DNA of 55,366 bases from Hyphomonas sp. (GTDB lineage Bacteria > Pseudomonadota > Alphaproteobacteria > Caulobacterales > Hyphomonadaceae): contig VMTE01000004.1 in the NCBI GenBank assembly GCA_013791775.1, positions 1-55,366 on the forward strand, given 5' to 3'. The notes below the pieces were generated by a model, which saw only the letters and a program-made list of their open reading frames with translations, was not told the DNA's origin and searched no databases. Shown in pieces: positions 1-55,366 of this stretch; position 1 is the first letter of the stretch, and each line of letters begins with the position of its first letter. The translations under genes were made by a program, and so were the position numbers.

Positions 1-939
1 CGGCATCTGTGTGGCCGGCGTAGGTTCGGAGATCGGATCTGGCGGCGGCATGCGATCGGCGAGCAGGCTGCGTGCCTTCGCAATGGCGGCGCGGCGCTGG
101 GTGTTGGCGAGGAGCCCGACATGCCGGATGCGGTGGAGGCCATTGGGCAGAATGTGTTGCAGGAACCGCCGGGCAAACTCGCTGGCGGCGAGCGTCATGG
201 ATGCAAAGCGCGCCTGACCTTCGCGGCGGTAGTCCTTGACCCGGAACGTCACCCGCGTTCCGTCATAGGCTGTGATCCGGCTGTTCGAGATGGCGATCCG
301 GTGAGTATAGCGGGCGAGATATGAGAGGACCTGGTCAGGCCCGGCAAACGGGCGCTTGGCATAAACGACCCAGTCGCGCCGGCGCTGGCTCTTAAGGAAG
401 CTCGTGAACGCTTCTGGGTCTGCCAGCTGGGCGAGATCGCCGTGGAAGCTGAGTTTGCCGGCGGCATGGAGGTCGGCGAGCCGCTCGCACATCAGTCTAC
501 GGAACAGGCGTGACAGCACCCTCACAGGCAGGAAGAAGTCGCGGCGGCAGTCGACCCAGCGCTTGCCATCCGGCGACAGGCCGCCGCCGGGCACGACGGC
601 GTGGATGTGGGGATGGTGGGTCATTGCCGAGCCCCATGTATGCAGGACCAGGGTCGCGCCGAGCTTTGCACCGAGATGCCTGGGATCGGCGCCGATGGTC
701 ATCAGGGTCTCGGACACAGCCTTGAACAGGGCGTCGTAGACGACACGCTTTTTCTGGAACGCGACGCGCGCCAGCGGCGCGGGCAGCGTGAACACAACAT
801 GGTAATAGGCCACGGGAAGCAGGTCCCGTCTGCGTGCCTCCAGCCAGTCATAGGAGGCGGCCGCCTGGCACCTCGGACAATGCCGTTTGCGGCAGGAGTT
901 ATAGGCAACGTCCACAGTCCCGCAGTCCTCACAGTGTAG
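1..939 (-). pseudogene. IS91-family (Y2, rolling-circle type) transposase, truncated at its N-terminus
   Basis: On the minus strand one frame stays open from about 939 to the left edge without a stop. It begins with a cysteine-rich zinc finger (CEDCG, then YNSCRKRHCPRCQ) and continues with HPHIHAVVPGGG, the His-hydrophobic-His part of the rolling-circle nuclease site, and then with YLARYTHRIAISNSRI and VTFRVKDYRR. This order is typical of IS91 transposases, which nick and transfer single strands. The start codon and the residues before the zinc finger are missing: immediately upstream the sequence becomes an acyl-CoA ligase in another frame. The 3' end lies outside the window. Identity is clear from the motifs. 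It is a fragment, so probably inactive. Confidence 0.85.
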
Positions 940-1510
940 CACAAGAACGCGCCCGAATTCTCCTCCACAACCGGCCACGAGAACCCATCGCTCTGCGCTG
1001 CCAGCAAGTCTTCGTAGCAGAGCGCGTTGACTATGCCCGGCGTGTGGGCCAGGCAGTCGCTCATCATCACGAATTTCGTCACGGTTCGCATCTGCGGCAC
1101 AAGTCTCTCGACGAGAGGCAAAAAGGTCTTGTCGAACAGCAGCACATCCGGTTCCGCCTGGTTCAGGATGAATACGATCTGCTCGTCGAACAGGCGTGGA
1201 TTGACGGTTTCAATACGGCGCCGATGCCGGGCACGGCATAAAAAAGTTCAAAATGTCGATGCGTGTTCCAAGCCAGGGTCGCGACCCTGTCCGCCGGCTT
1301 CACGCCGAGCGCCATCAAAGCTTTTGCCGCGCGTTCGGCGCGCTTTAGTTCGAGAGCGTACGTAGAACGCGCTTCCGGCTCGTCCACGAGCCGGGAAACG
1401 ACTTCAACCGAGCCATGCGCGTTGGCCACATACTTCATGATGTCAATGATCTGAAGTGGCGGGGACTGCATGAGGCCCGTCAGTCCAATTGTCCGACTTT
1501 CTTCTGTCAC
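934..1510 (-). pseudogene. Acyl-CoA synthetase (AMP-dependent ligase) N-terminal fragment, frameshifted and truncated
   Basis: Reading leftward from a GTG at 1510 gives GLMQSPPLQIIDIMKY, then a FELFYAVPGIGAVL segment typical of medium/long-chain fatty-acyl-CoA synthetases. After about 1211 the frame shifts: one base is missing where family members read AVLNT. The neighbouring frame then resumes with VNPRLFDEQ, LLFDKTFLPLVERL and FLCYT, the last just before the AMP-binding P-loop. At that point the IS91 sequence begins. The gene therefore has a one-base deletion and has lost everything from the P-loop onward. A functional enzyme would activate a carboxylic acid to its CoA thioester; this copy cannot. 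The GTG start was chosen because family members begin a few residues before GLMQ. Confidence 0.8.
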
Positions 1511-1853
1511 GTGCTTTTTACCCGGGTGAATGGAGTTTCTGAACTTTTGCGCAGGCGACTGTATCGTTGTCGAGTTACGCGTTGAAAAAATCTGCGATGA
1601 TCCCGACGCCTCATCTCTTTCAGGCGACGGCAAAAAGATACAGGTGCTCAGACTGGTTCTGTTCTGGCCTCAATAGGAATTTCCTCGCTGGACACGGGTC
1701 TGTCACCGAAGGTGACCGGGACGCGGCGCACGTCTTGGTTAGACACGCTACGTGCATTTTTCTGCACAAGTGGAGTGGAGATTTTCTCTTGGTTGATAGT
1801 GTTGAACCTGTTGATTGATTGGGACTGTGAGGATCACGTTTCTGCAGGTGATG
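1511..1853. other. Intergenic stretch with no recognised gene
   Basis: This lies between the broken acyl-CoA ligase and the 3' end of the serine hydrolase. Short frames exist on the plus strand, but none has a convincing ribosome site or recognisable protein sequence. I saw no hairpin followed by a T run. Confidence 0.5.
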
Positions 1854-2918
1854 TCAGTTCGAAGGAGTCTGGGATTCGGTGTCTACTGCCTCCAGTGCTA
1901 GCTGGATAAATTCATAGTCTGACCATTTTCCCTGATCTCCCCGCAAGACTGCTGCCAAATCCAGTTCCGCAAGACGCACGATCGTTACGCCAAGCGAGGG
2001 GATGACGTAGAGCCTTTGATCGCCGGCTCCTGCTGCGACGACCATATCAGCGGGAAGGAGGTCAGCATGATCGTCTATATCGGTTGTCGCGGTAACAGCA
2101 TCCTTGGACTGTGAAGTGCGAGGCAGCCACCAGGATAGTCCGTAGGCTGCATTCGCGGCACTGCCTTCGAAGAGTGATTCAAAAGTATCAGGATCAACAA
2201 TCCGGTCGCCCTCAATCCGGCCACCACTGTGCACGAATTCTCCGAACTTTGCCCAGTCGCGGGCTGACATGACCACTCCCTGAGGCATAAGGGGCTTTGT
2301 GTCGGGCCCATTGCGCCATTTGTAGTTCTCGATCCCGAGAGGCGCAAATAGACGCTCTTCGAGGTATTCTTTTGGCCCGCCTGACTTGCCAGATGCTTGC
2401 AGTTTACGGCGCATAACTTCACCAAAAATCTGGGAAGGGACAGGCCCATAAAGGAATCTTGAGCCAGGTGGAGCGGTGATGTCGCTCGCGACCGCTTTAC
2501 CGTAGCCGGGCGGGCGTCCGACGCGGCTTTTGTGGCCGCTGGTCATCGAGAGGAGATGACGCAGGGTTATTTTCTCACGTTGCGGGTCATCCTGCCATTC
2601 GGTGAGCGTGGCTGCAGCGGGCTCGTCGAGTGACAATAACCCGTCTTTTGCGGCGATGGCGGCCATGATGCCAAGAAAGCTCTTTGTGCCCGACCATAGT
2701 TCGTGAGGTTGATCCAGCATTGAGCGAGGGCTGCTGCAAACTGGCTCTCCGTCTTTCAAGACAAGAACCGCCAGACCGCGGTCTGCGTCAGACATTGCAA
2801 TCGCCCGTTGGCATGCATCAGATTTGCGAGCGGTTTCAGCGGGAAGGGATTGAGCTGCACAGGAAGTTGCTGAAAGAGCCAGCACAAGAGACAAGGTTCT
2901 AAGCACTTTTAAACGCAC
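1854..2918 (-). CDS. Exported beta-lactamase-family serine hydrolase (class C/EstB-like)
   Basis: A 354-residue protein with an N-terminal signal segment ending near ATSCAAQ, so secreted or possibly a lipoprotein. The catalytic SxxK motif is S76-G-T-K79 (LWSGTKSFLG). The later motifs (FLYGP, GAGDQRLYV) resemble the EstB/penicillin-binding-like esterase branch rather than true AmpC, because no KTG is present. Members cleave esters, amides or D-peptides, so the substrate cannot be named. The start is a GTG only 8 bp from the ATTATCGATAAT palindrome, with just AATAAAG before it. Either the transcript is nearly leaderless or the true start is slightly downstream. It is divergent from the GntR gene across 57 bp, and the palindrome between them suggests shared control. 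Confidence 0.8.
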   Translation of the reverse strand: MRLKVLRTLSLVLALSATSCAAQSLPAETARKSDACQRAIAMSDADRGLAVLVLKDGEPVCSSPRSMLDQPHELWSGTKSFLGIMAAIAAKDGLLSLDEPAAATLTEWQDDPQREKITLRHLLSMTSGHKSRVGRPPGYGKAVASDITAPPGSRFLYGPVPSQIFGEVMRRKLQASGKSGGPKEYLEERLFAPLGIENYKWRNGPDTKPLMPQGVVMSARDWAKFGEFVHSGGRIEGDRIVDPDTFESLFEGSAANAAYGLSWWLPRTSQSKDAVTATTDIDDHADLLPADMVVAAGAGDQRLYVIPSLGVTIVRLAELDLAAVLRGDQGKWSDYEFIQLALEAVDTESQTPSN

Positions 2919-2925
2919 CTTTATT

Positions 2926-2941
2926 GAATTATCGATAATTC
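2926..2941. promoter_or_regulatory. Palindromic operator GAATTATCGATAATTC (site 1)
   Basis: A perfect 16-bp palindrome lies between the divergent serine hydrolase and GntR genes. Its 12-bp core ATTATCGATAAT recurs twice before the TonB receptor gene and once before the carboxylesterase. On the minus strand a TTGAAG hexamer lies just upstream of it. It is probably the binding site of the adjacent GntR protein (inference). Confidence 0.7.
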
Positions 2942-2975
2942 TGCCTTCAAAAAGTGATTTGGGCTAGATGCAATT

Positions 2976-3752
2976 TTGAAAAGATGGACAAACGGCGTGG
3001 CAGACCAGCCAGACGAAATACCCCAGGAAGCAGCAAACGATGCGCTTACCCAGGACCGTGTCATCGCGGCAGCCTTGATTGACGATATTGTAGAATGGCG
3101 CATTCCGCCCGGCTCATGGATCCGGGAGCGGGAGATCGCCAAGCGTTTCGAGGTGTCGCACGCGCCCGTGCGTGAGGCATTCCGGCAAGTTGCCAACATC
3201 GGACTCGTGGAAGTCGTTCCCTGGCGCGGGGCCCGTGTCGCGGCGATCAACAAACAGGCGACAATAGAAATTCTAGAGCTCTGGAAATCCCTGTTCGGCG
3301 TCGTCTGCCGGCTGGCTAGCCAACGGATGACTGACGGCGAAGCGGACCAGCTCGTGGCGCGGGTCAAGGAATTTACCGCCATCGCTCATGCGACGCGGAA
3401 TACGTTCGAGCATCTCGCGGTCTCGAACCGTATCGGTAGCTATATTGCGCACTGTGCACGCGCGCCGCAGTCAAAGCTATTGCTGGACCGCGTTGCGATT
3501 GTCGCCAAATGGCAGCACCGCGTCATTTCTCAAAAGTTCCTCGAAGACTTGCCCGTCGCACCGGCACTTAAGTCAGCCGAAATTTATGAGCAGCTTTGCG
3601 CGGCTATTCAGGCTCGGCAGGCGGAGAAGGCTGACAAGCTTGCGCGGTCCTTGATTGGCAATCTGCAGGATTACTTCCAGGAAGCGCTTGCGACCTATCT
3701 AGATGGGCAGGCTGACCCTCTTCCGCAGCGAAAAGTGCCGCGCCGGAAGTAG
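2976..3752 (+). CDS. GntR-family transcriptional regulator (FadR/FCD-like)
   Basis: A winged helix-turn-helix lies at about residues 25-80: LIDDIVEWRIPPGSWI, then EREIAKRFEVSHAPVREAFRQ and a wing ending WRGARVAAI. An all-helical C-terminal half of FCD type follows, which would bind the effector. The protein is 258 residues from a TTG start; a GTG at 2997 is an alternative, and neither has a strong ribosome site. Its position beside a palindrome shared by four neighbouring promoters makes it the likely local regulator of the serine hydrolase, TonB receptor and esterase operon, and of itself. Repression relieved by the imported compound or a hydrolysis product is the simplest model (inference). 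Confidence 0.85.
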   Translation: MKRWTNGVADQPDEIPQEAANDALTQDRVIAAALIDDIVEWRIPPGSWIREREIAKRFEVSHAPVREAFRQVANIGLVEVVPWRGARVAAINKQATIEILELWKSLFGVVCRLASQRMTDGEADQLVARVKEFTAIAHATRNTFEHLAVSNRIGSYIAHCARAPQSKLLLDRVAIVAKWQHRVISQKFLEDLPVAPALKSAEIYEQLCAAIQARQAEKADKLARSLIGNLQDYFQEALATYLDGQADPLPQRKVPRRK

Positions 3753-3863
3753 GCTGACGAATTCTGCCTTCCGTGTCCGTCGTTCATTCGGCGGGCCACT
3801 CCTGTTTCAAGTTTCGCACTCTTGTCCTCTCGCATCGATTTGTTCGACGAAGACCTGGGGCGC

Positions 3864-3911
3864 TTGACAGATGGTCTCAAATATTATCGATAATTCGTAA
3901 TTATCGATAAT
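3864..3911 (+). promoter_or_regulatory. TonB receptor promoter with two tandem ATTATCGATAAT operators (sites 2 and 3)
   Basis: TTGACA at 3864-3869 is a consensus -35. The likely -10 (TCGATA or GATAAT, 3887-3894) lies inside the first palindrome at 3883-3894. A second copy is at 3900-3911, 17 bp away centre to centre, so the two face roughly opposite sides of the helix. This layout suits repression by a dimeric regulator over the start of transcription. Confidence 0.7.
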
Positions 3912-3941
3912 ATGCCCAAATGGGCGCTTTGGGAGGAACAC

Positions 3942-6206
3942 ATGCTTCGCTTTATGCTTTTCGCTTCAACCGCCATGACTGTGGCTGCGACCGGGATCGA
4001 ACCTGCTGCAGCGCAGGTGCCGGAAACTGCCGCGGCGCCCGCGCCGGCTGACGGCGCAGAACCGGCAGACGATGAAGTTCGGCTTGGCGAAGTTGTCGTC
4101 ACGGCGCGCCGCCGGGAAGAGCGGCTATCCGAAGTGCCAACGGCTGCCTCGGTCATCGGCGGTGACGCGCTCGCCGAGCGTGGCGGCGCCCGCACCAGCG
4201 GCGAGCTGCTGGCCGACCAACCCAGCGTTCGCTTCAACAATCTGAACTCGTCAGTCACGTCTGAGTTGTCCATTCGCGCTTCATCGACGGCGCGCGCGAC
4301 AAACGGTGATCCCAGTGTCGGCCTCTACCGGAACGCGTCCTACATCGGCGGAGGCGGGATCGGCGGGCGTAACTTTGCGCTGATCGATTTTCTGGACATC
4401 GGCCGCGTTGAGGTTTTGCGCGGCACGCAAGGTGCGCTCTATGGGCGCAACGCGGTTGGCGGCGCAGTGAACGTAGTTTCAGCCCAGCCAGAATTCGAAA
4501 CGTCCGGCTACGTGCAAGCGCAGTACGGCATCGAGAACGAAAACCTCCGCGGTGAGGGCGTCTTCAACACGGCGCTCAGCGATACCCTCGCGGTGCGCTT
4601 CAGCGGTTTTGCGGTGGGGCAGGAGTCCGGTTTCTTCTACAATCCCGTCAATGACGTCTATTTCGACAGGGAAGAAGGCCACGGCCTGCGGGCGCAATTG
4701 CGCTATAGCTCGGGTCCGCTGGATTTGCTCTTCCTTGCAGAAACGCAAACTCTCGAAACGCCGGCAATCCACTACCAGATCGAAATTCCTGCCGGAACGC
4801 CGGGCTTCCCCGGTGGTTACATCCAGGACCGTTTCAACTATCCTTGGAACACTCCGCCGTCGGCCGAACAGGATGTGGACTCCTATCAGATCGTCGCGAA
4901 GTACGATCTGGGCGGGGCGCAATTGAATTCTACCACGCTCTATCGCGAGCGCGTTTCTGCTTACGATCTTGATGCAGATGCCATCAATGCGCAGGAACGT
5001 GCCGACGCTATCGCGGCAGGGAGCATTCTGGCTGTCGTACCGCTCGATGTAAATTCCGCCGCCTTTGTGCGGGATACGACCACCTCCTTCAACCAGGATA
5101 TCCACCTTACCGGAGAGGCCATCGGCGGCCGGCTCGACTGGCTTGCCGGAATCGATCTTCTTCTCCTGGAAAGTGACTACTCGGTAGAGAACGCACGGAC
5201 CCCCACGATGGCCAATCCATCGACAGGCAATATCTCGCCGGTCAATCTCGAGTACAATTCCTACGCCGTGTACGGATCGCTTGGTTACGATCTTACGGAG
5301 CGGTTGAATCTAACGGGTGAACTTCGCTTTACCCAGGATGACCGGTCTCTGAGATCTCGCCTGTTTGATCGCGGAACTGGCGCACCGCTCGGCGGCGCAG
5401 CCAGGGTGATCGACGCCAGCATTGACCCGAGCAATCTCTCCTACAACGCAACCGCCGCTTACAAGCTGACCTCAGATATCCTGACTTATGCCAAATTCGG
5501 CACCAGCTATCGCGCAGGCGGATTTAACACTAACCTCGGTGATCCAAGACAACCCCGTCCGATCGACGCCGCCTTCGATGACGAAACCTCCGAGAGCTAC
5601 GAAGTCGGCCTCAAGGGCACGCTCGGCAGCCGATCCTATTTCGCTATCGCCGCCTACATGACCAATCAGGAAGACCTTATCGCCCAGACAGATAACGGCT
5701 GCGCACTGACAAATCCGACATGTCCCGTTGCGGCGACATCTTTCCTGACGAACGCCGGAGACGCAGAAAGCCGCGGGATAGAAGGCGAGATTTCGTCTTT
5801 GTTCGATGTGGCCGGTGGCAAGCTCTACACGGGTTTCAGCCTCTCGTATCAGGAGGGTGAAGTCGTTAGCGGCAGATTCGATGGCCTTGACCTTGCACAA
5901 GTACCCGAATGGCTTGGCTCTGCAACGCTCAACTATCGCCGGCCCCTTGGTGACGATGCGGAAGCCTTTGCAAACCTTGTCTACACGGCGCAGACGGGTG
6001 GTGTTCAGGAGTTGTCCGCTACGACGGTGCCGCTCGACGATTACGGACTTCTGAACCTTCGCCTCGGGGCGCGTTTTGGCAAGGTCAGTGTGACGGCGTT
6101 CGCCCGGAACCTGACTGATGAGCTTTACTTCGTCGCCCGGGCGCCGACCATCAATCGTTACAACCAACCCCGCCTGACAGGAGTCGAGCTACGCTACGAC
6201 TTCTGA
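3942..6206 (+). CDS. TonB-dependent outer-membrane receptor
   Basis: A 754-residue beta-barrel receptor with a signal peptide (cleavage near EPAAAQ), a TonB-box-like segment (LGEVVVTARRREE), a plug domain (VEVLRGTQGALYGRNAVGGAVNVV) and a barrel ending in the aromatic C-terminus LRYDF. The ATG at 3912 sits inside an operator; I prefer 3942, which has GGGAGG six bases upstream. It would import a compound too large for porins, powered by TonB-ExbBD encoded elsewhere. Flanking secreted or lipoprotein hydrolases under the same palindrome suggest an organic ester or amide rather than iron as the ligand (inference). A strong terminator follows the gene. Confidence 0.9.
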   Translation: MLRFMLFASTAMTVAATGIEPAAAQVPETAAAPAPADGAEPADDEVRLGEVVVTARRREERLSEVPTAASVIGGDALAERGGARTSGELLADQPSVRFNNLNSSVTSELSIRASSTARATNGDPSVGLYRNASYIGGGGIGGRNFALIDFLDIGRVEVLRGTQGALYGRNAVGGAVNVVSAQPEFETSGYVQAQYGIENENLRGEGVFNTALSDTLAVRFSGFAVGQESGFFYNPVNDVYFDREEGHGLRAQLRYSSGPLDLLFLAETQTLETPAIHYQIEIPAGTPGFPGGYIQDRFNYPWNTPPSAEQDVDSYQIVAKYDLGGAQLNSTTLYRERVSAYDLDADAINAQERADAIAAGSILAVVPLDVNSAAFVRDTTTSFNQDIHLTGEAIGGRLDWLAGIDLLLLESDYSVENARTPTMANPSTGNISPVNLEYNSYAVYGSLGYDLTERLNLTGELRFTQDDRSLRSRLFDRGTGAPLGGAARVIDASIDPSNLSYNATAAYKLTSDILTYAKFGTSYRAGGFNTNLGDPRQPRPIDAAFDDETSESYEVGLKGTLGSRSYFAIAAYMTNQEDLIAQTDNGCALTNPTCPVAATSFLTNAGDAESRGIEGEISSLFDVAGGKLYTGFSLSYQEGEVVSGRFDGLDLAQVPEWLGSATLNYRRPLGDDAEAFANLVYTAQTGGVQELSATTVPLDDYGLLNLRLGARFGKVSVTAFARNLTDELYFVARAPTINRYNQPRLTGVELRYDF

Positions 6207-6237
6207 TCCGGTAACGAAGTTCCTCCCGGAGCCAATT

Positions 6238-6269
6238 GCGCCTGCCGAACTACCGGCAGGCGCTTTTTT
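6238..6269 (+). terminator. Intrinsic terminator after the TonB receptor
   Basis: A perfect 10-bp stem (GCGCCTGCCG paired with CGGCAGGCGC) closes a 6-base loop and is followed by six T residues. It lies 31 bp after the receptor stop and also separates it from the convergent M28-like gene. Confidence 0.9.
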
Positions 6270-6272
6270 GCT

Positions 6273-7565
6273 TTAGCCGATAGCGCGATGAACCATCTTG
6301 AGGAAAGCCGATCCGGTGGCTGCCAGTTCAATCAAGTCGACCTTGTCAGGCGTGTCCTGGTCGGTGTGATGGAAACGCCCGGCTCCAAATGCGCCGAATG
6401 CGGAGGCGTAGCCAGCGGCGAGGATCTCACGTAGCTCGCCGGCTGCGTCATCTGCCGACATTGCGTAAGCCGCTTCCAGCCCGGGGCGGCCGTTGAAAAT
6501 CTCGCGCGCGAATGCGTCGAGGCCTTTTGTTGCGCCGAGATAGCGCTGCGGGTCGGGCGAGGGGAGTGGCAGAAGGCTCGGGCCAAGATCATGGAAATCA
6601 AAGGCCGAGAGGTTCGCGCCAAGATGCACCCAGAGCGCCGTCTCAGCGGGAGCGGGGGCGGCGCTTTCCAGGAACTTGTGCGCCCCCAAGTTTTCATACT
6701 CATGACCCGACGTCGCCACCAAATGGATGTCTGCATCCGGAAGCGACGAGGCGAGCCTTCGTGCGAGCATCAGAAAGATCGCGATTCCAGGACCCCTTTC
6801 GGAGGCGCAGATTCCCCAGCCGGATTTGGGCGTGCTGACGACGATCCGCGGGCCGGGGCCTTTGCGGCGGGCGATCAAATTGTCGGCCAGCCTATTGGGG
6901 CGGGATGGCGCAATTGAAAGGCGGGCAGTTTGACCTTGCGTAGCTGCCCGAAGGGCTGCCGCATCTGCCGGAGATATCGTCAGCATGGGGACTAGATCGA
7001 ATTCGAAGGGTGCGTTCAATCGGATCGCAAGCCGAGAGGGGCCATTGGTGATGGCGACAATGCCCGCCAATTGCGCTTCGCGCGTGGCCTTCAGCACACG
7101 CTGCCACTCCGGTGACATCAGGCTGGAATGCCGGCCGAAGCGAGAGTGATAGACTACCAGCTTGCCGCCCAGTTCCGGTGGAGGCAGATCGGCATGCCAG
7201 TGGACGAGTTCTGCCTGTGTGTCCGTGGCCAATCCCGGCATCTGGACTGGTCCAGAGAGCGACGTGCCATCAGACAATGTCACAGAGCCGGCTTCGCCGT
7301 CACAGGTCGGCACTTCGAAAGTTTGCCGGCGCGTCTCGTATCCGGCGCCAAGTAGTTCGCGGTCCAACCAATCCGTGGTCGCATGGTCGCCGACGCTACC
7401 AGAGAAATGCGCACCAAAGTCCGCATATGTTGCGATGGCGTGCTCCATGGCGCCATCATTGCTTTCCTCGAATTCCATGGGGCTAGTTTTAGTGACCGGC
7501 AAACTTGCGCAGGCGCCTAGCGCCGCAGCGGCAGGTAACAGCAAGGCGCGTCGTCGACTGATCAA
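6273..7565 (-). CDS. M28-like peptidase-fold lipoprotein with atypical metal site
   Basis: The N-terminus ISRRRALLLPAAAALGAC combines a twin-arginine-like run with a lipobox, so an exported lipoprotein is likely. An inserted PA-like region (about residues 90-210) precedes an M28 fold with TSGHEYENLGAHKFLE and a C-terminal HHTDQDTPDKV. Canonical M28 enzymes have a zinc ligand in a GxHxDS strand. Here the corresponding strand reads VVSTPKSGWGICASERGPG, without those His and Asp residues, so ordinary dinuclear zinc hydrolysis is doubtful. I chose the TTG at 7565 because GGGAG lies nine bases upstream; a TTG at 7595 is possible. It lies just downstream of the carboxylesterase stop, so the two form an operon. 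Confidence 0.7.
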   Translation of the reverse strand: MISRRRALLLPAAAALGACASLPVTKTSPMEFEESNDGAMEHAIATYADFGAHFSGSVGDHATTDWLDRELLGAGYETRRQTFEVPTCDGEAGSVTLSDGTSLSGPVQMPGLATDTQAELVHWHADLPPPELGGKLVVYHSRFGRHSSLMSPEWQRVLKATREAQLAGIVAITNGPSRLAIRLNAPFEFDLVPMLTISPADAAALRAATQGQTARLSIAPSRPNRLADNLIARRKGPGPRIVVSTPKSGWGICASERGPGIAIFLMLARRLASSLPDADIHLVATSGHEYENLGAHKFLESAAPAPAETALWVHLGANLSAFDFHDLGPSLLPLPSPDPQRYLGATKGLDAFAREIFNGRPGLEAAYAMSADDAAGELREILAAGYASAFGAFGAGRFHHTDQDTPDKVDLIELAATGSAFLKMVHRAIG

Positions 7566-7607
7566 GCTGAAGGTCTCCCTATTCAGACCGGCCAAGGACT
7601 GGAGGCG

Positions 7608-9149
7608 CTAACGCGACTGGTCGTTATACCTAGAAAGGATAAGGTCCAGTATCGGTTTCCGGAAACCAGCGACAATTCGCGTTTCAGGTGCAAAAAGCGC
7701 GAGCTCATCGCGGTCAGGATCGTAGCGGCCCCAGCTGGGGGCCAATGCACAATCAGGCCGGCGCGTTTTCGCGAACGATGCCCAGCATGCAGACAAATGA
7801 TCAGCAAACATCCGATCTGCAGGTGTGAGTTCACCGACGACGCTCTCGTAATATTCAGTCGTATCGAATACATAAGTGATCTCTGATCCATGTGCCGCGC
7901 CAACTGACTTTGCGCGTCGGCGTTCGGCGACATAGTCGAAGTGATAAAGGAAGCTCGGCGCGCCGTCGCTGGTCTCAGTTGCGAGCCATCGGGCCGGAGC
8001 AACAAACCAGATGTCTCCCAACGCCTGACGCGCAAACCCGGGATCGGTTGCCTGAAGACCGTAAACAGTCTGTGCTTCGGTCAACTGATCACCGAAATAC
8101 GCGCTCGCAATTTCAGGGCTCAGGCCCATCGCCAAAAGGACACTTGCTTCATTGCTGTTTGCCCCGATCATCAAAGGCACATCGAGTTCTTCGCCGTCTG
8201 CAAAAACCTGAGAAGGGGGAGCGCGCAAAAGGCGCCCATCGATGAACGGATTGACTGTGCCGCCGCTGCGCGCGCCAGCGACTTTTACCCAGTCATCAGG
8301 GCTTATTGCTCGTAAGTCGCGAGCGGTGGCGTCCGCGTCAAGACCCAGGGCGTTTGCGGCCGCGAGACCAAGCGCTTCCTGTTCTTTGAGGGATCTCGGC
8401 GGAAGAAGATTTACGCCGGACTGGACGATAGCGGCTGAAAACAGCCCCGAAGCTTCAGGCATCGACAATAAGGTCATTGTGCTCACCGCGCCGGCCGACT
8501 CTCCGAACAGGGTGACCCGTGCCGGATCCCCCCCGAAAGAACCGATGTTGGCCTGAACCCAGCGCAAAGCGACCAGTTGGTCCATCAGTCCGAAGTTGCC
8601 GAGGGGCGCGTCCGCATCGGCTTCGGCGGTAAGCGCCGGATGGGCGAAGTATCCTAGCGCGCCAAGACGATAATTGATTGTGACGACAATCACGCCCTGC
8701 CTGGCCAATTGTGTTCCGTCAAAAATCGGAAAAGTGCCGGAACCGATCACATGAGCACCGCCATGGAGCCAAACCATGACCGGCAGATCGGCTGCCCCTT
8801 GCGGGCGCCAGATGTTGAGTTGCAGGCAGTCTTCTGACTGGAAGTCGGCCACCCCGCCGGCCACGACCGCAATCCGGACGGGTTGCGGGCAGGCCGGTCC
8901 CGTTCGGGTGCCATCCCTGACACCTCTCCAACCGGCGGCATCAGCGGGCGGGCGCCAACGCCGCTCCCCGGTCGGAGCGGCAGCGAAAGGTATGTTGAAA
9001 TAGGTTTCAACCTCGCCGTCGGTCCTTCCGGAGATCATGCCTTGGGGAATGTGAACAATAAGACCGTCTGCGGGTCTCTCAGTGATCGAGGCGCACGCTT
9101 GCAAGACTGCAAGCAGGGCAATCTGGACAATCAGCCAACACTTAGTCAT
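7608..9149 (-). CDS. Carboxylesterase type B (exported lipoprotein)
   Basis: A 513-residue alpha/beta hydrolase of the type B carboxylesterase/cholinesterase family. The nucleophile is S218 in GESAG, the oxyanion hole is HGG at 129-131, the acid is probably the Glu of NSNEAS, and the base is the His of GAAHGSE. The N-terminus MTKCWLIVQIALLAVLQAC is a signal with a lipobox-like end. The start was chosen because GAGGGGG precedes this ATG; a start nine codons upstream has no such site. It is first in an operon with the M28-like gene. An ATTATCGATAAT palindrome at 9244-9255 sits at its promoter, linking it to the TonB receptor and GntR regulator. It probably hydrolyses an ester or lactone imported by that receptor (inference). 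Confidence 0.88.
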   Translation of the reverse strand: MTKCWLIVQIALLAVLQACASITERPADGLIVHIPQGMISGRTDGEVETYFNIPFAAAPTGERRWRPPADAAGWRGVRDGTRTGPACPQPVRIAVVAGGVADFQSEDCLQLNIWRPQGAADLPVMVWLHGGAHVIGSGTFPIFDGTQLARQGVIVVTINYRLGALGYFAHPALTAEADADAPLGNFGLMDQLVALRWVQANIGSFGGDPARVTLFGESAGAVSTMTLLSMPEASGLFSAAIVQSGVNLLPPRSLKEQEALGLAAANALGLDADATARDLRAISPDDWVKVAGARSGGTVNPFIDGRLLRAPPSQVFADGEELDVPLMIGANSNEASVLLAMGLSPEIASAYFGDQLTEAQTVYGLQATDPGFARQALGDIWFVAPARWLATETSDGAPSFLYHFDYVAERRRAKSVGAAHGSEITYVFDTTEYYESVVGELTPADRMFADHLSACWASFAKTRRPDCALAPSWGRYDPDRDELALFAPETRIVAGFRKPILDLILSRYNDQSR

Positions 9150-9243
9150 TCGCACCCCCTCAAAGCCAGTCGCCATAACTTGAAGACCTATGTCGCCCTG
9201 GTCAGCGGTTTCGTGCTTCCATCGACAGCGAATGGTGACTGAA

Positions 9244-9270
9244 ATTATCGATAATATCCCACAAGGTCAA
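9244..9270 (-). promoter_or_regulatory. Esterase operon promoter with ATTATCGATAAT operator (site 4)
   Basis: The 12-bp palindrome occupies 9244-9255. On the minus strand TTGACC (9270-9265) is a likely -35, and a TAATTT -10 seventeen bases on overlaps the palindrome's far half. This is the same layout as at the TonB receptor promoter, with the operator over the -10 region. Confidence 0.65.
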
Positions 9271-9381
9271 ATGGAGATCCAGCTGCTGCGAGGGGTTGAG
9301 GTCTTGTCATGCTCTCGCGAGCTGGAATCTAAACGCTTCGCAGGCGTGCCGCCGATATCGGCTGGGCGCCGTTGCGAAGAA

Positions 9382-9415
9382 AAGGCGGTGACCAAAAATG
9401 GGCAGCCACCGCCTT
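9382..9415 (-). terminator. Possible terminator for the rhodanese gene
   Basis: AAGGCGGTG and CACCGCCTT form a 9-bp stem around a 16-base loop. Read on the minus strand it is followed by TTCTTC, about 70 bp beyond the rhodanese stop codon. The loop is large and the T run imperfect. Confidence 0.45.
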
Positions 9416-9484
9416 GTCTGAAAAGTCTTCTTTGTACGATGTATTTTTGGGGTCGCTGTCTACCGATTTCAACCGAAGGGCTAC

Positions 9485-9838
9485 TTATGTCCCTGTAAGC
9501 GACTTATAGCCCTTAAGCCCGCCGGCGATGAATTTGGCGTTGACGTATCCCATCTCCCTCAGCGTGTTGGCAGAAAGCGCGCCGCGATTGAAAGCGTTGC
9601 AGTAGCACAAGATGACGGCATCATGGTCGGGGATGGCGGCTTCGACGTTCATTTCGAGCTTTCCGCGGCTCAGATGCAGCGAGCCGGGAGTGTGGCCGGC
9701 ATCGTGCTCTTCCTTGTCGCGGATATCCAGAACGATCACGCCTTCCTGTTGCAGGCGATCGACGTCGCTTGGCGCGACTTCTTCCACTTTGGCCCGTGCG
9801 GCGTCGGCAAAGGCTTGAAACTTTTCTGAGTAGTTCAT
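9485..9838 (-). CDS. Single-domain rhodanese-like protein
   Basis: A 117-residue cytosolic rhodanese-fold protein. Hallmarks are VIVLDIRDKEEHDAGHTPGSLHL and the active loop C80-NAFN-R85, which keeps the Cys and the six-residue sulfurtransferase-size loop but lacks the usual glycine. Members move a sulfane sulfur from a donor such as thiosulfate or a persulfide to a thiol acceptor. The ATG at 9838 was chosen because AGGAAAG lies upstream; an in-frame start at 9889 lacks support. It stands alone between the esterase promoter and a long gap, so its physiological partner is not visible. Confidence 0.85.
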   Translation of the reverse strand: MNYSEKFQAFADAARAKVEEVAPSDVDRLQQEGVIVLDIRDKEEHDAGHTPGSLHLSRGKLEMNVEAAIPDHDAVILCYCNAFNRGALSANTLREMGYVNAKFIAGGLKGYKSLTGT

Positions 9839-10347
9839 GGATGTCTGACTTTCCTGATTGGGTTTTGGGCGATGCGGGGCGCGCGGCAAACTTTGATAGC
9901 GGGGACTTGGTTTCCTAGAGTGTTGCTTTCGAACTTATTGGTCAGGGCAATGGTCGAGCCACGTACTGATGCATCTGCTCTCGTTCGGGCGACCGGTGAG
10001 ATTCTGGTGGAGCTGCGTGACTTGGTGACTTTTACTGTCGCTCAACTTTTAGTCATGTGAGAATGGATGTATTGCTTCTTCGACTTGCCTTGTTTTTCTT
10101 GGCCCTGATCATGCCCGGCATAATCCGACCCGCCAGTGCAGAAACCAGTCGTCTCGCCTAGAAACGCTGGCAGATACCCATTGACATGACCCCTAGCTGG
10201 GGGGGCACGCCAGCCGCTCGCGGATGAATTTCCCCTTGGCAAATGTTTAGCCCAATCTGAAGAAGCTTCGCCGCCGACTTCTGTGCTTGTCGGCACCTGT
10301 ACCCCAACATATCGTATGGGTCCGAACCTAGACTACTGGAGAAACTG
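9839..10347. other. Intergenic region with one tiny signal-peptide-like ORF
   Basis: About 500 bp between the rhodanese and NUDIX genes. No long frame looks genuine. One plus-strand ORF of 32 codons (10063-10161) is listed separately. I see no convincing promoter or terminator. Confidence 0.4.
10063..10161 (+). CDS. Possible small ORF, hydrophobic with a signal-peptide-like end
   Basis: This 32-residue frame reads as a charged start, a hydrophobic core (LRLALFFLALIMPGII) and PASAE, the shape of a signal peptide with an AxA cleavage site. Nothing mature follows, so it is either a tiny membrane peptide or the remnant of a lost secreted protein. The ribosome site is weak. I do not recognise it. 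Confidence 0.2.
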   Translation: MDVLLLRLALFFLALIMPGIIRPASAETSRLA

Positions 10348-11118
10348 ATGACCATGCCAAAGCCCGTCGATCCGGTCCCCGCGGCAACCATGCTCCTACT
10401 TCGCGACGCGCCGGAGTTTCAGGTCCTGATGGTCAAACGCCATCACCAGATCGATTTTGCCTCCGGCGCGCTGGTATTTCCCGGAGGAAAGCCTTCGGCC
10501 GGGGATGAAGGTCTCGAATGGGCTAATCATTGCAAGGGCTGGAGCACTTTCGACGATACGCAGCGCACTTTGCGGATTGCCGCGATCCGCGAAGCTTACG
10601 AGGAAGCCGGCATCCTGCTAGGCGATTATCGTGACGGTCGCGCGTTCGAGGATACCTGTGATCTTGAAAGCCGCAAAGCGGTGGAGCGAGGCGAGTGCGA
10701 ATTTCTTGACGTCGTTCGCGAGGCCGGTGTGCACCTACGCCTCGATCGGCTAAGCAATTTCGCAAGGTGGATAACGCCCACCTTCATGCACAAGCGCTTC
10801 GACACACATTTCTTCGTTGTTCGCGCGCCCGAACGCCAGATTGCCGCATGCGATGGATACGAAACCGTCGATGCGGAATGGCTTTCGCCGCACAAGGCGT
10901 TGGAAATGGAAGCCAGCGGCGAGCGAACCATTATATTTCCTACGCGCTTGAATCTGCAACTGCTGGCCAAAGCCGCAAGCGCAGCGGATTGCGTGGCGCA
11001 GGCTGAAGCCCGCGATATCGTAACGGTTCTGCCTGAAATCATTCAGCGAGACGGGAAGAATGTCCTCACTATTCCCGAAGACGCGGGTTACGGCCCCGCC
11101 TCCGAAATTGTGGGCTGA
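10348..11118 (+). CDS. NUDIX hydrolase (NUDT19/CoA-diphosphatase-like)
   Basis: A 256-residue NUDIX protein. The box is split: the glycine part is FPGG (44-47) and the catalytic helix REAYEEAGI is at 81-89, so the spacing between them is longer than usual, as in NUDT19-type acyl-CoA diphosphatases. The enzyme would hydrolyse a nucleoside diphosphate derivative, most plausibly CoA or acyl-CoA. GGAGA upstream supports the ATG at 10348. It is convergent with the acyl-CoA dehydrogenase operon, so a link to CoA-ester turnover is plausible but not shown. Confidence 0.8.
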   Translation: MTMPKPVDPVPAATMLLLRDAPEFQVLMVKRHHQIDFASGALVFPGGKPSAGDEGLEWANHCKGWSTFDDTQRTLRIAAIREAYEEAGILLGDYRDGRAFEDTCDLESRKAVERGECEFLDVVREAGVHLRLDRLSNFARWITPTFMHKRFDTHFFVVRAPERQIAACDGYETVDAEWLSPHKALEMEASGERTIIFPTRLNLQLLAKAASAADCVAQAEARDIVTVLPEIIQRDGKNVLTIPEDAGYGPASEIVG

Positions 11119-11151
11119 CGGCAAGCTGCGAGCGGCGAGAAACCTTCGTCG

Positions 11152-12222
11152 TCAGTAACCGGACAATCGCGCAAAACGGTCCTTGAGGTAGCTTGACGAC
11201 CCCCAACTCGCCTCGAGCACGCGAGCACGCTTGAGGTAGAAGCCGACATTGAATTCGTCGGTCATCCCGATGCCGCCATGCAGCTGGATACCCTGGTTGC
11301 TGATAGCGTGCAGCACGCGATTTGCCTCAGCCTTGGCGATGGTCGCTGCACGCGCGACTCCAAAACCGCTGTCGACTGCCTGTAAACCCGCCTCGACCGC
11401 GGAGCGCATCTGCGTGAGGTCGGCGAACAGATCCGCCATGCGATGTTGCAGCGCCTGGAAAGTGGCGAGCACCTGATTGAACTGCACACGCTGCTTCAGA
11501 TAGTCGAGGGTCGTGTCGAACACAGCTTGCGCCATGCCGAGCATTTCGGCAGCGGAAAGCACGCGCGCCCGGTCGAGCACGTCGCCAAGCAGACTGTCGC
11601 CTCCGCCCTCGAGCTTTTCGGCGGCAGCGCCAGCGAATTGGATATCGGCGTGGCTGCGCTGATCGGTGAGCTTGCGCGTGGTCAGTGAAACGCCATCGCC
11701 CTTTTCGACTAGGTATAGGCCGTCTTTGGCTGCGACCACGAAGAGGCTGGCACCATGCGCCTCGTGAACGAATGCCTTCTTGCCGGTCAACTTGCCGCCC
11801 GAAACGCTGGTCTCGATTGCGGAGGTATCGCAATGAGTTCCTTCCTCGACAGCCAGCGTTGCCACGGTTTCGCCGCTGGCGAGCCTGGGAAGCCATTTGG
11901 CCTTCTGCTCGTCGCTTCCGCCGAGCAGGATTGCGCTCGCCGCGATGGTTGTGGCCACCAGCGGACTTGCGGTGAGCGTTTTGCCGAGTTCCTCGACCAC
12001 GAGGCCGGCCGACAAGAAACCGAAATCTGATCCACCATGGGCCTCGGGAATGATGATCCCGGCCCAGCCCATTTCGGCCATCGCGGCATAGGCGTAAGCG
12101 TTGTAGGCCTGCGGTTGGCCTGCTGCGCGGACTTTGCGGAACTCCGCCACCGGGCTTTCCTTAGTCGCCCAGTCGCGCGCCATGTTGCGCAGCATTTCCT
12201 GTTCTTCGCTGAGAACTGCCAT
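11152..12222 (-). CDS. Acyl-CoA dehydrogenase, smaller subunit-type
   Basis: A 356-residue flavoprotein of the acyl-CoA dehydrogenase superfamily, with LSEEQEMLRNMARDW at the N-terminus and GIQLHGGIGMTDEFNVGFYLKRA near the C-terminus, the conserved FAD/dimer region. It would oxidise an acyl-CoA to the 2-enoyl-CoA and pass electrons to ETF. AAGGAC precedes the ATG at 12222. The larger dehydrogenase gene ends 18 bp upstream. Unequal adjacent pairs like this form alpha2beta2 enzymes in steroid side-chain degradation (FadE28-FadE29 type), handling bulky ring-bearing substrates. It is the last gene of the leftward CYP153 operon. Confidence 0.9.
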   Translation of the reverse strand: MAVLSEEQEMLRNMARDWATKESPVAEFRKVRAAGQPQAYNAYAYAAMAEMGWAGIIIPEAHGGSDFGFLSAGLVVEELGKTLTASPLVATTIAASAILLGGSDEQKAKWLPRLASGETVATLAVEEGTHCDTSAIETSVSGGKLTGKKAFVHEAHGASLFVVAAKDGLYLVEKGDGVSLTTRKLTDQRSHADIQFAGAAAEKLEGGGDSLLGDVLDRARVLSAAEMLGMAQAVFDTTLDYLKQRVQFNQVLATFQALQHRMADLFADLTQMRSAVEAGLQAVDSGFGVARAATIAKAEANRVLHAISNQGIQLHGGIGMTDEFNVGFYLKRARVLEASWGSSSYLKDRFARLSGY

Positions 12223-12240
12223 TGTCCTTGCTCCCATCGC

Positions 12241-13452
12241 TTACTGGTGGTCGAGCATGCCAAGCACCCGCTTGGCAATGATGTTGTTCTGGACTTCGGT
12301 CGAACCGCCATAGATCGTCGCTGCCTTGCCGAAGAGCCAGCCGCGCACATCCTCAAGTTCGTCATCGCCAAACTCGTCGCCTTCCCAGCCGAGGCCCTGA
12401 AAGCCGCGGATTTCGATCAGTAACTCGCTGCGGTCCTGGGCCAACTTGGTGCCGACCTTTTTCAGAACCGAACTGATCTCTGAAACGCCGCCTTGCGCTT
12501 TGCTTTCCTCGACCGCACGACGCGCGGTGAGCAGGAAGCTGTTCCAGCGGATCTCAAGATCGGCGATCTTGTCGCGCAGGACCTTGTTGACGAGCGCGCC
12601 ATCACCGCCGGTTTCGCAGTATTTCTTGGCGATATCGCCAAGGCTCTGGCCCATCATGCCGGCGAGGCGCCCTCCGCCCGAAATGTTCGTGCGCTCGTGC
12701 TGAAGCAGGCGCTTCCCGATAGTCCAGCCCTGACCTTCTTTGCCCACGAGATTTTCCTTCGGCACCTTCACATCGGTGAAGAAGGTCTCGCAGAACGGGC
12801 TGGTTCCGCTGATCATTGTGATCGGGCGGACTTCAACGCCTGGTGCGTCCATGTCGATCAGCATGAAGCTGATACCTTTGTGTTTGTCTGACCGGTCGGT
12901 GCGGACGATGGCAAAGCACTTGTCAGCCCACTGGCCACCGCTGGTCCAGGTCTTCTGGCCGTTAACGAGGTAGTGATCGCCTTTGTCGGCAGCGAAGGTC
13001 TGCAGGTTTGCGAGGTCTGATCCGGCATTCGGTTCCGAGTAGCCCTGGCACCAGCGAATTTCGCCACGGCAGATTGGCGGGATATGCTCCAGCTTCTGCC
13101 TTTCGTCGCCGTATTCGAGCAGGGTCGGGCCGAACATCATCACACCCATTCCGCCGATCGGATTGTAGGCGCCGACCTTGGCGAACTCATGCTCGATGAT
13201 CCTGGTCTGGCCTTTGGTCAGTCCGCCCCCGCCATATTCCTTGGGCCAGGTTGGTGTACCCCAACCACGCCCGCCCACGGCTTCTCGCCATTTCTTCTGG
13301 ACAGGGTTCTCGTCGGTCGGACCGTCGAGCCCGGCCAGCATATTGCCCGTGCACCTTAGTTCGTCAGGGAAATTGGTGGCAAGGAATTGCCGCACTTCGG
13401 TGCGAAATGCGTCTTCGCTCGTCTGGTCATCGGATTCTAGTTGTGTTGCCAC
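12241..13452 (-). CDS. Acyl-CoA dehydrogenase, larger subunit-type
   Basis: A 403-residue acyl-CoA dehydrogenase with WCQGYSEPNAGSDLANLQT (substrate and flavin loop), VNGQKTWTSG, and AATIYGGSTEVQNNIIAKRVLG at the C-terminus. It follows the ferredoxin gene by 67 bp and precedes the smaller dehydrogenase by 18 bp. The two probably make one heteromeric enzyme that introduces the alpha-beta double bond into a bulky acyl-CoA made from the product of the P450. Substrate specificity cannot be read from the sequence. Confidence 0.9.
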   Translation of the reverse strand: MATQLESDDQTSEDAFRTEVRQFLATNFPDELRCTGNMLAGLDGPTDENPVQKKWREAVGGRGWGTPTWPKEYGGGGLTKGQTRIIEHEFAKVGAYNPIGGMGVMMFGPTLLEYGDERQKLEHIPPICRGEIRWCQGYSEPNAGSDLANLQTFAADKGDHYLVNGQKTWTSGGQWADKCFAIVRTDRSDKHKGISFMLIDMDAPGVEVRPITMISGTSPFCETFFTDVKVPKENLVGKEGQGWTIGKRLLQHERTNISGGGRLAGMMGQSLGDIAKKYCETGGDGALVNKVLRDKIADLEIRWNSFLLTARRAVEESKAQGGVSEISSVLKKVGTKLAQDRSELLIEIRGFQGLGWEGDEFGDDELEDVRGWLFGKAATIYGGSTEVQNNIIAKRVLGMLDHQ

Positions 13453-13519
13453 GGAAACCTCCGTTCAAAAATCAAATTCGTGGCACCCCTCGCGGCCGAC
13501 AAGGGCGCGCTCTGGCTGG

Positions 13520-13846
13520 TCAATACTGCTGCGCAGGAACGTGCAAAACCAAACCTTCCATCGCAGATTCCATGGGTATCTGGCAGGCGAGGCGACTGTA
13601 TTCGCTGGCCCCTTCTGCAAATTGCAGGAGTTCGGCCTCCGCTTCGCCTTCCTTCAGACGACCAACGATGTCGATCCAGGTTGGGTCGACATGGACATGA
13701 CAGGTCGCACAGGCGCAGGCCCCGCCACAATCGCCGTCGATGCCCGGCACGCCGTTGAAAAGCGCCGCTTCGCGCGCTGTTTCGCCCTCAGCAATTTCGA
13801 CTTCCCGCCGCGTTCCATCGCTGGATACGAACGTCACTTTGACCAT
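13520..13846 (-). CDS. [2Fe-2S] ferredoxin, adrenodoxin/putidaredoxin type
   Basis: A 108-residue ferredoxin. Cluster ligands are C40, C46, C49 and C88 in the CX5CX2C...C pattern of P450-type ferredoxins; C44 is an extra cysteine. It lies 29 bp after the CYP153 gene in the same operon, so its job is almost certainly to deliver electrons to that P450. The usual partner NADH:ferredoxin reductase is not in the window. Three ATG codons are close together (13858, 13849, 13846); GGAG spacing favours the last one, and MVKVTFVSSDG is the normal family N-terminus. Confidence 0.9.
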   Translation of the reverse strand: MVKVTFVSSDGTRREVEIAEGETAREAALFNGVPGIDGDCGGACACATCHVHVDPTWIDIVGRLKEGEAEAELLQFAEGASEYSRLACQIPMESAMEGLVLHVPAQQY

Positions 13847-13875
13847 CATAAACTCCATATTTCTGCCTTAGTAAA

Positions 13876-15138
13876 TCAGCGGGCGTGCAGCCGCACCGGC
13901 AGCTTGGTGATCCCACGCACAAGGGTTGAATACAGGCGCTCGGGTTCGCCGGTCACTTCGACCTTGGCGAATCGCTTGTGAATCTCTTCCCAGATGATCC
14001 GCAACTGCAGTTCTGCCAGCCTGTTGCCCATGCAGCGATGGATGCCATAGCCGAATGACAGGTGATGGCGCGGATTCTTGCGGTCAATGATGAACCGGTC
14101 GGCCTGGTCGATAACCGTTTCGTCGCGGTTGCCCGACAGGAACCACATCACGACCTTGTCGCCCTTCTTGATCTGTTTGCCGCCGATCTCCCAATCCTGA
14201 AGCGCAGTGCGGCGCATGTGAGTCAGCGGCGTTTGCCAGCGGATGATTTCCGGCACCATGCTGGCAATCAACGATGGGTCGTCATTCAGTTTGCGATATT
14301 CGGTGGGGTTCTGATTGAGGGCGAGCACACCGCCGCTGATTGAATTGCGCGTGGTGTCATTGCCGCCCACGATCAGCAGCAGGAGGTTGCCCAGAAATTC
14401 GAGGAAAGGCATATCCTTTGTCGCCGGGGAATGCGCCATTATGGAAATCAGGTCGTTCCTCGGCGGTTCATTGACGCGCTGATCCCACAGGCCCTTGAAA
14501 TACATCGCGCACTCGATGAGCTCTTCGCGCCTCGCTTCGTACGATGCGACGATGCCGGTTTCAGGAGCAGCGGTGGTGACATCGGACCAGCGGGTGAGCT
14601 TGCGGCGTTCTTCCCACGGAAAATCGAACAGGGTGGCAAGGGTCATCGTGGTCAATTCGATCGAGACCTTGTCAACCCAATCAAATTCCTCGCCGATCGG
14701 TAGATCATCGAGAATCTGACACGCTCGTTCACGGATTGTCGGTTCGAGCAACAGCAAGTTGGACGGCGCCACAGCGGGGGTGACGGCCTTGCGTTGCTGG
14801 TCGTGCTTTGGAGGATCCATGGCGATGAACATTTCAAGTTCGAGCGCGCCTTCCACACTATGCATGTCCTGGATGGCGATACCGCCGAGCTTTGCCTCCG
14901 ATGAAAAGACTTTGTGGTTGGTATCGACGGCCATGATGTCGTCGAATTTGGTGATCGACCAGAATGGTCCGACATGGCTTTCACGGCAGTAATGGACTGG
15001 CTCCTCCTTGCGCAGCCGGTCGAAGAACAGGCCGATCGTGTCCTGCTGAAAAAGGCTCGGCCGAGAGACATCGATTTCGTCGATCGGGATGGCCGCTATT
15101 TTTTCGGCAGTATCCAGCTCTATCGTGTCGATGCTCAT
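13876..15138 (-). CDS. Cytochrome P450, CYP153 family hydroxylase
   Basis: A 420-residue soluble bacterial P450. Heme ligand C369 is in FGYGIHRCMG; the I-helix has GGNDTTRN at 258-265; ExxR is E297-R300. The segments FIAMDPPKHDQQRK, APSNLLLLEPTIRERA, MVPEIIRWQTPLTHMRRTA and GDKVVMWFLSGNRDE match my recollection of CYP153, the class that hydroxylates the terminal methyl of alkanes, alkyl side chains and some terpenes. GGAGG precedes ATG 15138. It is first in a leftward operon with ferredoxin and two acyl-CoA dehydrogenases. The proposed role is the entry hydroxylation of a hydrocarbon later processed by the rightward operon. Confidence 0.9.
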   Translation of the reverse strand: MSIDTIELDTAEKIAAIPIDEIDVSRPSLFQQDTIGLFFDRLRKEEPVHYCRESHVGPFWSITKFDDIMAVDTNHKVFSSEAKLGGIAIQDMHSVEGALELEMFIAMDPPKHDQQRKAVTPAVAPSNLLLLEPTIRERACQILDDLPIGEEFDWVDKVSIELTTMTLATLFDFPWEERRKLTRWSDVTTAAPETGIVASYEARREELIECAMYFKGLWDQRVNEPPRNDLISIMAHSPATKDMPFLEFLGNLLLLIVGGNDTTRNSISGGVLALNQNPTEYRKLNDDPSLIASMVPEIIRWQTPLTHMRRTALQDWEIGGKQIKKGDKVVMWFLSGNRDETVIDQADRFIIDRKNPRHHLSFGYGIHRCMGNRLAELQLRIIWEEIHKRFAKVEVTGEPERLYSTLVRGITKLPVRLHAR

Positions 15139-15217
15139 GTCTCGTCCTCCATACCTAGCAAGCAGACTCGCCTCGTTTGCAGATAGGTAGAGAATTTGCA
15201 GGGTGTGGTCAATAAAG

Positions 15218-15301
15218 CTTATAAGGATTGTTTCAAATCCGGTCAAACTGTGAACTTCATAGGCAAGCTATGGACATGTCGTCCGATAAACCCTTATAAG
15301 G
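15218..15301. promoter_or_regulatory. Divergent promoters with paired CTTATAAG palindromes
   Basis: Leftward promoter: TTGACC (15246-15241), 16-bp spacer, TTATAA (15224-15219). Rightward promoter: TGGACA (15271-15276), 17-bp spacer, TTATAA (15294-15299). Both -10 hexamers lie inside a CTTATAAG palindrome (15218-15225 and 15293-15300; the second extends to CCTTATAAGG). The repeats are 75 bp apart. A dimeric regulator, probably the GntR protein encoded immediately rightward, could cover both -10 elements and control the P450 operon and itself together. Confidence 0.65.
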
Positions 15302-15327
15302 CTTTATCAGAGGAGCGATTCTGGGAG

Positions 15328-16068
15328 ATGCAACCGAAGGTCGATGATTCCAGGAAAGCCAAGCGTGCGCTCACGCTTGCGCAAGACATCGTACGAGATA
15401 TCGAAACAAAGGCGCATGTTGCGGGCGACAGGTTGGCGCGCGAGGACGAAATGCTTGCGCGATACGATGTCGCCAGAGCAACCTTGCGTGAAGCGCTCCG
15501 CTTTCTTGAACTCCAGGGCGTTATCCATCTTCAGTTGGGTCGCGGTGGCGGGCCGGTGGTCGCCCGCCCGCAGACCGGTGATTTTGCGAATAATCTTTCT
15601 CTCATCCTGCAATTCATGGAAGCAGACCTCAGAGGCCTGCTCGAACTGCGCGAAGCCATAGCGCCGAATGTTGCAGCCTATGCCGCCCAGCGCGCGACCA
15701 CGGGTGATCTGAGCGCACTTGCCGATTGCCTCAAAGAGCTGGAGCGCAACGAAGTCAGCAGCCAGTTTGAGGAACTGAATCGCCGTTTTCACGATATGCT
15801 CGGCTGGGCCAGCGGCAATCCGCTTTTCGGCCTTCTGACTTCCGCGTTGCACATGCTTACCCGCGAATTTTCGCTCTCGCTGGGGTATTCGGCGCAAGAG
15901 CGTGCGGTGCAGTTGCGCTTCTTGCGCCGCGTCCTTGAAGCTGTGCGCAAGGGCGATGCCGAAGGAGCGCGGCAGGCGATGGCTCGTCTCGTGGCGGGCT
16001 CCGCCTCCTATCTCGCAGAAAGAAGCCCTGAGCTTGTGTCCCAGAAGGTCAAGTGGGGGCAGACGTAA
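15328..16068 (+). CDS. GntR-family transcriptional regulator (FCD type)
   Basis: A 246-residue regulator with a winged helix at the N-terminus (LAREDEMLARYDVARATLREALRFLELQGVI and the wing LQLGRGGGPVVARP) and a helical FCD effector domain (LLELREAIAPNVAAYAA, RFHDMLGWASGNPLF). The ATG at 15328 was chosen over an upstream in-frame ATG at 15196 because the predicted rightward promoter lies between them. It is first in the rightward catabolic operon and divergent from CYP153. Acyl-CoA or an acid intermediate is a likely effector, by analogy with FadR-type proteins. Confidence 0.88.
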   Translation: MQPKVDDSRKAKRALTLAQDIVRDIETKAHVAGDRLAREDEMLARYDVARATLREALRFLELQGVIHLQLGRGGGPVVARPQTGDFANNLSLILQFMEADLRGLLELREAIAPNVAAYAAQRATTGDLSALADCLKELERNEVSSQFEELNRRFHDMLGWASGNPLFGLLTSALHMLTREFSLSLGYSAQERAVQLRFLRRVLEAVRKGDAEGARQAMARLVAGSASYLAERSPELVSQKVKWGQT

Positions 16069-16112
16069 AAAACAGGCGCCCGTGGATGGCGCAATTTGGA
16101 GAAGTTAACACG

Positions 16113-17255
16113 ATGGCACTCAAGAGCCACATTTGCGAAATTCTCGGGATCGAGTACCCGATCCTTCTGGCCGGGATGGGCGGGGCCAGTGTCCCCGCGC
16201 TTGCGGCTGCAGTATCGAATGCCGGGGGGCTTGGCGTTCTTGGCGCTGCGGCCTGCTCGCCGGACCAGTTGCGTAGCTGGATCCGCCAGACCCGCGAGCT
16301 GACCGATAAACCGTTTGGGGTCGATACCCTTCTGCCTGCCTCCGTCAGGCGCGGTTCGGCCCCGCAAAGTGGCGCCGTGGCCGAAAACCCGATGGCATTG
16401 CTCGGCGAATACCAGCAGTTCACCCGCGATTTCATGGAACGCGAGGATCTGCCCGAGGTGGATGCCGCAATGGCCATGCGCGCGGCTGGCGCTCCTGAAA
16501 TGGGCAAGGGCGGGCCGCAGTTGTTCTCGCGGGAGTTTTTCGAGGCGCAGATGGAAGTTGTAATCGAGGAAAAGGTGCCAGTCTATGCCGCCGGCCTCGG
16601 CAATCCCGGACCGTGGATGGACCGCCTTCATTCGAATGGCACCAAGGTCATGGCGGTGATCGGCAAGGTCAAACATGCCCAACAGGTGGTCGATTCCGGT
16701 ATCGACATGATTGTTGCGCAAGGTCACGATGGCGGCGGACACAACTCCCCGATCGGAACCTTCTCGCTGATTCCGCAAGTGGTCGATGCGGTGGGGGACC
16801 GGGTTCCGGTGATCGGAGCGGGTGGAATCTCCGATGGCCGCGGAGTCGCCGCAGCGATGATGCTGGGCGCTCTGGGCGCGTGGGTCGGCACGGCGTTTCT
16901 GGCAACCGATGAAGCAGGTATCGAACGGTTCCAGAAGGAAGCAATAACCGACGGCGGCGATGCAGATACCATCGTCAGCCGCTCGTTGACCGGCAAGCCC
17001 GCGCGCATGATCCGCAACAAATGGGCCGATGCCTGGGTTGCGGCGGGCAAGGAGCCGCTTCCCATGCCTTACCAGTCGATGATTTCAGGGCCGGTCATGG
17101 CTTCGGGCATCAAGGCTCAGCGCAAGGATATCATGCCCGGCTTCGCGGGGCAGGGAATCGGTCTGATCCATTCGATCCGTCCAGCAGCAGAGGTCATGCG
17201 CGATCTTGTCGACGGGGCCGAAAGGGCGCTGGCTGATGCCAGATTCTATTCCTGA
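16113..17255 (+). CDS. Flavin-dependent nitronate monooxygenase/enoyl-reductase family protein (NPD, IpdC-like)
   Basis: A 380-residue TIM-barrel FMN protein: YPILLAGMGGASVPALAAAVSNAGGLGVLG at the N-terminus, VAQGHDGGGHNS, and VIGAGGISDGRGVAAAMMLGALGAWVGTAF for the phosphate-binding end. The family includes nitronate monooxygenases, FabK-like enoyl reductases and IpdC from mycobacterial steroid-ring breakdown. In this neighbourhood a role on an unsaturated acyl-CoA is more plausible than on a nitroalkane (inference). GGAGAAG precedes ATG 16113. It is 44 bp after gntR and 24 bp before the thiolase-like gene. Confidence 0.85.
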   Translation: MALKSHICEILGIEYPILLAGMGGASVPALAAAVSNAGGLGVLGAAACSPDQLRSWIRQTRELTDKPFGVDTLLPASVRRGSAPQSGAVAENPMALLGEYQQFTRDFMEREDLPEVDAAMAMRAAGAPEMGKGGPQLFSREFFEAQMEVVIEEKVPVYAAGLGNPGPWMDRLHSNGTKVMAVIGKVKHAQQVVDSGIDMIVAQGHDGGGHNSPIGTFSLIPQVVDAVGDRVPVIGAGGISDGRGVAAAMMLGALGAWVGTAFLATDEAGIERFQKEAITDGGDADTIVSRSLTGKPARMIRNKWADAWVAAGKEPLPMPYQSMISGPVMASGIKAQRKDIMPGFAGQGIGLIHSIRPAAEVMRDLVDGAERALADARFYS

Positions 17256-17279
17256 ACTCCGGCAAGACGGGGACGCGAT

Positions 17280-18470
17280 ATGAACGCTTCACAGACCTTA
17301 TCCTTTGCCGACAAGGCCGCCATAACGGGTGTGGGCGAAACCGTATTCGTGAAGGGCACTGAACGGACTGCAGTGGACATGATGCTGGAAGCCTCGCGCC
17401 GCGCCATCGCGGATGCCGGCCTGAAACCTTCCGATATCGACGGCATGGTGCCGCCGCCGATTTATACGACCTCGGAGGAAATGGCCGCCAATCTCGGCAT
17501 TGATGTGCTGCGTTATGCAGCCACCGTTCACATGGGTGGCGCCAGCCCGACGACGGCGCTGCAGAACGCTGCGATGGCGATTGCCAGCGGGCTTTGCAAT
17601 CACGTGCTGGTTACGCTCGGTTGGAACGGCTATTCCGCCCTCAGGTCCAAGCCGGGTGCCCCGCCCACTCGGGCGATGAACATGAACACGCTGACCAATA
17701 CCATCCAGGGCTATTACATCCCCTATGGTGTGTTCCTGCCGGTGCAGATGTATGCTTGGCTGGCGACCCGCCACTCGAAGCTTTACGGCGTGGGCGCGGA
17801 TGCGATGGCGGCCGTCGCGCTGGCCTGCCGTCGTCACGCGCAGTTGAATCCGCGCGCCTTTACTTATGGGCGCGCACTCGACGCGGAAACCTATCATTCA
17901 GCGCGCTGGATATCCGAGCCCTTCCGCCTTTACGATTGCTGCCTTGAAACCGATGGGGCCTGCGCGGTTGTCATATCGCGAATGGATCGGGCCAGGGATA
18001 TGCCCCATGTGCCCGTCAGCATTGCCGGTGCCGCGGAAGGCCACCCCTATCCCGCCGACGACATCCCGTCGCGGCCCGATCCCTTCAAGATCGGCCTTAG
18101 CTATGCCGCCCCGCGCGCTTTCGATATGGCTGGCGTCAAGCGCGAGGACATGGATTTCCTGCAGATCTACGATTGCTTTACCTATGTCGTCTTGCTGCAA
18201 CTGGAAGCGATGGGGTATTGCGAACCAGGCGGACAGGCCGAATTCGTCACCAATGGCCAGATTGAGCTGGGTGGCCGCTTTCCGATCAACACCCATGGCG
18301 GCTTGCTCAGTGAGGCGCATGTCTGGGGCCTCAACCACGTGGTCGAGGCAGTGCGTCAGCTTCGTCACGACTGCGGCGAGCGCCAGGTGCTGGGAGCCCA
18401 GACCGGCCTCGTGACCGGTTGGGGCGACCTCGGCGACGGCAGCATCGCCATTCTCAGGAGGTTTGCATGA
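17280..18470 (+). CDS. Thiolase-superfamily lipid-transfer protein (Ltp2/SCP-x-like), probable acyl-CoA retro-aldolase subunit
   Basis: A 396-residue thiolase-fold protein of the SCP-x/Ltp branch. Where thiolases carry the nucleophilic cysteine, this one has S89 ([10 protein letters not shown]), so classical thiolysis looks unlikely. Near the C-terminus are [18 protein letters not shown] and [18 protein letters not shown]. Ltp2-type proteins lacking the cysteine pair with DUF35 proteins and cleave beta-hydroxyacyl-CoAs by retro-aldol reaction, yielding a ketone plus acetyl- or propionyl-CoA. The next gene overlaps by four bases and encodes exactly such a DUF35 protein, supporting the aldolase reading. 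A BVMO further downstream could act on the ketone. Confidence 0.8.
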
Positions 18471-18928
18471 GCAGCGAAAGCGATCTGCCCCCCAAAATGC
18501 GGCCTTCCGCGCATATGGTGCCACCCAAGCCGCGACCGCGCCCACAAGACCCGGTTGAGCAGGAATTCTGGAAGAAGTGCCAGGACGGCCATCTCTATTT
18601 CCAGCGCTGCAGCGATTGCGGCAGCTTCCGCCACTTGCCGCGCTATATGTGCGCAAAGTGCGGCTCGCCGGAATTTTCCTGGGAACGCAGCTGCGGTAGG
18701 GGCACGTTGTTTTCCTGGACCGTAACCCACCAGGCCCTCCACCCGGCTTTTGCCGCCGACATCCCCTTCGTGGCTGCGGTGGTTGAATTGGAAGAGGGGG
18801 TGCGCATGGCCACGCGGCTGGTTGGTTGCGATCACGAGCGTCTTGCGCTCGACCTTCCGGTGGTAGTGGAGTTCGAACTGATCGGTGAGGACTTCCGCCT
18901 TCCTGTTTTCCGACTGAGTGAAAGTTAG
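18467..18928 (+). CDS. DUF35 (Zn-ribbon plus OB-fold) partner of the thiolase-like protein
   Basis: A 153-residue protein with a rubredoxin-like zinc ribbon (C48, C51, C62, C65) followed by an OB fold ([33 protein letters not shown]). DUF35 proteins bind thiolase-fold enzymes and help position acyl-CoA. Unlike mycobacterial ChsH2, no MaoC-like hydratase domain is attached, so hydration of the enoyl-CoA must be done by another enzyme. Its ATG overlaps the preceding stop (ATGA), indicating translational coupling and a stoichiometric complex. A longer reading from 18419 is rejected because it would run through the thiolase gene. Confidence 0.88.
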
Positions 18929-18935
18929 AAGCGCC

Positions 18936-20186
18936 ATGGATCTCGAATATGGACCCGATTACGATGTCTTCCGCAAGCAAGTGCGGGCCTTTATCGAAGC
19001 GCACAGCCATCTCGCTCCGCCTTCTTCTGACCGGGCGGCCCGACCTTCGTCCAAGGCGGTCGAATGGCAGAAGCTGTTGATCGAGCATGGGTATACCGCG
19101 CGAACGATCCCGCAGGAGTATGGCGGCTTTGGAGCGGAGCCGGACATTCTCCAATCGCGCATCATCGCAGGGGAATTTGCGCGGGCCAGGGTGTCGGGCG
19201 GGCTTTCCAATCAGGGAATCTCGATGTTCGTGCCGACCCTGCTCGAACTCGGCACCGAGGAACAGAAACTGCGCTGGATCGAACCCACGTTGAAAGGCGA
19301 TGTTGTCTGGTGCCAGGGCTATTCCGAACCCGGCGCCGGGTCGGACCTCGCCAACCTCAAGACCAGAGCTCATATCGAGAACGGCGAATTTGTTGTCAAT
19401 GGCCAGAAGATTTGGACAAGCACCGCCAAGCATGCCGACATGATCTTCTGCTTGGTCAGGACCGAACCTGACGCGCCCAAGCATGGCGGCATTTCCTACC
19501 TGATTTTTTCGATGGACACGCCGGGCATCGAGGTTCGCCCCCTGAAGACAATGACCGGTCACGCGGAATTCAACGAAGTGTTCTTTACTGATGTCCGCGT
19601 TCCGCTGGACCAGATCGTCGGCCAGCGGGGCCAGGGCTGGTTCGTGGCAAACGCGACTCTTGGCCATGAGCGCGGAATGCTGGGCGATCCCGATGCTCTT
19701 GAAAACCGGCTCCAGGCACTGATCGCGCTGATGCAGGAGGAGCATTTGGGGCAGGGTCGCGCGATCGACAATCCGGTACTGCGCGACCGGCTGGTGGCAC
19801 TTCAGGCCGAAGTGGCGGCGATGAAATATAATGGAATGCGGATCCTTTCAAACAGCCTCAGGGGGGAGCCGGGCGGCATGGCGAAACTGATCGTCAAGTT
19901 GCAAAGCTGCGAACTCGCTCATCAGATATCCGCGCTGGCAATCGACGCCATTGGCGAACTGGGCATTCTCTATCACAACAGCCCGCGTGAGCGGGAAGGG
20001 GGGGCGTGGCAATGGAACTATATGTTCCAGCTCGGTCTCATAATCGGCGGCGGCACCGCGCAGATCCAGAAGAACATCATCGCTGAACGTGGCCTAGAAA
20101 TGCCGCGCGAACCGAAGCTGGCGAAGATTTCGGATGCGGCGAAAGCAACCGCAGACATGCCGCGTCACAAACAGGGATCAGCCTAA
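18936..20186 (+). CDS. Acyl-CoA dehydrogenase, larger subunit-type (second pair)
   Basis: A 416-residue acyl-CoA dehydrogenase with QEYGGFGAEPDILQSRII, WCQGYSEPGAGSDLANLKT, VNGQKIWTSTAKHAD and IIGGGTAQIQKNIIAERGLEMPRE. It starts seven bases after the DUF35 stop. Its stop overlaps the start of the next dehydrogenase (TAATG). This is the second unequal dehydrogenase pair of the cluster, so two oxidations on different substrates, or two rounds of chain shortening, are likely. Confidence 0.9.
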   Translation: MDLEYGPDYDVFRKQVRAFIEAHSHLAPPSSDRAARPSSKAVEWQKLLIEHGYTARTIPQEYGGFGAEPDILQSRIIAGEFARARVSGGLSNQGISMFVPTLLELGTEEQKLRWIEPTLKGDVVWCQGYSEPGAGSDLANLKTRAHIENGEFVVNGQKIWTSTAKHADMIFCLVRTEPDAPKHGGISYLIFSMDTPGIEVRPLKTMTGHAEFNEVFFTDVRVPLDQIVGQRGQGWFVANATLGHERGMLGDPDALENRLQALIALMQEEHLGQGRAIDNPVLRDRLVALQAEVAAMKYNGMRILSNSLRGEPGGMAKLIVKLQSCELAHQISALAIDAIGELGILYHNSPREREGGAWQWNYMFQLGLIIGGGTAQIQKNIIAERGLEMPREPKLAKISDAAKATADMPRHKQGSA

Positions 20187-21277
20187 TGGATTTCGGACTT
20201 TCTAAGGACCAGCAGATGCTGCGCGATGCGGTTGCGCGGTGTCTTGCGGATACCTGCCCGCTCGATCATGTCCGCGAATGTGCCGAGCGTGACAATCCGC
20301 TTAGCGACAAAGTGCTCCGCGCCGTCCAGGACCTGGGAATTCCCGGGATGCTGGTACCGGAAGAGCATGGCGGCCTCGGCATGACGCTTCTCGACGCTGC
20401 CATAGTTGCGGAACAGCTCGCCTATGCGGTCGCGCCAGTACCTTTTCTCGCCAGTCATGTTCTGGCGCCTATCACGCTGAGCGAGGCAGGCAGCGAGGAG
20501 CAAAAGGCTCACTGGCTGCCAAAGATCGCGAGCGGCGAGGCGCGTATCGGTGTCGCGATTTCCGAGACAATCGAGGTGCGCGACGGCGCGGGGGTTTCCT
20601 CTGCTGCCGGGAAGCTCAACGGCACCGCCCTGTTCGCAATCGATTTCGAAGGAGCCGATGCCTTCATCGTCGCCGATTCCGGTGGCAGGCTGCACCTTGT
20701 CGGTGCCAAGGCGTCGGGCCTGAAGGCTATCGCGCTGACGACCATCGATCGGACCCGCTGCGTCGGGGAATTGCGGTTTGATGGGGCCGAAGCGGAACCA
20801 CTGGCTGATGATCGGGGAGCTACAGTGGCCCGGCTGCGCGCTGCGGGGCGTGTGATCCTCGCCGCCGACAGTCTTGGCGCAGGTCAGGCCATGATCGAAA
20901 AGGCTGTCGATTATGCTGGCCAGCGCGAACAATTTGGTCGCCTTATCGGCAGTTTCCAGGCCGTAAAGCACATGTGCGCCGAGATGGCCGCGCGGCATGA
21001 ACCGTGCCGTTCGCTCGTCTGGTACGCCGCCCACGCCTTTGACGCAGTTCCGAAAGAGGCATCGCTCGTCGCCTGCCACGCGAAATCACACACCGGCGAA
21101 GTCCATCGCTTTGTCGCCCGCACTTCCACCGAAGTGCATGGCGGGATGGGATTCACGGATCTGATCGGTCTGCATTACTGGTTCAAACGCATTGGATTCG
21201 ACCGGCAGGTGCTTGGAGGACCCGAAACGGTGCGGGCCGAGGCGGCAGCACTACAAGGCTGGATCAAGGCCGCGTAA
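20186..21277 (+). CDS. Acyl-CoA dehydrogenase, smaller subunit-type (second pair)
   Basis: A 363-residue acyl-CoA dehydrogenase with FGLSKDQQMLRDAVARCLAD, IPGMLVPEEHGGLGMTLLDAAIVAEQLAY, YAGQREQFGRLIGSFQAVKHMCAEMA and STEVHGGMGFTDLIGLHYWFKR. Its ATG shares a base with the previous stop, strongly suggesting coupled synthesis with the larger subunit and a heteromeric enzyme of FadE28-FadE29 style. It is followed by a 57-bp gap and the acyl-CoA ligase. Confidence 0.9.
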   Translation: MDFGLSKDQQMLRDAVARCLADTCPLDHVRECAERDNPLSDKVLRAVQDLGIPGMLVPEEHGGLGMTLLDAAIVAEQLAYAVAPVPFLASHVLAPITLSEAGSEEQKAHWLPKIASGEARIGVAISETIEVRDGAGVSSAAGKLNGTALFAIDFEGADAFIVADSGGRLHLVGAKASGLKAIALTTIDRTRCVGELRFDGAEAEPLADDRGATVARLRAAGRVILAADSLGAGQAMIEKAVDYAGQREQFGRLIGSFQAVKHMCAEMAARHEPCRSLVWYAAHAFDAVPKEASLVACHAKSHTGEVHRFVARTSTEVHGGMGFTDLIGLHYWFKRIGFDRQVLGGPETVRAEAAALQGWIKAA

Positions 21278-21334
21278 CACACTCATTGCGGGGGCCTGCG
21301 AGACTGGCTGCCCCGTCCGGAAGGGAGAAGGAAC

Positions 21335-22948
21335 ATGATCGACTGGAACCTCGGTGACATTCTCGACGCAGTCGAGCCCGCCATGCCTCAGGACGCTCCG
21401 GCGCTGATACACGGCGACCGGATCGTCACTTGGCCCGAAATGTCCGCGCGCTCAAATAATATAGCGCGCGCGTTGCGTCAACGCGGAGCGTGCGATGGTG
21501 CCAAGGTGGCCTTCTACATGCGCAACCGCCCCGAATATGGCGAGCTGATGGCGGCTTGTTTTAAGGGGCGCTTGACCCATGTGAACATAAATTACCGCTA
21601 TCGCGCCGAAGAAGTTTTTTACATTTTTCAAGATTCCGACAGCGAAGTGATAGTTTACAGTTCGGAGTTTCGCGAATGTATCGTCGAACTCAAGGATAGG
21701 CTCGAGAAGGTTCACACTTTCGTCGAAATTGGCGACTCTTCCGAAATCGCGTCTTTTGCGAGTCCCTATGAGACGCTGGCGGAAAAAGGGGACGGATCGG
21801 CGCTCGGCATCAAACGCTCACCCGACGATTTGCTCTTCATCTATACCGGCGGCACGACGGGGATGCCGAAAGGCGTGATGTGGCGGCACGACGACATGCG
21901 CAAGGCCCAGCTGGACGCGCAGAAGTTACTGGGCCCGGTTCCGCAGACGCTGGAAGAAAATGTTGCGCTGATCGAGAAAGAGGGCCCCGGCAGGCGCACT
22001 CTCTCCGCCTGCCCGCTCATGCACGGGACGGGCTTCATCACCGCGATAGGTGCGCTCATGTCGGGCGGTGCGATCGTCACGCTGACGGCCCCTTCCTTCG
22101 AAGCTTCAGAATTGTGGGAAACGGTTGAAAAGCACCAGGTAGAAAGCATCGCAATTGTGGGCGACGCCTTTGCTAAGCCAATGCTTCGCGCGCTCGAAGA
22201 AAACCCGGGCCGCTGGGATACCAGGAGCCTCGTCTCCATCATCTCGTCCGGCGTGATGTGGAGCAAGGAGATTAAGGCCGGTCTATGTAAGCACATTCCC
22301 CAGATCGTGCTGATGGATAGTTTCGGCGCCTCCGAAGGGCTCGGCTTCGGCCTCTCCGTCACGACTGCTCAGGGCGGTACGAACACCGCGAAATTCGGGA
22401 TTGGCGAATTCTGCGATGTCTTCGACGAAAACGATCAGAAAGTCGAACCAGGAAGCGGCGTGCCTGGCTTTATCGCCCGCAAGGGGGCCATCCCCTTGGG
22501 TTATTACAAAGATCCCGAAAAATCCGCCAAGACATTTCGAACAATCGATGGCGTGCGTTATTCGATTCCGGGCGACTGGTGCCACGTAGAGGCAGATGGT
22601 AGCCTTACACTGCTAGGCCGCGGCAGCGTATGCATCAACACTGCTGGCGAGAAGGTATACCCAGAAGAAGTCGAGGAAGTGCTCAAGACCCATCCCGCCA
22701 TCGGTGAAGCGCTGGTCGTAGGTGTAACGGACGAAAAATGGGGCCAGGCCGTCACGGCCGTCGTCCACCTCAACCACGGCGTCCCGTTCGACGAGCAAGC
22801 TGTCAAGGACCATGTGCGCGATCAGCTGGCAGGATACAAAACGCCCAAGGCCATACATCCAACGGAAAAACCCCTGCGTGCATCCAACGGCAAGGCCGAC
22901 TACGCAACGGCGAAAGCAATCGCCGAACGTTTGACGGTCGCATCGTGA
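21335..22948 (+). CDS. Acyl-CoA ligase (AMP-forming, FadD17/FadD19-like)
   Basis: A 537-residue adenylating enzyme. The phosphate loop is YTGGTTGMPKG (170-180), other core motifs are FGASEGLGFG, DWCHVEADGSLTLLGRGS and GEKVYPEEVEEVL, and the catalytic lysine is K520 in ASNGKADY. YTGGTTGMPKGVMWR is typical of ligases that activate bulky carboxylic acids such as steroid side-chain acids. It would convert the acid formed after P450 hydroxylation and oxidation into its CoA thioester. GAAGGA precedes the ATG; its TGA overlaps the GTG of the BVMO gene. It is intact, unlike the acyl-CoA ligase fragment at 0.9-1.5 kb. Confidence 0.9.
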   Translation: MIDWNLGDILDAVEPAMPQDAPALIHGDRIVTWPEMSARSNNIARALRQRGACDGAKVAFYMRNRPEYGELMAACFKGRLTHVNINYRYRAEEVFYIFQDSDSEVIVYSSEFRECIVELKDRLEKVHTFVEIGDSSEIASFASPYETLAEKGDGSALGIKRSPDDLLFIYTGGTTGMPKGVMWRHDDMRKAQLDAQKLLGPVPQTLEENVALIEKEGPGRRTLSACPLMHGTGFITAIGALMSGGAIVTLTAPSFEASELWETVEKHQVESIAIVGDAFAKPMLRALEENPGRWDTRSLVSIISSGVMWSKEIKAGLCKHIPQIVLMDSFGASEGLGFGLSVTTAQGGTNTAKFGIGEFCDVFDENDQKVEPGSGVPGFIARKGAIPLGYYKDPEKSAKTFRTIDGVRYSIPGDWCHVEADGSLTLLGRGSVCINTAGEKVYPEEVEEVLKTHPAIGEALVVGVTDEKWGQAVTAVVHLNHGVPFDEQAVKDHVRDQLAGYKTPKAIHPTEKPLRASNGKADYATAKAIAERLTVAS

Positions 22949-24582
22949 GTCATCGGGAGTCTCCCGATTACGACGCTGTAATCGTCGGTGCCGGCTTCAG
23001 CGGGATATACCTGCTCCACAAGTTGCGTGACGCTGGGTTCAACGTGTTGCTGGTGGATGCTGCGGCCCAGCCCGGCGGCATCTGGTACTGGAATTGCTAT
23101 CCAGGCGCACGAGTGGATTCACAGGTTCCGCTTTACGAGTTCTCGATACCTGAAGTGTGGAAATCATGGGCCTGGAGCGAGCGATTTCCCGGTTGGGAAG
23201 AGCTCAGAGCGTATTTCCGGCATGTTTGCGATACGCTAGACCTGTGGCCCATGATGCGCATGGGGTGTGGGGTCAGAGGCGCGCACTATGAGAAGGAGAC
23301 GAAGCAATGGCGTCTGCAACTCGACAGCGACAAAACTGTTTCGACACGATTCCTGTTGCCCGCTCTTGGTTTCGCATCCAAGCCGTATGTCCCCAATTTT
23401 CCCGGCCTTGAGGATTTCGAAGGCCAATGGTTTCACACAGCGCGCTGGCCGCAGCAGGGTGTCGATCTCAGCGGACGTAAGGTTGCCCTGATCGGCACCG
23501 GTGCAAGTGGTGTGCAGGTCGCGCAAGAAGCGGCCAAATCCGTATCGAAGCTGACCCTCTTTCAAAGAACTCCCATCCTGGCGCTGCCTATGCAGCAGAA
23601 GAAGCTTTCAGAAGAAGACCAGGAACGGGACAAGAAGGGCTATGACGCTATCTTCGAAACGCGCAAGCAGACGAGCGGAGGGTTCGAATGCCAATCGCTA
23701 GACGTATCGGCGCTCGAAGTTGACGAAAACGTGCGCACAGCGCACTTTGAAGATCTGTGGCAACAGGGTGGCCTCGGGTTCTGGTATCACAATTTCGCCG
23801 ACCTGCTTATCAATCGCGAAGCTAACCGCTACGCGTATGATTTCTGGCGCGACAAGGTTCGCGCGAGGATCGCCGATCCCGTTCTGGCCGAGAAACTTGC
23901 CCCATCCGAGCCACCGCATCCGTTCGGCACGAAGCGACCTTCGCTCGAGCAGGGATACTACGAGATTTTCGCTCAGGAGAATGTCGCGCTGGTTGATCTC
24001 AAGGCAACTCCGATCATCCGGGTCAAGCCGCACGCGATTGAGACCGGTAACGGCGAGATGGAATGCGACCTCATCGTTTTCGCCACCGGCTTCGATGCTG
24101 GGCGCGGCGGGCTGATCGATATGAACATCACGGGGACGAACAGCCTATTACTGTCCCATGCGTGGGAAGACAGAGTACGCGCCTATCTGGGAATGGCGGT
24201 ATCTGGCTTTCCCAATATGCTGTTCGCATACGGGCCACTCAGCCCGTCGGGTTTCTCAAACGGCCCGACCAGCGCAGAGATACAGGGTGACTGGATCTGC
24301 GACTTTCTGGTCTGGATGCGGGAAAATGGTGTCGATCTTTTCGAAGCCGATCCGGCAGCTGAAACGGGCTGGACCGAAATGGTTGCCCAAGCAGGCGCGA
24401 TGACACTCTTTCCCGAAGCGGATTCTTGGTACATGGGCGCAAACATCCCGGGCAAGAAGCGTCAACTGATCAATTTTCCAAGCGTGTCTGGCTATGTCGC
24501 ACTCTGCGAAGATGTAGCGAACGAGGGGTATCGCGGCTTCGTGATCGACAAACCCACTAGCAAGGAACACTTCACGAAATGA
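22945..24582 (+). CDS. Type I Baeyer-Villiger monooxygenase (cyclohexanone monooxygenase-like)
   Basis: A 545-residue flavoprotein. FAD-binding GAGFSG is at 15-20, the BVMO fingerprint F158-x-G-x3-H164-x3-W168-P169 is complete, and NADPH-binding GTGASG is at 184-189. GGIWYWNCYPGARVDSQ is the usual following motif. Length and motif spacing match cyclohexanone monooxygenase. It would insert oxygen next to a ketone, giving an ester or lactone, using NADPH and O2. The GTG start overlaps the ligase stop (GTGA). A longer ORF opening at 22738 is rejected because it lies inside the ligase. The next gene is an alpha/beta hydrolase, a typical partner for opening the product. Confidence 0.93.
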   Translation: MSHRESPDYDAVIVGAGFSGIYLLHKLRDAGFNVLLVDAAAQPGGIWYWNCYPGARVDSQVPLYEFSIPEVWKSWAWSERFPGWEELRAYFRHVCDTLDLWPMMRMGCGVRGAHYEKETKQWRLQLDSDKTVSTRFLLPALGFASKPYVPNFPGLEDFEGQWFHTARWPQQGVDLSGRKVALIGTGASGVQVAQEAAKSVSKLTLFQRTPILALPMQQKKLSEEDQERDKKGYDAIFETRKQTSGGFECQSLDVSALEVDENVRTAHFEDLWQQGGLGFWYHNFADLLINREANRYAYDFWRDKVRARIADPVLAEKLAPSEPPHPFGTKRPSLEQGYYEIFAQENVALVDLKATPIIRVKPHAIETGNGEMECDLIVFATGFDAGRGGLIDMNITGTNSLLLSHAWEDRVRAYLGMAVSGFPNMLFAYGPLSPSGFSNGPTSAEIQGDWICDFLVWMRENGVDLFEADPAAETGWTEMVAQAGAMTLFPEADSWYMGANIPGKKRQLINFPSVSGYVALCEDVANEGYRGFVIDKPTSKEHFTK

Positions 24583-25550
24583 ACGTATTGTCCAAGATTG
24601 GAGATTTTCCCGACGACATCGACCCTGTCTGGGCCGGCGATGGTTCGCATCTGCCGGAATGGTTTGTGTCGGCCCTCAAGGTGCCGCGCGAAGAAGGTTA
24701 TGTTGAGATCGACGGTGCCAGGACGCATTACTTCCGCTGGGGCGACCGGAAAAAGCCGAAAGTGCTTATGACACATGGCTTTCTATCCCACGCCCGTTGC
24801 TTTGCCTTCATCGCTCCGTTTCTCGCGGAAGATTACGACGTGGTGGCGTTCGATCTCGCCGGCATGGGCGACACGGAGATGCGCGGGCAAGCCGATCCCG
24901 CGGCAAGGGGGCGCGAGTTTGGTGAGATTGCCGAGGCACTCGATCTGTTTACAGATGGCCACAAACCCACCATCATCGCGCACAGTTTCGGCGCGGGCGC
25001 AGCGCTCACAGCCGTGACCCTGTTGCCCGATGCATTCTCCGGCGTCGTGATTTGCGATCTCATGGTCATGCGAGCCGAGCTCCTGGAGCAATACTGGAAC
25101 CATCGCCGCTCCAGCCCGGGATCAGGTGATCCTGACAAGCCCAACCGGCCCTATGCGAGCTATGAAGAGGCGCGCAAAAGATACGTCCTTTCCCCGCCCC
25201 AGCCGGTCGGCGAGCCGTTCCTCCTAGATTACATGGCGTATCATTCAATGCGGCGCGACGGAGACGGTTGGACATGGAAGTTCTCACCTGAGGTATTCCG
25301 ACGAAGCAATAAGTCCGACGAATGGCTCACAATCGGCCATCGACTCGTGAATGCGCCGGGCCGCAAGATCATCGTTCATGGCGGAAAGAGTCAGCTCTTT
25401 ACCAGGGACTCGGCTGACTACATCCGCGAGCTGGGGGGCGGTGACATTCCGATAATCGCCGTACCTGAGGCGCGCCACCATTTGATGCTCGATCAGCCAT
25501 TAGCTTTTTTAACTGCACTCAGAAGCATTCTCTCCCTTTGGGAGGAATAG
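24579..25550 (+). CDS. Alpha/beta hydrolase, probable esterase or lactonase
   Basis: A 323-residue alpha/beta hydrolase with oxyanion HGF at 66-68, nucleophile S136 in HSFGAG, and catalytic histidine at about 300 in ARHHLMLDQP. No signal peptide is present. Its ATG overlaps the BVMO stop (ATGA), the last link in the coupled ligase-BVMO-hydrolase chain. Hydrolysing the BVMO ester or lactone is the natural assignment; ring hydrolysis of a C-C bond is a weaker alternative. Confidence 0.85.
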   Translation: MNVLSKIGDFPDDIDPVWAGDGSHLPEWFVSALKVPREEGYVEIDGARTHYFRWGDRKKPKVLMTHGFLSHARCFAFIAPFLAEDYDVVAFDLAGMGDTEMRGQADPAARGREFGEIAEALDLFTDGHKPTIIAHSFGAGAALTAVTLLPDAFSGVVICDLMVMRAELLEQYWNHRRSSPGSGDPDKPNRPYASYEEARKRYVLSPPQPVGEPFLLDYMAYHSMRRDGDGWTWKFSPEVFRRSNKSDEWLTIGHRLVNAPGRKIIVHGGKSQLFTRDSADYIRELGGGDIPIIAVPEARHHLMLDQPLAFLTALRSILSLWEE

Positions 25551-25822
25551 GCACACTCAGAGTGTGTGTGCAGCACAAGCGCCGAGATCCACGGGCGGAT
25601 CACCGCGTGTTAGGCTCAGGTCGCGCACGCGAAGCACAACCTGGCTCATATTAATGCGTCGATCCGGGTGTTCACCGACACGAATTACCAGCGGGCTCGC
25701 TACATAGTGAGTACGCATAAGGCGAGTACCGCCTTGCGAGCTCCCCCGCTTTGCGGATGATAGGCGGATAAGCACTTGTCTTGAGACATAGTCAGAGACT
25801 ATCCGCAGACATTCGGTGACAC

Positions 25823-26197
25823 ATGGATCTGATACTTGGTGCGCCGCGCCGGCGCTGGGCTCGAGGCGAGAAGCTAGCCGCGGTGGCGGCGGCGTTTTCG
25901 CCGGGGATGACGGTCACCGCGGTTGCCCGCGACCTGGGCATCAGTCGCAGCATGCTGTTTGCCAGGCGCAAGAAGTTTCGGGCGGAGACGGGCTTTCCGG
26001 AGATGTCGCACCCGCCGAAGTTTGCGCCTGTGACCGTGACGCCGGATCCTGTCGGATTTGTCGGCGCATCGCCGGCGGCGGTGATGGGCCCGGGGGCGAT
26101 CGAGATATCCTTCACACACGCGCCGCAGATGCGCATCACGGGCGGTGTTGATCCGGTGCTTGCGACCGCGCTCGTAGGAGCGCTTGTCGCGCGATGA
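25823..26197 (+). CDS. tnpA: IS66 accessory protein TnpA (OrfA)
   Basis: A 124-residue protein with a helix-turn-helix (AVAAAFSPGMTVTAVARDLGISRSMLFARRKKFR), the standard first IS66 gene. The frame is intact. Its stop overlaps the tnpB start (ATGA). It is thought to assist transposition by binding DNA. Confidence 0.8.
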   Translation: MDLILGAPRRRWARGEKLAAVAAAFSPGMTVTAVARDLGISRSMLFARRKKFRAETGFPEMSHPPKFAPVTVTPDPVGFVGASPAAVMGPGAIEISFTHAPQMRITGGVDPVLATALVGALVAR

Positions 26198-26542
26198 TTT
26201 CTCCGCCGGCGGGCGTGCGCGTCTGGCTTGCGAGCGGCGTGACCGACATGAGGAAGTGCTTGGGCAGTTTGAGTCTGCTGGTCCAAGAACAGATGAAGCT
26301 CGATCCGCATGCGGGTCACCTGTTTGTGTTCCGGGGACGTCAAGGTGGCCTGATCAAGGTAATCTGGCATGATGGCCAGGGTCCCTGCCTCTGTTCACGA
26401 AGAAGCTCGAACGAGGCCGGTTCATCTAGCCCTCGACCGCAGGGGAGCCGGTCTCGCTGTCGGCGGCGCAGCTCGGCTATCTTCTTGAAGGGATCGACTG
26501 GCGGATGCCGCAGCAGACATGGCGACCACAGTCTGCGGGATA
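26194..26542 (+). pseudogene. tnpB: IS66 TnpB (Orf2), frameshifted
   Basis: It begins normally (GVRVWLASGVTDMRKC, LIKVIWHDGQGPCL). A two-base insertion near 26391 shifts the frame. The shifted frame continues as FTKKLERGRFI, then an in-frame TAG replaces the conserved Trp codon, and the end YLLEGIDWRMPQQTWRPQSAG is recognisable. Two separate lesions make it non-functional. Confidence 0.8.
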
Positions 26543-26593
26543 AGGCGCTTTTCTCGATTCTCCGGCGGAGTGAAGCAGGGTAGATTCGTGTGC

Positions 26594-28227
26594 ATGTCGG
26601 ACTTGGCTGATCTTCCTGATGACATCGAAGCGCTGAAGGCGATGAGTTCGTCGGCGGAGACCATTGCGCTGAAGGCTCAGCTTATTGAAGCACAGTCTTC
26701 CCGTCAGTCAGCCGATGAACTCATCGCCATCTGCGCCTTCAGATCCTGAAGCTGCAGCGCGCGCAGGTTGGCCAGACTTCCGAGCGTTCGGCGCGCCTGA
26801 TCGAGCAGCTTGAGCTGTCGCTGGAAGACATCGACGGCGACATCGCTGAAGACGACGCAAGGGCCGATGCCGGCAAGTCGGCTTCGGCTTCGGTTCCGGC
26901 CCATACGCGCCGCCAGCCGAAGCGCGGGCCGCTGCCCGAGCATCTGCCGCGCGAGCGGGTTGTCATCCCGGCGGCGCAGGCCTGTCCCTGCTGCGGCTCG
27001 AATAAGCTCTCTAAGCTCGGAGAAGACATCACCGAGACACTGGAAGGTCATTCGCCGCAGATTCTTCGTGAAGCAGACCGTGCGCGAGCGCTTCAGTTGC
27101 CGGGCCGGTGAAGCCATTACCCAAGCGCCTGCGCCGTTCCATGTGATCGCCCGCAGGCGCGCCGAGCCATCTCTGCTCGCCATGATCCTGTGGTCGAAGT
27201 GTGCGATGCCCTTGCCGTTGACGCGACAGGCCGGCGCGTTCCATCATGAGGGCATCCCTCTTGAGGTCTCCGCAATGGCCGACTGGGTTGGGGGCTAGCG
27301 TCGCGGGGCTTGAGCCGCTGACAGAGCTCATCCGCGCGCACGTCTTTGCGGTCGCACGCCTGCACGCTGATGACACGACCGTGCCGGTGCTCGCCAAAGG
27401 CAAGACGCGCACCGGGCGCTTGTGGGCCTATGTGCGCGACGACCTGCCATTCGGCGGACGTGATCCTCCGGCCGTTGCTTATTTTTACTTCTCCGACCGG
27501 CGCGGCGAACCTCCCCAGACGCATCTGAAGAATTGGAGCGGCATCCCTGCAGGCCGATGCCTATGGTGGGTTGAACGCGCTCTATGCCGAAGCGCGGCTT
27601 CCGGGACTGATCCGAGAAGCCTCCTGCTGGGCGCATGCAAGGCGCGAGTTCTTCAAGCTTGCCGATGTCGCGCGCAAGGCCCGCGATGCCTGCACCGTGA
27701 TCTCGCCGATCGTGCTCGAAGCGGTCAAACGCATCGATGCGATCTTTGACATCGAGCGCGCCATCAATGGTCAGGGCACAGACGTCAGGTTGCGCGTCCG
27801 GCAGGAAAGCATCAGACCGCTCATCGGCGAACTGCACGACTGGATGACCACGCAGCGCACCTGCATCTCCGGCAAGGACGATCTCGCCAAGGCCTTCGAC
27901 TATATGCTGAAGCGCTGGCCTTCGTTCACGGCCTTCCTTGATGATGGCCGCATCTGCCTGACCAACAATGCCGCCGAACGCATGATCCGGCCACTCACCC
28001 TCGGGCGGCGCAACTGGACGTTCGCCGGCTCGGACCGCGGGCGTGAGCGCGCCGCGGCGATCTATACCCTCCTGCAGACAGCCAAACTCAACGATGTCGA
28101 TCCGCAGGCCTGGCTTGCGGATGTACTCTCTCGCATCGCCGATACACCCAGCTCACGCCTCGCTGGCCTCCTGCCGTGGAACTGGAAACGGAGGCAGGAT
28201 GCTCAAAAGGTTGATGCATGCAGCTGA
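26594..28227 (+). pseudogene. tnpC: IS66 transposase TnpC, multiply frameshifted
   Basis: Pieces of the IS66 DDE transposase appear in order across three frames: ERSARLIEQLELSLEDIDGD, a CPCCGS zinc motif, HADDTTVPVLAKGKTRTGRLWAYVRDD, ASCWAHARREFFKLAD, and NNAAERMIRPLTLGRRNWTFAGSDRG. Single-base changes near 26731, 27047, 27292 and 27546 break the frame. The transposase is dead, while the 3' third and the overlapping passenger gene remain intact. Confidence 0.85.
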
Positions 28228-28445
28228 GCAAAGTCTCCGCAATCTGGACGATTGCACATGTCGCCGCCGAACTGGGGGAGGATGAAGACTGGCTCTTCGG
28301 CATCATCCGCGAAATGGAACCCGAAGACGGTGTCATCTGGGTCTACGGTCCGCCGCTCGGCGAAGATGGAACCGTCGCGTTCACCGACTACGGTATCGAG
28401 AACCTCCAAAACCCCATCGACATCCACAAAGCCGATCGGAGCTGA
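28218..28445 (+). CDS. Small acidic IS66 passenger protein (copy 1)
   Basis: A 75-residue acidic protein (HVAAELGEDEDWLFGIIREM, EPEDGVIWVYGPPLGEDG, ending DIHKADRS). It starts inside the last codons of tnpC, overlapping by 10 bp, and ends 24 bp before the right end of the element. A close homologue of the same length occupies the same position in the IS66 relic at 37.7 kb, so it travels with these elements. Its function is unknown; regulation of transposition or a host-benefit cargo are both possible. Confidence 0.65.
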   Translation: MQLSKVSAIWTIAHVAAELGEDEDWLFGIIREMEPEDGVIWVYGPPLGEDGTVAFTDYGIENLQNPIDIHKADRS

Positions 28446-28755
28446 CCGCGTCCGTAGCCGGATGCGTACCATAGTGAGCCATGGGTCCTTCAAGAAGAGC
28501 GAAATTGCCGACATCTGTGTGCGCCATCTTGAGGTCGACGGTGGGCCCACAACCCGGGATCTCGCCGAGCGGGTGCTGATTGAGCGCCGGCTTGACACAA
28601 CGGATGCCACGTTGCGCAATTCGGTCGTCTTCAAGCTCGTCCCGCCCTTACCATGCCGCTCGGCGCAAGCATGTCCGGATGGTGGAGAAGCGCAACGGCA
28701 TGTGTATCTGGGCACCAGGTGATGCCGTCTCGTTGCGGGGCACTGCCAGTTTAGG

Positions 28756-29157
28756 TTGCATACAATACCGTTTCGATCAGAACTCAAATCGCTTGCACCG
28801 GGAGAGCCGTCCATAGATATAGAAGTTAAGCGAGCTGACACTAGGACGCCCGCACACTTCTGCGGTTGCCATGCCTCGTTCCTGTTCAGCCTAGATCGCG
28901 ATGATCTGTTCTTTTTTGAATTTGCTTCTGCGCTTTGTCCGTCTCCGCTGCGACAGAATCTCCATTCAAATGTGGGACCAAATGGATATCAGGACATATT
29001 GTGTGAAGGCATACCATATGCAAGCAAATTGGTTGTCGAGAGGCTGATGAGGGGTGCGCAAAAGTCCGTTTGCTTACATACAGTATGGACTCGTGCGGAT
29101 AGTTCGTGTATCGGAAATGGTGAAAATAGGTGGCGCAAGGCCCCGCGGATTATCTGA
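28756..29157 (+). CDS. Doubtful hypothetical ORF
   Basis: A 133-codon frame in an otherwise empty stretch (28.72-29.29 kb) of lower GC. Parts look protein-like (YASKLVVERLMRGAQKSVCLHTVWTRAD), but I do not recognise it and see no ribosome site. It may be a remnant or chance. Nothing else is visible in this stretch. Confidence 0.15.
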   Translation: MHTIPFRSELKSLAPGEPSIDIEVKRADTRTPAHFCGCHASFLFSLDRDDLFFFEFASALCPSPLRQNLHSNVGPNGYQDILCEGIPYASKLVVERLMRGAQKSVCLHTVWTRADSSCIGNGENRWRKAPRII

Positions 29158-29292
29158 GCGGTGGAATGACAATTTAGTCTTCTTAATGAGGCGGAGAAAG
29201 TTCGCATCGTCAGGAAGGTGACCTCCTGAATTCCGCTGTTTGGGTACACTTGCTGGCTAGATTATTCTAGTCAGCACTTTTTTTGCAGCACG

Positions 29293-29472
29293 TGACCTGC
29301 TTCCGTAATACTGCACCGTTCGATTTTGGAAAATTCTCGCATATCATGGGGGCTGCGGGACGAGGATGACAGATGAGGAAGTCGAAGTTCACGGACGCGC
29401 AGATCGCATTCATTCTGCGCCATGCGGAAGAAGGCACGAAGGTTGAGGAGGTCTGCCAGAAGGCGGCTGCCG
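29293..29472 (+). mobile_element. IS3-family left end with N-terminal fragment of orfA
   Basis: An IS3-type left end begins TGACCTGCTTCCG at 29293. An orfA start at about 29373 reads MRKSKFTDAQIAFILRHAEE and then GTKVEEVCQKAA, the usual helix-turn-helix N-terminus. It stops abruptly at 29472, where an oppositely oriented IS3 remnant abuts it. The first 45 bp recur at 30768. Confidence 0.75.
29295..29339 (+). repeat. 45-bp direct repeat, copy 1 (IS3 left end)
   Basis: The 45 bases from ACCTGCTTCCG to AAAATTCTCG are identical at 30768-30812, in the same orientation. Together they bracket the MarR gene. Confidence 0.85.
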
Positions 29473-29973
29473 TGACCTCCGACGTTCATCCAGTCTGATC
29501 CAGAACCGGCGCGTTAATGTTGCTCAAGCGAGCGGTTGAGGCAACGGGCTTTGGGACCCGGTGCGGTTGGCACGTCGCGGCGAACGCGGCGGGCCTCTGA
29601 TAGCCGAGGGCCGAGTGAGGCCGCCGGGTGTTGTAGTCGGTGACCCATGCGCCGATCAGATGCCGGGCATGGGCGAGATCCCGGAACAGGTTTTCGTTCA
29701 GGCATTCATCCCTGAACCGCCCATTGAAGGCCTCGCAGAATGCGTTCTGCGTTGGCTTGCCGGGAGCGATGTAGTGCCAGTCGAAAGTCCTGTCCTGAAC
29801 CCACTCGAGCACAGCGTTCGAGGTGAACTCCGTTCCATTGTCAGAAACAATCATCTCGGGTGCGCCGCGCCTGGAGATGATGTGGTCGAGTTCGCGGATG
29901 ACCCGGTAATCGGTAATCCTTCCTGAGGGCCGGACTCTAACTCAATCTGGAGGAAAATCTCAGTGGCAGGTCA
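29473..29973 (-). mobile_element. Internally deleted IS3-family element (about 500 bp) with orfB C-terminus
   Basis: Both ends begin TGACCT (TGACCTCCGACGTTCATCC from 29473; TGACCTGCCACTGAG read inward from 29973). Between them only the left leader and the 3' part of orfB survive, read leftward: [27 protein letters not shown], then the catalytic Glu region ([20 protein letters not shown]), RPHSALGYQ, and the end NAPVLDQTG at 29486. All of orfA and the first part of orfB are missing. No matching target duplication is seen. Confidence 0.75.
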
Positions 29974-30041
29974 ATAACGGTTGAATTTCGAGGTTCACAA
30001 AGCCAGAGTGTAATTTGACACCATGGCTAAGTTTGGTTGGA

Positions 30042-30506
30042 ATGCCCCAAGAGAAAAATCTGAGATTCGCTGACAATGAATTCTGGAGTGATGAGCGAGT
30101 TGAGCTGGCTTTTCTGATAAGCCGCGTTACGCGCGTGCTTCGGCGTCGATTTGATATGGATATGGCACCCTTAGAACTCACGCGGGCACAATGGAGAGCG
30201 ATGCTGTATGTTTTTCGGCTTTCTAACCCTACGCAAACTGAGTTAGCCGAGATATTGGAGCTGGGGCGAGCTTCTGTCGGATCTTTGATAGACCAGTTGG
30301 AGCGAAGTGGATATGTTTCCCGGGTTGCGGACAGCGATGATCGCCGTGTTTGGAGGGTTGTGCCTTCTAGATTGGCAGTCTCCCGGCAGTCTAAAATTGC
30401 TCGGGCCGGAAAACGTGCGGCCGCTGAGTTGTTTGCGGAATTCGACGAAAAAGATCTCAGGGATTTTCGTCGATGTCTTGAGAAGCTAATCCTAGGCGCG
30501 GAATGA
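30042..30506 (+). CDS. MarR-family transcriptional regulator (1)
   Basis: A 154-residue winged-helix regulator (FLISRVTRVLRRRFDM, LTRAQWRAMLYVFRL, TQTELAEILELGRASVGSLIDQLERSGYV, DSDDRRVWRVVPSRL). It is homologous to the MarR protein at 45.1 kb but is in a more AT-rich context. The ATG at 30042 is preferred over the TTG at 30015. It is hemmed in by IS3 remnants on both sides with no partner gene, so its target is unknown; the TonB receptor at 34.7 kb may once have been next to it before IS66 inserted (inference). Confidence 0.85.
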   Translation: MPQEKNLRFADNEFWSDERVELAFLISRVTRVLRRRFDMDMAPLELTRAQWRAMLYVFRLSNPTQTELAEILELGRASVGSLIDQLERSGYVSRVADSDDRRVWRVVPSRLAVSRQSKIARAGKRAAAELFAEFDEKDLRDFRRCLEKLILGAE

Positions 30507-30640
30507 GCGTGGTGAACGGCAAAAGTCCTCGAGGACGTTTAGCGTCCAGAAGGACCAGCCATCGCCGAATTGGTCGGCCATGAAGCCCATCAGGCGAACT
30601 CCGGCCCCTGATCTACCCTTCCGTCGCATCGCAACCCGAT
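30507..30640 (-). pseudogene. IS3-family orfB internal fragment
   Basis: Leftward reading gives MGFMADQFGDGWSFWTLNVLEDF, the segment around the first catalytic Asp of IS3 (IS51-type) transposases (usual form SMDFM...DGR.FR.LNV.DDF). The first Asp is replaced by Gly. Only this short piece is present. Confidence 0.65.
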
Positions 30641-30767
30641 ATGACAAGCTCACAAGGAATTTCCTGTCAGCCACAAGCCTCGCGGCAACCATAGATTTTT
30701 GGCTGTGATTGAGTCTCGACCCTAATGAGAACGCCATATGCAGACTGCTGGGAGCGATCCTCAGGTC

Positions 30768-30812
30768 ACCTGCTTCCGTAATACTGCACCGTTCGATTTT
30801 GGAAAATTCTCG
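30768..30812 (+). repeat. 45-bp direct repeat, copy 2 (IS3 left end)
   Basis: Identical to 29295-29339. It is followed directly by GTTTGCC and the target duplication of IS66 element 2. Confidence 0.85.
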
Positions 30813-30913
30813 TTTGCCGGTTCTCCGTAAGCGGTGCGAGCGCCCCACCGATATGACGGGTTCTCTGTCGGCGTTGTTTCGGCGAGCTTTGCGTTTTGGT
30901 TTGGAGCAAAGCT

Positions 30914-31330
30914 TTGGAACAAACGGTGCAACATATGTTGGCTTCGGCTGGGAGCCACATCAGCCGACTTGAGGTCCTGGAAGGTCCGACGGGTCGGCGC
31001 AACTGGCCGGATGAGGTCAAGGCTCAGATCGTTGCAGAAAGCTTCGAGCCTGGCGTCAAGGTGAGCGCGGTTGCGCGCCGGCACGGGCTGACGCCGCAGC
31101 ATTTGACGGGATGGCGCCGTGCGGCGCGTGAGGGGCGTCTGGTGCTGCCATCGGCCGGCGAAGAGAGCTTTGCACAACTGGTCGTGGGCGATCCCCGCGC
31201 GGCCGAGCATGATGATCAGTGCGGCTGCGGGGCGATCAGCATTGAGACGGCCGGGATCGTCGTTCGGGTACCGGTGGATATCAGCGCGGCGCGTCTTGGC
31301 GACATCGTCCGCGTCCTGCGCGTCACATGA
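30914..31330 (+). CDS. tnpA: IS66 accessory protein TnpA
   Basis: The core is ASAGSHISRLEVLEGPTGRR, then NWPDEVKAQIVAESF and the helix-turn-helix VKVSAVARRHGLTPQHLTGWRR. The start is uncertain: TTG at 30914 is chosen because the protein then begins with the EQTVQHML stretch seen in relatives; 30896 is also open. The stop overlaps the tnpB ATG. Confidence 0.8.
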   Translation: MEQTVQHMLASAGSHISRLEVLEGPTGRRNWPDEVKAQIVAESFEPGVKVSAVARRHGLTPQHLTGWRRAAREGRLVLPSAGEESFAQLVVGDPRAAEHDDQCGCGAISIETAGIVVRVPVDISAARLGDIVRVLRVT

Positions 31331-31680
31331 TCCTGACCGGACAGGGCCTGCGGGTTGTTGTGGCGGTGAAGCCTGTGGACTTCCGCAAAGGCCATGACGG
31401 CCTGGCGGCGGTGGTGCAGTCGGAACTTGGTCTTGATCCTCATTCCGGGATCATTGTTGTGTTCCGCTCGAAGCGGGCGGACCGGATCAAGGTGCTGACC
31501 TGGGACGGCGGCGGGCTCGTGCTCGCCTACAAGCGGCTGGAACAGGGCAGCTTTGCCTGGCCGCCGATCCGGGACGGGGTGATGAAGCTCTCCGCGGCGC
31601 AGTTCGGCGCGCTGTTCGAGGGGCTCGACTGGCGTAAGGTGCGGGCTGTGAATGTTCGCCGTCCGAACCTCGTAGAATAG
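31327..31680 (+). CDS. tnpB: IS66 TnpB (Orf2)
   Basis: A 117-residue intact Orf2: VAVKPVDFRKGHDGLAAVV, FRSKRADRIKVLTWDGGGLVLAYKRLEQG, FGALFEGLDWRKV. It is required with TnpA and TnpC for IS66 transposition; its biochemical role is not settled. ATGA overlap with tnpA; 38 bp before tnpC. Confidence 0.88.
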   Translation: MILTGQGLRVVVAVKPVDFRKGHDGLAAVVQSELGLDPHSGIIVVFRSKRADRIKVLTWDGGGLVLAYKRLEQGSFAWPPIRDGVMKLSAAQFGALFEGLDWRKVRAVNVRRPNLVE

Positions 31681-31718
31681 GCGAGTCAGGGGATACGAAG
31701 CAGTGTATAATATGGGTC

Positions 31719-33329
31719 ATGCCCGAGACGCTCACCGCTGCAGAACTTGCCGAACTTCCGCCCAAGGTGCAGGCAGTTCTGGCCGCGCAGGCAGGGTTGA
31801 TTGCCGCGCACGAGCAGAAGACGGCTGCGGCCGAAGAAAAGGTTGCCGCCATCGCCGACGAGATTGGGGAAATCAAAGCCCGGAACGAGCGGCTTGAGTA
31901 CCTGGTGAAGGAACTACGCCGCGCGCTCTATGGCAAAAAGTCGGAGCGGCTTGATCCGGACCAGCTGGACCTGTTGCTTGAAGATCTCGAGACAGCGGTT
32001 GCAAAGGCTGAGGAAGAAAGCGCAGCGCGCAGTCGCGGGCGCTCGGCGCGTGAGCCTTCCCGGCGCAATATCGGCCGCCTGCCGGACCATCTTGAGCGGA
32101 TCGAACGGGTGATTGAGCCGGAGAGCCTTGAGTGCCCCTGCGGGTGCGGGGAGATGGTGAGGATCGGCGAGGACCGCACGGAGCGGCTTGACTGCGTGCC
32201 CGCGCAGCTCCGGGTGATCGTCACGGTACGTCCTAAGTATGCCTGCCGGACCTGCGCGCAGGGCGTAATGCAGGCGCCGGCCCCGGCGCACCTGATCGAA
32301 GGCGGTCTGCCGACCGAAGCGCTGATCGCGCAGCTCCTCGTCTCCAAATACGGCGATCATCTTCCTCTTTACCGGCAGGCGCAGATCTTTGCCCGTTCCG
32401 GCGTCCTGCTGGATCGCTCGACGCTGGCAGGCTGGGCTGGGGCTGCAGGTTATCATCTTGCGCCGCTAACCCGGCGGCTTTCTGAAATCCTCAAAGCCTC
32501 AAGCCACCTGTTCATGGATGAAACCAGATGCCCGGTGCTCGACCCGGGACAAGGCAGGACCAAGAGCGGTTATCTCTGGGCGCTTGCCCGGGAGGAGCGT
32601 GGCTGGGGCGGGACGGGTCCGCCAGGCGTGGTCTACTTCTACGCTGATGGCCGGGGCGGAAAGCATGCCGAGGCGTTCCTGGGCGGGTTCACCGGAACGC
32701 TGCAGGTTGATGCCTATGCAGGCTACAAGCGCCTTGCGCGGAAAGGCCGGCCGGAAGGCGCGCTGGTGCTCGCCAACTGCTGGGCGCATGCGCGCCGCAA
32801 GCTGGTGGAGATCCAGAAGTCTTCCGGCTCCCCCATTGCCGATGAAGGCCTGAAGCAGATCGCAGCGCTCTACGCCATCGAGACCGAGATCCGGGGCCTT
32901 GATCCGGAAGCGCGCCGGCTTGTCCGACAGGACCGCACGGCGCCGCTGGTGGCTGCGTTCGGCGACTGGCTCAAACAGAAACGTGCACGGATCTCCGCTA
33001 AATCCCGGCTGGGCGAGCATCTCACCTACATCGCCAACTGCTGGGGCGGGCTGCAGGTGTTCCTCTCGGACGGCCATGTCGAGATGGACAGCAACCCGGT
33101 CGAGAACCGGATCCGTCCGCTGGCGCTCGGCCGCAAGAACCACCTGTTCGCCGGTCATGATGAGGGCGCTCACGCCTGGGCCTGCATCGCTTCGCTGATC
33201 GAGACCTGCAAGCTCAACGGCGTCGAGCCGCTCGGCTATCTCACCAAAACCCTTGAAGCCATCGCCCAGGGCCACCCCATGAGCCGTCTTGATGAACTCC
33301 TGCCGGGGCCATTTGCATGCGCAAGCTGA
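31719..33329 (+). CDS. tnpC: IS66 transposase TnpC
   Basis: A 536-residue intact IS66 DDE transposase: an N-terminal coiled coil (about 30-70), [15 protein letters not shown], a zinc-binding [13 protein letters not shown]...[22 protein letters not shown], the catalytic core [15 protein letters not shown] and [22 protein letters not shown], then [25 protein letters not shown] with the catalytic Glu. No frameshift is seen. Its final codons overlap the passenger gene start by 13 bp. Confidence 0.93.
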
Positions 33330-33982
33330 CAGATGAAGGCCTTGCGCGCCTCGATCACTTCCTCGCCTGCCAGGAAGACGAGGTCATGATGGCTTCCGAA
33401 CTTGACGGGTTCCTCACCGGCCTCCTCGTCTGTCCGGAGATGATCCTGCCGAGCGAATGGCTGCCCGTCGTCTGGGGCGGAGACGGTCCAGTGTTCGAGG
33501 ACCAGACCGAGGCAAACGAAATCCTCGGCCTGATCATGGCGCTCTACAACGACATCACATCCCGGCTTGATGACCCTGACACTTACGAGCCGTTGATCGA
33601 AGAAGACATCGACGGGACGTTCCTGTGGGAGTTCTGGGCCGAGGGGTTCGGCAAGGCGATCGCATTACGTCCCCGGGCCTGGTCGACGTTCAAGGATCGG
33701 CCAGAAGATGATCAGGCAGCTGATGCGTTCGGCATGCTTGTCGCCCTGGCAACGATCGCGCGGGCAACCGACGAGGATCCTGACCTCTACGATGAACTCG
33801 ACGAGCAGGTCAGCTATGAAGCCCCGCAGATGATCGCAACCTGCGTGATGGAGCTGCACCAAGACCGTCTCTCAAACCATCAGCTCAAGCCGCAAACCGA
33901 AAAGGTCGGCCGAAATGATCCGTGTCCCTGCGGATCGGGAAAGAAATACAAGAAGTGCTGCCTGCAAGCTCAAAAGCTGTGA
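33317..33982 (+). CDS. UPF0149 (YecA-like) protein with C-terminal SEC-C zinc motif, IS66 passenger
   Basis: A 221-residue protein. The N-terminal two thirds match UPF0149/YecA ([40 protein letters not shown]); the C-terminus is a SEC-C motif ([19 protein letters not shown]) that binds zinc and is shared with SecA. It starts inside tnpC and ends 18 bp from the IS right end, so it is element cargo. The biochemical role of UPF0149 is unclear; SEC-C suggests contact with SecA or ribosomes (inference). Confidence 0.85.
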
Positions 33983-34008
33983 GGTCTACGCACCGCTTAC
34001 GGTTCTCC

Positions 34009-34503
34009 ATGAGGACATGCCCCATGTAGCATAGCCGAGCCGGCTTGCCCCGGCCCTTGCGATAGAGCCGGGCATCGGGATCGGTCGATGAGGCATGCGT
34101 CTGGTTCGACCGCTTCTCGCCGTGGAAGTCGTGCGGTGCATTGCGACCGCCACCTCCATCATCCGGACCACCGCCGCTATCGGTATCCTTCGGGCGGAAG
34201 CTCTTGGTACTGGCCCAGGCCTCAATCAGGGTGCCATCCACACTGAAGTGCTCATCAGCTGGCGCTCAGATCGGATCGAATAGATCGCCTGCAACAGCAT
34301 CGCCCGCAACAGACGCTCCGGCGCGATCGACGGGCGACTGGTATCCTGCGCGCAAAGTGCCGTAAAATCTGCGTCAAGAGCCTTCAGCGCGTCATTTACC
34401 AGCTGCCGTATCTGCCGCAGAGGACGATCCGATGCGATCCGGTCCGGTCTTCTACGTTCACATACGAAAACAACTGATCCGTGGTCCGATCTTCACCACG
34501 CAT
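34009..34503 (-). pseudogene. IS5-family transposase remnant with internal deletion
   Basis: Leftward from ATG 34503: RTTDQLFSYVNVEDR, then after a frameshift ASDRPLRQIRQLVNDALKAL and MLLQAIYSIRSERQL. This joins directly to DEHFSVDGTLIEAWASTKSF, so the stretch normally between them is deleted. It continues to DARLYRKGRGKPARLCYMGHVLMENR and ends at the IS66 insertion. Beyond IS66 the frame runs into the IS3 end, so the 3' part was already lost before IS66 arrived. Confidence 0.8.
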
Positions 34504-34593
34504 CTCTGCCTCCCTCTACGCACAAATGAGAGGATCATGCTTCGCAAAGCAAAACGAGACCTATTTCAGCAGCCTGCTAGCGCTTACATCTAT

Positions 34594-34697
34594 TGCAAAT
34601 TTGCATCACATTGCGACGATTTCTGGCGGTGGACAAAATGAATATTCACATCGCAGAAAAGTAATGTAGCATACAGTACGCTATAAACATAAGGAGG
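34594..34697 (+). promoter_or_regulatory. TonB receptor 2 upstream region with two palindromes and strong RBS
   Basis: TGCAAATTTGCA (34594-34605) is a perfect 12-bp palindrome. TAGCATACAGTACGCTA (34667-34683) is a 17-bp near-palindrome (14 of 17 symmetrical) that touches a TATAAA -10 candidate (34682-34687). No good -35 is seen at the expected distance, suggesting activator dependence. AAGGAGG at 34691-34697 fixes the GTG start. Confidence 0.45.
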
Positions 34698-34704
34698 AAA
34701 CCAG

Positions 34705-37164
34705 GTGCGTTATTTTAACACGCTGTCTAAGACAACTGCTTCGGTATCTTTGGCGGCATTGCTGCTCGCCGCAGGTGCTCATGCACAAGTTGAAGTGGAC
34801 GAGCAGGGTACTACATCGACAACCGAAAACGCGGAGACCACACGTCGTCTGGGCGCAATTACAGTTACGGCGCAAAAGCGCGAGCAAAGTCTGCAAGATG
34901 TGCCGATCGTTGTGACGGCTTTGTCCGGTGAACTTCTCAGTGATGCAGGCGTTAAGGATATTAAAGATCTGACGGTCGTTACGCCCGGCCTGCTTGTGAC
35001 TTCCTCGTCAAAGCAAGCAAATACGACGGCCCGTATTCGCGGCATTGGCACGGTGGGAGACAATCCAGGTCTCGAAAGTTCCGTCGGCGTCGTTATCGAT
35101 GGGGTTCCGCGCGCCAGGAATGGCGTTTCCTTTGGCGATCTCGGCGAAATCGAGCGAATCGAAGTGCTAAAAGGGCCGCAAGGCACCTTGTTTGGCAAGT
35201 CGACTTCTGCGGGCGTTATAAATATCATTACCAAGAAACCGTCTGACGAGCTTGAGTCTATCTTCGAGGTCGGGATCGGCAACGAAGGCTTCCTTCGCAC
35301 CTCTGCAGAAGTTACCGGACCGCTTTCTGAAACAGTGAGCGGTCGCCTTTTTGGGGTCTATGAGGAGCGCGGCGGTCTTCTCGACGTAAAGACGGGCAAT
35401 GGTCCGCGTACCGAAGACGAAACAAGTCAGTATGACTTCTACTCCTTCCGAGGCCAGCTTCTTTTTGAGCCTTCGGGCGACCTCGAAATCCTTCTCTCGG
35501 CTGACTATACTGACCGGGAAGAAGATTGTTGCATGGGTGACTATATAGCGGTGGACCCGGCCAGAGGCCCGCTGGTTACGCTGTTGGCCGGCGGCGATGG
35601 TGCTTCTGCTTTCCCGATCGATCCGTTCGATCGCGTCGCCTTTGCGAGCCGCGACGCCACGCAGACGACCGAAGACTGGGGCGTCTCAGCCAATATCAAG
35701 TGGCAGACCGGATTCGGTGAACTGACATCCATCACATCGTATCGCGACTGGGAAAATGGCTCGGGTCAAGATTCTGATTTCAGCGCGGCCGATATTTGGT
35801 ATCGTGATGATGAAACTTCCGTGGATGCTTTTGCGACTTTCAGCCAGGAGTTGCGGCTCGCAGGTGCCACCGACAACATTGACTGGCAGGTGGGTGTCTT
35901 CTATGCCAATGAGACTCTAGACCGCACAGATTTCCTCACTTACGGCAATGATTACTTTTTCTACTTTCAGCAATTGCTGCTCGGTGCGAGCGGTGGTGCG
36001 TTCAATCTCGCTGCGCTGCCCGGTAACATTTACACGGCTGAGGCCAATGCAACTGCGGACGTTTATGAACAATCTGCGGACTCATACGCCATTTTTACGA
36101 ACAACACGTTCAGCTTGACCGATCAGTTCGACCTGACCGTCGGCCTTCGTTATACGATCGATGAGAAGACGCTGGAATCCAATTTTGATGGCAATGCAGG
36201 TAGCTGTACCACAGCCTTGACTGTATTTGGGGCTGCAGGGGGGTTGACCCCAACGCTTTGTTTGCCTTGGACGAACGACAACTTCGTCGGTGTGAGATCC
36301 ACGCAGGATCGCTCTGATGACGATTTGTCAGGTACAGTGAAGGGGGCATATCGGGTCAATGAAAATCTGATGTCTTACGCGTCCTATTCGCGCGGTTACA
36401 AGGCCGGTGGTTTCAACCTTGACCGCAGCCAGTTTGGCCCCTCAGATCCCACACCGTTTCAACCGAACCTGGATACCGGTTTCGATCCCGAAACGGTGGA
36501 TGCGTATGAGGTCGGCTTCAAGACCAACAATGCGGCAAATAGCTTGTTCTTCAATGGTGCGATATTCTATCAGGAATATAGCGACTTTCAGCTCAACACG
36601 TTCACCGGTACGAGCTTCATCGTGACATCCGTGCCCGGTGTGATTTCCAAGGGCGCTGAGTTCGATATCCGATATCTGCCTGAACAGCTTGAAGGACTGA
36701 CGCTTCAGGGCGGCCTCGTCTATGCGGAAACTCAGTATGACGATTTCGAAGCGGTAGACTTTTTTGCCCCGCCGCGTCTGCCGGGAAGCACGATTTCGTT
36801 CGCGCCCCGCTGGTCCGGAACGTTGGCCGCAACTTATGAGACCCCGTTTATCAGCAACTGGGACGCTCGATTCAACGTGTCGAGCCGTTTCACTTCACGG
36901 TATAATACAGGGTCGAACCTCGATCCGCTCAAGGAAGTTGACGATTTGGTTGTGGTCAATGCGAGGATGGCATTCTATAGTGACAATTCACCGTTTGAGT
37001 TGGAGGTTTGGGCGCAGAACCTGTTTGACGAGGACTATTACGAGTTGGCTTTCGATACGCCCCTCCAGGGCAATGCTGCCACTCAAACAGCGCCTGGAAC
37101 AGCTGTTGGTGCTTTCCTATCGCAACCCCTGACCTTTGGCGCAACCGCGCGTGTTCGGTTTTAG
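34705..37164 (+). CDS. TonB-dependent outer-membrane receptor (2)
   Basis: An 819-residue receptor with a signal peptide (SLAALLLAAGAHAQ), a TonB-box-like GAITVTAQKREQSLQDVPI, a plug (IEVLKGPQGTLFGKSTSAGVINIITKKP) and a barrel ending TARVRF. It is of the long-chain-organic-type receptors common in sphingomonads and hyphomonads. The ligand is not predictable. The GTG start has AAGGAGG seven bases upstream. It stands alone between IS relics. It differs from the 3.9-kb receptor in sequence and lacks the ATTATCGATAAT operators. Confidence 0.9.
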   Translation: MRYFNTLSKTTASVSLAALLLAAGAHAQVEVDEQGTTSTTENAETTRRLGAITVTAQKREQSLQDVPIVVTALSGELLSDAGVKDIKDLTVVTPGLLVTSSSKQANTTARIRGIGTVGDNPGLESSVGVVIDGVPRARNGVSFGDLGEIERIEVLKGPQGTLFGKSTSAGVINIITKKPSDELESIFEVGIGNEGFLRTSAEVTGPLSETVSGRLFGVYEERGGLLDVKTGNGPRTEDETSQYDFYSFRGQLLFEPSGDLEILLSADYTDREEDCCMGDYIAVDPARGPLVTLLAGGDGASAFPIDPFDRVAFASRDATQTTEDWGVSANIKWQTGFGELTSITSYRDWENGSGQDSDFSAADIWYRDDETSVDAFATFSQELRLAGATDNIDWQVGVFYANETLDRTDFLTYGNDYFFYFQQLLLGASGGAFNLAALPGNIYTAEANATADVYEQSADSYAIFTNNTFSLTDQFDLTVGLRYTIDEKTLESNFDGNAGSCTTALTVFGAAGGLTPTLCLPWTNDNFVGVRSTQDRSDDDLSGTVKGAYRVNENLMSYASYSRGYKAGGFNLDRSQFGPSDPTPFQPNLDTGFDPETVDAYEVGFKTNNAANSLFFNGAIFYQEYSDFQLNTFTGTSFIVTSVPGVISKGAEFDIRYLPEQLEGLTLQGGLVYAETQYDDFEAVDFFAPPRLPGSTISFAPRWSGTLAATYETPFISNWDARFNVSSRFTSRYNTGSNLDPLKEVDDLVVVNARMAFYSDNSPFELEVWAQNLFDEDYYELAFDTPLQGNAATQTAPGTAVGAFLSQPLTFGATARVRF

Positions 37165-37182
37165 CGCATTTTCTGGCATTGT

Positions 37183-37327
37183 GAGCTTAAGTTGACTTGA
37201 GGAGGCCAAGTATAAGGGCCAATATTTTTGGAGTGTGGGAACGCGAACCTAGAGCCGTTGCTTGCGGAGTAGTTGCTGTATGTTGCAGCGCTCCGCAAGC
37301 TATTGCCCCAGATGTTATTGGGCCAGC
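37183..37327 (+). repeat. Diverged ~145-bp direct repeat, copy A
   Basis: It shares blocks such as TAAGGGCCAAT, GGGAACGCGAA and GCAGCGCTCCGCAAGCTATTG, in order, with 44919-45066 in the same orientation. The two copies lie on either side of the IS relics and the tetR-RND module. Identity is partial (estimated by eye at roughly three quarters). The nature of the repeat is unknown. Confidence 0.6.
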
Positions 37328-37529
37328 GTCGTGCGCCCTCGGCACGAGATGGACCTGCGCTGACCTGATCATTGAATTTGCGTCCTGAGGAGATCGGCGG
37401 CTCGGCTGTTTGACGCTTGCCGGTGGGTGGGTTAGCGACGTTACGTCTGAAGTGCTAACGTCATCAACTGCCTCTAACTTGCTTAGATCTTCCAGGTTTT
37501 GATTATTGGATTTGAAGCATCGCGCTTTC
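37328..37529. other. Non-coding stretch downstream of copy A
   Basis: No recognisable gene or signal. It lies between the repeat and the IS630 remnant. Confidence 0.4.
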
Positions 37530-37652
37530 ATTTGGATGCATAGCCCGCCGCTTTGAAGAAGTTCCAGCACTCAGTTGGTGTGGATAGCTTGTACATATTG
37601 CCGATTGCGTCGTTGAGATCCTTGAAGGTTCGGGCGGCGCCAGAGCACGGAT
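37530..37652 (-). pseudogene. IS630-family transposase C-terminal fragment
   Basis: Leftward reading gives ARTFKDLNDAIGNMYKLS and TPTECWNFFKAAGYASK then stop. This resembles the C-terminal tail of IS630-type transposases. Everything upstream is replaced by the IS66 relic, whose right end abuts at 37653. Confidence 0.6.
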
Positions 37653-38052
37653 GTAAGCGTCCGGCCAACGACGCGGTCAGCTACGATTGGCTTTGTGGAT
37701 GTCGATGAGTTTTCTGAGGTTCTCGGCACCGAACGCGGAGAACGCAACCGTTCCGTCTTTGCCGAGTGGCTGGCCGTAGACCCGGATGGCACCGTCTTCG
37801 GGTTCCATTTCGTCGATGCTGTCGAACAACCAGTCTTCATCTTCGCCCAGTTCGGCGGCGACATGGGCAAGTGTCCAGATGGACGAGATCTTGTTCAGAT
37901 GCATGCACCAACCTCCTCGACTCGTGTCCAGTTCCACGGCAGGAGATCGCTGAGGCGCGCTGCGGGGTGGGATGCGATGCTCGGGCGAGAACGTCGGCGA
38001 GCCAGGCCTGCGGATCGACATCGTTGAGCTTGGCCGTCTGCAGGAGGGTATC
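37653..38052 (-). mobile_element. IS66 relic: right end, passenger gene and tnpC 3' end
   Basis: A terminal repeat GTAAGCGTCCGGCC starts at 37653. Reading leftward, the tnpC tail TLLQTAKLNDVDPQAWLADVL is followed by a one-base deletion and then the 75-codon passenger gene. The element is cut off near 38052, just before the tetR 3' end. It is related to IS66 element 1. Confidence 0.75.
37677..37904 (-). CDS. Small acidic IS66 passenger protein (copy 2)
   Basis: 75 residues, closely similar to the 28.2-kb copy (HVAAELGEDEDWLFDSIDEMEPEDG, ending DIHKANRS). Its ATG has a strong GAGGAGG upstream, inside the tnpC tail. The frame stays open although the surrounding element is degraded. Confidence 0.6.
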   Translation of the reverse strand: MHLNKISSIWTLAHVAAELGEDEDWLFDSIDEMEPEDGAIRVYGQPLGKDGTVAFSAFGAENLRKLIDIHKANRS

Positions 38053-38070
38053 GACCGGCTCAGCCGGCGG

Positions 38071-38685
38071 TCAGGCCGGGATCTGTGGCGGCTTGATAAT
38101 CTTGCGCAGGATGGGAACGATCGTGTCCATCATGGCGCCGCGTTCCTGTTCGGGATGACGCACGGCTCTGGTATGCAGGCCCCCGAAGATCGTAAACAGC
38201 AATTCGGTCTTCACTTCAGGACTGTCTACACCGAACCGGGTCAGCATGGAGCAAAATCGCACCCGCATGTTGAGATCATGTTCATGTAGAATCTGCGCGA
38301 CCTTTGGATTGCGCTGCGCCTCTGCGAGGGTTTCAAAGCTGAGAACCGTCCTGAATATCTCGGTCTCATACAGGATGTGCTCCGAAACTTTCTGGAGCAG
38401 CGCATCCGCAAGCTCGCCTGGCGTCGCTGTCTCCAGTTCGATCAGCCTGGCCATCTGGCGATCCAGCTCCCGGCGGATGACTGCCTCGATCAGGGCCTCC
38501 TTGTTCTCCACGTAATGGTAGAGATGTCCTACGCTCATCTCGCAGGACTGCGCGATTTTTGAAATGCCCGCGCCGTGGAAGCCGCTGACCGCGAAGCATT
38601 GTTCTGCGGCAATCAGGATCTGTTCCCAACGCTCTGCGCGCTTCTTGCCCGGCTTCATCGTGGCTTCTTCGTCCGTACTATTCAT
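38071..38685 (-). CDS. TetR-family transcriptional repressor
   Basis: A 204-residue regulator with an N-terminal TetR helix-turn-helix (ERWEQILIAAEQCFAVSGFHGAGISKIAQSCEMSVGHLYHYVENKEALI) and a ligand-binding C-terminal domain. It is divergent from the RND operon. GGGAAGG seven bases before ATG 38685 supports this start. A 22-bp near-palindrome in the shared intergenic region is its probable operator. By analogy with AcrR/TtgR it would release DNA on binding a pump substrate. Confidence 0.9.
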   Translation of the reverse strand: MNSTDEEATMKPGKKRAERWEQILIAAEQCFAVSGFHGAGISKIAQSCEMSVGHLYHYVENKEALIEAVIRRELDRQMARLIELETATPGELADALLQKVSEHILYETEIFRTVLSFETLAEAQRNPKVAQILHEHDLNMRVRFCSMLTRFGVDSPEVKTELLFTIFGGLHTRAVRHPEQERGAMMDTIVPILRKIIKPPQIPA

Positions 38686-38700
38686 TCTTGACCTTCCCTA

Positions 38701-38743
38701 TTGACATTGTGCGTTGCAGCAATAGATAGAGCGCTCATTCTAT
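38701..38743. promoter_or_regulatory. RND operon promoter and TetR operator candidate
   Basis: TTGACA at 38701-38706 is a consensus -35. The near-palindrome ATAGA-N2-GAGCGCTC-N2-TCTAT spans 38722-38743, covering the expected -10 position (TAGATA or AGATAG). 18 of 22 positions are symmetrical. This fits repression by the divergent TetR protein. Confidence 0.65.
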
Positions 38744-38786
38744 ATTTGCAAGCCGGTTCCTCCGGCAAACCTTACAGGACCGTAAT

Positions 38787-39974
38787 ATGAACCGGCTGAA
38801 CAGTCTTCAATGGGCTCTGGCAAGTGCATCCGCCCTTGTTCTGGCGGCCTGCTCGCCCGCCACTGCGGCGCAATCTGGGGCCCCGCAAGGGCCGCCGTCC
38901 GTCCAGACCCTGACAGTCCAGCTCACGACGGTCCCGAATGCGATCGATCTGTCGGGCCGGGCGCGGGCCTTCGCCGAGGCCGAAATCCGGCCGCAGGTGA
39001 CCGGCATCGTCGCCGAGCGCCTCTTCACGGAGGGCGAGGCCGTGAAGAAAGGGCAGGCGCTCTACCGGCTGGATGCCTCGGAATACGCCTCGGCCGTGGA
39101 AAGCGCCAAAGCCTCGCTGATGCGGGCCGAGGCCGCGGCCGGTTCAGCCCGCACCACGGCAGCGCGCTATGAGCGCCTCGCGGCGATCAATGCGGTCAGC
39201 CAGCAGGAGTACGAACAGGCCAACGCCGAAGCCAAGCAGGCCGAAGCCGACATCGCGCTGCAGCGCGCCCAGCTCAACCGCGCCCAGATCGATCTTGGCC
39301 GCACACGCATCACCGCGCCGATCTCGGGCCAGATCGGACGGTCGGATGTAACCGCCGGCGCGCTGGTGACCCAGAACCAGGCAAATGCTATGGCGACCGT
39401 CGTGCAACTCGACCCGATCAACATTGACCTGACCGCATCGGCTGTCCGCCTGCTGAGCATCCGCCAGCAGATCGCCTCGGGCAAGATCGCCACCGTGGAC
39501 GGCACCATTCCGGTGACCGTCCTGTTCGAAGACGGCACCGCCTACGCGCATCCCGGCCGGTTGGAATTCAGCGAAGTGAGTGTCGACGAAGCCGCCGGCA
39601 CAGTGGCCGTGCGCGTTGTTGTTCCGAACCCGGACGGCTTGCTGTTGCCGGGCATGTTCCTGCGCGCAAGTTTCTCGGCGGGCGCCTTTGAGAACGTCGT
39701 GACGGTGCCGCAATCGCTGGTATCGCGCACGGCAAAGGGCGAGCCGACCGTGCTGGTTGTCGCAGATGACAACACAGTGGAACGCCGCGTTGTGACCGTG
39801 GACGGCCAGTCCGGCAATGCCTGGATCGTGTCGAGCGGGCTCGCCGCCGGCGACAAGATCATCACATCCAATCTCCAATCCATCGAAACCGGCATGACCG
39901 TCACTACGGTTCCGGCCAGTGAAAGCGCCGAAGGGACACCTGCCAATGCGGGCGCCCGCGGCGGAATCCAATAG
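38787..39974 (+). CDS. RND efflux periplasmic adaptor (MFP, AcrA/MexA-like lipoprotein)
   Basis: A 395-residue membrane fusion protein with a lipoprotein signal (ALVLAACSP), a biotinyl-lipoyl half (EIRPQVTGIVAERLFTEGEAVKKGQALYRLD), an alpha-helical hairpin (about 105-170), the second lipoyl half (TRITAPISGQIGRSDVTAGALV), and the beta-barrel and membrane-proximal domains. It links the inner-membrane pump to the outer channel. It is first of the operon; the RND pump gene follows after 16 bp. AGGA precedes the ATG. Confidence 0.92.
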   Translation: MNRLNSLQWALASASALVLAACSPATAAQSGAPQGPPSVQTLTVQLTTVPNAIDLSGRARAFAEAEIRPQVTGIVAERLFTEGEAVKKGQALYRLDASEYASAVESAKASLMRAEAAAGSARTTAARYERLAAINAVSQQEYEQANAEAKQAEADIALQRAQLNRAQIDLGRTRITAPISGQIGRSDVTAGALVTQNQANAMATVVQLDPINIDLTASAVRLLSIRQQIASGKIATVDGTIPVTVLFEDGTAYAHPGRLEFSEVSVDEAAGTVAVRVVVPNPDGLLLPGMFLRASFSAGAFENVVTVPQSLVSRTAKGEPTVLVVADDNTVERRVVTVDGQSGNAWIVSSGLAAGDKIITSNLQSIETGMTVTTVPASESAEGTPANAGARGGIQ

Positions 39975-39990
39975 GAACCGGTAACCCCTG

Positions 39991-42900
39991 ATGGCCAGAT
40001 TCTTCATTGATCGCCCCGTCTTTGCCTGGGTGATTGCGATCATCATCATGCTCGTCGGCGCCCTCGCGCTTCGCAGTTTGCCCGTTTCTCAGTACCCGGA
40101 CGTTGCGCCGCCAACGATCAGCATCAACGCCAGCTATCCCGGTGCCTCTGCCAAGGCAGTGGAAGATTCCGTCACGCAGGTCATCGAGCAGCAGCTCACC
40201 GGCCTCGACGGGCTGGATTATGTCTCCTCGACGTCCAGCTCGGACGGGTCCAGCAGCATCACCCTGACCTTCCGGCCGGGGACGAACCCGGACGTTGCCC
40301 AGGTTCAGGTTCAGAACAAACTCTCGCTCGCGACGCCGTTCCTTCCAACTGACGTCCAGCGCCAGGGCGTTACGGTCAGCAAGGCTGGCACCGGATATCT
40401 GCTCATCACGGCGCTCTATTCTCCGAACGGGACGTTGGATCAGACCGACATCGGCGACTATATCAGATCCAACATCTATGATGTTGTCAGCCGTACCGAA
40501 GGCGTCGGCAGTGTTAGAGCGTTCGGGTCGCAATATGCGATGCGGGTCTGGCTTGATCCGAAAAAGCTGGTCCAGTTCCGGCTCACGCCGAATGATGTGG
40601 TCCAGGCAATCCGTGCACAGAATTCGCAGGTCACAGCCGGCGCGCTTGGCGGGACGCCATCAGTGGAAGGTCAGGAAATCAACCTGACCATCACGCTCCA
40701 GTCCCTACTTTCGACGCCGGAGGATTTCGAGCAGCTGCTGATCAGCACCACGGCCGAAGGGGGCTCGGTCCGCCTGTCGGACGTGGGCCGCGTCGAGATG
40801 GGCGCTGAAAACTACGCTTTCAATTCCAAGTTCAACGGCATGAATGCCTCCGGCTTTGCCGTCTCGCTCGCGACGGGCGCCAATGCGCTGGATACGGCAG
40901 AGCGCGTAAAGGCTGAAGTGGAGCGGCTGTCGCAGCAGTTTCCCGATGACCTAGAATACGCCTTTCCGATTGATGCAACCCCGTTCATCAAGACATCGAT
41001 TGAATCAGTCGAGCACACGCTGATTGAGGCCATCGTCCTCGTTTTCATCGTGATCTTCATTTTCCTGCAGAACCTGCGCGCCGCAGTCATTCCGATGATT
41101 GCTGTGCCGATCGTGTTGCTGGGCACATTCGGCGTCCTGCTTCTGTTCGGCATGTCCATCAACACGCTGACCATGTTCGCGATGGTGCTCGCGATCGGCC
41201 TTCTGGTCGACGATGCGATCGTCGTGGTCGAGAATGTGGAGCGTTTGATCAAAGAGGAAGGCCTCTCGCCACGCGATGCCACCATCAAGTCCATGCAGCA
41301 GATCACCGGCGCGCTGGTTGGCATCGCCGTCGTCCTGTCGGCGGTGTTCATCCCGATGGCCTTCTTCCCGGGCTCGGCCGGCGTCATCTACCGCCAGTTC
41401 TCGGTCACCATCGTCTCCGCGATGGCCCTCTCCGTGCTGGTTGCGATCGTCCTGTCGCCGACCCTGTGCGCCGCGCTTCTGAAACCCGCTCACGGCGCGA
41501 GCACCAGTCATGGTATGCTCGGCGCCCCGGCCCGCATCTTCAATCACGGCTTCGACCGGATGGTCGTCGGCTATGAGAACACCGTCGCGCGGATCCTGCG
41601 CCGCAAGTGGATCATGATGGTTGTGGCAGGGCTGATCGTTCTGGTGACTGCATTCGGCTTCACGCGGCTTCCGGGCTCGTTCCTGCCGGATGAGGATCAG
41701 GGCAACTATTTCACGCTCGTCCAGCTGCCGGAGAATGCCAGCCTCGAGAGAACCTCGGCTGTGATGAACGACGTCGTCACCTATTATCAGACGAGTGAAG
41801 CGGACAATGTACAGGGCATCTTCTCGCTCGCCGGCTTCAGCTTCGCCGGGCAGGGGCAGAATAACGGCATCGTGTTCGCCTCGCTCAAGGATTGGTCCGA
41901 GCGTCCCGGGCAGGAAAACTCTGTTTCCGCCATAACCAACCGTGCCTTCGGCGCCTTCAGCCAGAACCCGGACGCCCGGATCTTCGCAATCGCGCCGCCG
42001 CCCATCCGCGAACTTGGCAACGCCAACGGCTTCGACATGTACATCCAGAACACGTCCGGCCTCTCGCAGGAAGAGTTCATCGCGGCGCGCAACGCGGCGC
42101 TTGGCATGGCATCACAGAACCCTGCGCTCACCGGCGTGCGCCCGAACGGTCTGGAAGATGGCCCGCAATTCCGGATCAAACTCGACTATCAGAAAGCCCA
42201 GGCCCTTGGCGTGTCCACCTCGGATGCGACCAGCCTGCTCTCGGTCGCATTCGGCGGCACCTATGTGAACGACTTCATCGACCGTGGGCGGATCAAGCGC
42301 GTTTACGTGCAAGGGGAAGCTGGCAGCCGGATGCAGCCGGATGATATCTCCGACTGGCAGGTGCGCAACGATCAGGGCGGCATGACTCCGCTGGAAGAGA
42401 TCACCAACACGTCCTGGGAATTCGGATCGCCGCAGCTGCAGCGCTTCAACGGGATTCCGGCGCTCAACATTCAGGGCAACGCGGCGCCTGGCCAGAGTTC
42501 CGGTGTCGCGATGGCGGAAATGGAGAACATCATCGAGGCTCTGCCGCAGGGCTTGTCTTACGAATGGAGCGGGCTTAGTCGGCAGGAGCGCAGCTCGGGC
42601 AACCTCGCGCCGGTGCTCTACACCATCTCGATCCTGTTCGTATTCCTGTGTCTCGCCGCCCTTTATGAAAGCTGGACCATTCCGGTGGCCGTGCTCCTGA
42701 TTGCACCGATTGGCATCGCCGGCGCGGTCGTCGCCGCACATTTCCGCGGACTGTCCAACGACATCTTCTTCCAGGTCGGCCTGCTGACGACGGTGGGGCT
42801 GGCTTCCAAGAACGCCATCCTGATCGTCGAGTTCGCAAAGCTGCTGGAGAAGCAGGGAAAGGACCTGATCACGGCGACGATGGAGGCCGTCCGGCAGCGC

Positions 42901-43134
42901 ATCCGGCCCATCCTGATGACCTCTCTCGCTTTCGGGTTCGGCGTGCTTCCGCTGGCACTGAGTTCCGGCGCCGGCGCCAGCGGCCGCATCGCGATCGGCA
43001 CGATCGTCCTCGGCGGCGTCGGCTCTGCCATGCTGTTCAGCCTCTTGTTTTCACCCCTGTTCTACGTGGTCGTCCGTAAGCTGACGACCCGCAAACCCAA
43101 GACCCTTGTTCCTGCCGGAGATCCCGCAGAATGA
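39991..43134 (+). CDS. RND multidrug efflux transporter (HAE1 family, AcrB/MexB-like)
   Basis: A 1047-residue pump of full length with the usual 12 membrane helices and two large periplasmic loops. The N-terminus is FIDRPVFAWVIAIIIMLVGALALRSLPVSQYPDVAPP. The proton-relay aspartates are in AIGLLVDDAIVVVENV (near 407) and the partner Lys in GLASKNAILIVEFAKL. It exports hydrophobic compounds using the proton gradient. Its stop overlaps the outer-membrane channel gene (ATGA). Organic substrates or toxic intermediates of the catabolic cluster are plausible cargo (inference). Confidence 0.95.
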   Translation: MARFFIDRPVFAWVIAIIIMLVGALALRSLPVSQYPDVAPPTISINASYPGASAKAVEDSVTQVIEQQLTGLDGLDYVSSTSSSDGSSSITLTFRPGTNPDVAQVQVQNKLSLATPFLPTDVQRQGVTVSKAGTGYLLITALYSPNGTLDQTDIGDYIRSNIYDVVSRTEGVGSVRAFGSQYAMRVWLDPKKLVQFRLTPNDVVQAIRAQNSQVTAGALGGTPSVEGQEINLTITLQSLLSTPEDFEQLLISTTAEGGSVRLSDVGRVEMGAENYAFNSKFNGMNASGFAVSLATGANALDTAERVKAEVERLSQQFPDDLEYAFPIDATPFIKTSIESVEHTLIEAIVLVFIVIFIFLQNLRAAVIPMIAVPIVLLGTFGVLLLFGMSINTLTMFAMVLAIGLLVDDAIVVVENVERLIKEEGLSPRDATIKSMQQITGALVGIAVVLSAVFIPMAFFPGSAGVIYRQFSVTIVSAMALSVLVAIVLSPTLCAALLKPAHGASTSHGMLGAPARIFNHGFDRMVVGYENTVARILRRKWIMMVVAGLIVLVTAFGFTRLPGSFLPDEDQGNYFTLVQLPENASLERTSAVMNDVVTYYQTSEADNVQGIFSLAGFSFAGQGQNNGIVFASLKDWSERPGQENSVSAITNRAFGAFSQNPDARIFAIAPPPIRELGNANGFDMYIQNTSGLSQEEFIAARNAALGMASQNPALTGVRPNGLEDGPQFRIKLDYQKAQALGVSTSDATSLLSVAFGGTYVNDFIDRGRIKRVYVQGEAGSRMQPDDISDWQVRNDQGGMTPLEEITNTSWEFGSPQLQRFNGIPALNIQGNAAPGQSSGVAMAEMENIIEALPQGLSYEWSGLSRQERSSGNLAPVLYTISILFVFLCLAALYESWTIPVAVLLIAPIGIAGAVVAAHFRGLSNDIFFQVGLLTTVGLASKNAILIVEFAKLLEKQGKDLITATMEAVRQRIRPILMTSLAFGFGVLPLALSSGAGASGRIAIGTIVLGGVGSAMLFSLLFSPLFYVVVRKLTTRKPKTLVPAGDPAE

Positions 43135-44549
43135 AGACGATGAGAACGGTAGTCCTCTCAGCCAGCGTCCTTACGCTTGCGGGTTGCGTCAACCTTGCGC
43201 CGGACTATAAGCGCGGCGCGCCGTCAATACCTGCCCAGTTGCCGGTTGATCCGGCAGCCAGCAGTGGAAGCGCGGCGCTTCACTGGGAAGATATTGTCGT
43301 GGCGGCTCCGCTGCGCGAACTGATTGCGGTCGCCCTGATCGAGAACCGCGACCTGCAAGTCGTCGCCGCCAATGTCCGCGTCGCCCGCGCACAACTCGGA
43401 TTGGCGCGGTCCGGCCTGTTTCCGCGCTTCGGGGCAGACGCATCCGTGGAGGAAGGCGGCACATTCGAAAGCTCAGCGTCCCCGTCCCAATCCTTCTCGG
43501 ACAACGCGTCCGCGGGTCTGAGCGTCACAGCATGGGAACTCGATTTCTTCGGCCGCATTGCCAACAACCAGGCTGCAGCACGTGAATCCTATTTCGCCAG
43601 CGAAGAAGGCCAACGCGCGGCGCGCATCGCTCTGGTGGCCTCCATCTGCGAAGCCTGGCTGCAGCTCGCGGCCGACAAGGAATTGCTTGCCCTCGCCGAA
43701 GAAACGGTCCGTAGCCAGAGCGAAAGTTTCGATCTTACCCGCGAACTTCTCGATGCCGGCGCAGCAAACGAACTCGACGTCCGGCGAGCGTCCGCATCCG
43801 TGCAGACCGCCCGCGCGCAGGCGGCGCAGTTTGAGGCGCGGGTGCGGCAGGACCTGAACCTTCTGCGCTTCCTCGCCGGCGCTGACTTGCCTGAAGGCAT
43901 CGCCGGCTCCGCCGTGCTCTCGCCTACACCGCTGGTCTCGAAAATTCCCGTCGGCGCGTCGTCCGAAATCCTGCTCGCGCGCCCGGACCTGATGGCCGCC
44001 GAGCGCCAGTTGCGCGCGGCGAACGCGAGTATCGGCGCCGCACGCGCGGCTTACTTCCCGTCGATTTCGCTGATTGGCAGCGCTGGCTATGTCAGCGCAG
44101 ACCTCTCGGGTCTTGTCGGCGGCGACGGGACTGGGGGGTGGCGATTTGGTCCAAGCCTCAGCCTGCCGATTTTCGATGGCGGCGCGCGGCGGAGCAACCT
44201 CGCTTCCACCCTCGCTGCCCGCGATGCGGCGCTCGCGAGCTATGAGCGTTCCATCCAGTCTGCCTTCCGCGAAACGGCGGACGCCCTCGCCGTCGCGGCA
44301 ACAATCGACGCGCGCCTCTCCGCGCTTCAACAACTTGCTGAAGATACGGATATCACGCTGTCTCTTTCAGAAGAGCGTTTTAAGTCAGGTATCGACGACT
44401 ATCTCGCAGTGCTGGATGCGCAGCGCGAATATTATTCCGGGCGTCAGCAACTGATTGCTGCGCAGCTTGACCGAGGACGGAATACGGTCGCCCTTTTCCG
44501 GGCGCTTGGAAACTGGAGTGATACATCCCAAGCGCCTGAAGCCCCGTGA
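43131..44549 (+). CDS. Outer-membrane efflux channel lipoprotein (NodT/OprM family)
   Basis: A 472-residue TolC-type channel with lipobox LAGC, CVNLAPDYKRGAPSIPAQLP, WELDFFGRIANNQAAARE and a repeat of that layout in the second half (LLARPDLMAAERQLRAANASIGAARAAYFPSISL, FGPSLSLPIFDGG). It completes the tripartite pump with the two preceding genes. It might also serve the second RND pump at 48 kb, which has no channel gene of its own. Confidence 0.92.
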   Translation: MKTMRTVVLSASVLTLAGCVNLAPDYKRGAPSIPAQLPVDPAASSGSAALHWEDIVVAAPLRELIAVALIENRDLQVVAANVRVARAQLGLARSGLFPRFGADASVEEGGTFESSASPSQSFSDNASAGLSVTAWELDFFGRIANNQAAARESYFASEEGQRAARIALVASICEAWLQLAADKELLALAEETVRSQSESFDLTRELLDAGAANELDVRRASASVQTARAQAAQFEARVRQDLNLLRFLAGADLPEGIAGSAVLSPTPLVSKIPVGASSEILLARPDLMAAERQLRAANASIGAARAAYFPSISLIGSAGYVSADLSGLVGGDGTGGWRFGPSLSLPIFDGGARRSNLASTLAARDAALASYERSIQSAFRETADALAVAATIDARLSALQQLAEDTDITLSLSEERFKSGIDDYLAVLDAQREYYSGRQQLIAAQLDRGRNTVALFRALGNWSDTSQAPEAP

Positions 44550-45133
44550 TTCTGAGATCGGCAGCCGGGAAAAACGCTGATGCTCAGGCGTCTTCCCGAA
44601 GCCGCCTGACAGGTCTCAAGTTTAGGTGATCCTAGCGGAAGCAGGACTTGAGACAGCCGGACAGGGTCATTGATGTCGGACACTGGCCAAAAACCCGTTT
44701 GACCGCTCCAAGACCTCACCATGGATCATTTAGCTTGGCGTGCTGATGCATGTCCGATTTCCGCTTTACCTCCGCAATGAACAAGATGTTCTGTATGGAA
44801 GCGGTACTGATGAGTGCCGCGAAAGTGATCGTCTTTGGGGCGATCGCTTCGTGGCGCGCTTTGCGAGTAATATCCGTAAGCAGAGATCAGAAGCTATGCG
44901 TAGGGTCCTTGGCAATGTTAGCTTGACTTGACCTGAGGAGGCTGGATGTAAGGGCCAATCTCTTTGGGGGCGGCGGGAACGCGAAGCTTAAGCTGTTGTT
45001 TTAGAAGTGGGTGCTGGACGTCGCAGCGCTCCGCAAGCTATTGTCAAAGATGTGGGGGTGGCCAGCTTTGGCGCGCTCCGCAGGCTTCAGACGGATCTCG
45101 GGTGCGTGCAACAAATCGTTCATCCGGACGGCA
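44550..45133. other. Intergenic region with inverted repeat and copy B of the long repeat
   Basis: GTCTCAAGT (44613-44621) and ACTTGAGAC (44646-44654) form a 9-bp stem with a 24-base loop and no T run. 44919-45066 is copy B of the diverged repeat. Short frames here are not convincing. Confidence 0.5.
44919..45066 (+). repeat. Diverged ~148-bp direct repeat, copy B
   Basis: It matches copy A at 37183-37327 in the same orientation. The longest identical block is GCAGCGCTCCGCAAGCTATTG (split in my reading at GCAGCGCTCC and GCAAGCTATTG). It marks the right edge of the tetR-RND module. Confidence 0.6.
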
Positions 45134-45610
45134 TCAGAGCCCCGCTGATGAGGACTTCAGATTGTCTTTAATAGTCGAAAGCAAAGTCGCTGCAGCAGCG
45201 AGGTCTTGGCTCAAAACAGAGTCGAAGGCTTGAGATGCAACACGCTCGGCCGACCGCGCAAATTCTTCTGCCTGTTGGATAGCCAATCGAGTCGGGACAA
45301 TCCGCCAGACCCGACGGTCACGGGAATCTCGCTCACGTGAGACATAGCCTGAGCTTTCGAGATGATCGATCAGCGCGCCGACAGATGGACGCGCAATATC
45401 AAGCGCTTCCGCAAGCTTGGTCTGGGTCGGGCCTTCCAGTTTGATCACATATACAAGCACATGCCACTGTGACCGTGTCAGGCCAATGGCTTCCATTTCC
45501 CGATCGAACGCCCGGCGCAATAGGCGGGTGACCTCACCAAGAAGGAAGCTGAAATCAATTCTTGGGTCTCCCTTGAGGTGGGACGCGCGCGACCGCGCAG
45601 GCAACTCCAT
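45134..45610 (-). CDS. MarR-family transcriptional regulator (2)
   Basis: A 158-residue winged-helix protein (FSFLLGEVTRLLRRAFDREM, LTRSQWHVLVYVIKLEGPTQTKLAEALDIARPSVGALIDHLESSGYVSRERDSRDRRVWRIVPTRL). It is homologous to the MarR protein at 30.0 kb. ATG 45610 has GGAG six bases upstream; the ATG at 45622 has none. It is divergent from the hydrolase-thioesterase-RND operon across 67 bp that contain a clear palindrome, so it very likely represses that operon and itself. Confidence 0.88.
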   Translation of the reverse strand: MELPARSRASHLKGDPRIDFSFLLGEVTRLLRRAFDREMEAIGLTRSQWHVLVYVIKLEGPTQTKLAEALDIARPSVGALIDHLESSGYVSRERDSRDRRVWRIVPTRLAIQQAEEFARSAERVASQAFDSVLSQDLAAAATLLSTIKDNLKSSSAGL

Positions 45611-45622
45611 AGCTTTCTCCAT

Positions 45623-45664
45623 TTACAAAGTTTGTAAGCTAACTTAATAAAAGTATCCTTACAA
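45623..45664. promoter_or_regulatory. MarR operator TTACAAAGTTTGTAA and half-site
   Basis: A perfect palindrome with a central G at 45623-45637, followed by a TTACAA half-site at 45659-45664. A rightward promoter TTGTAA (45632-45637), 16-bp spacer and TATCCT (45654-45659) is covered at both hexamers. The size and AT-rich symmetry are typical of MarR operators. Confidence 0.65.
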
Positions 45665-45677
45665 GTCGCCAAAGCGG

Positions 45678-46556
45678 ATGGGTATTTTGAGCAGTCGTGA
45701 CGGGTATCTTCATGCACAAGGGTTGAAACTGGCGCTCAGTTCTTTTGGCGATCCTGCCGCCCCGCCGGTAATCTTTGCCCATGGCGGGGGGCAAACCCGC
45801 CACGCCTGGAGCGGCGCCGCGAAAGCGGTGGCATTTGAAGGGTATCGCTCAATTGCCTTGGATCTTCGCGGACATGGTGAAAGCGACTGGGCTCCAGACG
45901 GTGATTACTCTCTCGAAGCTATCGCGCGAGACCTTGTTGAGGTTGGTGAACGTATAGCGGGTGGAGGGCCGCGCCCACATATAGTCGGTGCTTCGCTTGG
46001 AGGACTCGCAGCCATAGTTGCCGCAGGCATGCTGTCACGCGATGCATTTGAATCGGTGACACTTGTCGACATCACGCCGAACATGGACGCTGCCGGTGTC
46101 ACCAAAGTTGTCGGCTTCATGGGCGCGCATGTTCAGGAAGGCTTTGCCTCGCTGGAACAGGCCGCAGATGTGATTGCCAGCTATCTGCCACATCGCCCGC
46201 GGCCGAAAGACCTTGAGGGGCTGCGCAAGAACCTTCGGCAGGGCGAAGATGGGCGTTGGCGATGGCACTGGGACCCTGCCTTTATCACTGGCGTCATGCG
46301 CCGCTCCGGAGTTGCTCACACAGGTGATCTGGAGCAAGCTGTTCGGGACATCCGCGTCCCGCTTCATCTCATCCGTGGACGTATGAGTGAGCTGGTTTCA
46401 GAAGACTCCGTCACGGCGTTTCGATCCCTCGCGCCGCAGGCGCATTTCACCGACGTTGCTGGCGCAAGACATATGGTGGCGGGAGATCGCAACGATGTGT
46501 TTATCGAAGCGGTTGTATCCTTTCTTCGGCCGATCCGAGAGCAGACCCTTGCATGA
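45678..46556 (+). CDS. Alpha/beta hydrolase
   Basis: A 292-residue cytosolic alpha/beta hydrolase: FAHGGGQTRHAW (oxyanion), LDLRGHGESDWA, nucleophile in GASLGG (Ser about 107), and histidine in GARHMVAGDRND. It could be an esterase, a C-C hydrolase or a haloperoxidase-like enzyme. It heads a four-gene operon; its stop overlaps the thioesterase ATG. Its co-expression with an efflux pump suggests it modifies or detoxifies the pump's cargo (inference). Confidence 0.85.
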   Translation: MGILSSRDGYLHAQGLKLALSSFGDPAAPPVIFAHGGGQTRHAWSGAAKAVAFEGYRSIALDLRGHGESDWAPDGDYSLEAIARDLVEVGERIAGGGPRPHIVGASLGGLAAIVAAGMLSRDAFESVTLVDITPNMDAAGVTKVVGFMGAHVQEGFASLEQAADVIASYLPHRPRPKDLEGLRKNLRQGEDGRWRWHWDPAFITGVMRRSGVAHTGDLEQAVRDIRVPLHLIRGRMSELVSEDSVTAFRSLAPQAHFTDVAGARHMVAGDRNDVFIEAVVSFLRPIREQTLA

Positions 46557-46972
46557 GTGGCCCCATGCTCAATCTTGATCAGTTACAGGCCGCACTCGAT
46601 GCGGCCCCCTTCCATCGGTGGCTGGGGTTGAGGGCGATCAGCACAGACAGTGACAAGCTGGTGCTGGAAATGCCATGGCGAGAGGAAGTGGTTTCCAATC
46701 CGCGAATACAGTCTGCCCATGGCGGTGTAATTGCAGCGCTGATTGATCTTACAGGATTTTATGCCCTGCTCGCCTCGGGTAACATGCCTGCCGCGACGGC
46801 GGACTTGCGGGTCGACTATCACAAACCGGCCACGCCAGGAACGCTGAGTGTAACGGGAAGAATTGTCCGTCTTGGAGCAACTCTCTCTGTCGCCGAAGCC
46901 ACTGTAATGAACGCCGACGGAGCCCTGCTTTCGAGCGGGCGCGGCGCCTACCTGATGCCGGGGCGTTCATGA
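46553..46972 (+). CDS. Hotdog-fold acyl-CoA thioesterase (PaaI/YiiD type)
   Basis: A 139-residue hotdog protein with NPRIQSAHGGVIAALIDLTGFYALLA (HGG followed by the catalytic helix) and TADLRVDYHKPATPGTLSVTGRIVRLG. Such enzymes hydrolyse aryl- or acyl-CoA thioesters to free acids. Four-base ATGA overlaps on both sides tie it to the hydrolase and the RND adaptor. Release of an acid from CoA followed by export is an attractive reading. Confidence 0.88.
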   Translation: MSGPMLNLDQLQAALDAAPFHRWLGLRAISTDSDKLVLEMPWREEVVSNPRIQSAHGGVIAALIDLTGFYALLASGNMPAATADLRVDYHKPATPGTLSVTGRIVRLGATLSVAEATVMNADGALLSSGRGAYLMPGRS

Positions 46973-48087
46973 GGATTTGTGCAACGCTTTCACTCTGTGC
47001 GGTTTTCGTTCTGGTCTCTGGATGCCGGGACGCAGAGCCTGAAGGGCAAGCCGCCCCTGCGGCGGCCGGCGTTACGGCTGAAGCCGAGACCCGGGTTGTC
47101 CAGGTTGAAACGGTTTCCGCAGAAACGGTCATGCGGGACGACTATTTGATTGCATCTGGGACCATTGCCGCAAAGCAAACCAGCAATATCGGCGCGTTGG
47201 CGGAGGGGGTCGTTGAACAGATTTTCGTCCGGGTGGGTGACAGGGTTCGTAAGGGCGATCCGCTCTTTAGAACCCGGCAGGTCGATTATCAGCGCAGCCT
47301 CGTCGAAGCCGAAGCAATGCGGGACGTTGCCCTGGCCGAAGTTACACGCTCACAGACACTCGTGGATCGCTACACGCCACTGGAAACCAAAGGCGTCGTC
47401 TCGGGTGTGGTCTTTGACAATGCCAAAACCGCCCTTGAGGTTGCTGGCGCCAACTTGCGACTCAGGGAGACAGAAGTGGAAACCGCCAAGCAGGCGCTGT
47501 GGGATACAACAGTCCGCGCGCCATTCGATGGCGCTATCACAGCTCGCTATATCGATGAGGGCGTGTTCATGGCCAACCGCTTCTCCGGAATGGGCAACTC
47601 CGCCGTTGTTCAGGTTCAGGAGTGCGGAATTGCTGCGGCGATCTTGTTTGCGCCTGAGTCCGAGCTCGCGCGTTTGCGGCTCGACTTGAAAGGTCATCTC
47701 TACGTCGATGGCCGGAGTGATCCGATAGAATCACAGATCCTCATCTTGAACGACCGCGTTGACCCGACTTCAAGGATGGTGGAATTTCGAATGGCATTTG
47801 CGAACCCCGATTGCGCTGTCAAAGCCGGGCAGTCGGTCCGCGCAGAGGTCGAAGTTGATCCCCGGTCTGCCACCGTCCTGCCGCGCAGAGCAATTCAAGG
47901 TACGGGCGAAGATCGCTACGTCTATCTGGTAACGAACGCGCAAGCTAAGCGACGTCCCGTGAAAGTTTCAGACATCGATGCTGATCGTGTGGAGATTCTT
48001 GACGGGTTGATGAATGGAGAAACAGTCGTCCTGACAGCCTCGGAGCCGCTGTATGACGGCGCCAGGATTGAGCCCACACCTTCATGA
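46969..48087 (+). CDS. RND efflux periplasmic adaptor (MFP lipoprotein, 2)
   Basis: A 372-residue membrane fusion protein with lipobox VSGC, a lipoyl half TSNIGALAEGVVEQIFVRVGDRVRKGDPLFRTR, a helical hairpin, a second half TTVRAPFDGAITARYIDEGVFM, and the barrel domains. It is distinct from the adaptor at 38.8 kb. ATGA overlaps link it to the thioesterase before and the pump after. Confidence 0.9.
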   Translation: MRICATLSLCAVFVLVSGCRDAEPEGQAAPAAAGVTAEAETRVVQVETVSAETVMRDDYLIASGTIAAKQTSNIGALAEGVVEQIFVRVGDRVRKGDPLFRTRQVDYQRSLVEAEAMRDVALAEVTRSQTLVDRYTPLETKGVVSGVVFDNAKTALEVAGANLRLRETEVETAKQALWDTTVRAPFDGAITARYIDEGVFMANRFSGMGNSAVVQVQECGIAAAILFAPESELARLRLDLKGHLYVDGRSDPIESQILILNDRVDPTSRMVEFRMAFANPDCAVKAGQSVRAEVEVDPRSATVLPRRAIQGTGEDRYVYLVTNAQAKRRPVKVSDIDADRVEILDGLMNGETVVLTASEPLYDGARIEPTPS

Positions 48088-51000
48088 TGTCGCTCGTCGA
48101 TATTTCGATTCGCCGCGCCGTATTTGCCGTGATGCTCATCGCATCGTTGGTAGGCCTCGGTTTTATGTCGATGGGGCGCTTGGGCGTCGACTTATTTCCC
48201 GATGTTGAATTTCCCTATGTCAATGTGACGGCGACGCTGGACGGGGCCTCTGCGGAAACCATGGAGTCGGAAGTCACCGACATCCTCGAAGAGTACATCA
48301 ACACGATCGACGGAATTGAAACGCTGCAATCCTTTTCCAGTGAAGGGCGCGCGCAAATTCTGATCGAGTTCAATCTGAGTTCCAATGCCCGCGAGAAGGT
48401 CCAGGATGTTCGGGACAAGGTGCAAGTCGCCTTGGCAGAATTGCCTCCGGATATGGATCCGCCCATCGTGGACAAGGTCGATCCGGACGCGGCGCCGATC
48501 ATCTCCGTCATGATCGCTGGCGATCTGCCTATCGCCGAGTTGACGGCGTTCGCCGATGATGTGGCCAAGGAACGTCTTCAACGCCTCGACGGTGTCGGCG
48601 CCGTGAAATTGGTCGGGGGACGTGAGCGCGCGGTGCGCATCTGGCTCGACAATGAACGGCTGCGGGCGTTTGGCGTCACGGCGGATGATGTACGACGGGC
48701 GATCCAGAGCGAGCATGCAGAGCTTCCTGGCGGGCGGCTGGAAACTGCTGCCCGCACGCGGGAGTTTGGTGTAAAAACTGTCGCTGAAGTTACCCGTGCG
48801 AATGGCTTTGCAGACTTGCCAGTCGCCTATCGGGAAAATGGCGTCACAATCCGAATTTCTGATGTTGCCCGCGTGGAGGACGGCCTGGAGGATGAGCGCT
48901 CAGCGGCATTCTTGAATGGCAGACGAGGCATCTCGCTCGATATCAGGAAACAATCAGGCCAGAATACTGTCGAGGTCGCGCACCAGGTCAAGGCCGCCAC
49001 AGAAGGCTTGCGCGCGCTTGCACCCGCCGGGGTGACGATTGTCGCGACCAGAGATGTGTCGAAATTCATCGAGAGCTCAATCGAGGACGTCACCCATGAC
49101 GTCGTGATTGCTATCGGGCTTGTCGTTGCAGTGACCTTTGTTTTCCTCCTGAATTTCAGAGCGACGATCATCGTGGCCCTGGCGATCCCGACATCCCTTG
49201 TGGCCACTTTTTTTGGCTTTTACCTCCTGGGGTTCTCAATCAACGTCCTGACCCTGCTTGCGCTCACCGTTGCCATCGGACTGCTCGTAGACGACGCTAT
49301 CGTCGTTATAGAAGCGATCATGAAAGAGCTGGAAGAGGGGAAGCCACCGCTTGAGGCCGCGCTGGACGGTACACGTAAAGTGGGACTTGCCGTGGTTGCA
49401 GGCACAGCAGCCACGCTTGCTGTTTTTGTTCCGATTGCCTTCATGGATGGCATCGTAGGACGCTTCTTCTACCAATACGGTCTGACGATCGTATTTTCGG
49501 TGTCTGTTTCTTTGCTCGTTGCTTTGACACTCACGCCGATGCTTGCATCGCGCATCCTCACATCCAGTGGCGTTTCACCCGTCTTTCGGCCGCTCGAAGC
49601 GTTCTGGGACTCAACTGACCGCGCCTATGCAGGTCTCGTAAAGCTGGCCGTTCGATTTCGCATTGTTGTGATTTTCATTGCGTTTGCCTCAGTTGTTGCC
49701 GGTGCGTGGTATGCTGCTCGCGTTCCTTCCGGGTTTACGTCGCGCGCCGACAGGAGCGAGTTTCAGGGTTCGATCGAGCTACCGCTTGGCACTGGCGTTG
49801 TTTCTGCGCTCGACGCCGCGCAAAAAATAGATGCTGAACTCCGCAAGATCGAGCACGTTGAAGAAGTGTTCGTCTCCATTGGGGCCGGCGCGCAAGCCGA
49901 GGCCCGTGTCATCGATCTATACGCTTCCTTGACACCGAAACAGGAGCGCCAAACGGGTCAGTTTGAAATCATGGACCAAGCGCGGAAGGCCATCCGCATC
50001 GCATCCCCTGAGGCGGTCAAGATATCCGTCCTTGAAGTTCCGTGGGTCAGCGGGACGACCTCCGGTAGCTCGGACATCGACTTGTTGTTAAAGGGGTCTG
50101 ACCTCAACTCCCTTGCGCAGTATGGCGAGCATCTCGTGCGTGAGATGCGTGCCCGACCTGATTTTTCTGATGTCAGAACCAGCTTCGAAAGCGGTCGACC
50201 GGAAGCACAGATCCTGTTTGACCGAACGCGGGCCGGGGACCAGGGCGTTTCCGCTCGTGCCTTGGCGGACACAGCCCGGATTGCCTTGGGCGGACTCGAT
50301 GCAGGCACCTTTGAAGAGGGCGGAAAACGATATGATGTGCGCCTGCGTCTGGAGGAAGACCAGAGGGAAAGCGTGCGGGATTTTGATCGCATACAAGTGC
50401 GCGGTGCAGACGGGCGACTGGTAGATATTGGAGCGGTTTCACGTGTTGAGTTCGCTTCCGGCCCATCGAAAATCGATCGATCAGACCGCGCCAGGAAGAT
50501 CTCGGTACTTGCCAGTTCTGCAACCGGTGTTTCCCTTGGTGAGGCGACAAGCACCTTAATCGAGGTGCTTGAAGCCAACCCGCCGCCGGCAGGCATCACA
50601 TACTCGGTCGGCGGCATGTCGGAACGCATGCAGGAGACCGCCGGCGCGATCGGCTTCGCGTTATTGCTCGCCTTGCTGGCGCTCTACATGGTGCTTGCGA
50701 GCCAATTCAATTCCTTCGTGCAGCCGCTCCTGATCATGGTGACCGCTCCGCTCAGCTTCTCGGGAGCTTTTGCAGGGCTCTACTACTTTGGAATGGAATC
50801 TTCGCTATTCGCGCAGATTGGTCTCATCGGACTGATGGGGATCGTGATGAAGAATGGCATTTTGCTGGTTGACCGCGCAAACCAGTTGATCGCGGAAGGA
50901 ATGACAGAAAGAGACGCGATCCTTCAAGCTTGCCCTGAACGACTTCGCCCCGTTCTCATGACTGCCTTCTCGGCAATTTTTGGCATGGTGCCAGTCGCGT

Positions 51001-51245
51001 TGGCGACCTCGGATGGAGCCGAGTGGCGCAACGCGCTCGGCGCGCTTCTCATTGGTGGGTTGACCTCTTCAACTATCCTGACGCTTGTCGTCATTCCCGC
51101 AGTCTTCATGATACCAAGTGATGTTGCCGGCTTCGTCAGAAAGCTTATCCGGCTGGTCCTTTGGCCGTTCGCGCGATTGCGACGCGGCGAGGATGTTGTA
51201 AGATCTGCAGCCGTTTCCAGGCGGGCTTCTGAAGACTCCATTTAG
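48084..51245 (+). CDS. RND efflux transporter (HAE1-type, 2)
   Basis: A 1053-residue pump: ISIRRAVFAVMLIASLVGLGFMSMGRLGVDLFPDVEFPYV at the N-terminus, proton relay in AIGLLVDDAIVVIEAIM, and the partner Lys in GIVMKNGILLVDRANQ. It belongs to the branch with LFPDVEFP after TM1 rather than the classic AcrB branch. No outer-membrane channel gene follows, so it must share one, perhaps that at 43.1 kb. It is under the divergent MarR. The first annotated ATG is doubled (ATGATG); the overlap with the adaptor stop supports this start. Confidence 0.92.
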   Translation: MMSLVDISIRRAVFAVMLIASLVGLGFMSMGRLGVDLFPDVEFPYVNVTATLDGASAETMESEVTDILEEYINTIDGIETLQSFSSEGRAQILIEFNLSSNAREKVQDVRDKVQVALAELPPDMDPPIVDKVDPDAAPIISVMIAGDLPIAELTAFADDVAKERLQRLDGVGAVKLVGGRERAVRIWLDNERLRAFGVTADDVRRAIQSEHAELPGGRLETAARTREFGVKTVAEVTRANGFADLPVAYRENGVTIRISDVARVEDGLEDERSAAFLNGRRGISLDIRKQSGQNTVEVAHQVKAATEGLRALAPAGVTIVATRDVSKFIESSIEDVTHDVVIAIGLVVAVTFVFLLNFRATIIVALAIPTSLVATFFGFYLLGFSINVLTLLALTVAIGLLVDDAIVVIEAIMKELEEGKPPLEAALDGTRKVGLAVVAGTAATLAVFVPIAFMDGIVGRFFYQYGLTIVFSVSVSLLVALTLTPMLASRILTSSGVSPVFRPLEAFWDSTDRAYAGLVKLAVRFRIVVIFIAFASVVAGAWYAARVPSGFTSRADRSEFQGSIELPLGTGVVSALDAAQKIDAELRKIEHVEEVFVSIGAGAQAEARVIDLYASLTPKQERQTGQFEIMDQARKAIRIASPEAVKISVLEVPWVSGTTSGSSDIDLLLKGSDLNSLAQYGEHLVREMRARPDFSDVRTSFESGRPEAQILFDRTRAGDQGVSARALADTARIALGGLDAGTFEEGGKRYDVRLRLEEDQRESVRDFDRIQVRGADGRLVDIGAVSRVEFASGPSKIDRSDRARKISVLASSATGVSLGEATSTLIEVLEANPPPAGITYSVGGMSERMQETAGAIGFALLLALLALYMVLASQFNSFVQPLLIMVTAPLSFSGAFAGLYYFGMESSLFAQIGLIGLMGIVMKNGILLVDRANQLIAEGMTERDAILQACPERLRPVLMTAFSAIFGMVPVALATSDGAEWRNALGALLIGGLTSSTILTLVVIPAVFMIPSDVAGFVRKLIRLVLWPFARLRRGEDVVRSAAVSRRASEDSI

Positions 51246-51855
51246 TGGCTAATTACTGGTGCCGGTCACTGTAGGAGGGACTTTTTTTTGGCCATTCTTG
51301 GCGGATTGCGCTAAACAAATCGAATTTCGCCATTTCACTGCGGTGGCAAAATAATTAAACTAAGTGATCACAAGGCCATTATACGTCTGCCTACGGATGG
51401 CTGTATCGATCTTTTGATATTTTGGAACTTTCCAACGGGATCGGCGAGTCCATGTCGGCCAGAGAGTCACCAAATTCCGTCTACATTGCCGCTGACGGCA
51501 GCCATTGCTGACTGCAGACTCAATAGCCGTTTTCGGCGAATTTTCAATCTTCGAGCATCCTGCTTTCTAACGACTGCTTTGGGGAGTGACCTCGCAGCGG
51601 AGGAGGATGCGGACCTGATCCGCGGCCGCCGCAAATGCCATGCTTTCATTGATCGGACCGGCTCGGAGGCGACACTCGAAGCTATGGCCAAACTTGTTCG
51701 CGCGATGTCCGTTGATTGAGCCAGTGTTTCGTTTTTGAAGGCGGCCTTTGTTGTTGTCTGCACTGGTCTGCAGGCGCTTGCGCCGCGTCCAACTAGGCAA
51801 TCCGGGTACGGCGGGTTGATCATGCGCCCTCGTGACGGAGAGCGGAGAAGGCTGC
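51246..51855. other. Intergenic region between the RND operon and traG
   Basis: About 610 bp. The first 170 bp are AT-rich with a T8 run at 51284 but no stem before it. A frame ending at 51719 has a protein-like tail (AEEDADLIRGRRKCHAFIDRTGSEATLEAMAKLV) that could be the 3' remnant of a lost gene; I do not recognise it. Confidence 0.4.
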
Positions 51856-53808
51856 ATGAATCCCGGAAGAATCCTGATTGGCCAGGTCGGCGTCGTTCTG
51901 ATAGTGATCGTCCTGACGCAGTGGTTTGCGACGCAGTGGACCGCAGAAGCGCTCGGCTACCAACCCGCGCTGGGCGCGCCCTGGTTCGCTGTCGGTGACC
52001 GGCCAGTTTATCTTCCGTGGCGCCTCTTCCAGTGGTGGTATGCGTATGAAGCGTATGCACCGGAGGTGTTCGGAACAGCCGGTCTCATCGCAGCGAGCGG
52101 CGGACTGTTCGGAATCCTTGTGGCGGTTATCGGCTCCGTAATCCGCAGCCGGGACGCGCGGTTCGTCACGACCTATGGCTCCGCGCGCTGGGCAACCGTG
52201 AAGGATATGCGCCAGCACAAGCTGCTTCGGCCCGACGGGGTGTTCCTCGGCCGGTATCGCAGCAGTTACCTGCGACATGCCGGACCGGAACATGTGATGG
52301 CTTTCGCACCCACCCGCTCGGGCAAGGGTGTCGGGCTCGTTGTGCCAACACTCCTCTCCTGGACAGGAAGCGCCGTGATCCATGATATCAAGGGCGAGAA
52401 CTGGACCCTGACATCAGGCTGGCGGTCGACATTTTCGGATTGCATCCGGTTCGATCCGACAGATGCCAGAAGCCCGCGCTACAATCCTCTCCTCGAAGTG
52501 CGGCGCGGCGCCTGCGAGGTACGGGACGCCCAGAACATTGCCGATATTCTTGTGGATCCGGAAGGCTCGCTGGAACGGCGTAGCCATTGGGAGAAGACCG
52601 GACATGCGCTGCTGGTCGGCGTCATCCTGCATGTTCTCTATGCGGAGGAAGACAAGACGCTCGCAGGCTGTGCAAAGTTCCTCTCTGATCCTGACCGGAC
52701 ATTCGCGGCAACGCTGCGCCTGATGATGTCAACACCGCACCTCGGGGACCGCCCGCACCCTGTCGTGGCGCAGGCAGCACGGGAGCTCCAGAACAAGTCC
52801 GAGAATGAGCGCTCCGGTGTGCTGTCGACGGCGCTGAGCTTTCTCAGCCTCTACCGTGATCCGGTCGTGGCTGAAGTTACGTCCGTCAGTGATTGGACGG
52901 TGGAAGGGCTCGTAATCGGCGAGCGGCCGATGTCCCTCTATCTGGCCTGTCCGCCATCGGATGTCTCTCGCACCAAGCCGCTGATGCGGCTTGTGCTGAA
53001 CCAGATTGCGCGGCGGCTGACGGAGCAGGAGCCGGATCCCTCACGGCGCAAACTCCTCTTGATGCTGGATGAATTTCCGGCGCTGGGCCGGCTCGACTTT
53101 TTCGAGACAGCGCTTGCGTTTATGGCAGGCTATGGCGTGCGCGCTTTCCTCGTCGCCCAGTCCCTCAACCAGATCGAAAAAGCCTACGGCCCAAACAACG
53201 CCATCCTCGACAATTGCCATGTCCGTGTCGCGTTTGCGACTAATGACGAGCGCACGGCAAAGCGGATTTCTGAAGCGCTCGGCACGAAGACGGAGCTGCG
53301 GTCTCAGAAGAACTATACCGGCCATCGGCTCTCGCCCTGGCTCCCGCACATGATGGTTTCACGGCAGGAAACTCAGCGCGCCCTGTTGACGCCCGGTGAG
53401 ATCATGCAACTGCCTGCGACGGATGAAATCGTTATGGTGTCCGGTGCGCCGCCGGTGCGTGCAAAGAAGCTTCGCTATTTTGAGGACGGCAACTTCACCT
53501 GTCGTGTGTTGCCGCCTGCCTCAGTTTCTCGCGAGGCTGCTCCTGCAAGTCACGACTGGAGTGAGACTGTTGGCTGTAGAGCCGTGACTTGCAGAGGTGC
53601 GCAAGGCGCCGACAACGAAAGCGACGGCGGAGTTGAGTTGCAGCCGGAACTCGACCTGACGGAAGCCAGGTTGCCAGTAGACCTTGCGACGGACGAGGCG
53701 CCGGATATCGAGGACGCGAACGTGTCAGAGCAAGATGCGCATTTGCGGAACCTGCGCCGGGCCGTCGCCATCGACCAAGGCGACAAAGACTTCCTGCCGG
53801 ATTTTTAG
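51856..53808 (+). CDS. traG: Conjugal transfer coupling protein TraG/VirD4
   Basis: A 650-residue type IV coupling ATPase. Two N-terminal membrane segments (about 8-24 and 73-96), Walker A PTRSGKGVG at 152-160, Walker B LLLMLDEF at 400-407, and FLVAQSLNQIEKAYG after it. It would recruit the relaxase-DNA complex to the mating channel. The ATG at 51856 has GGAGAAGG upstream. It is followed by a CopG-like gene, the usual order before trbB, but trbB and the rest of a T4SS are absent here, so the transfer module is incomplete within the window. Confidence 0.92.
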   Translation: MNPGRILIGQVGVVLIVIVLTQWFATQWTAEALGYQPALGAPWFAVGDRPVYLPWRLFQWWYAYEAYAPEVFGTAGLIAASGGLFGILVAVIGSVIRSRDARFVTTYGSARWATVKDMRQHKLLRPDGVFLGRYRSSYLRHAGPEHVMAFAPTRSGKGVGLVVPTLLSWTGSAVIHDIKGENWTLTSGWRSTFSDCIRFDPTDARSPRYNPLLEVRRGACEVRDAQNIADILVDPEGSLERRSHWEKTGHALLVGVILHVLYAEEDKTLAGCAKFLSDPDRTFAATLRLMMSTPHLGDRPHPVVAQAARELQNKSENERSGVLSTALSFLSLYRDPVVAEVTSVSDWTVEGLVIGERPMSLYLACPPSDVSRTKPLMRLVLNQIARRLTEQEPDPSRRKLLLMLDEFPALGRLDFFETALAFMAGYGVRAFLVAQSLNQIEKAYGPNNAILDNCHVRVAFATNDERTAKRISEALGTKTELRSQKNYTGHRLSPWLPHMMVSRQETQRALLTPGEIMQLPATDEIVMVSGAPPVRAKKLRYFEDGNFTCRVLPPASVSREAAPASHDWSETVGCRAVTCRGAQGADNESDGGVELQPELDLTEARLPVDLATDEAPDIEDANVSEQDAHLRNLRRAVAIDQGDKDFLPDF

Positions 53809-53809
53809 C

Positions 53810-54232
53810 ATGGGCAAGCCGCGTTTGAACTTGCGCCTCCGGCCAGACCTCCTCCGCAAGCTGGAGGAGGCGACGCGCCGTCCCGGTTTGACCAAGAACG
53901 CAGTGATCGAGCAGGCGCTCGACGAATATTTCGAGCCTGCCATCCGGTATGGCCTCGAAGAGAGGTTGCTGCGAAGGCTGGACGATTTCGAGGTTCGGCA
54001 GGGCGAAATCGAACGCGATGTTGCAACGTCGTTGGAAGCCCTTGGCCAGTTCATACTCTACTGGCTGACTAGAACAGATCCTATTCCGGCAGGCGAACGC
54101 GAGATCGCTCATGCGCTAGGGCAGAAGCGGTTCGACCATTTCATCGCACAAGTGGCGCGCAAGCTGATCGACGGAGACGGCCTTGCGAAAAAAATCATCG
54201 ATGCGGACGAAACGAGTGGCAGTCCCCTTTGA
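53810..54232 (+). CDS. CopG/ribbon-helix-helix-like protein of the traG-trb module
   Basis: A 140-residue protein beginning KPRLNLRLRPDLLRKLEEATRRPGLTKNAVIEQALDEYF, a ribbon-helix-helix type N-terminus, followed by a helical region. It starts one base after the traG stop. In related conjugative modules a gene like this lies between traG and trbB. It probably regulates the transfer operon. Confidence 0.75.
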   Translation: MGKPRLNLRLRPDLLRKLEEATRRPGLTKNAVIEQALDEYFEPAIRYGLEERLLRRLDDFEVRQGEIERDVATSLEALGQFILYWLTRTDPIPAGEREIAHALGQKRFDHFIAQVARKLIDGDGLAKKIIDADETSGSPL

Positions 54233-54404
54233 TTGTGGAGACGTAAATCAAGGGTTGTTAAGATCGGCGTCTTCTGATTCACTGGTGTCAGTAATGAATC
54301 GCGTAAACGCAGATGCAGATCGCCGGGGAGGGAGGTGCGCGCTGGTCGCCTGAGCCTCGGTCTGCGCGGGCGTAAATGGAACAATCGATCAAAGGAAGAC
54401 ACCG

Positions 54405-54689
54405 ATGACCGAATCGAAACCCTCTTCAGTTCACGACAAAGCCTTTCCGGTTAGAACAAGCGACGAAGTCTCGGCGCTCGTCCAGGATGCTCTGGTGCAT
54501 CTTGATGGCACGATCGTTGCCGCCCAGGCCGTTGTTCAGCTTTGCTTGTCTGAAAACAGCTCCATGGCGTGGAAAACCGTGATGCAGCGATACAACGCTC
54601 TGGACGTCCTCATGCAGAATGCCGCGAAGGCCGGAGACCAAGTCTGGGCTGCCATCGACTGCGAAGTGAAGCCATCAGAAGACCAATGA
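54405..54689 (+). CDS. Hypothetical protein (94 aa)
   Basis: A soluble, mostly helical small protein with AAQAVVQLCLSENSSMAWKTVMQRYNALDVLMQNAAKAG. AAGGAAG upstream of the ATG supports expression. Function not recognised. It occupies the place where trbB would be expected. Confidence 0.55.
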   Translation: MTESKPSSVHDKAFPVRTSDEVSALVQDALVHLDGTIVAAQAVVQLCLSENSSMAWKTVMQRYNALDVLMQNAAKAGDQVWAAIDCEVKPSEDQ

Positions 54690-54727
54690 CCGGTCCTGCA
54701 CTTCTCAACTGAATGAAGTCGGCCTTT

Positions 54728-55366
54728 TTACCGGGCTGCAAATTTCATCACTTCTGCCGCCCACCATTCCGCCATGCGGACGCGTTCGTCCCAGTAGGTT
54801 GCTCGGTGATAGGCCTTGCGCACATGATTGTCGCCGACATGGGCAAGCTCGGCTTCGATAGCGTCTGGGTGCCATTTCCCGCTCTCATTGAGCAGGCTTG
54901 AAGCGCTCGATCTGAACCCGTGGCAGGTATGGACGTCTGCTTGGACATCTAGCCGGCGCAGCGCGTAGTTCATCGTGTTCTCGCTGAGGGGCCGTCCGTC
55001 GGACATCTGAGACGGCAGGACTAGCGAACCTTTGCCGGTGAACCGCTTCAGATCCTTGAGGATCTCAATGGCGGGTCCGGGCAGGGGCTTCGTGTGCAGT
55101 TTGCGCGTTTTGGTCCGGTCGGCCGGGATGGTCCACATCCGCTCTTCAAAGTCGAACTCGCGCCAGTGGGACAGGCGTAGCTCGCCAGGACGGGGATAGA
55201 GCAGCGCCAGCAGCTTCAAGGCAGCCTGGGCTTCGATCGTGCCCTCATACGACCAGACGGTCCTGATCAGCTTCGCAAACCCCTTGCGGTCGGTCACGGC
55301 GGCCCTGTGCTGGACCTTGGGCGCGATAAGCGCCCCCTTCAGCGCCACGGTCGGGTCACCGTCCGC
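54728..55366 (-). CDS. Tyrosine-family site-specific integrase (P4 type), C-terminal part
   Basis: The frame stays open through the right edge, so the N-terminus is outside the window. Catalytic-domain features are RPGELRLSHWREFDFEERMW (first Arg), the K-containing strand PADRTKTRKLHTKPL, HGFRSSASSLLNE (HxxR), ELAHVGDNHVRKAYHRATY (His and likely nucleophilic Tyr) and the tail RVRMAEWWAAEVM. Such integrases insert islands, often at tRNA genes; the att site would lie beyond the window. It is oriented against traG. Confidence 0.88.
   Translation of the reverse strand, partial: ADGDPTVALKGALIAPKVQHRAAVTDRKGFAKLIRTVWSYEGTIEAQAALKLLALLYPRPGELRLSHWREFDFEERMWTIPADRTKTRKLHTKPLPGPAIEILKDLKRFTGKGSLVLPSQMSDGRPLSENTMNYALRRLDVQADVHTCHGFRSSASSLLNESGKWHPDAIEAELAHVGDNHVRKAYHRATYWDERVRMAEWWAAEVMKFAAR

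Follow-up and report, generated by a model that had tools for sequence, protein, structure and literature searches.

Ougham and Trudgill reportedly proposed in 1982 that cyclohexylacetate is degraded by cleavage of 1-hydroxycyclohexylacetyl-CoA to cyclohexanone and acetyl-CoA, after which a Baeyer-Villiger monooxygenase (BVMO) and a lactone hydrolase act, and to our knowledge no genes have been assigned to that route or to cyclohexylacetate cleavage. Its steps are the same as those proposed here for an operon whose activity is predicted from its genes. In 2015 the degradation pathway of cyclohexylacetate was termed largely unknown in one degrader (PMC4547698). Steroid C3 hydratase-aldolases of the Ltp2/Sal2 type resemble the operon in combining a Cys-less aldolase with DUF35 on a tertiary hydroxyl, but their DUF35 lies inside a MaoC-type hydratase subunit whereas the present one stands alone, and the operon differs further in a His at the place of Tyr344 and in the BVMO that follows (PMC8399759). 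The ipf genes of Rhizorhabdus wittichii MPO218 share with it a CoA ligase, retro-aldol removal of acyl-CoA (IpfDE) and a plasmid location, but there a ring dioxygenase sets the hydroxyl, the product is a catechol, and the cited part of that description names no BVMO (PMC9195938). Comamonas testosteroni KF-1 degrades 3-(4-sulfophenyl)butyrate by a pathway that differs in having an aryl substrate and in being framed by IS1071, and the cited part of the paper does not name CYP153, Ltp or DUF35, which the operon has (PMC3746432). Among the matches listed in the open-licence literature (titles and abstract openings), there was no description of the operon. Here we report its gene content, conservation, catalytic residues and operator-like sites, and infer the order of its steps and its substrate.

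Gene content of the cluster

The cluster occupies positions 11152–25550 of a 55,366-nucleotide stretch of Hyphomonas sp. (the window; assembly GCA_013791775.1, contig VMTE01000004.1, positions 1–55,366, forward strand). On the minus strand lie the acyl-CoA dehydrogenase beta-like subunit ACb1 (11152–12237; Pfam Acyl-CoA_dh_N and _1), the alpha-like subunit ACa1 (12241–13452; Pfam N, M and C domains), which scores 283 bits against pimC_large, under the cut-off of 624, a 2Fe-2S ferredoxin (13520–13858; Pfam Fer2, 41.1 bits, cut-off 21) and a CYP153-type cytochrome P450 (13876 to c. 15138; the ORF runs from 15246 and the start was assigned to the ATG at 15138). The plus strand carries a GntR/FCD transcriptional regulator (c. 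15328–16068; Pfam GntR and FCD; ORF from 15196, start assigned to the ATG at 15328), an NMO/FabK-family FMN enzyme (16053–17255; Pfam NMO, 240.9 bits), an Ltp-type thiolase-like protein, predicted to be a retro-aldolase (17280–18470), its partner, a DUF35 zinc-ribbon/OB protein (18467–18928; Pfam OB_ChsH2_C and zf-ChsH2; ORF 18419–18928, start assigned to the ATG at 18467), and a second dehydrogenase pair, ACa2 (18918–20186; Pfam N, M and C domains) and ACb2 (20186–21277; Pfam N and C domains). These are followed on the same strand by an acyl-CoA ligase (21335–22948; NCBIfam PRK07798, 690.5 bits, cut-off 543), a type I BVMO (c. 22945–24582; ORF from 22738, start assigned to the GTG at 22945) and an alpha/beta hydrolase, predicted to act on a lactone or ester (24579–25550; Pfam Abhydrolase_6). 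A NUDIX hydrolase (10348–11118, plus strand; Pfam NUDIX) is a frequent neighbour of uncertain membership.

By ORFs and family profiles, every gene class named in a preliminary description of this DNA is present, open and in the order given there, and 11152–25550 indeed holds no hydratase and no alcohol or aldehyde dehydrogenase. The ferredoxin beside CYP153, the NMO/FabK enzyme and the GntR/FCD regulator are additions to that list. Comparison with solved structures, made for hints of the substrate, gave no match for the ligase at E ≤ 1e-60, for the hydrolase at 1e-15 or for ACa2 at 1e-45.

Conservation and mobility

Of the 80 loci fetched, 68 matched all nine plus-strand genes by blastp at 50% identity or more, and because each of them recurs in this way the grouping is not due to chance. 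CYP153 was also matched in 63 of the 68 complete loci, ACb1 and the NUDIX gene in 25 each, and a ferredoxin homologue was found in 63 of the 80 loci. In two loci (L017 and L064) the BVMO and hydrolase were not found within the 21 kb of each locus, a point against the best explanation given below. Copies of the operon were found on Sphingomonadales plasmids, four of which were inspected, and we propose that the cluster is a catabolic unit, self-contained and mobile, that is controlled by the GntR/FCD regulator it encodes. In L075, L076, L079 and the plasmid locus L104 a crotonase faces the GntR gene at the position of CYP153, and a crotonase also occurs at the cluster in G022, G086, G291 and G469. 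At E ≤ 1e-50 no match to the crotonase was found in the genome of the window or in 11 of 16 hosts, which likewise counts against that explanation.

Operator-like palindromes

Two perfect palindromes, AAAGCTTATAAGGATT (15214–15229) and AACCCTTATAAGGCTT (15289–15304), lie 75 bp apart in the gap between CYP153 and GntR. The pattern was derived from the alignment; a search of the gap for exact six-base inverted repeats gave none that was shared by more than two of the 43 sequences. The two sites are the only matches in the genome at one mismatch or fewer, so that a search for a wider regulon gave no other operator-like site at this limit. The reversed pattern gave 6 matches per strand, so the number of sites is not remarkable in itself, and it is their position and their lack of mismatches that matter. 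Weaker copies, with scores of 10 and 8 of 12, are present in the GntR gap of L075, L076, L079 and L104, and the GntR gap of G469 has no comparable operator (best 7 of 12), which we count against the best explanation given below. We infer that the GntR/FCD regulator binds at the palindromes.

Catalytic residues

The best solved relative of the Ltp protein is 6ok1 (240 bits), which we take to be the Ltp2 aldolase of Thermomonospora curvata and in which Tyr294 and Tyr344 are presumably residues with roles in the aldolase. In all 80 loci Gly replaces the nucleophilic Cys of thiolases (register set by alignment with SCP2-thiolase) and the residue matching Tyr294 is Tyr. The place of Tyr344 is taken by His, likewise in 80 of 80, and this too is counted against the best explanation. 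The adjoining DUF35 gene keeps its four Cys in 74 of 74 aligned relatives. As judged from these residues, a Cys-less Ltp is consistent with retro-aldol cleavage that yields a ketone, followed by Baeyer-Villiger oxidation and hydrolysis.

The nearest solved relative of the BVMO is 6jdk (691 bits, 56% identical), which we take to be a BVMO from Parvibaculum lavamentivorans and, moreover, the one from that species assayed on cyclohexanone. Cyclohexanone is converted to caprolactone by a BVMO of P. lavamentivorans (PMC9795604, PMC8751089), which speaks for the pathway proposed below. P. lavamentivorans DS-1 has three BVMO genes, and this is counted against tying the assayed enzyme to 6jdk. Among 69 aligned relatives the fingerprint FxGxxxHxxxWP is kept at F in 67, H in 69, W in 69 and P in 65, and the catalytic Arg and the Trp of the second signature in all 69, while Ser and His of the hydrolase are kept in 68 of 68.

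The nearest solved relatives of the P450 are CYP153 members, with CYP153A7 (3rwl, 620 bits) the best, and the heme Cys and the I-helix Thr of GGNDTT are kept in 72 of 72 aligned relatives; the ferredoxin is likely its electron donor. The NMO protein has FabK and nitronate monooxygenases as its solved relatives. Resemblance to FabK is also described for the flavoprotein IpdC (PMC5380842), and by this common likeness the NMO may be an IpdC counterpart, which we offer as a lead. The pathway below gives no step to the NMO or to the second dehydrogenase pair, a further point against it.

Proposed pathway

The best explanation, to which we give a probability of a little under one half (about 0.47), is a mobile branched-hydrocarbon operon with cycloalkylacetyl-CoA as its leading substrate. 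CYP153, with the ferredoxin, would hydroxylate the terminal methyl of a hydrocarbon, general enzymes would oxidize the alcohol to the acid, the ligase would form the CoA ester, and a dehydrogenase pair would give the enoyl-CoA. A hydratase, missing from the window copy, would then place the hydroxyl of the beta-hydroxyacyl-CoA on the branched tertiary carbon, and because no keto group can form there, Ltp-DUF35 would make a retro-aldol cleavage to acetyl-CoA and a ketone, from which the BVMO would form a lactone or ester to be opened by the hydrolase. Cycloalkylacetyl-CoA from an even-chain alkylcycloalkane would thus yield cyclohexanone, caprolactone and 6-hydroxyhexanoate. The order of chemistry put forward in the preliminary description is supported by the Gly in 80 of 80 Ltp proteins, the kept Tyr294 and the place of BVMO and hydrolase in the same conserved unit. 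The enzyme chemistry of the operon is of already known types, and the same enzymes would suit 3-methyl-branched acids or 3-arylbutyrates too.

The alicyclic substrate suggested there fared less evenly. In its favour is one strong neighbourhood argument, from genome G469, whose BVMO is identical to PDB 6jdk across 530 residues and, like that of the window, has CYP153 (75%), ferredoxin, NMO (70%) and GntR (47%) alongside. Within ~14 kb of it lie the cyclohexanecarboxylate genes, for AliA (801 bits, over the cut-off of 792), AliB (553 bits, cut-off 575), BadI (456, cut-off 468) and BadH (328, cut-off 431). Unlike in the window, the Ltp-DUF35-ACAD module is ~24 kb off on the same contig with many genes between; a zinc alcohol dehydrogenase adjoins Ltp and a MaoC-type hydratase lies ~2 kb from it. 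The contig also carries two Rieske oxygenase alpha-type proteins and a KstD-like protein (640 bits, cut-off 788), so the substrates of G469 may differ. On the other side, neither cyclohexanone nor the C6, C8 and C12 cycloalkanes supported growth of the type strain DS-1, in a growth list that, in the part cited, does not have alkylcycloalkanes and cyclohexylacetate among its substrates (PMC3368416). Moreover, badI-like genes had no clear association with the operon, being found in 1 of 16 hosts and 0 of 20 non-hosts and, in a second comparison, in 3 of 41 and 1 of 38 (pooled, 4 of 57 host and 1 of 58 non-host handles), where the E limits differ (1e-60 and 1e-100), two handles may in some cases denote one genome, and the 38 non-hosts comprise 20 listed as such and 18 assigned from handle numbering.

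Alternative substrates

A serious rival, though an unlikely one, is an acyclic substrate handled by the same mechanism: 3-methyl-branched acids of the anteiso or isoprenoid kind, such as those formed from phytol or phytane, would give, by hydration of their enoyl-CoA, a tertiary 3-hydroxy-3-methylacyl-CoA, which Ltp-DUF35 would cleave to acetyl-CoA and a methyl ketone, and the BVMO and hydrolase would convert the ketone through an acetate ester to a primary alcohol. All enzymes of the cluster fit this equally well. The second-best solved relative of the BVMO, 5j7x (500 bits), presumably acts on aliphatic ketones, the host names include genera that we take to be largely marine, and the ligase score above the PRK07798 cut-off and the G469 crotonase, nearest EchA19 (317 bits, cut-off 400), are reminiscent of actinobacterial branched side-chain degradation. 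However, phytol needs no CYP153, yet CYP153 accompanies nearly all complete loci, cyclohexanecarboxylate genes lie near the BVMO set of G469, and in the cited part of the DS-1 growth list citronellol and geraniol are without growth (PMC3368416).

It is rather improbable that alkylbenzenes are the source, with 3-arylbutyryl-CoA giving an aryl methyl ketone, an aryl acetate and a phenol. Strain KF-1 has the same pairing, its BVMO gene being followed directly by that of the ester hydrolase (PMC3746432), ring-hydroxylating dioxygenase genes lie several kb off in two of the four inspected plasmid copies, and the G469 contig has its two Rieske proteins. Nevertheless the nine core genes include no ring dioxygenase, phenylacetone monooxygenase, although among the solved relatives of the BVMO, is far more distant (428 bits) than 6jdk, and hydroxyacetophenone is among the compounds without growth in the cited DS-1 data (PMC3368416).

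Another terpenoid or bicyclic natural product, such as a sesquiterpene whose ring bears a side chain, appears more improbable still: the larger G469 cluster has OYE/FadH, LLM enzymes, amidohydrolases and the KstD-like flavoprotein, as is typical where the substrate is a complex ring compound, but these are absent from the nine-gene core and from 11152–25550, and for DS-1 the part cited gives a negative result with camphor, menthol, eucalyptol and linalool (PMC3368416).

A steroid or sterol side chain, cut as by Ltp2/ChsH2 with the BVMO acting on a steroid ketone, had been named as the main alternative and now seems very improbable, since, with KshA alone as marker and some genomes possibly under two handles, 48 of 49 host handles have no KshA match or a marginal one (at E ≤ 0.001, KshA_C matched nothing in 16 hosts, among them G000 and G469; matches in 3 of 33 further handles, full length in G548 at 100.6 bits and marginal in two) and the window's own genome has none, against which stand 6ok1 as the best Ltp relative, the ChsH2 domains of DUF35, the KstD-like protein of G469 and the use of a Caenibius tardaugens BVMO on progesterone (PMC12239570).

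Significance

Alkylcycloalkanes make up a large share of petroleum, and among naphthenic acids cyclohexylacetate is a standard compound. It is possible, at somewhat worse than even odds, that the operon is the first gene set for cycloalkylacetyl-CoA cleavage, plasmid-borne, with its own operator, shared by Sphingomonadales and Hyphomonadaceae, and with a His-variant Ltp-DUF35 feeding a BVMO. Because the operon is compact and transferable and has a candidate operator, the proposal is directly testable, and the operon may serve as a marker for oil-degrading alphaproteobacteria. The coupling of a thiolase-fold aldolase with a BVMO would be a way past the branch point that blocks beta-oxidation, and, if the cycloalkylacetyl-CoA reading is true, this cleavage would be the step that opens even-side-chain alkylcycloalkanes to bacteria.

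Gene content and layout of the operon

The CYP153-to-BVMO gene list of the preliminary description was borne out by open reading frames, translations, and Pfam and NCBIfam scans of the window, which is the complete contig C49 (55,366 bases); the genome measures 3.93 Mb and is divided into 51 contigs. The scans added three genes to the list: a 2Fe-2S ferredoxin located immediately 3′ of CYP153, an NMO/FabK-type FMN enzyme (NMO) and a GntR/FCD regulator. The operon consists of two units in divergent orientation, with CYP153, ferredoxin and the alpha- and beta-like subunits of one acyl-CoA dehydrogenase pair (ACa1, ACb1) in this order on the minus strand, and GntR, NMO, the thiolase-like protein Ltp, its zinc-ribbon/OB partner DUF35, a second dehydrogenase pair (ACa2, ACb2), CoA ligase, Baeyer-Villiger monooxygenase (BVMO) and hydrolase on the plus strand; we chose the start codons of CYP153 (15138), GntR (15328), DUF35 (18467) and BVMO (22945). 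These parts are members of known families, and what is new is their combination, a candidate operator and a His variant of Ltp; no description of the operon was found among the matches listed from titles and abstract openings of open-licence papers.

Conservation of the unit among relatives

An Ltp scan of genome contigs matched 354 stretches, 289 of which encode relatives, and the best 80 of these 289, all with an Ltp identity of at least 87%, were taken as the locus set. In 68 of these 80 loci all nine plus-strand genes were matched at 50% identity or more, and 63 of the 68 had a CYP153 match too; a ferredoxin homologue was present in 63/80. Among the 12 incomplete loci, ten are covered by less than 21 kb of sequence; the other two, L017 and L064, are full-length, and in them BVMO and hydrolase were not found. 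CYP153 was not seen in five complete loci, namely the short stretches L005 and L061, and L075, L076 and L079, where a crotonase occupies its position. In relatives, for example at 9201-10001 of locus L019, NMO and Ltp are separated by a Coq4-family gene (PF05019), and the family has members in 38 of the same 80 loci; no Coq4 gene was seen at this place in the window, where NMO and Ltp are spaced by 24 bases.

DNA identity between the window and locus L044 shifts near ACa2/ACb2 (c. 20000-21000) from c. 75-86% upstream to 92-99% downstream, and that with locus L016 shifts the opposite way (c. 86-94% to 76-83%), apart from a single deviating 500-base bin in each profile; these shifts suggest recombination between the two operon halves. 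In locus L114 of genome G243, two acyl-CoA dehydrogenases, Ltp, DUF35 and BVMO are consecutive (7164-12958) at 41-54% identity, and this diverged set is a distant case of the window's module.

A candidate operator in the divergent gap

The gap between CYP153 and GntR contains the perfect palindrome AANNCTTATAAGNNTT twice (15214-15229 and 15289-15304), 75 bp apart, and the two copies were the sole matches at up to one mismatch in the whole genome. Among 43 distinct intergenic sequences, the two best sites both scored at least 9/12 in 37 and were spaced by 75-76 bp in 31, and no such pair at 9/12 or better appeared in a control with one plain shuffle per sequence. Moreover, all 80 sites of at least 11/12 in the fetched loci and the window lay between 400 bp upstream and 60 bp inside GntR, a count drawn from related loci, some of which repeat the window, and thus not from independent events. 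Copies in the gap of the crotonase-type loci are weaker (10/12 and 8/12), and the best sites of distant GntR-bearing loci (L088, L111-L113 and L127) score just 7-9. We read the palindrome pair as a candidate dedicated operator of the close family, at which we infer binding.

Distribution and mobile surroundings

Ltp is distributed patchily, because it was detected, counting each centre genome, in 14/150 genomes of the order (E <= 1e-100) and in 12/199 genomes from the family to which a Qipengyuania genome belongs (E <= 1e-180); within the class, 17/385 genomes matched at a more permissive limit (E <= 1e-90), which admits distant Ltp forms. Eleven plasmid records matched Ltp, five of them at 80-90% identity (Croceicoccus naphthovorans, Sphingobium yanoikuyae, S. 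cloacae, Sphingopyxis fribergensis and Blastomonas), and the four plasmids examined, those of the first four species, carry the unit including CYP153 and ferredoxin. The S. cloacae plasmid has a crotonase facing GntR, and its CYP153 and ferredoxin genes are located between those for BVMO and hydrolase. The surroundings of the operon in the window are mobile, with an IS91-type transposase, IS66 parts in two places and an IncP-type TraG (1-978, 26194-28227, 31719-33329 and 51832-53808).

Genome G595 has two Ltp copies (C1:1961521 and C1:755449), 97% and 92% identical to that of the window. The window also holds two RND efflux gene sets, at 38787-44549, including adaptor, permease and outer-membrane channel, and at 46969-51245.

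Predicted chemistry and the substrate

The best alignment of Ltp was to the solved structure 6ok1. In all 80 loci (best 80 of 289) Ltp has Gly at the thiolase-nucleophile position, as set by SCP2-thiolase alignment, retains the Tyr equivalent to Tyr294 of 6ok1 and has His at the position of Tyr344. Because of these residues a thiolase mechanism is unlikely and retro-aldol cleavage likely, with possible variation at one catalytic residue, the His. Retro-aldol cleavage yields an aldehyde or a ketone; that the operon goes on to encode BVMO, with its type I residues intact, and then hydrolase points to a ketone product and thereby to a branched beta carbon. A 3-methyl-branched acid would undergo the same chemistry as a ring-bearing substrate, and we consider it a less likely but serious alternative. 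An aryl substrate is more doubtful still, even if passages of PMC3746432 describe such BVMO/esterase logic in the sulfophenylbutyrate pathway of KF-1. The steroid alternative of the preliminary description is weak, with KshA_C matches in 0/16 genomes carrying the Ltp cluster (hosts) and in 3/33 further hosts, two of them marginal and one (G548) strong enough to show that the search can detect the family.

Among solved BVMOs, 6jdk comes closest to that of the window (56% identity), and we take it to be the structure of the P. lavamentivorans BVMO and the enzyme assayed on cyclohexanone. Parts of PMC9795604 and PMC8751089 report conversion of cyclohexanone to caprolactone by a P. lavamentivorans BVMO, and a passage of PMC12250605 cites a structural-basis study of oxygen addition to cyclic ketones by the BVMO of this organism. 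Excerpts of PMC3368416 give three BVMO genes for the type strain, and no growth on cyclohexanone, hydroxyacetophenone, C6, C8 and C12 cycloalkanes and six terpenoids.

Genome G469 encodes a BVMO identical to 6jdk across the 530 residues compared (contig C14, 82,151-83,740), adjoined by CYP153 (75%), ferredoxin, NMO (70%) and GntR (47%). About 24 kb from this BVMO, the region at 53-58 kb encodes Ltp, DUF35 and three dehydrogenase subunits. A zinc alcohol dehydrogenase gene adjoins Ltp, and further along come those for a MaoC-type hydratase (60-61 kb) and a crotonase (68 kb). The same contig has the cyclohexanecarboxylate genes AliB, BadI, BadH and AliA at 92-99 kb (553, 456, 328 and 801 bits against cut-offs of 575, 468, 431 and 792, only AliA being above), and close to them are two more P450s that belong to the same NCBIfam kind. 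C14 is rich in other genes as well, among them those for OYE/FadH, KstD-like and LLM proteins and for two Rieske oxygenase proteins. An alicyclic substrate finds its strongest support in this cyclohexanecarboxylate neighbourhood of G469. Evidence against a ring substrate is that badI-like genes do not generally pair with the operon: they occurred in 1/16 hosts versus 0/20 non-hosts and, in a second comparison, in 3/41 versus 1/38. The alkylcycloalkane pathway proposed earlier gains from the G469 genes near BVMO and not from any wider association. Under this alicyclic reading, odd side chains would be handled through the cyclohexanecarboxylate genes, and even side chains through the Ltp-BVMO module.
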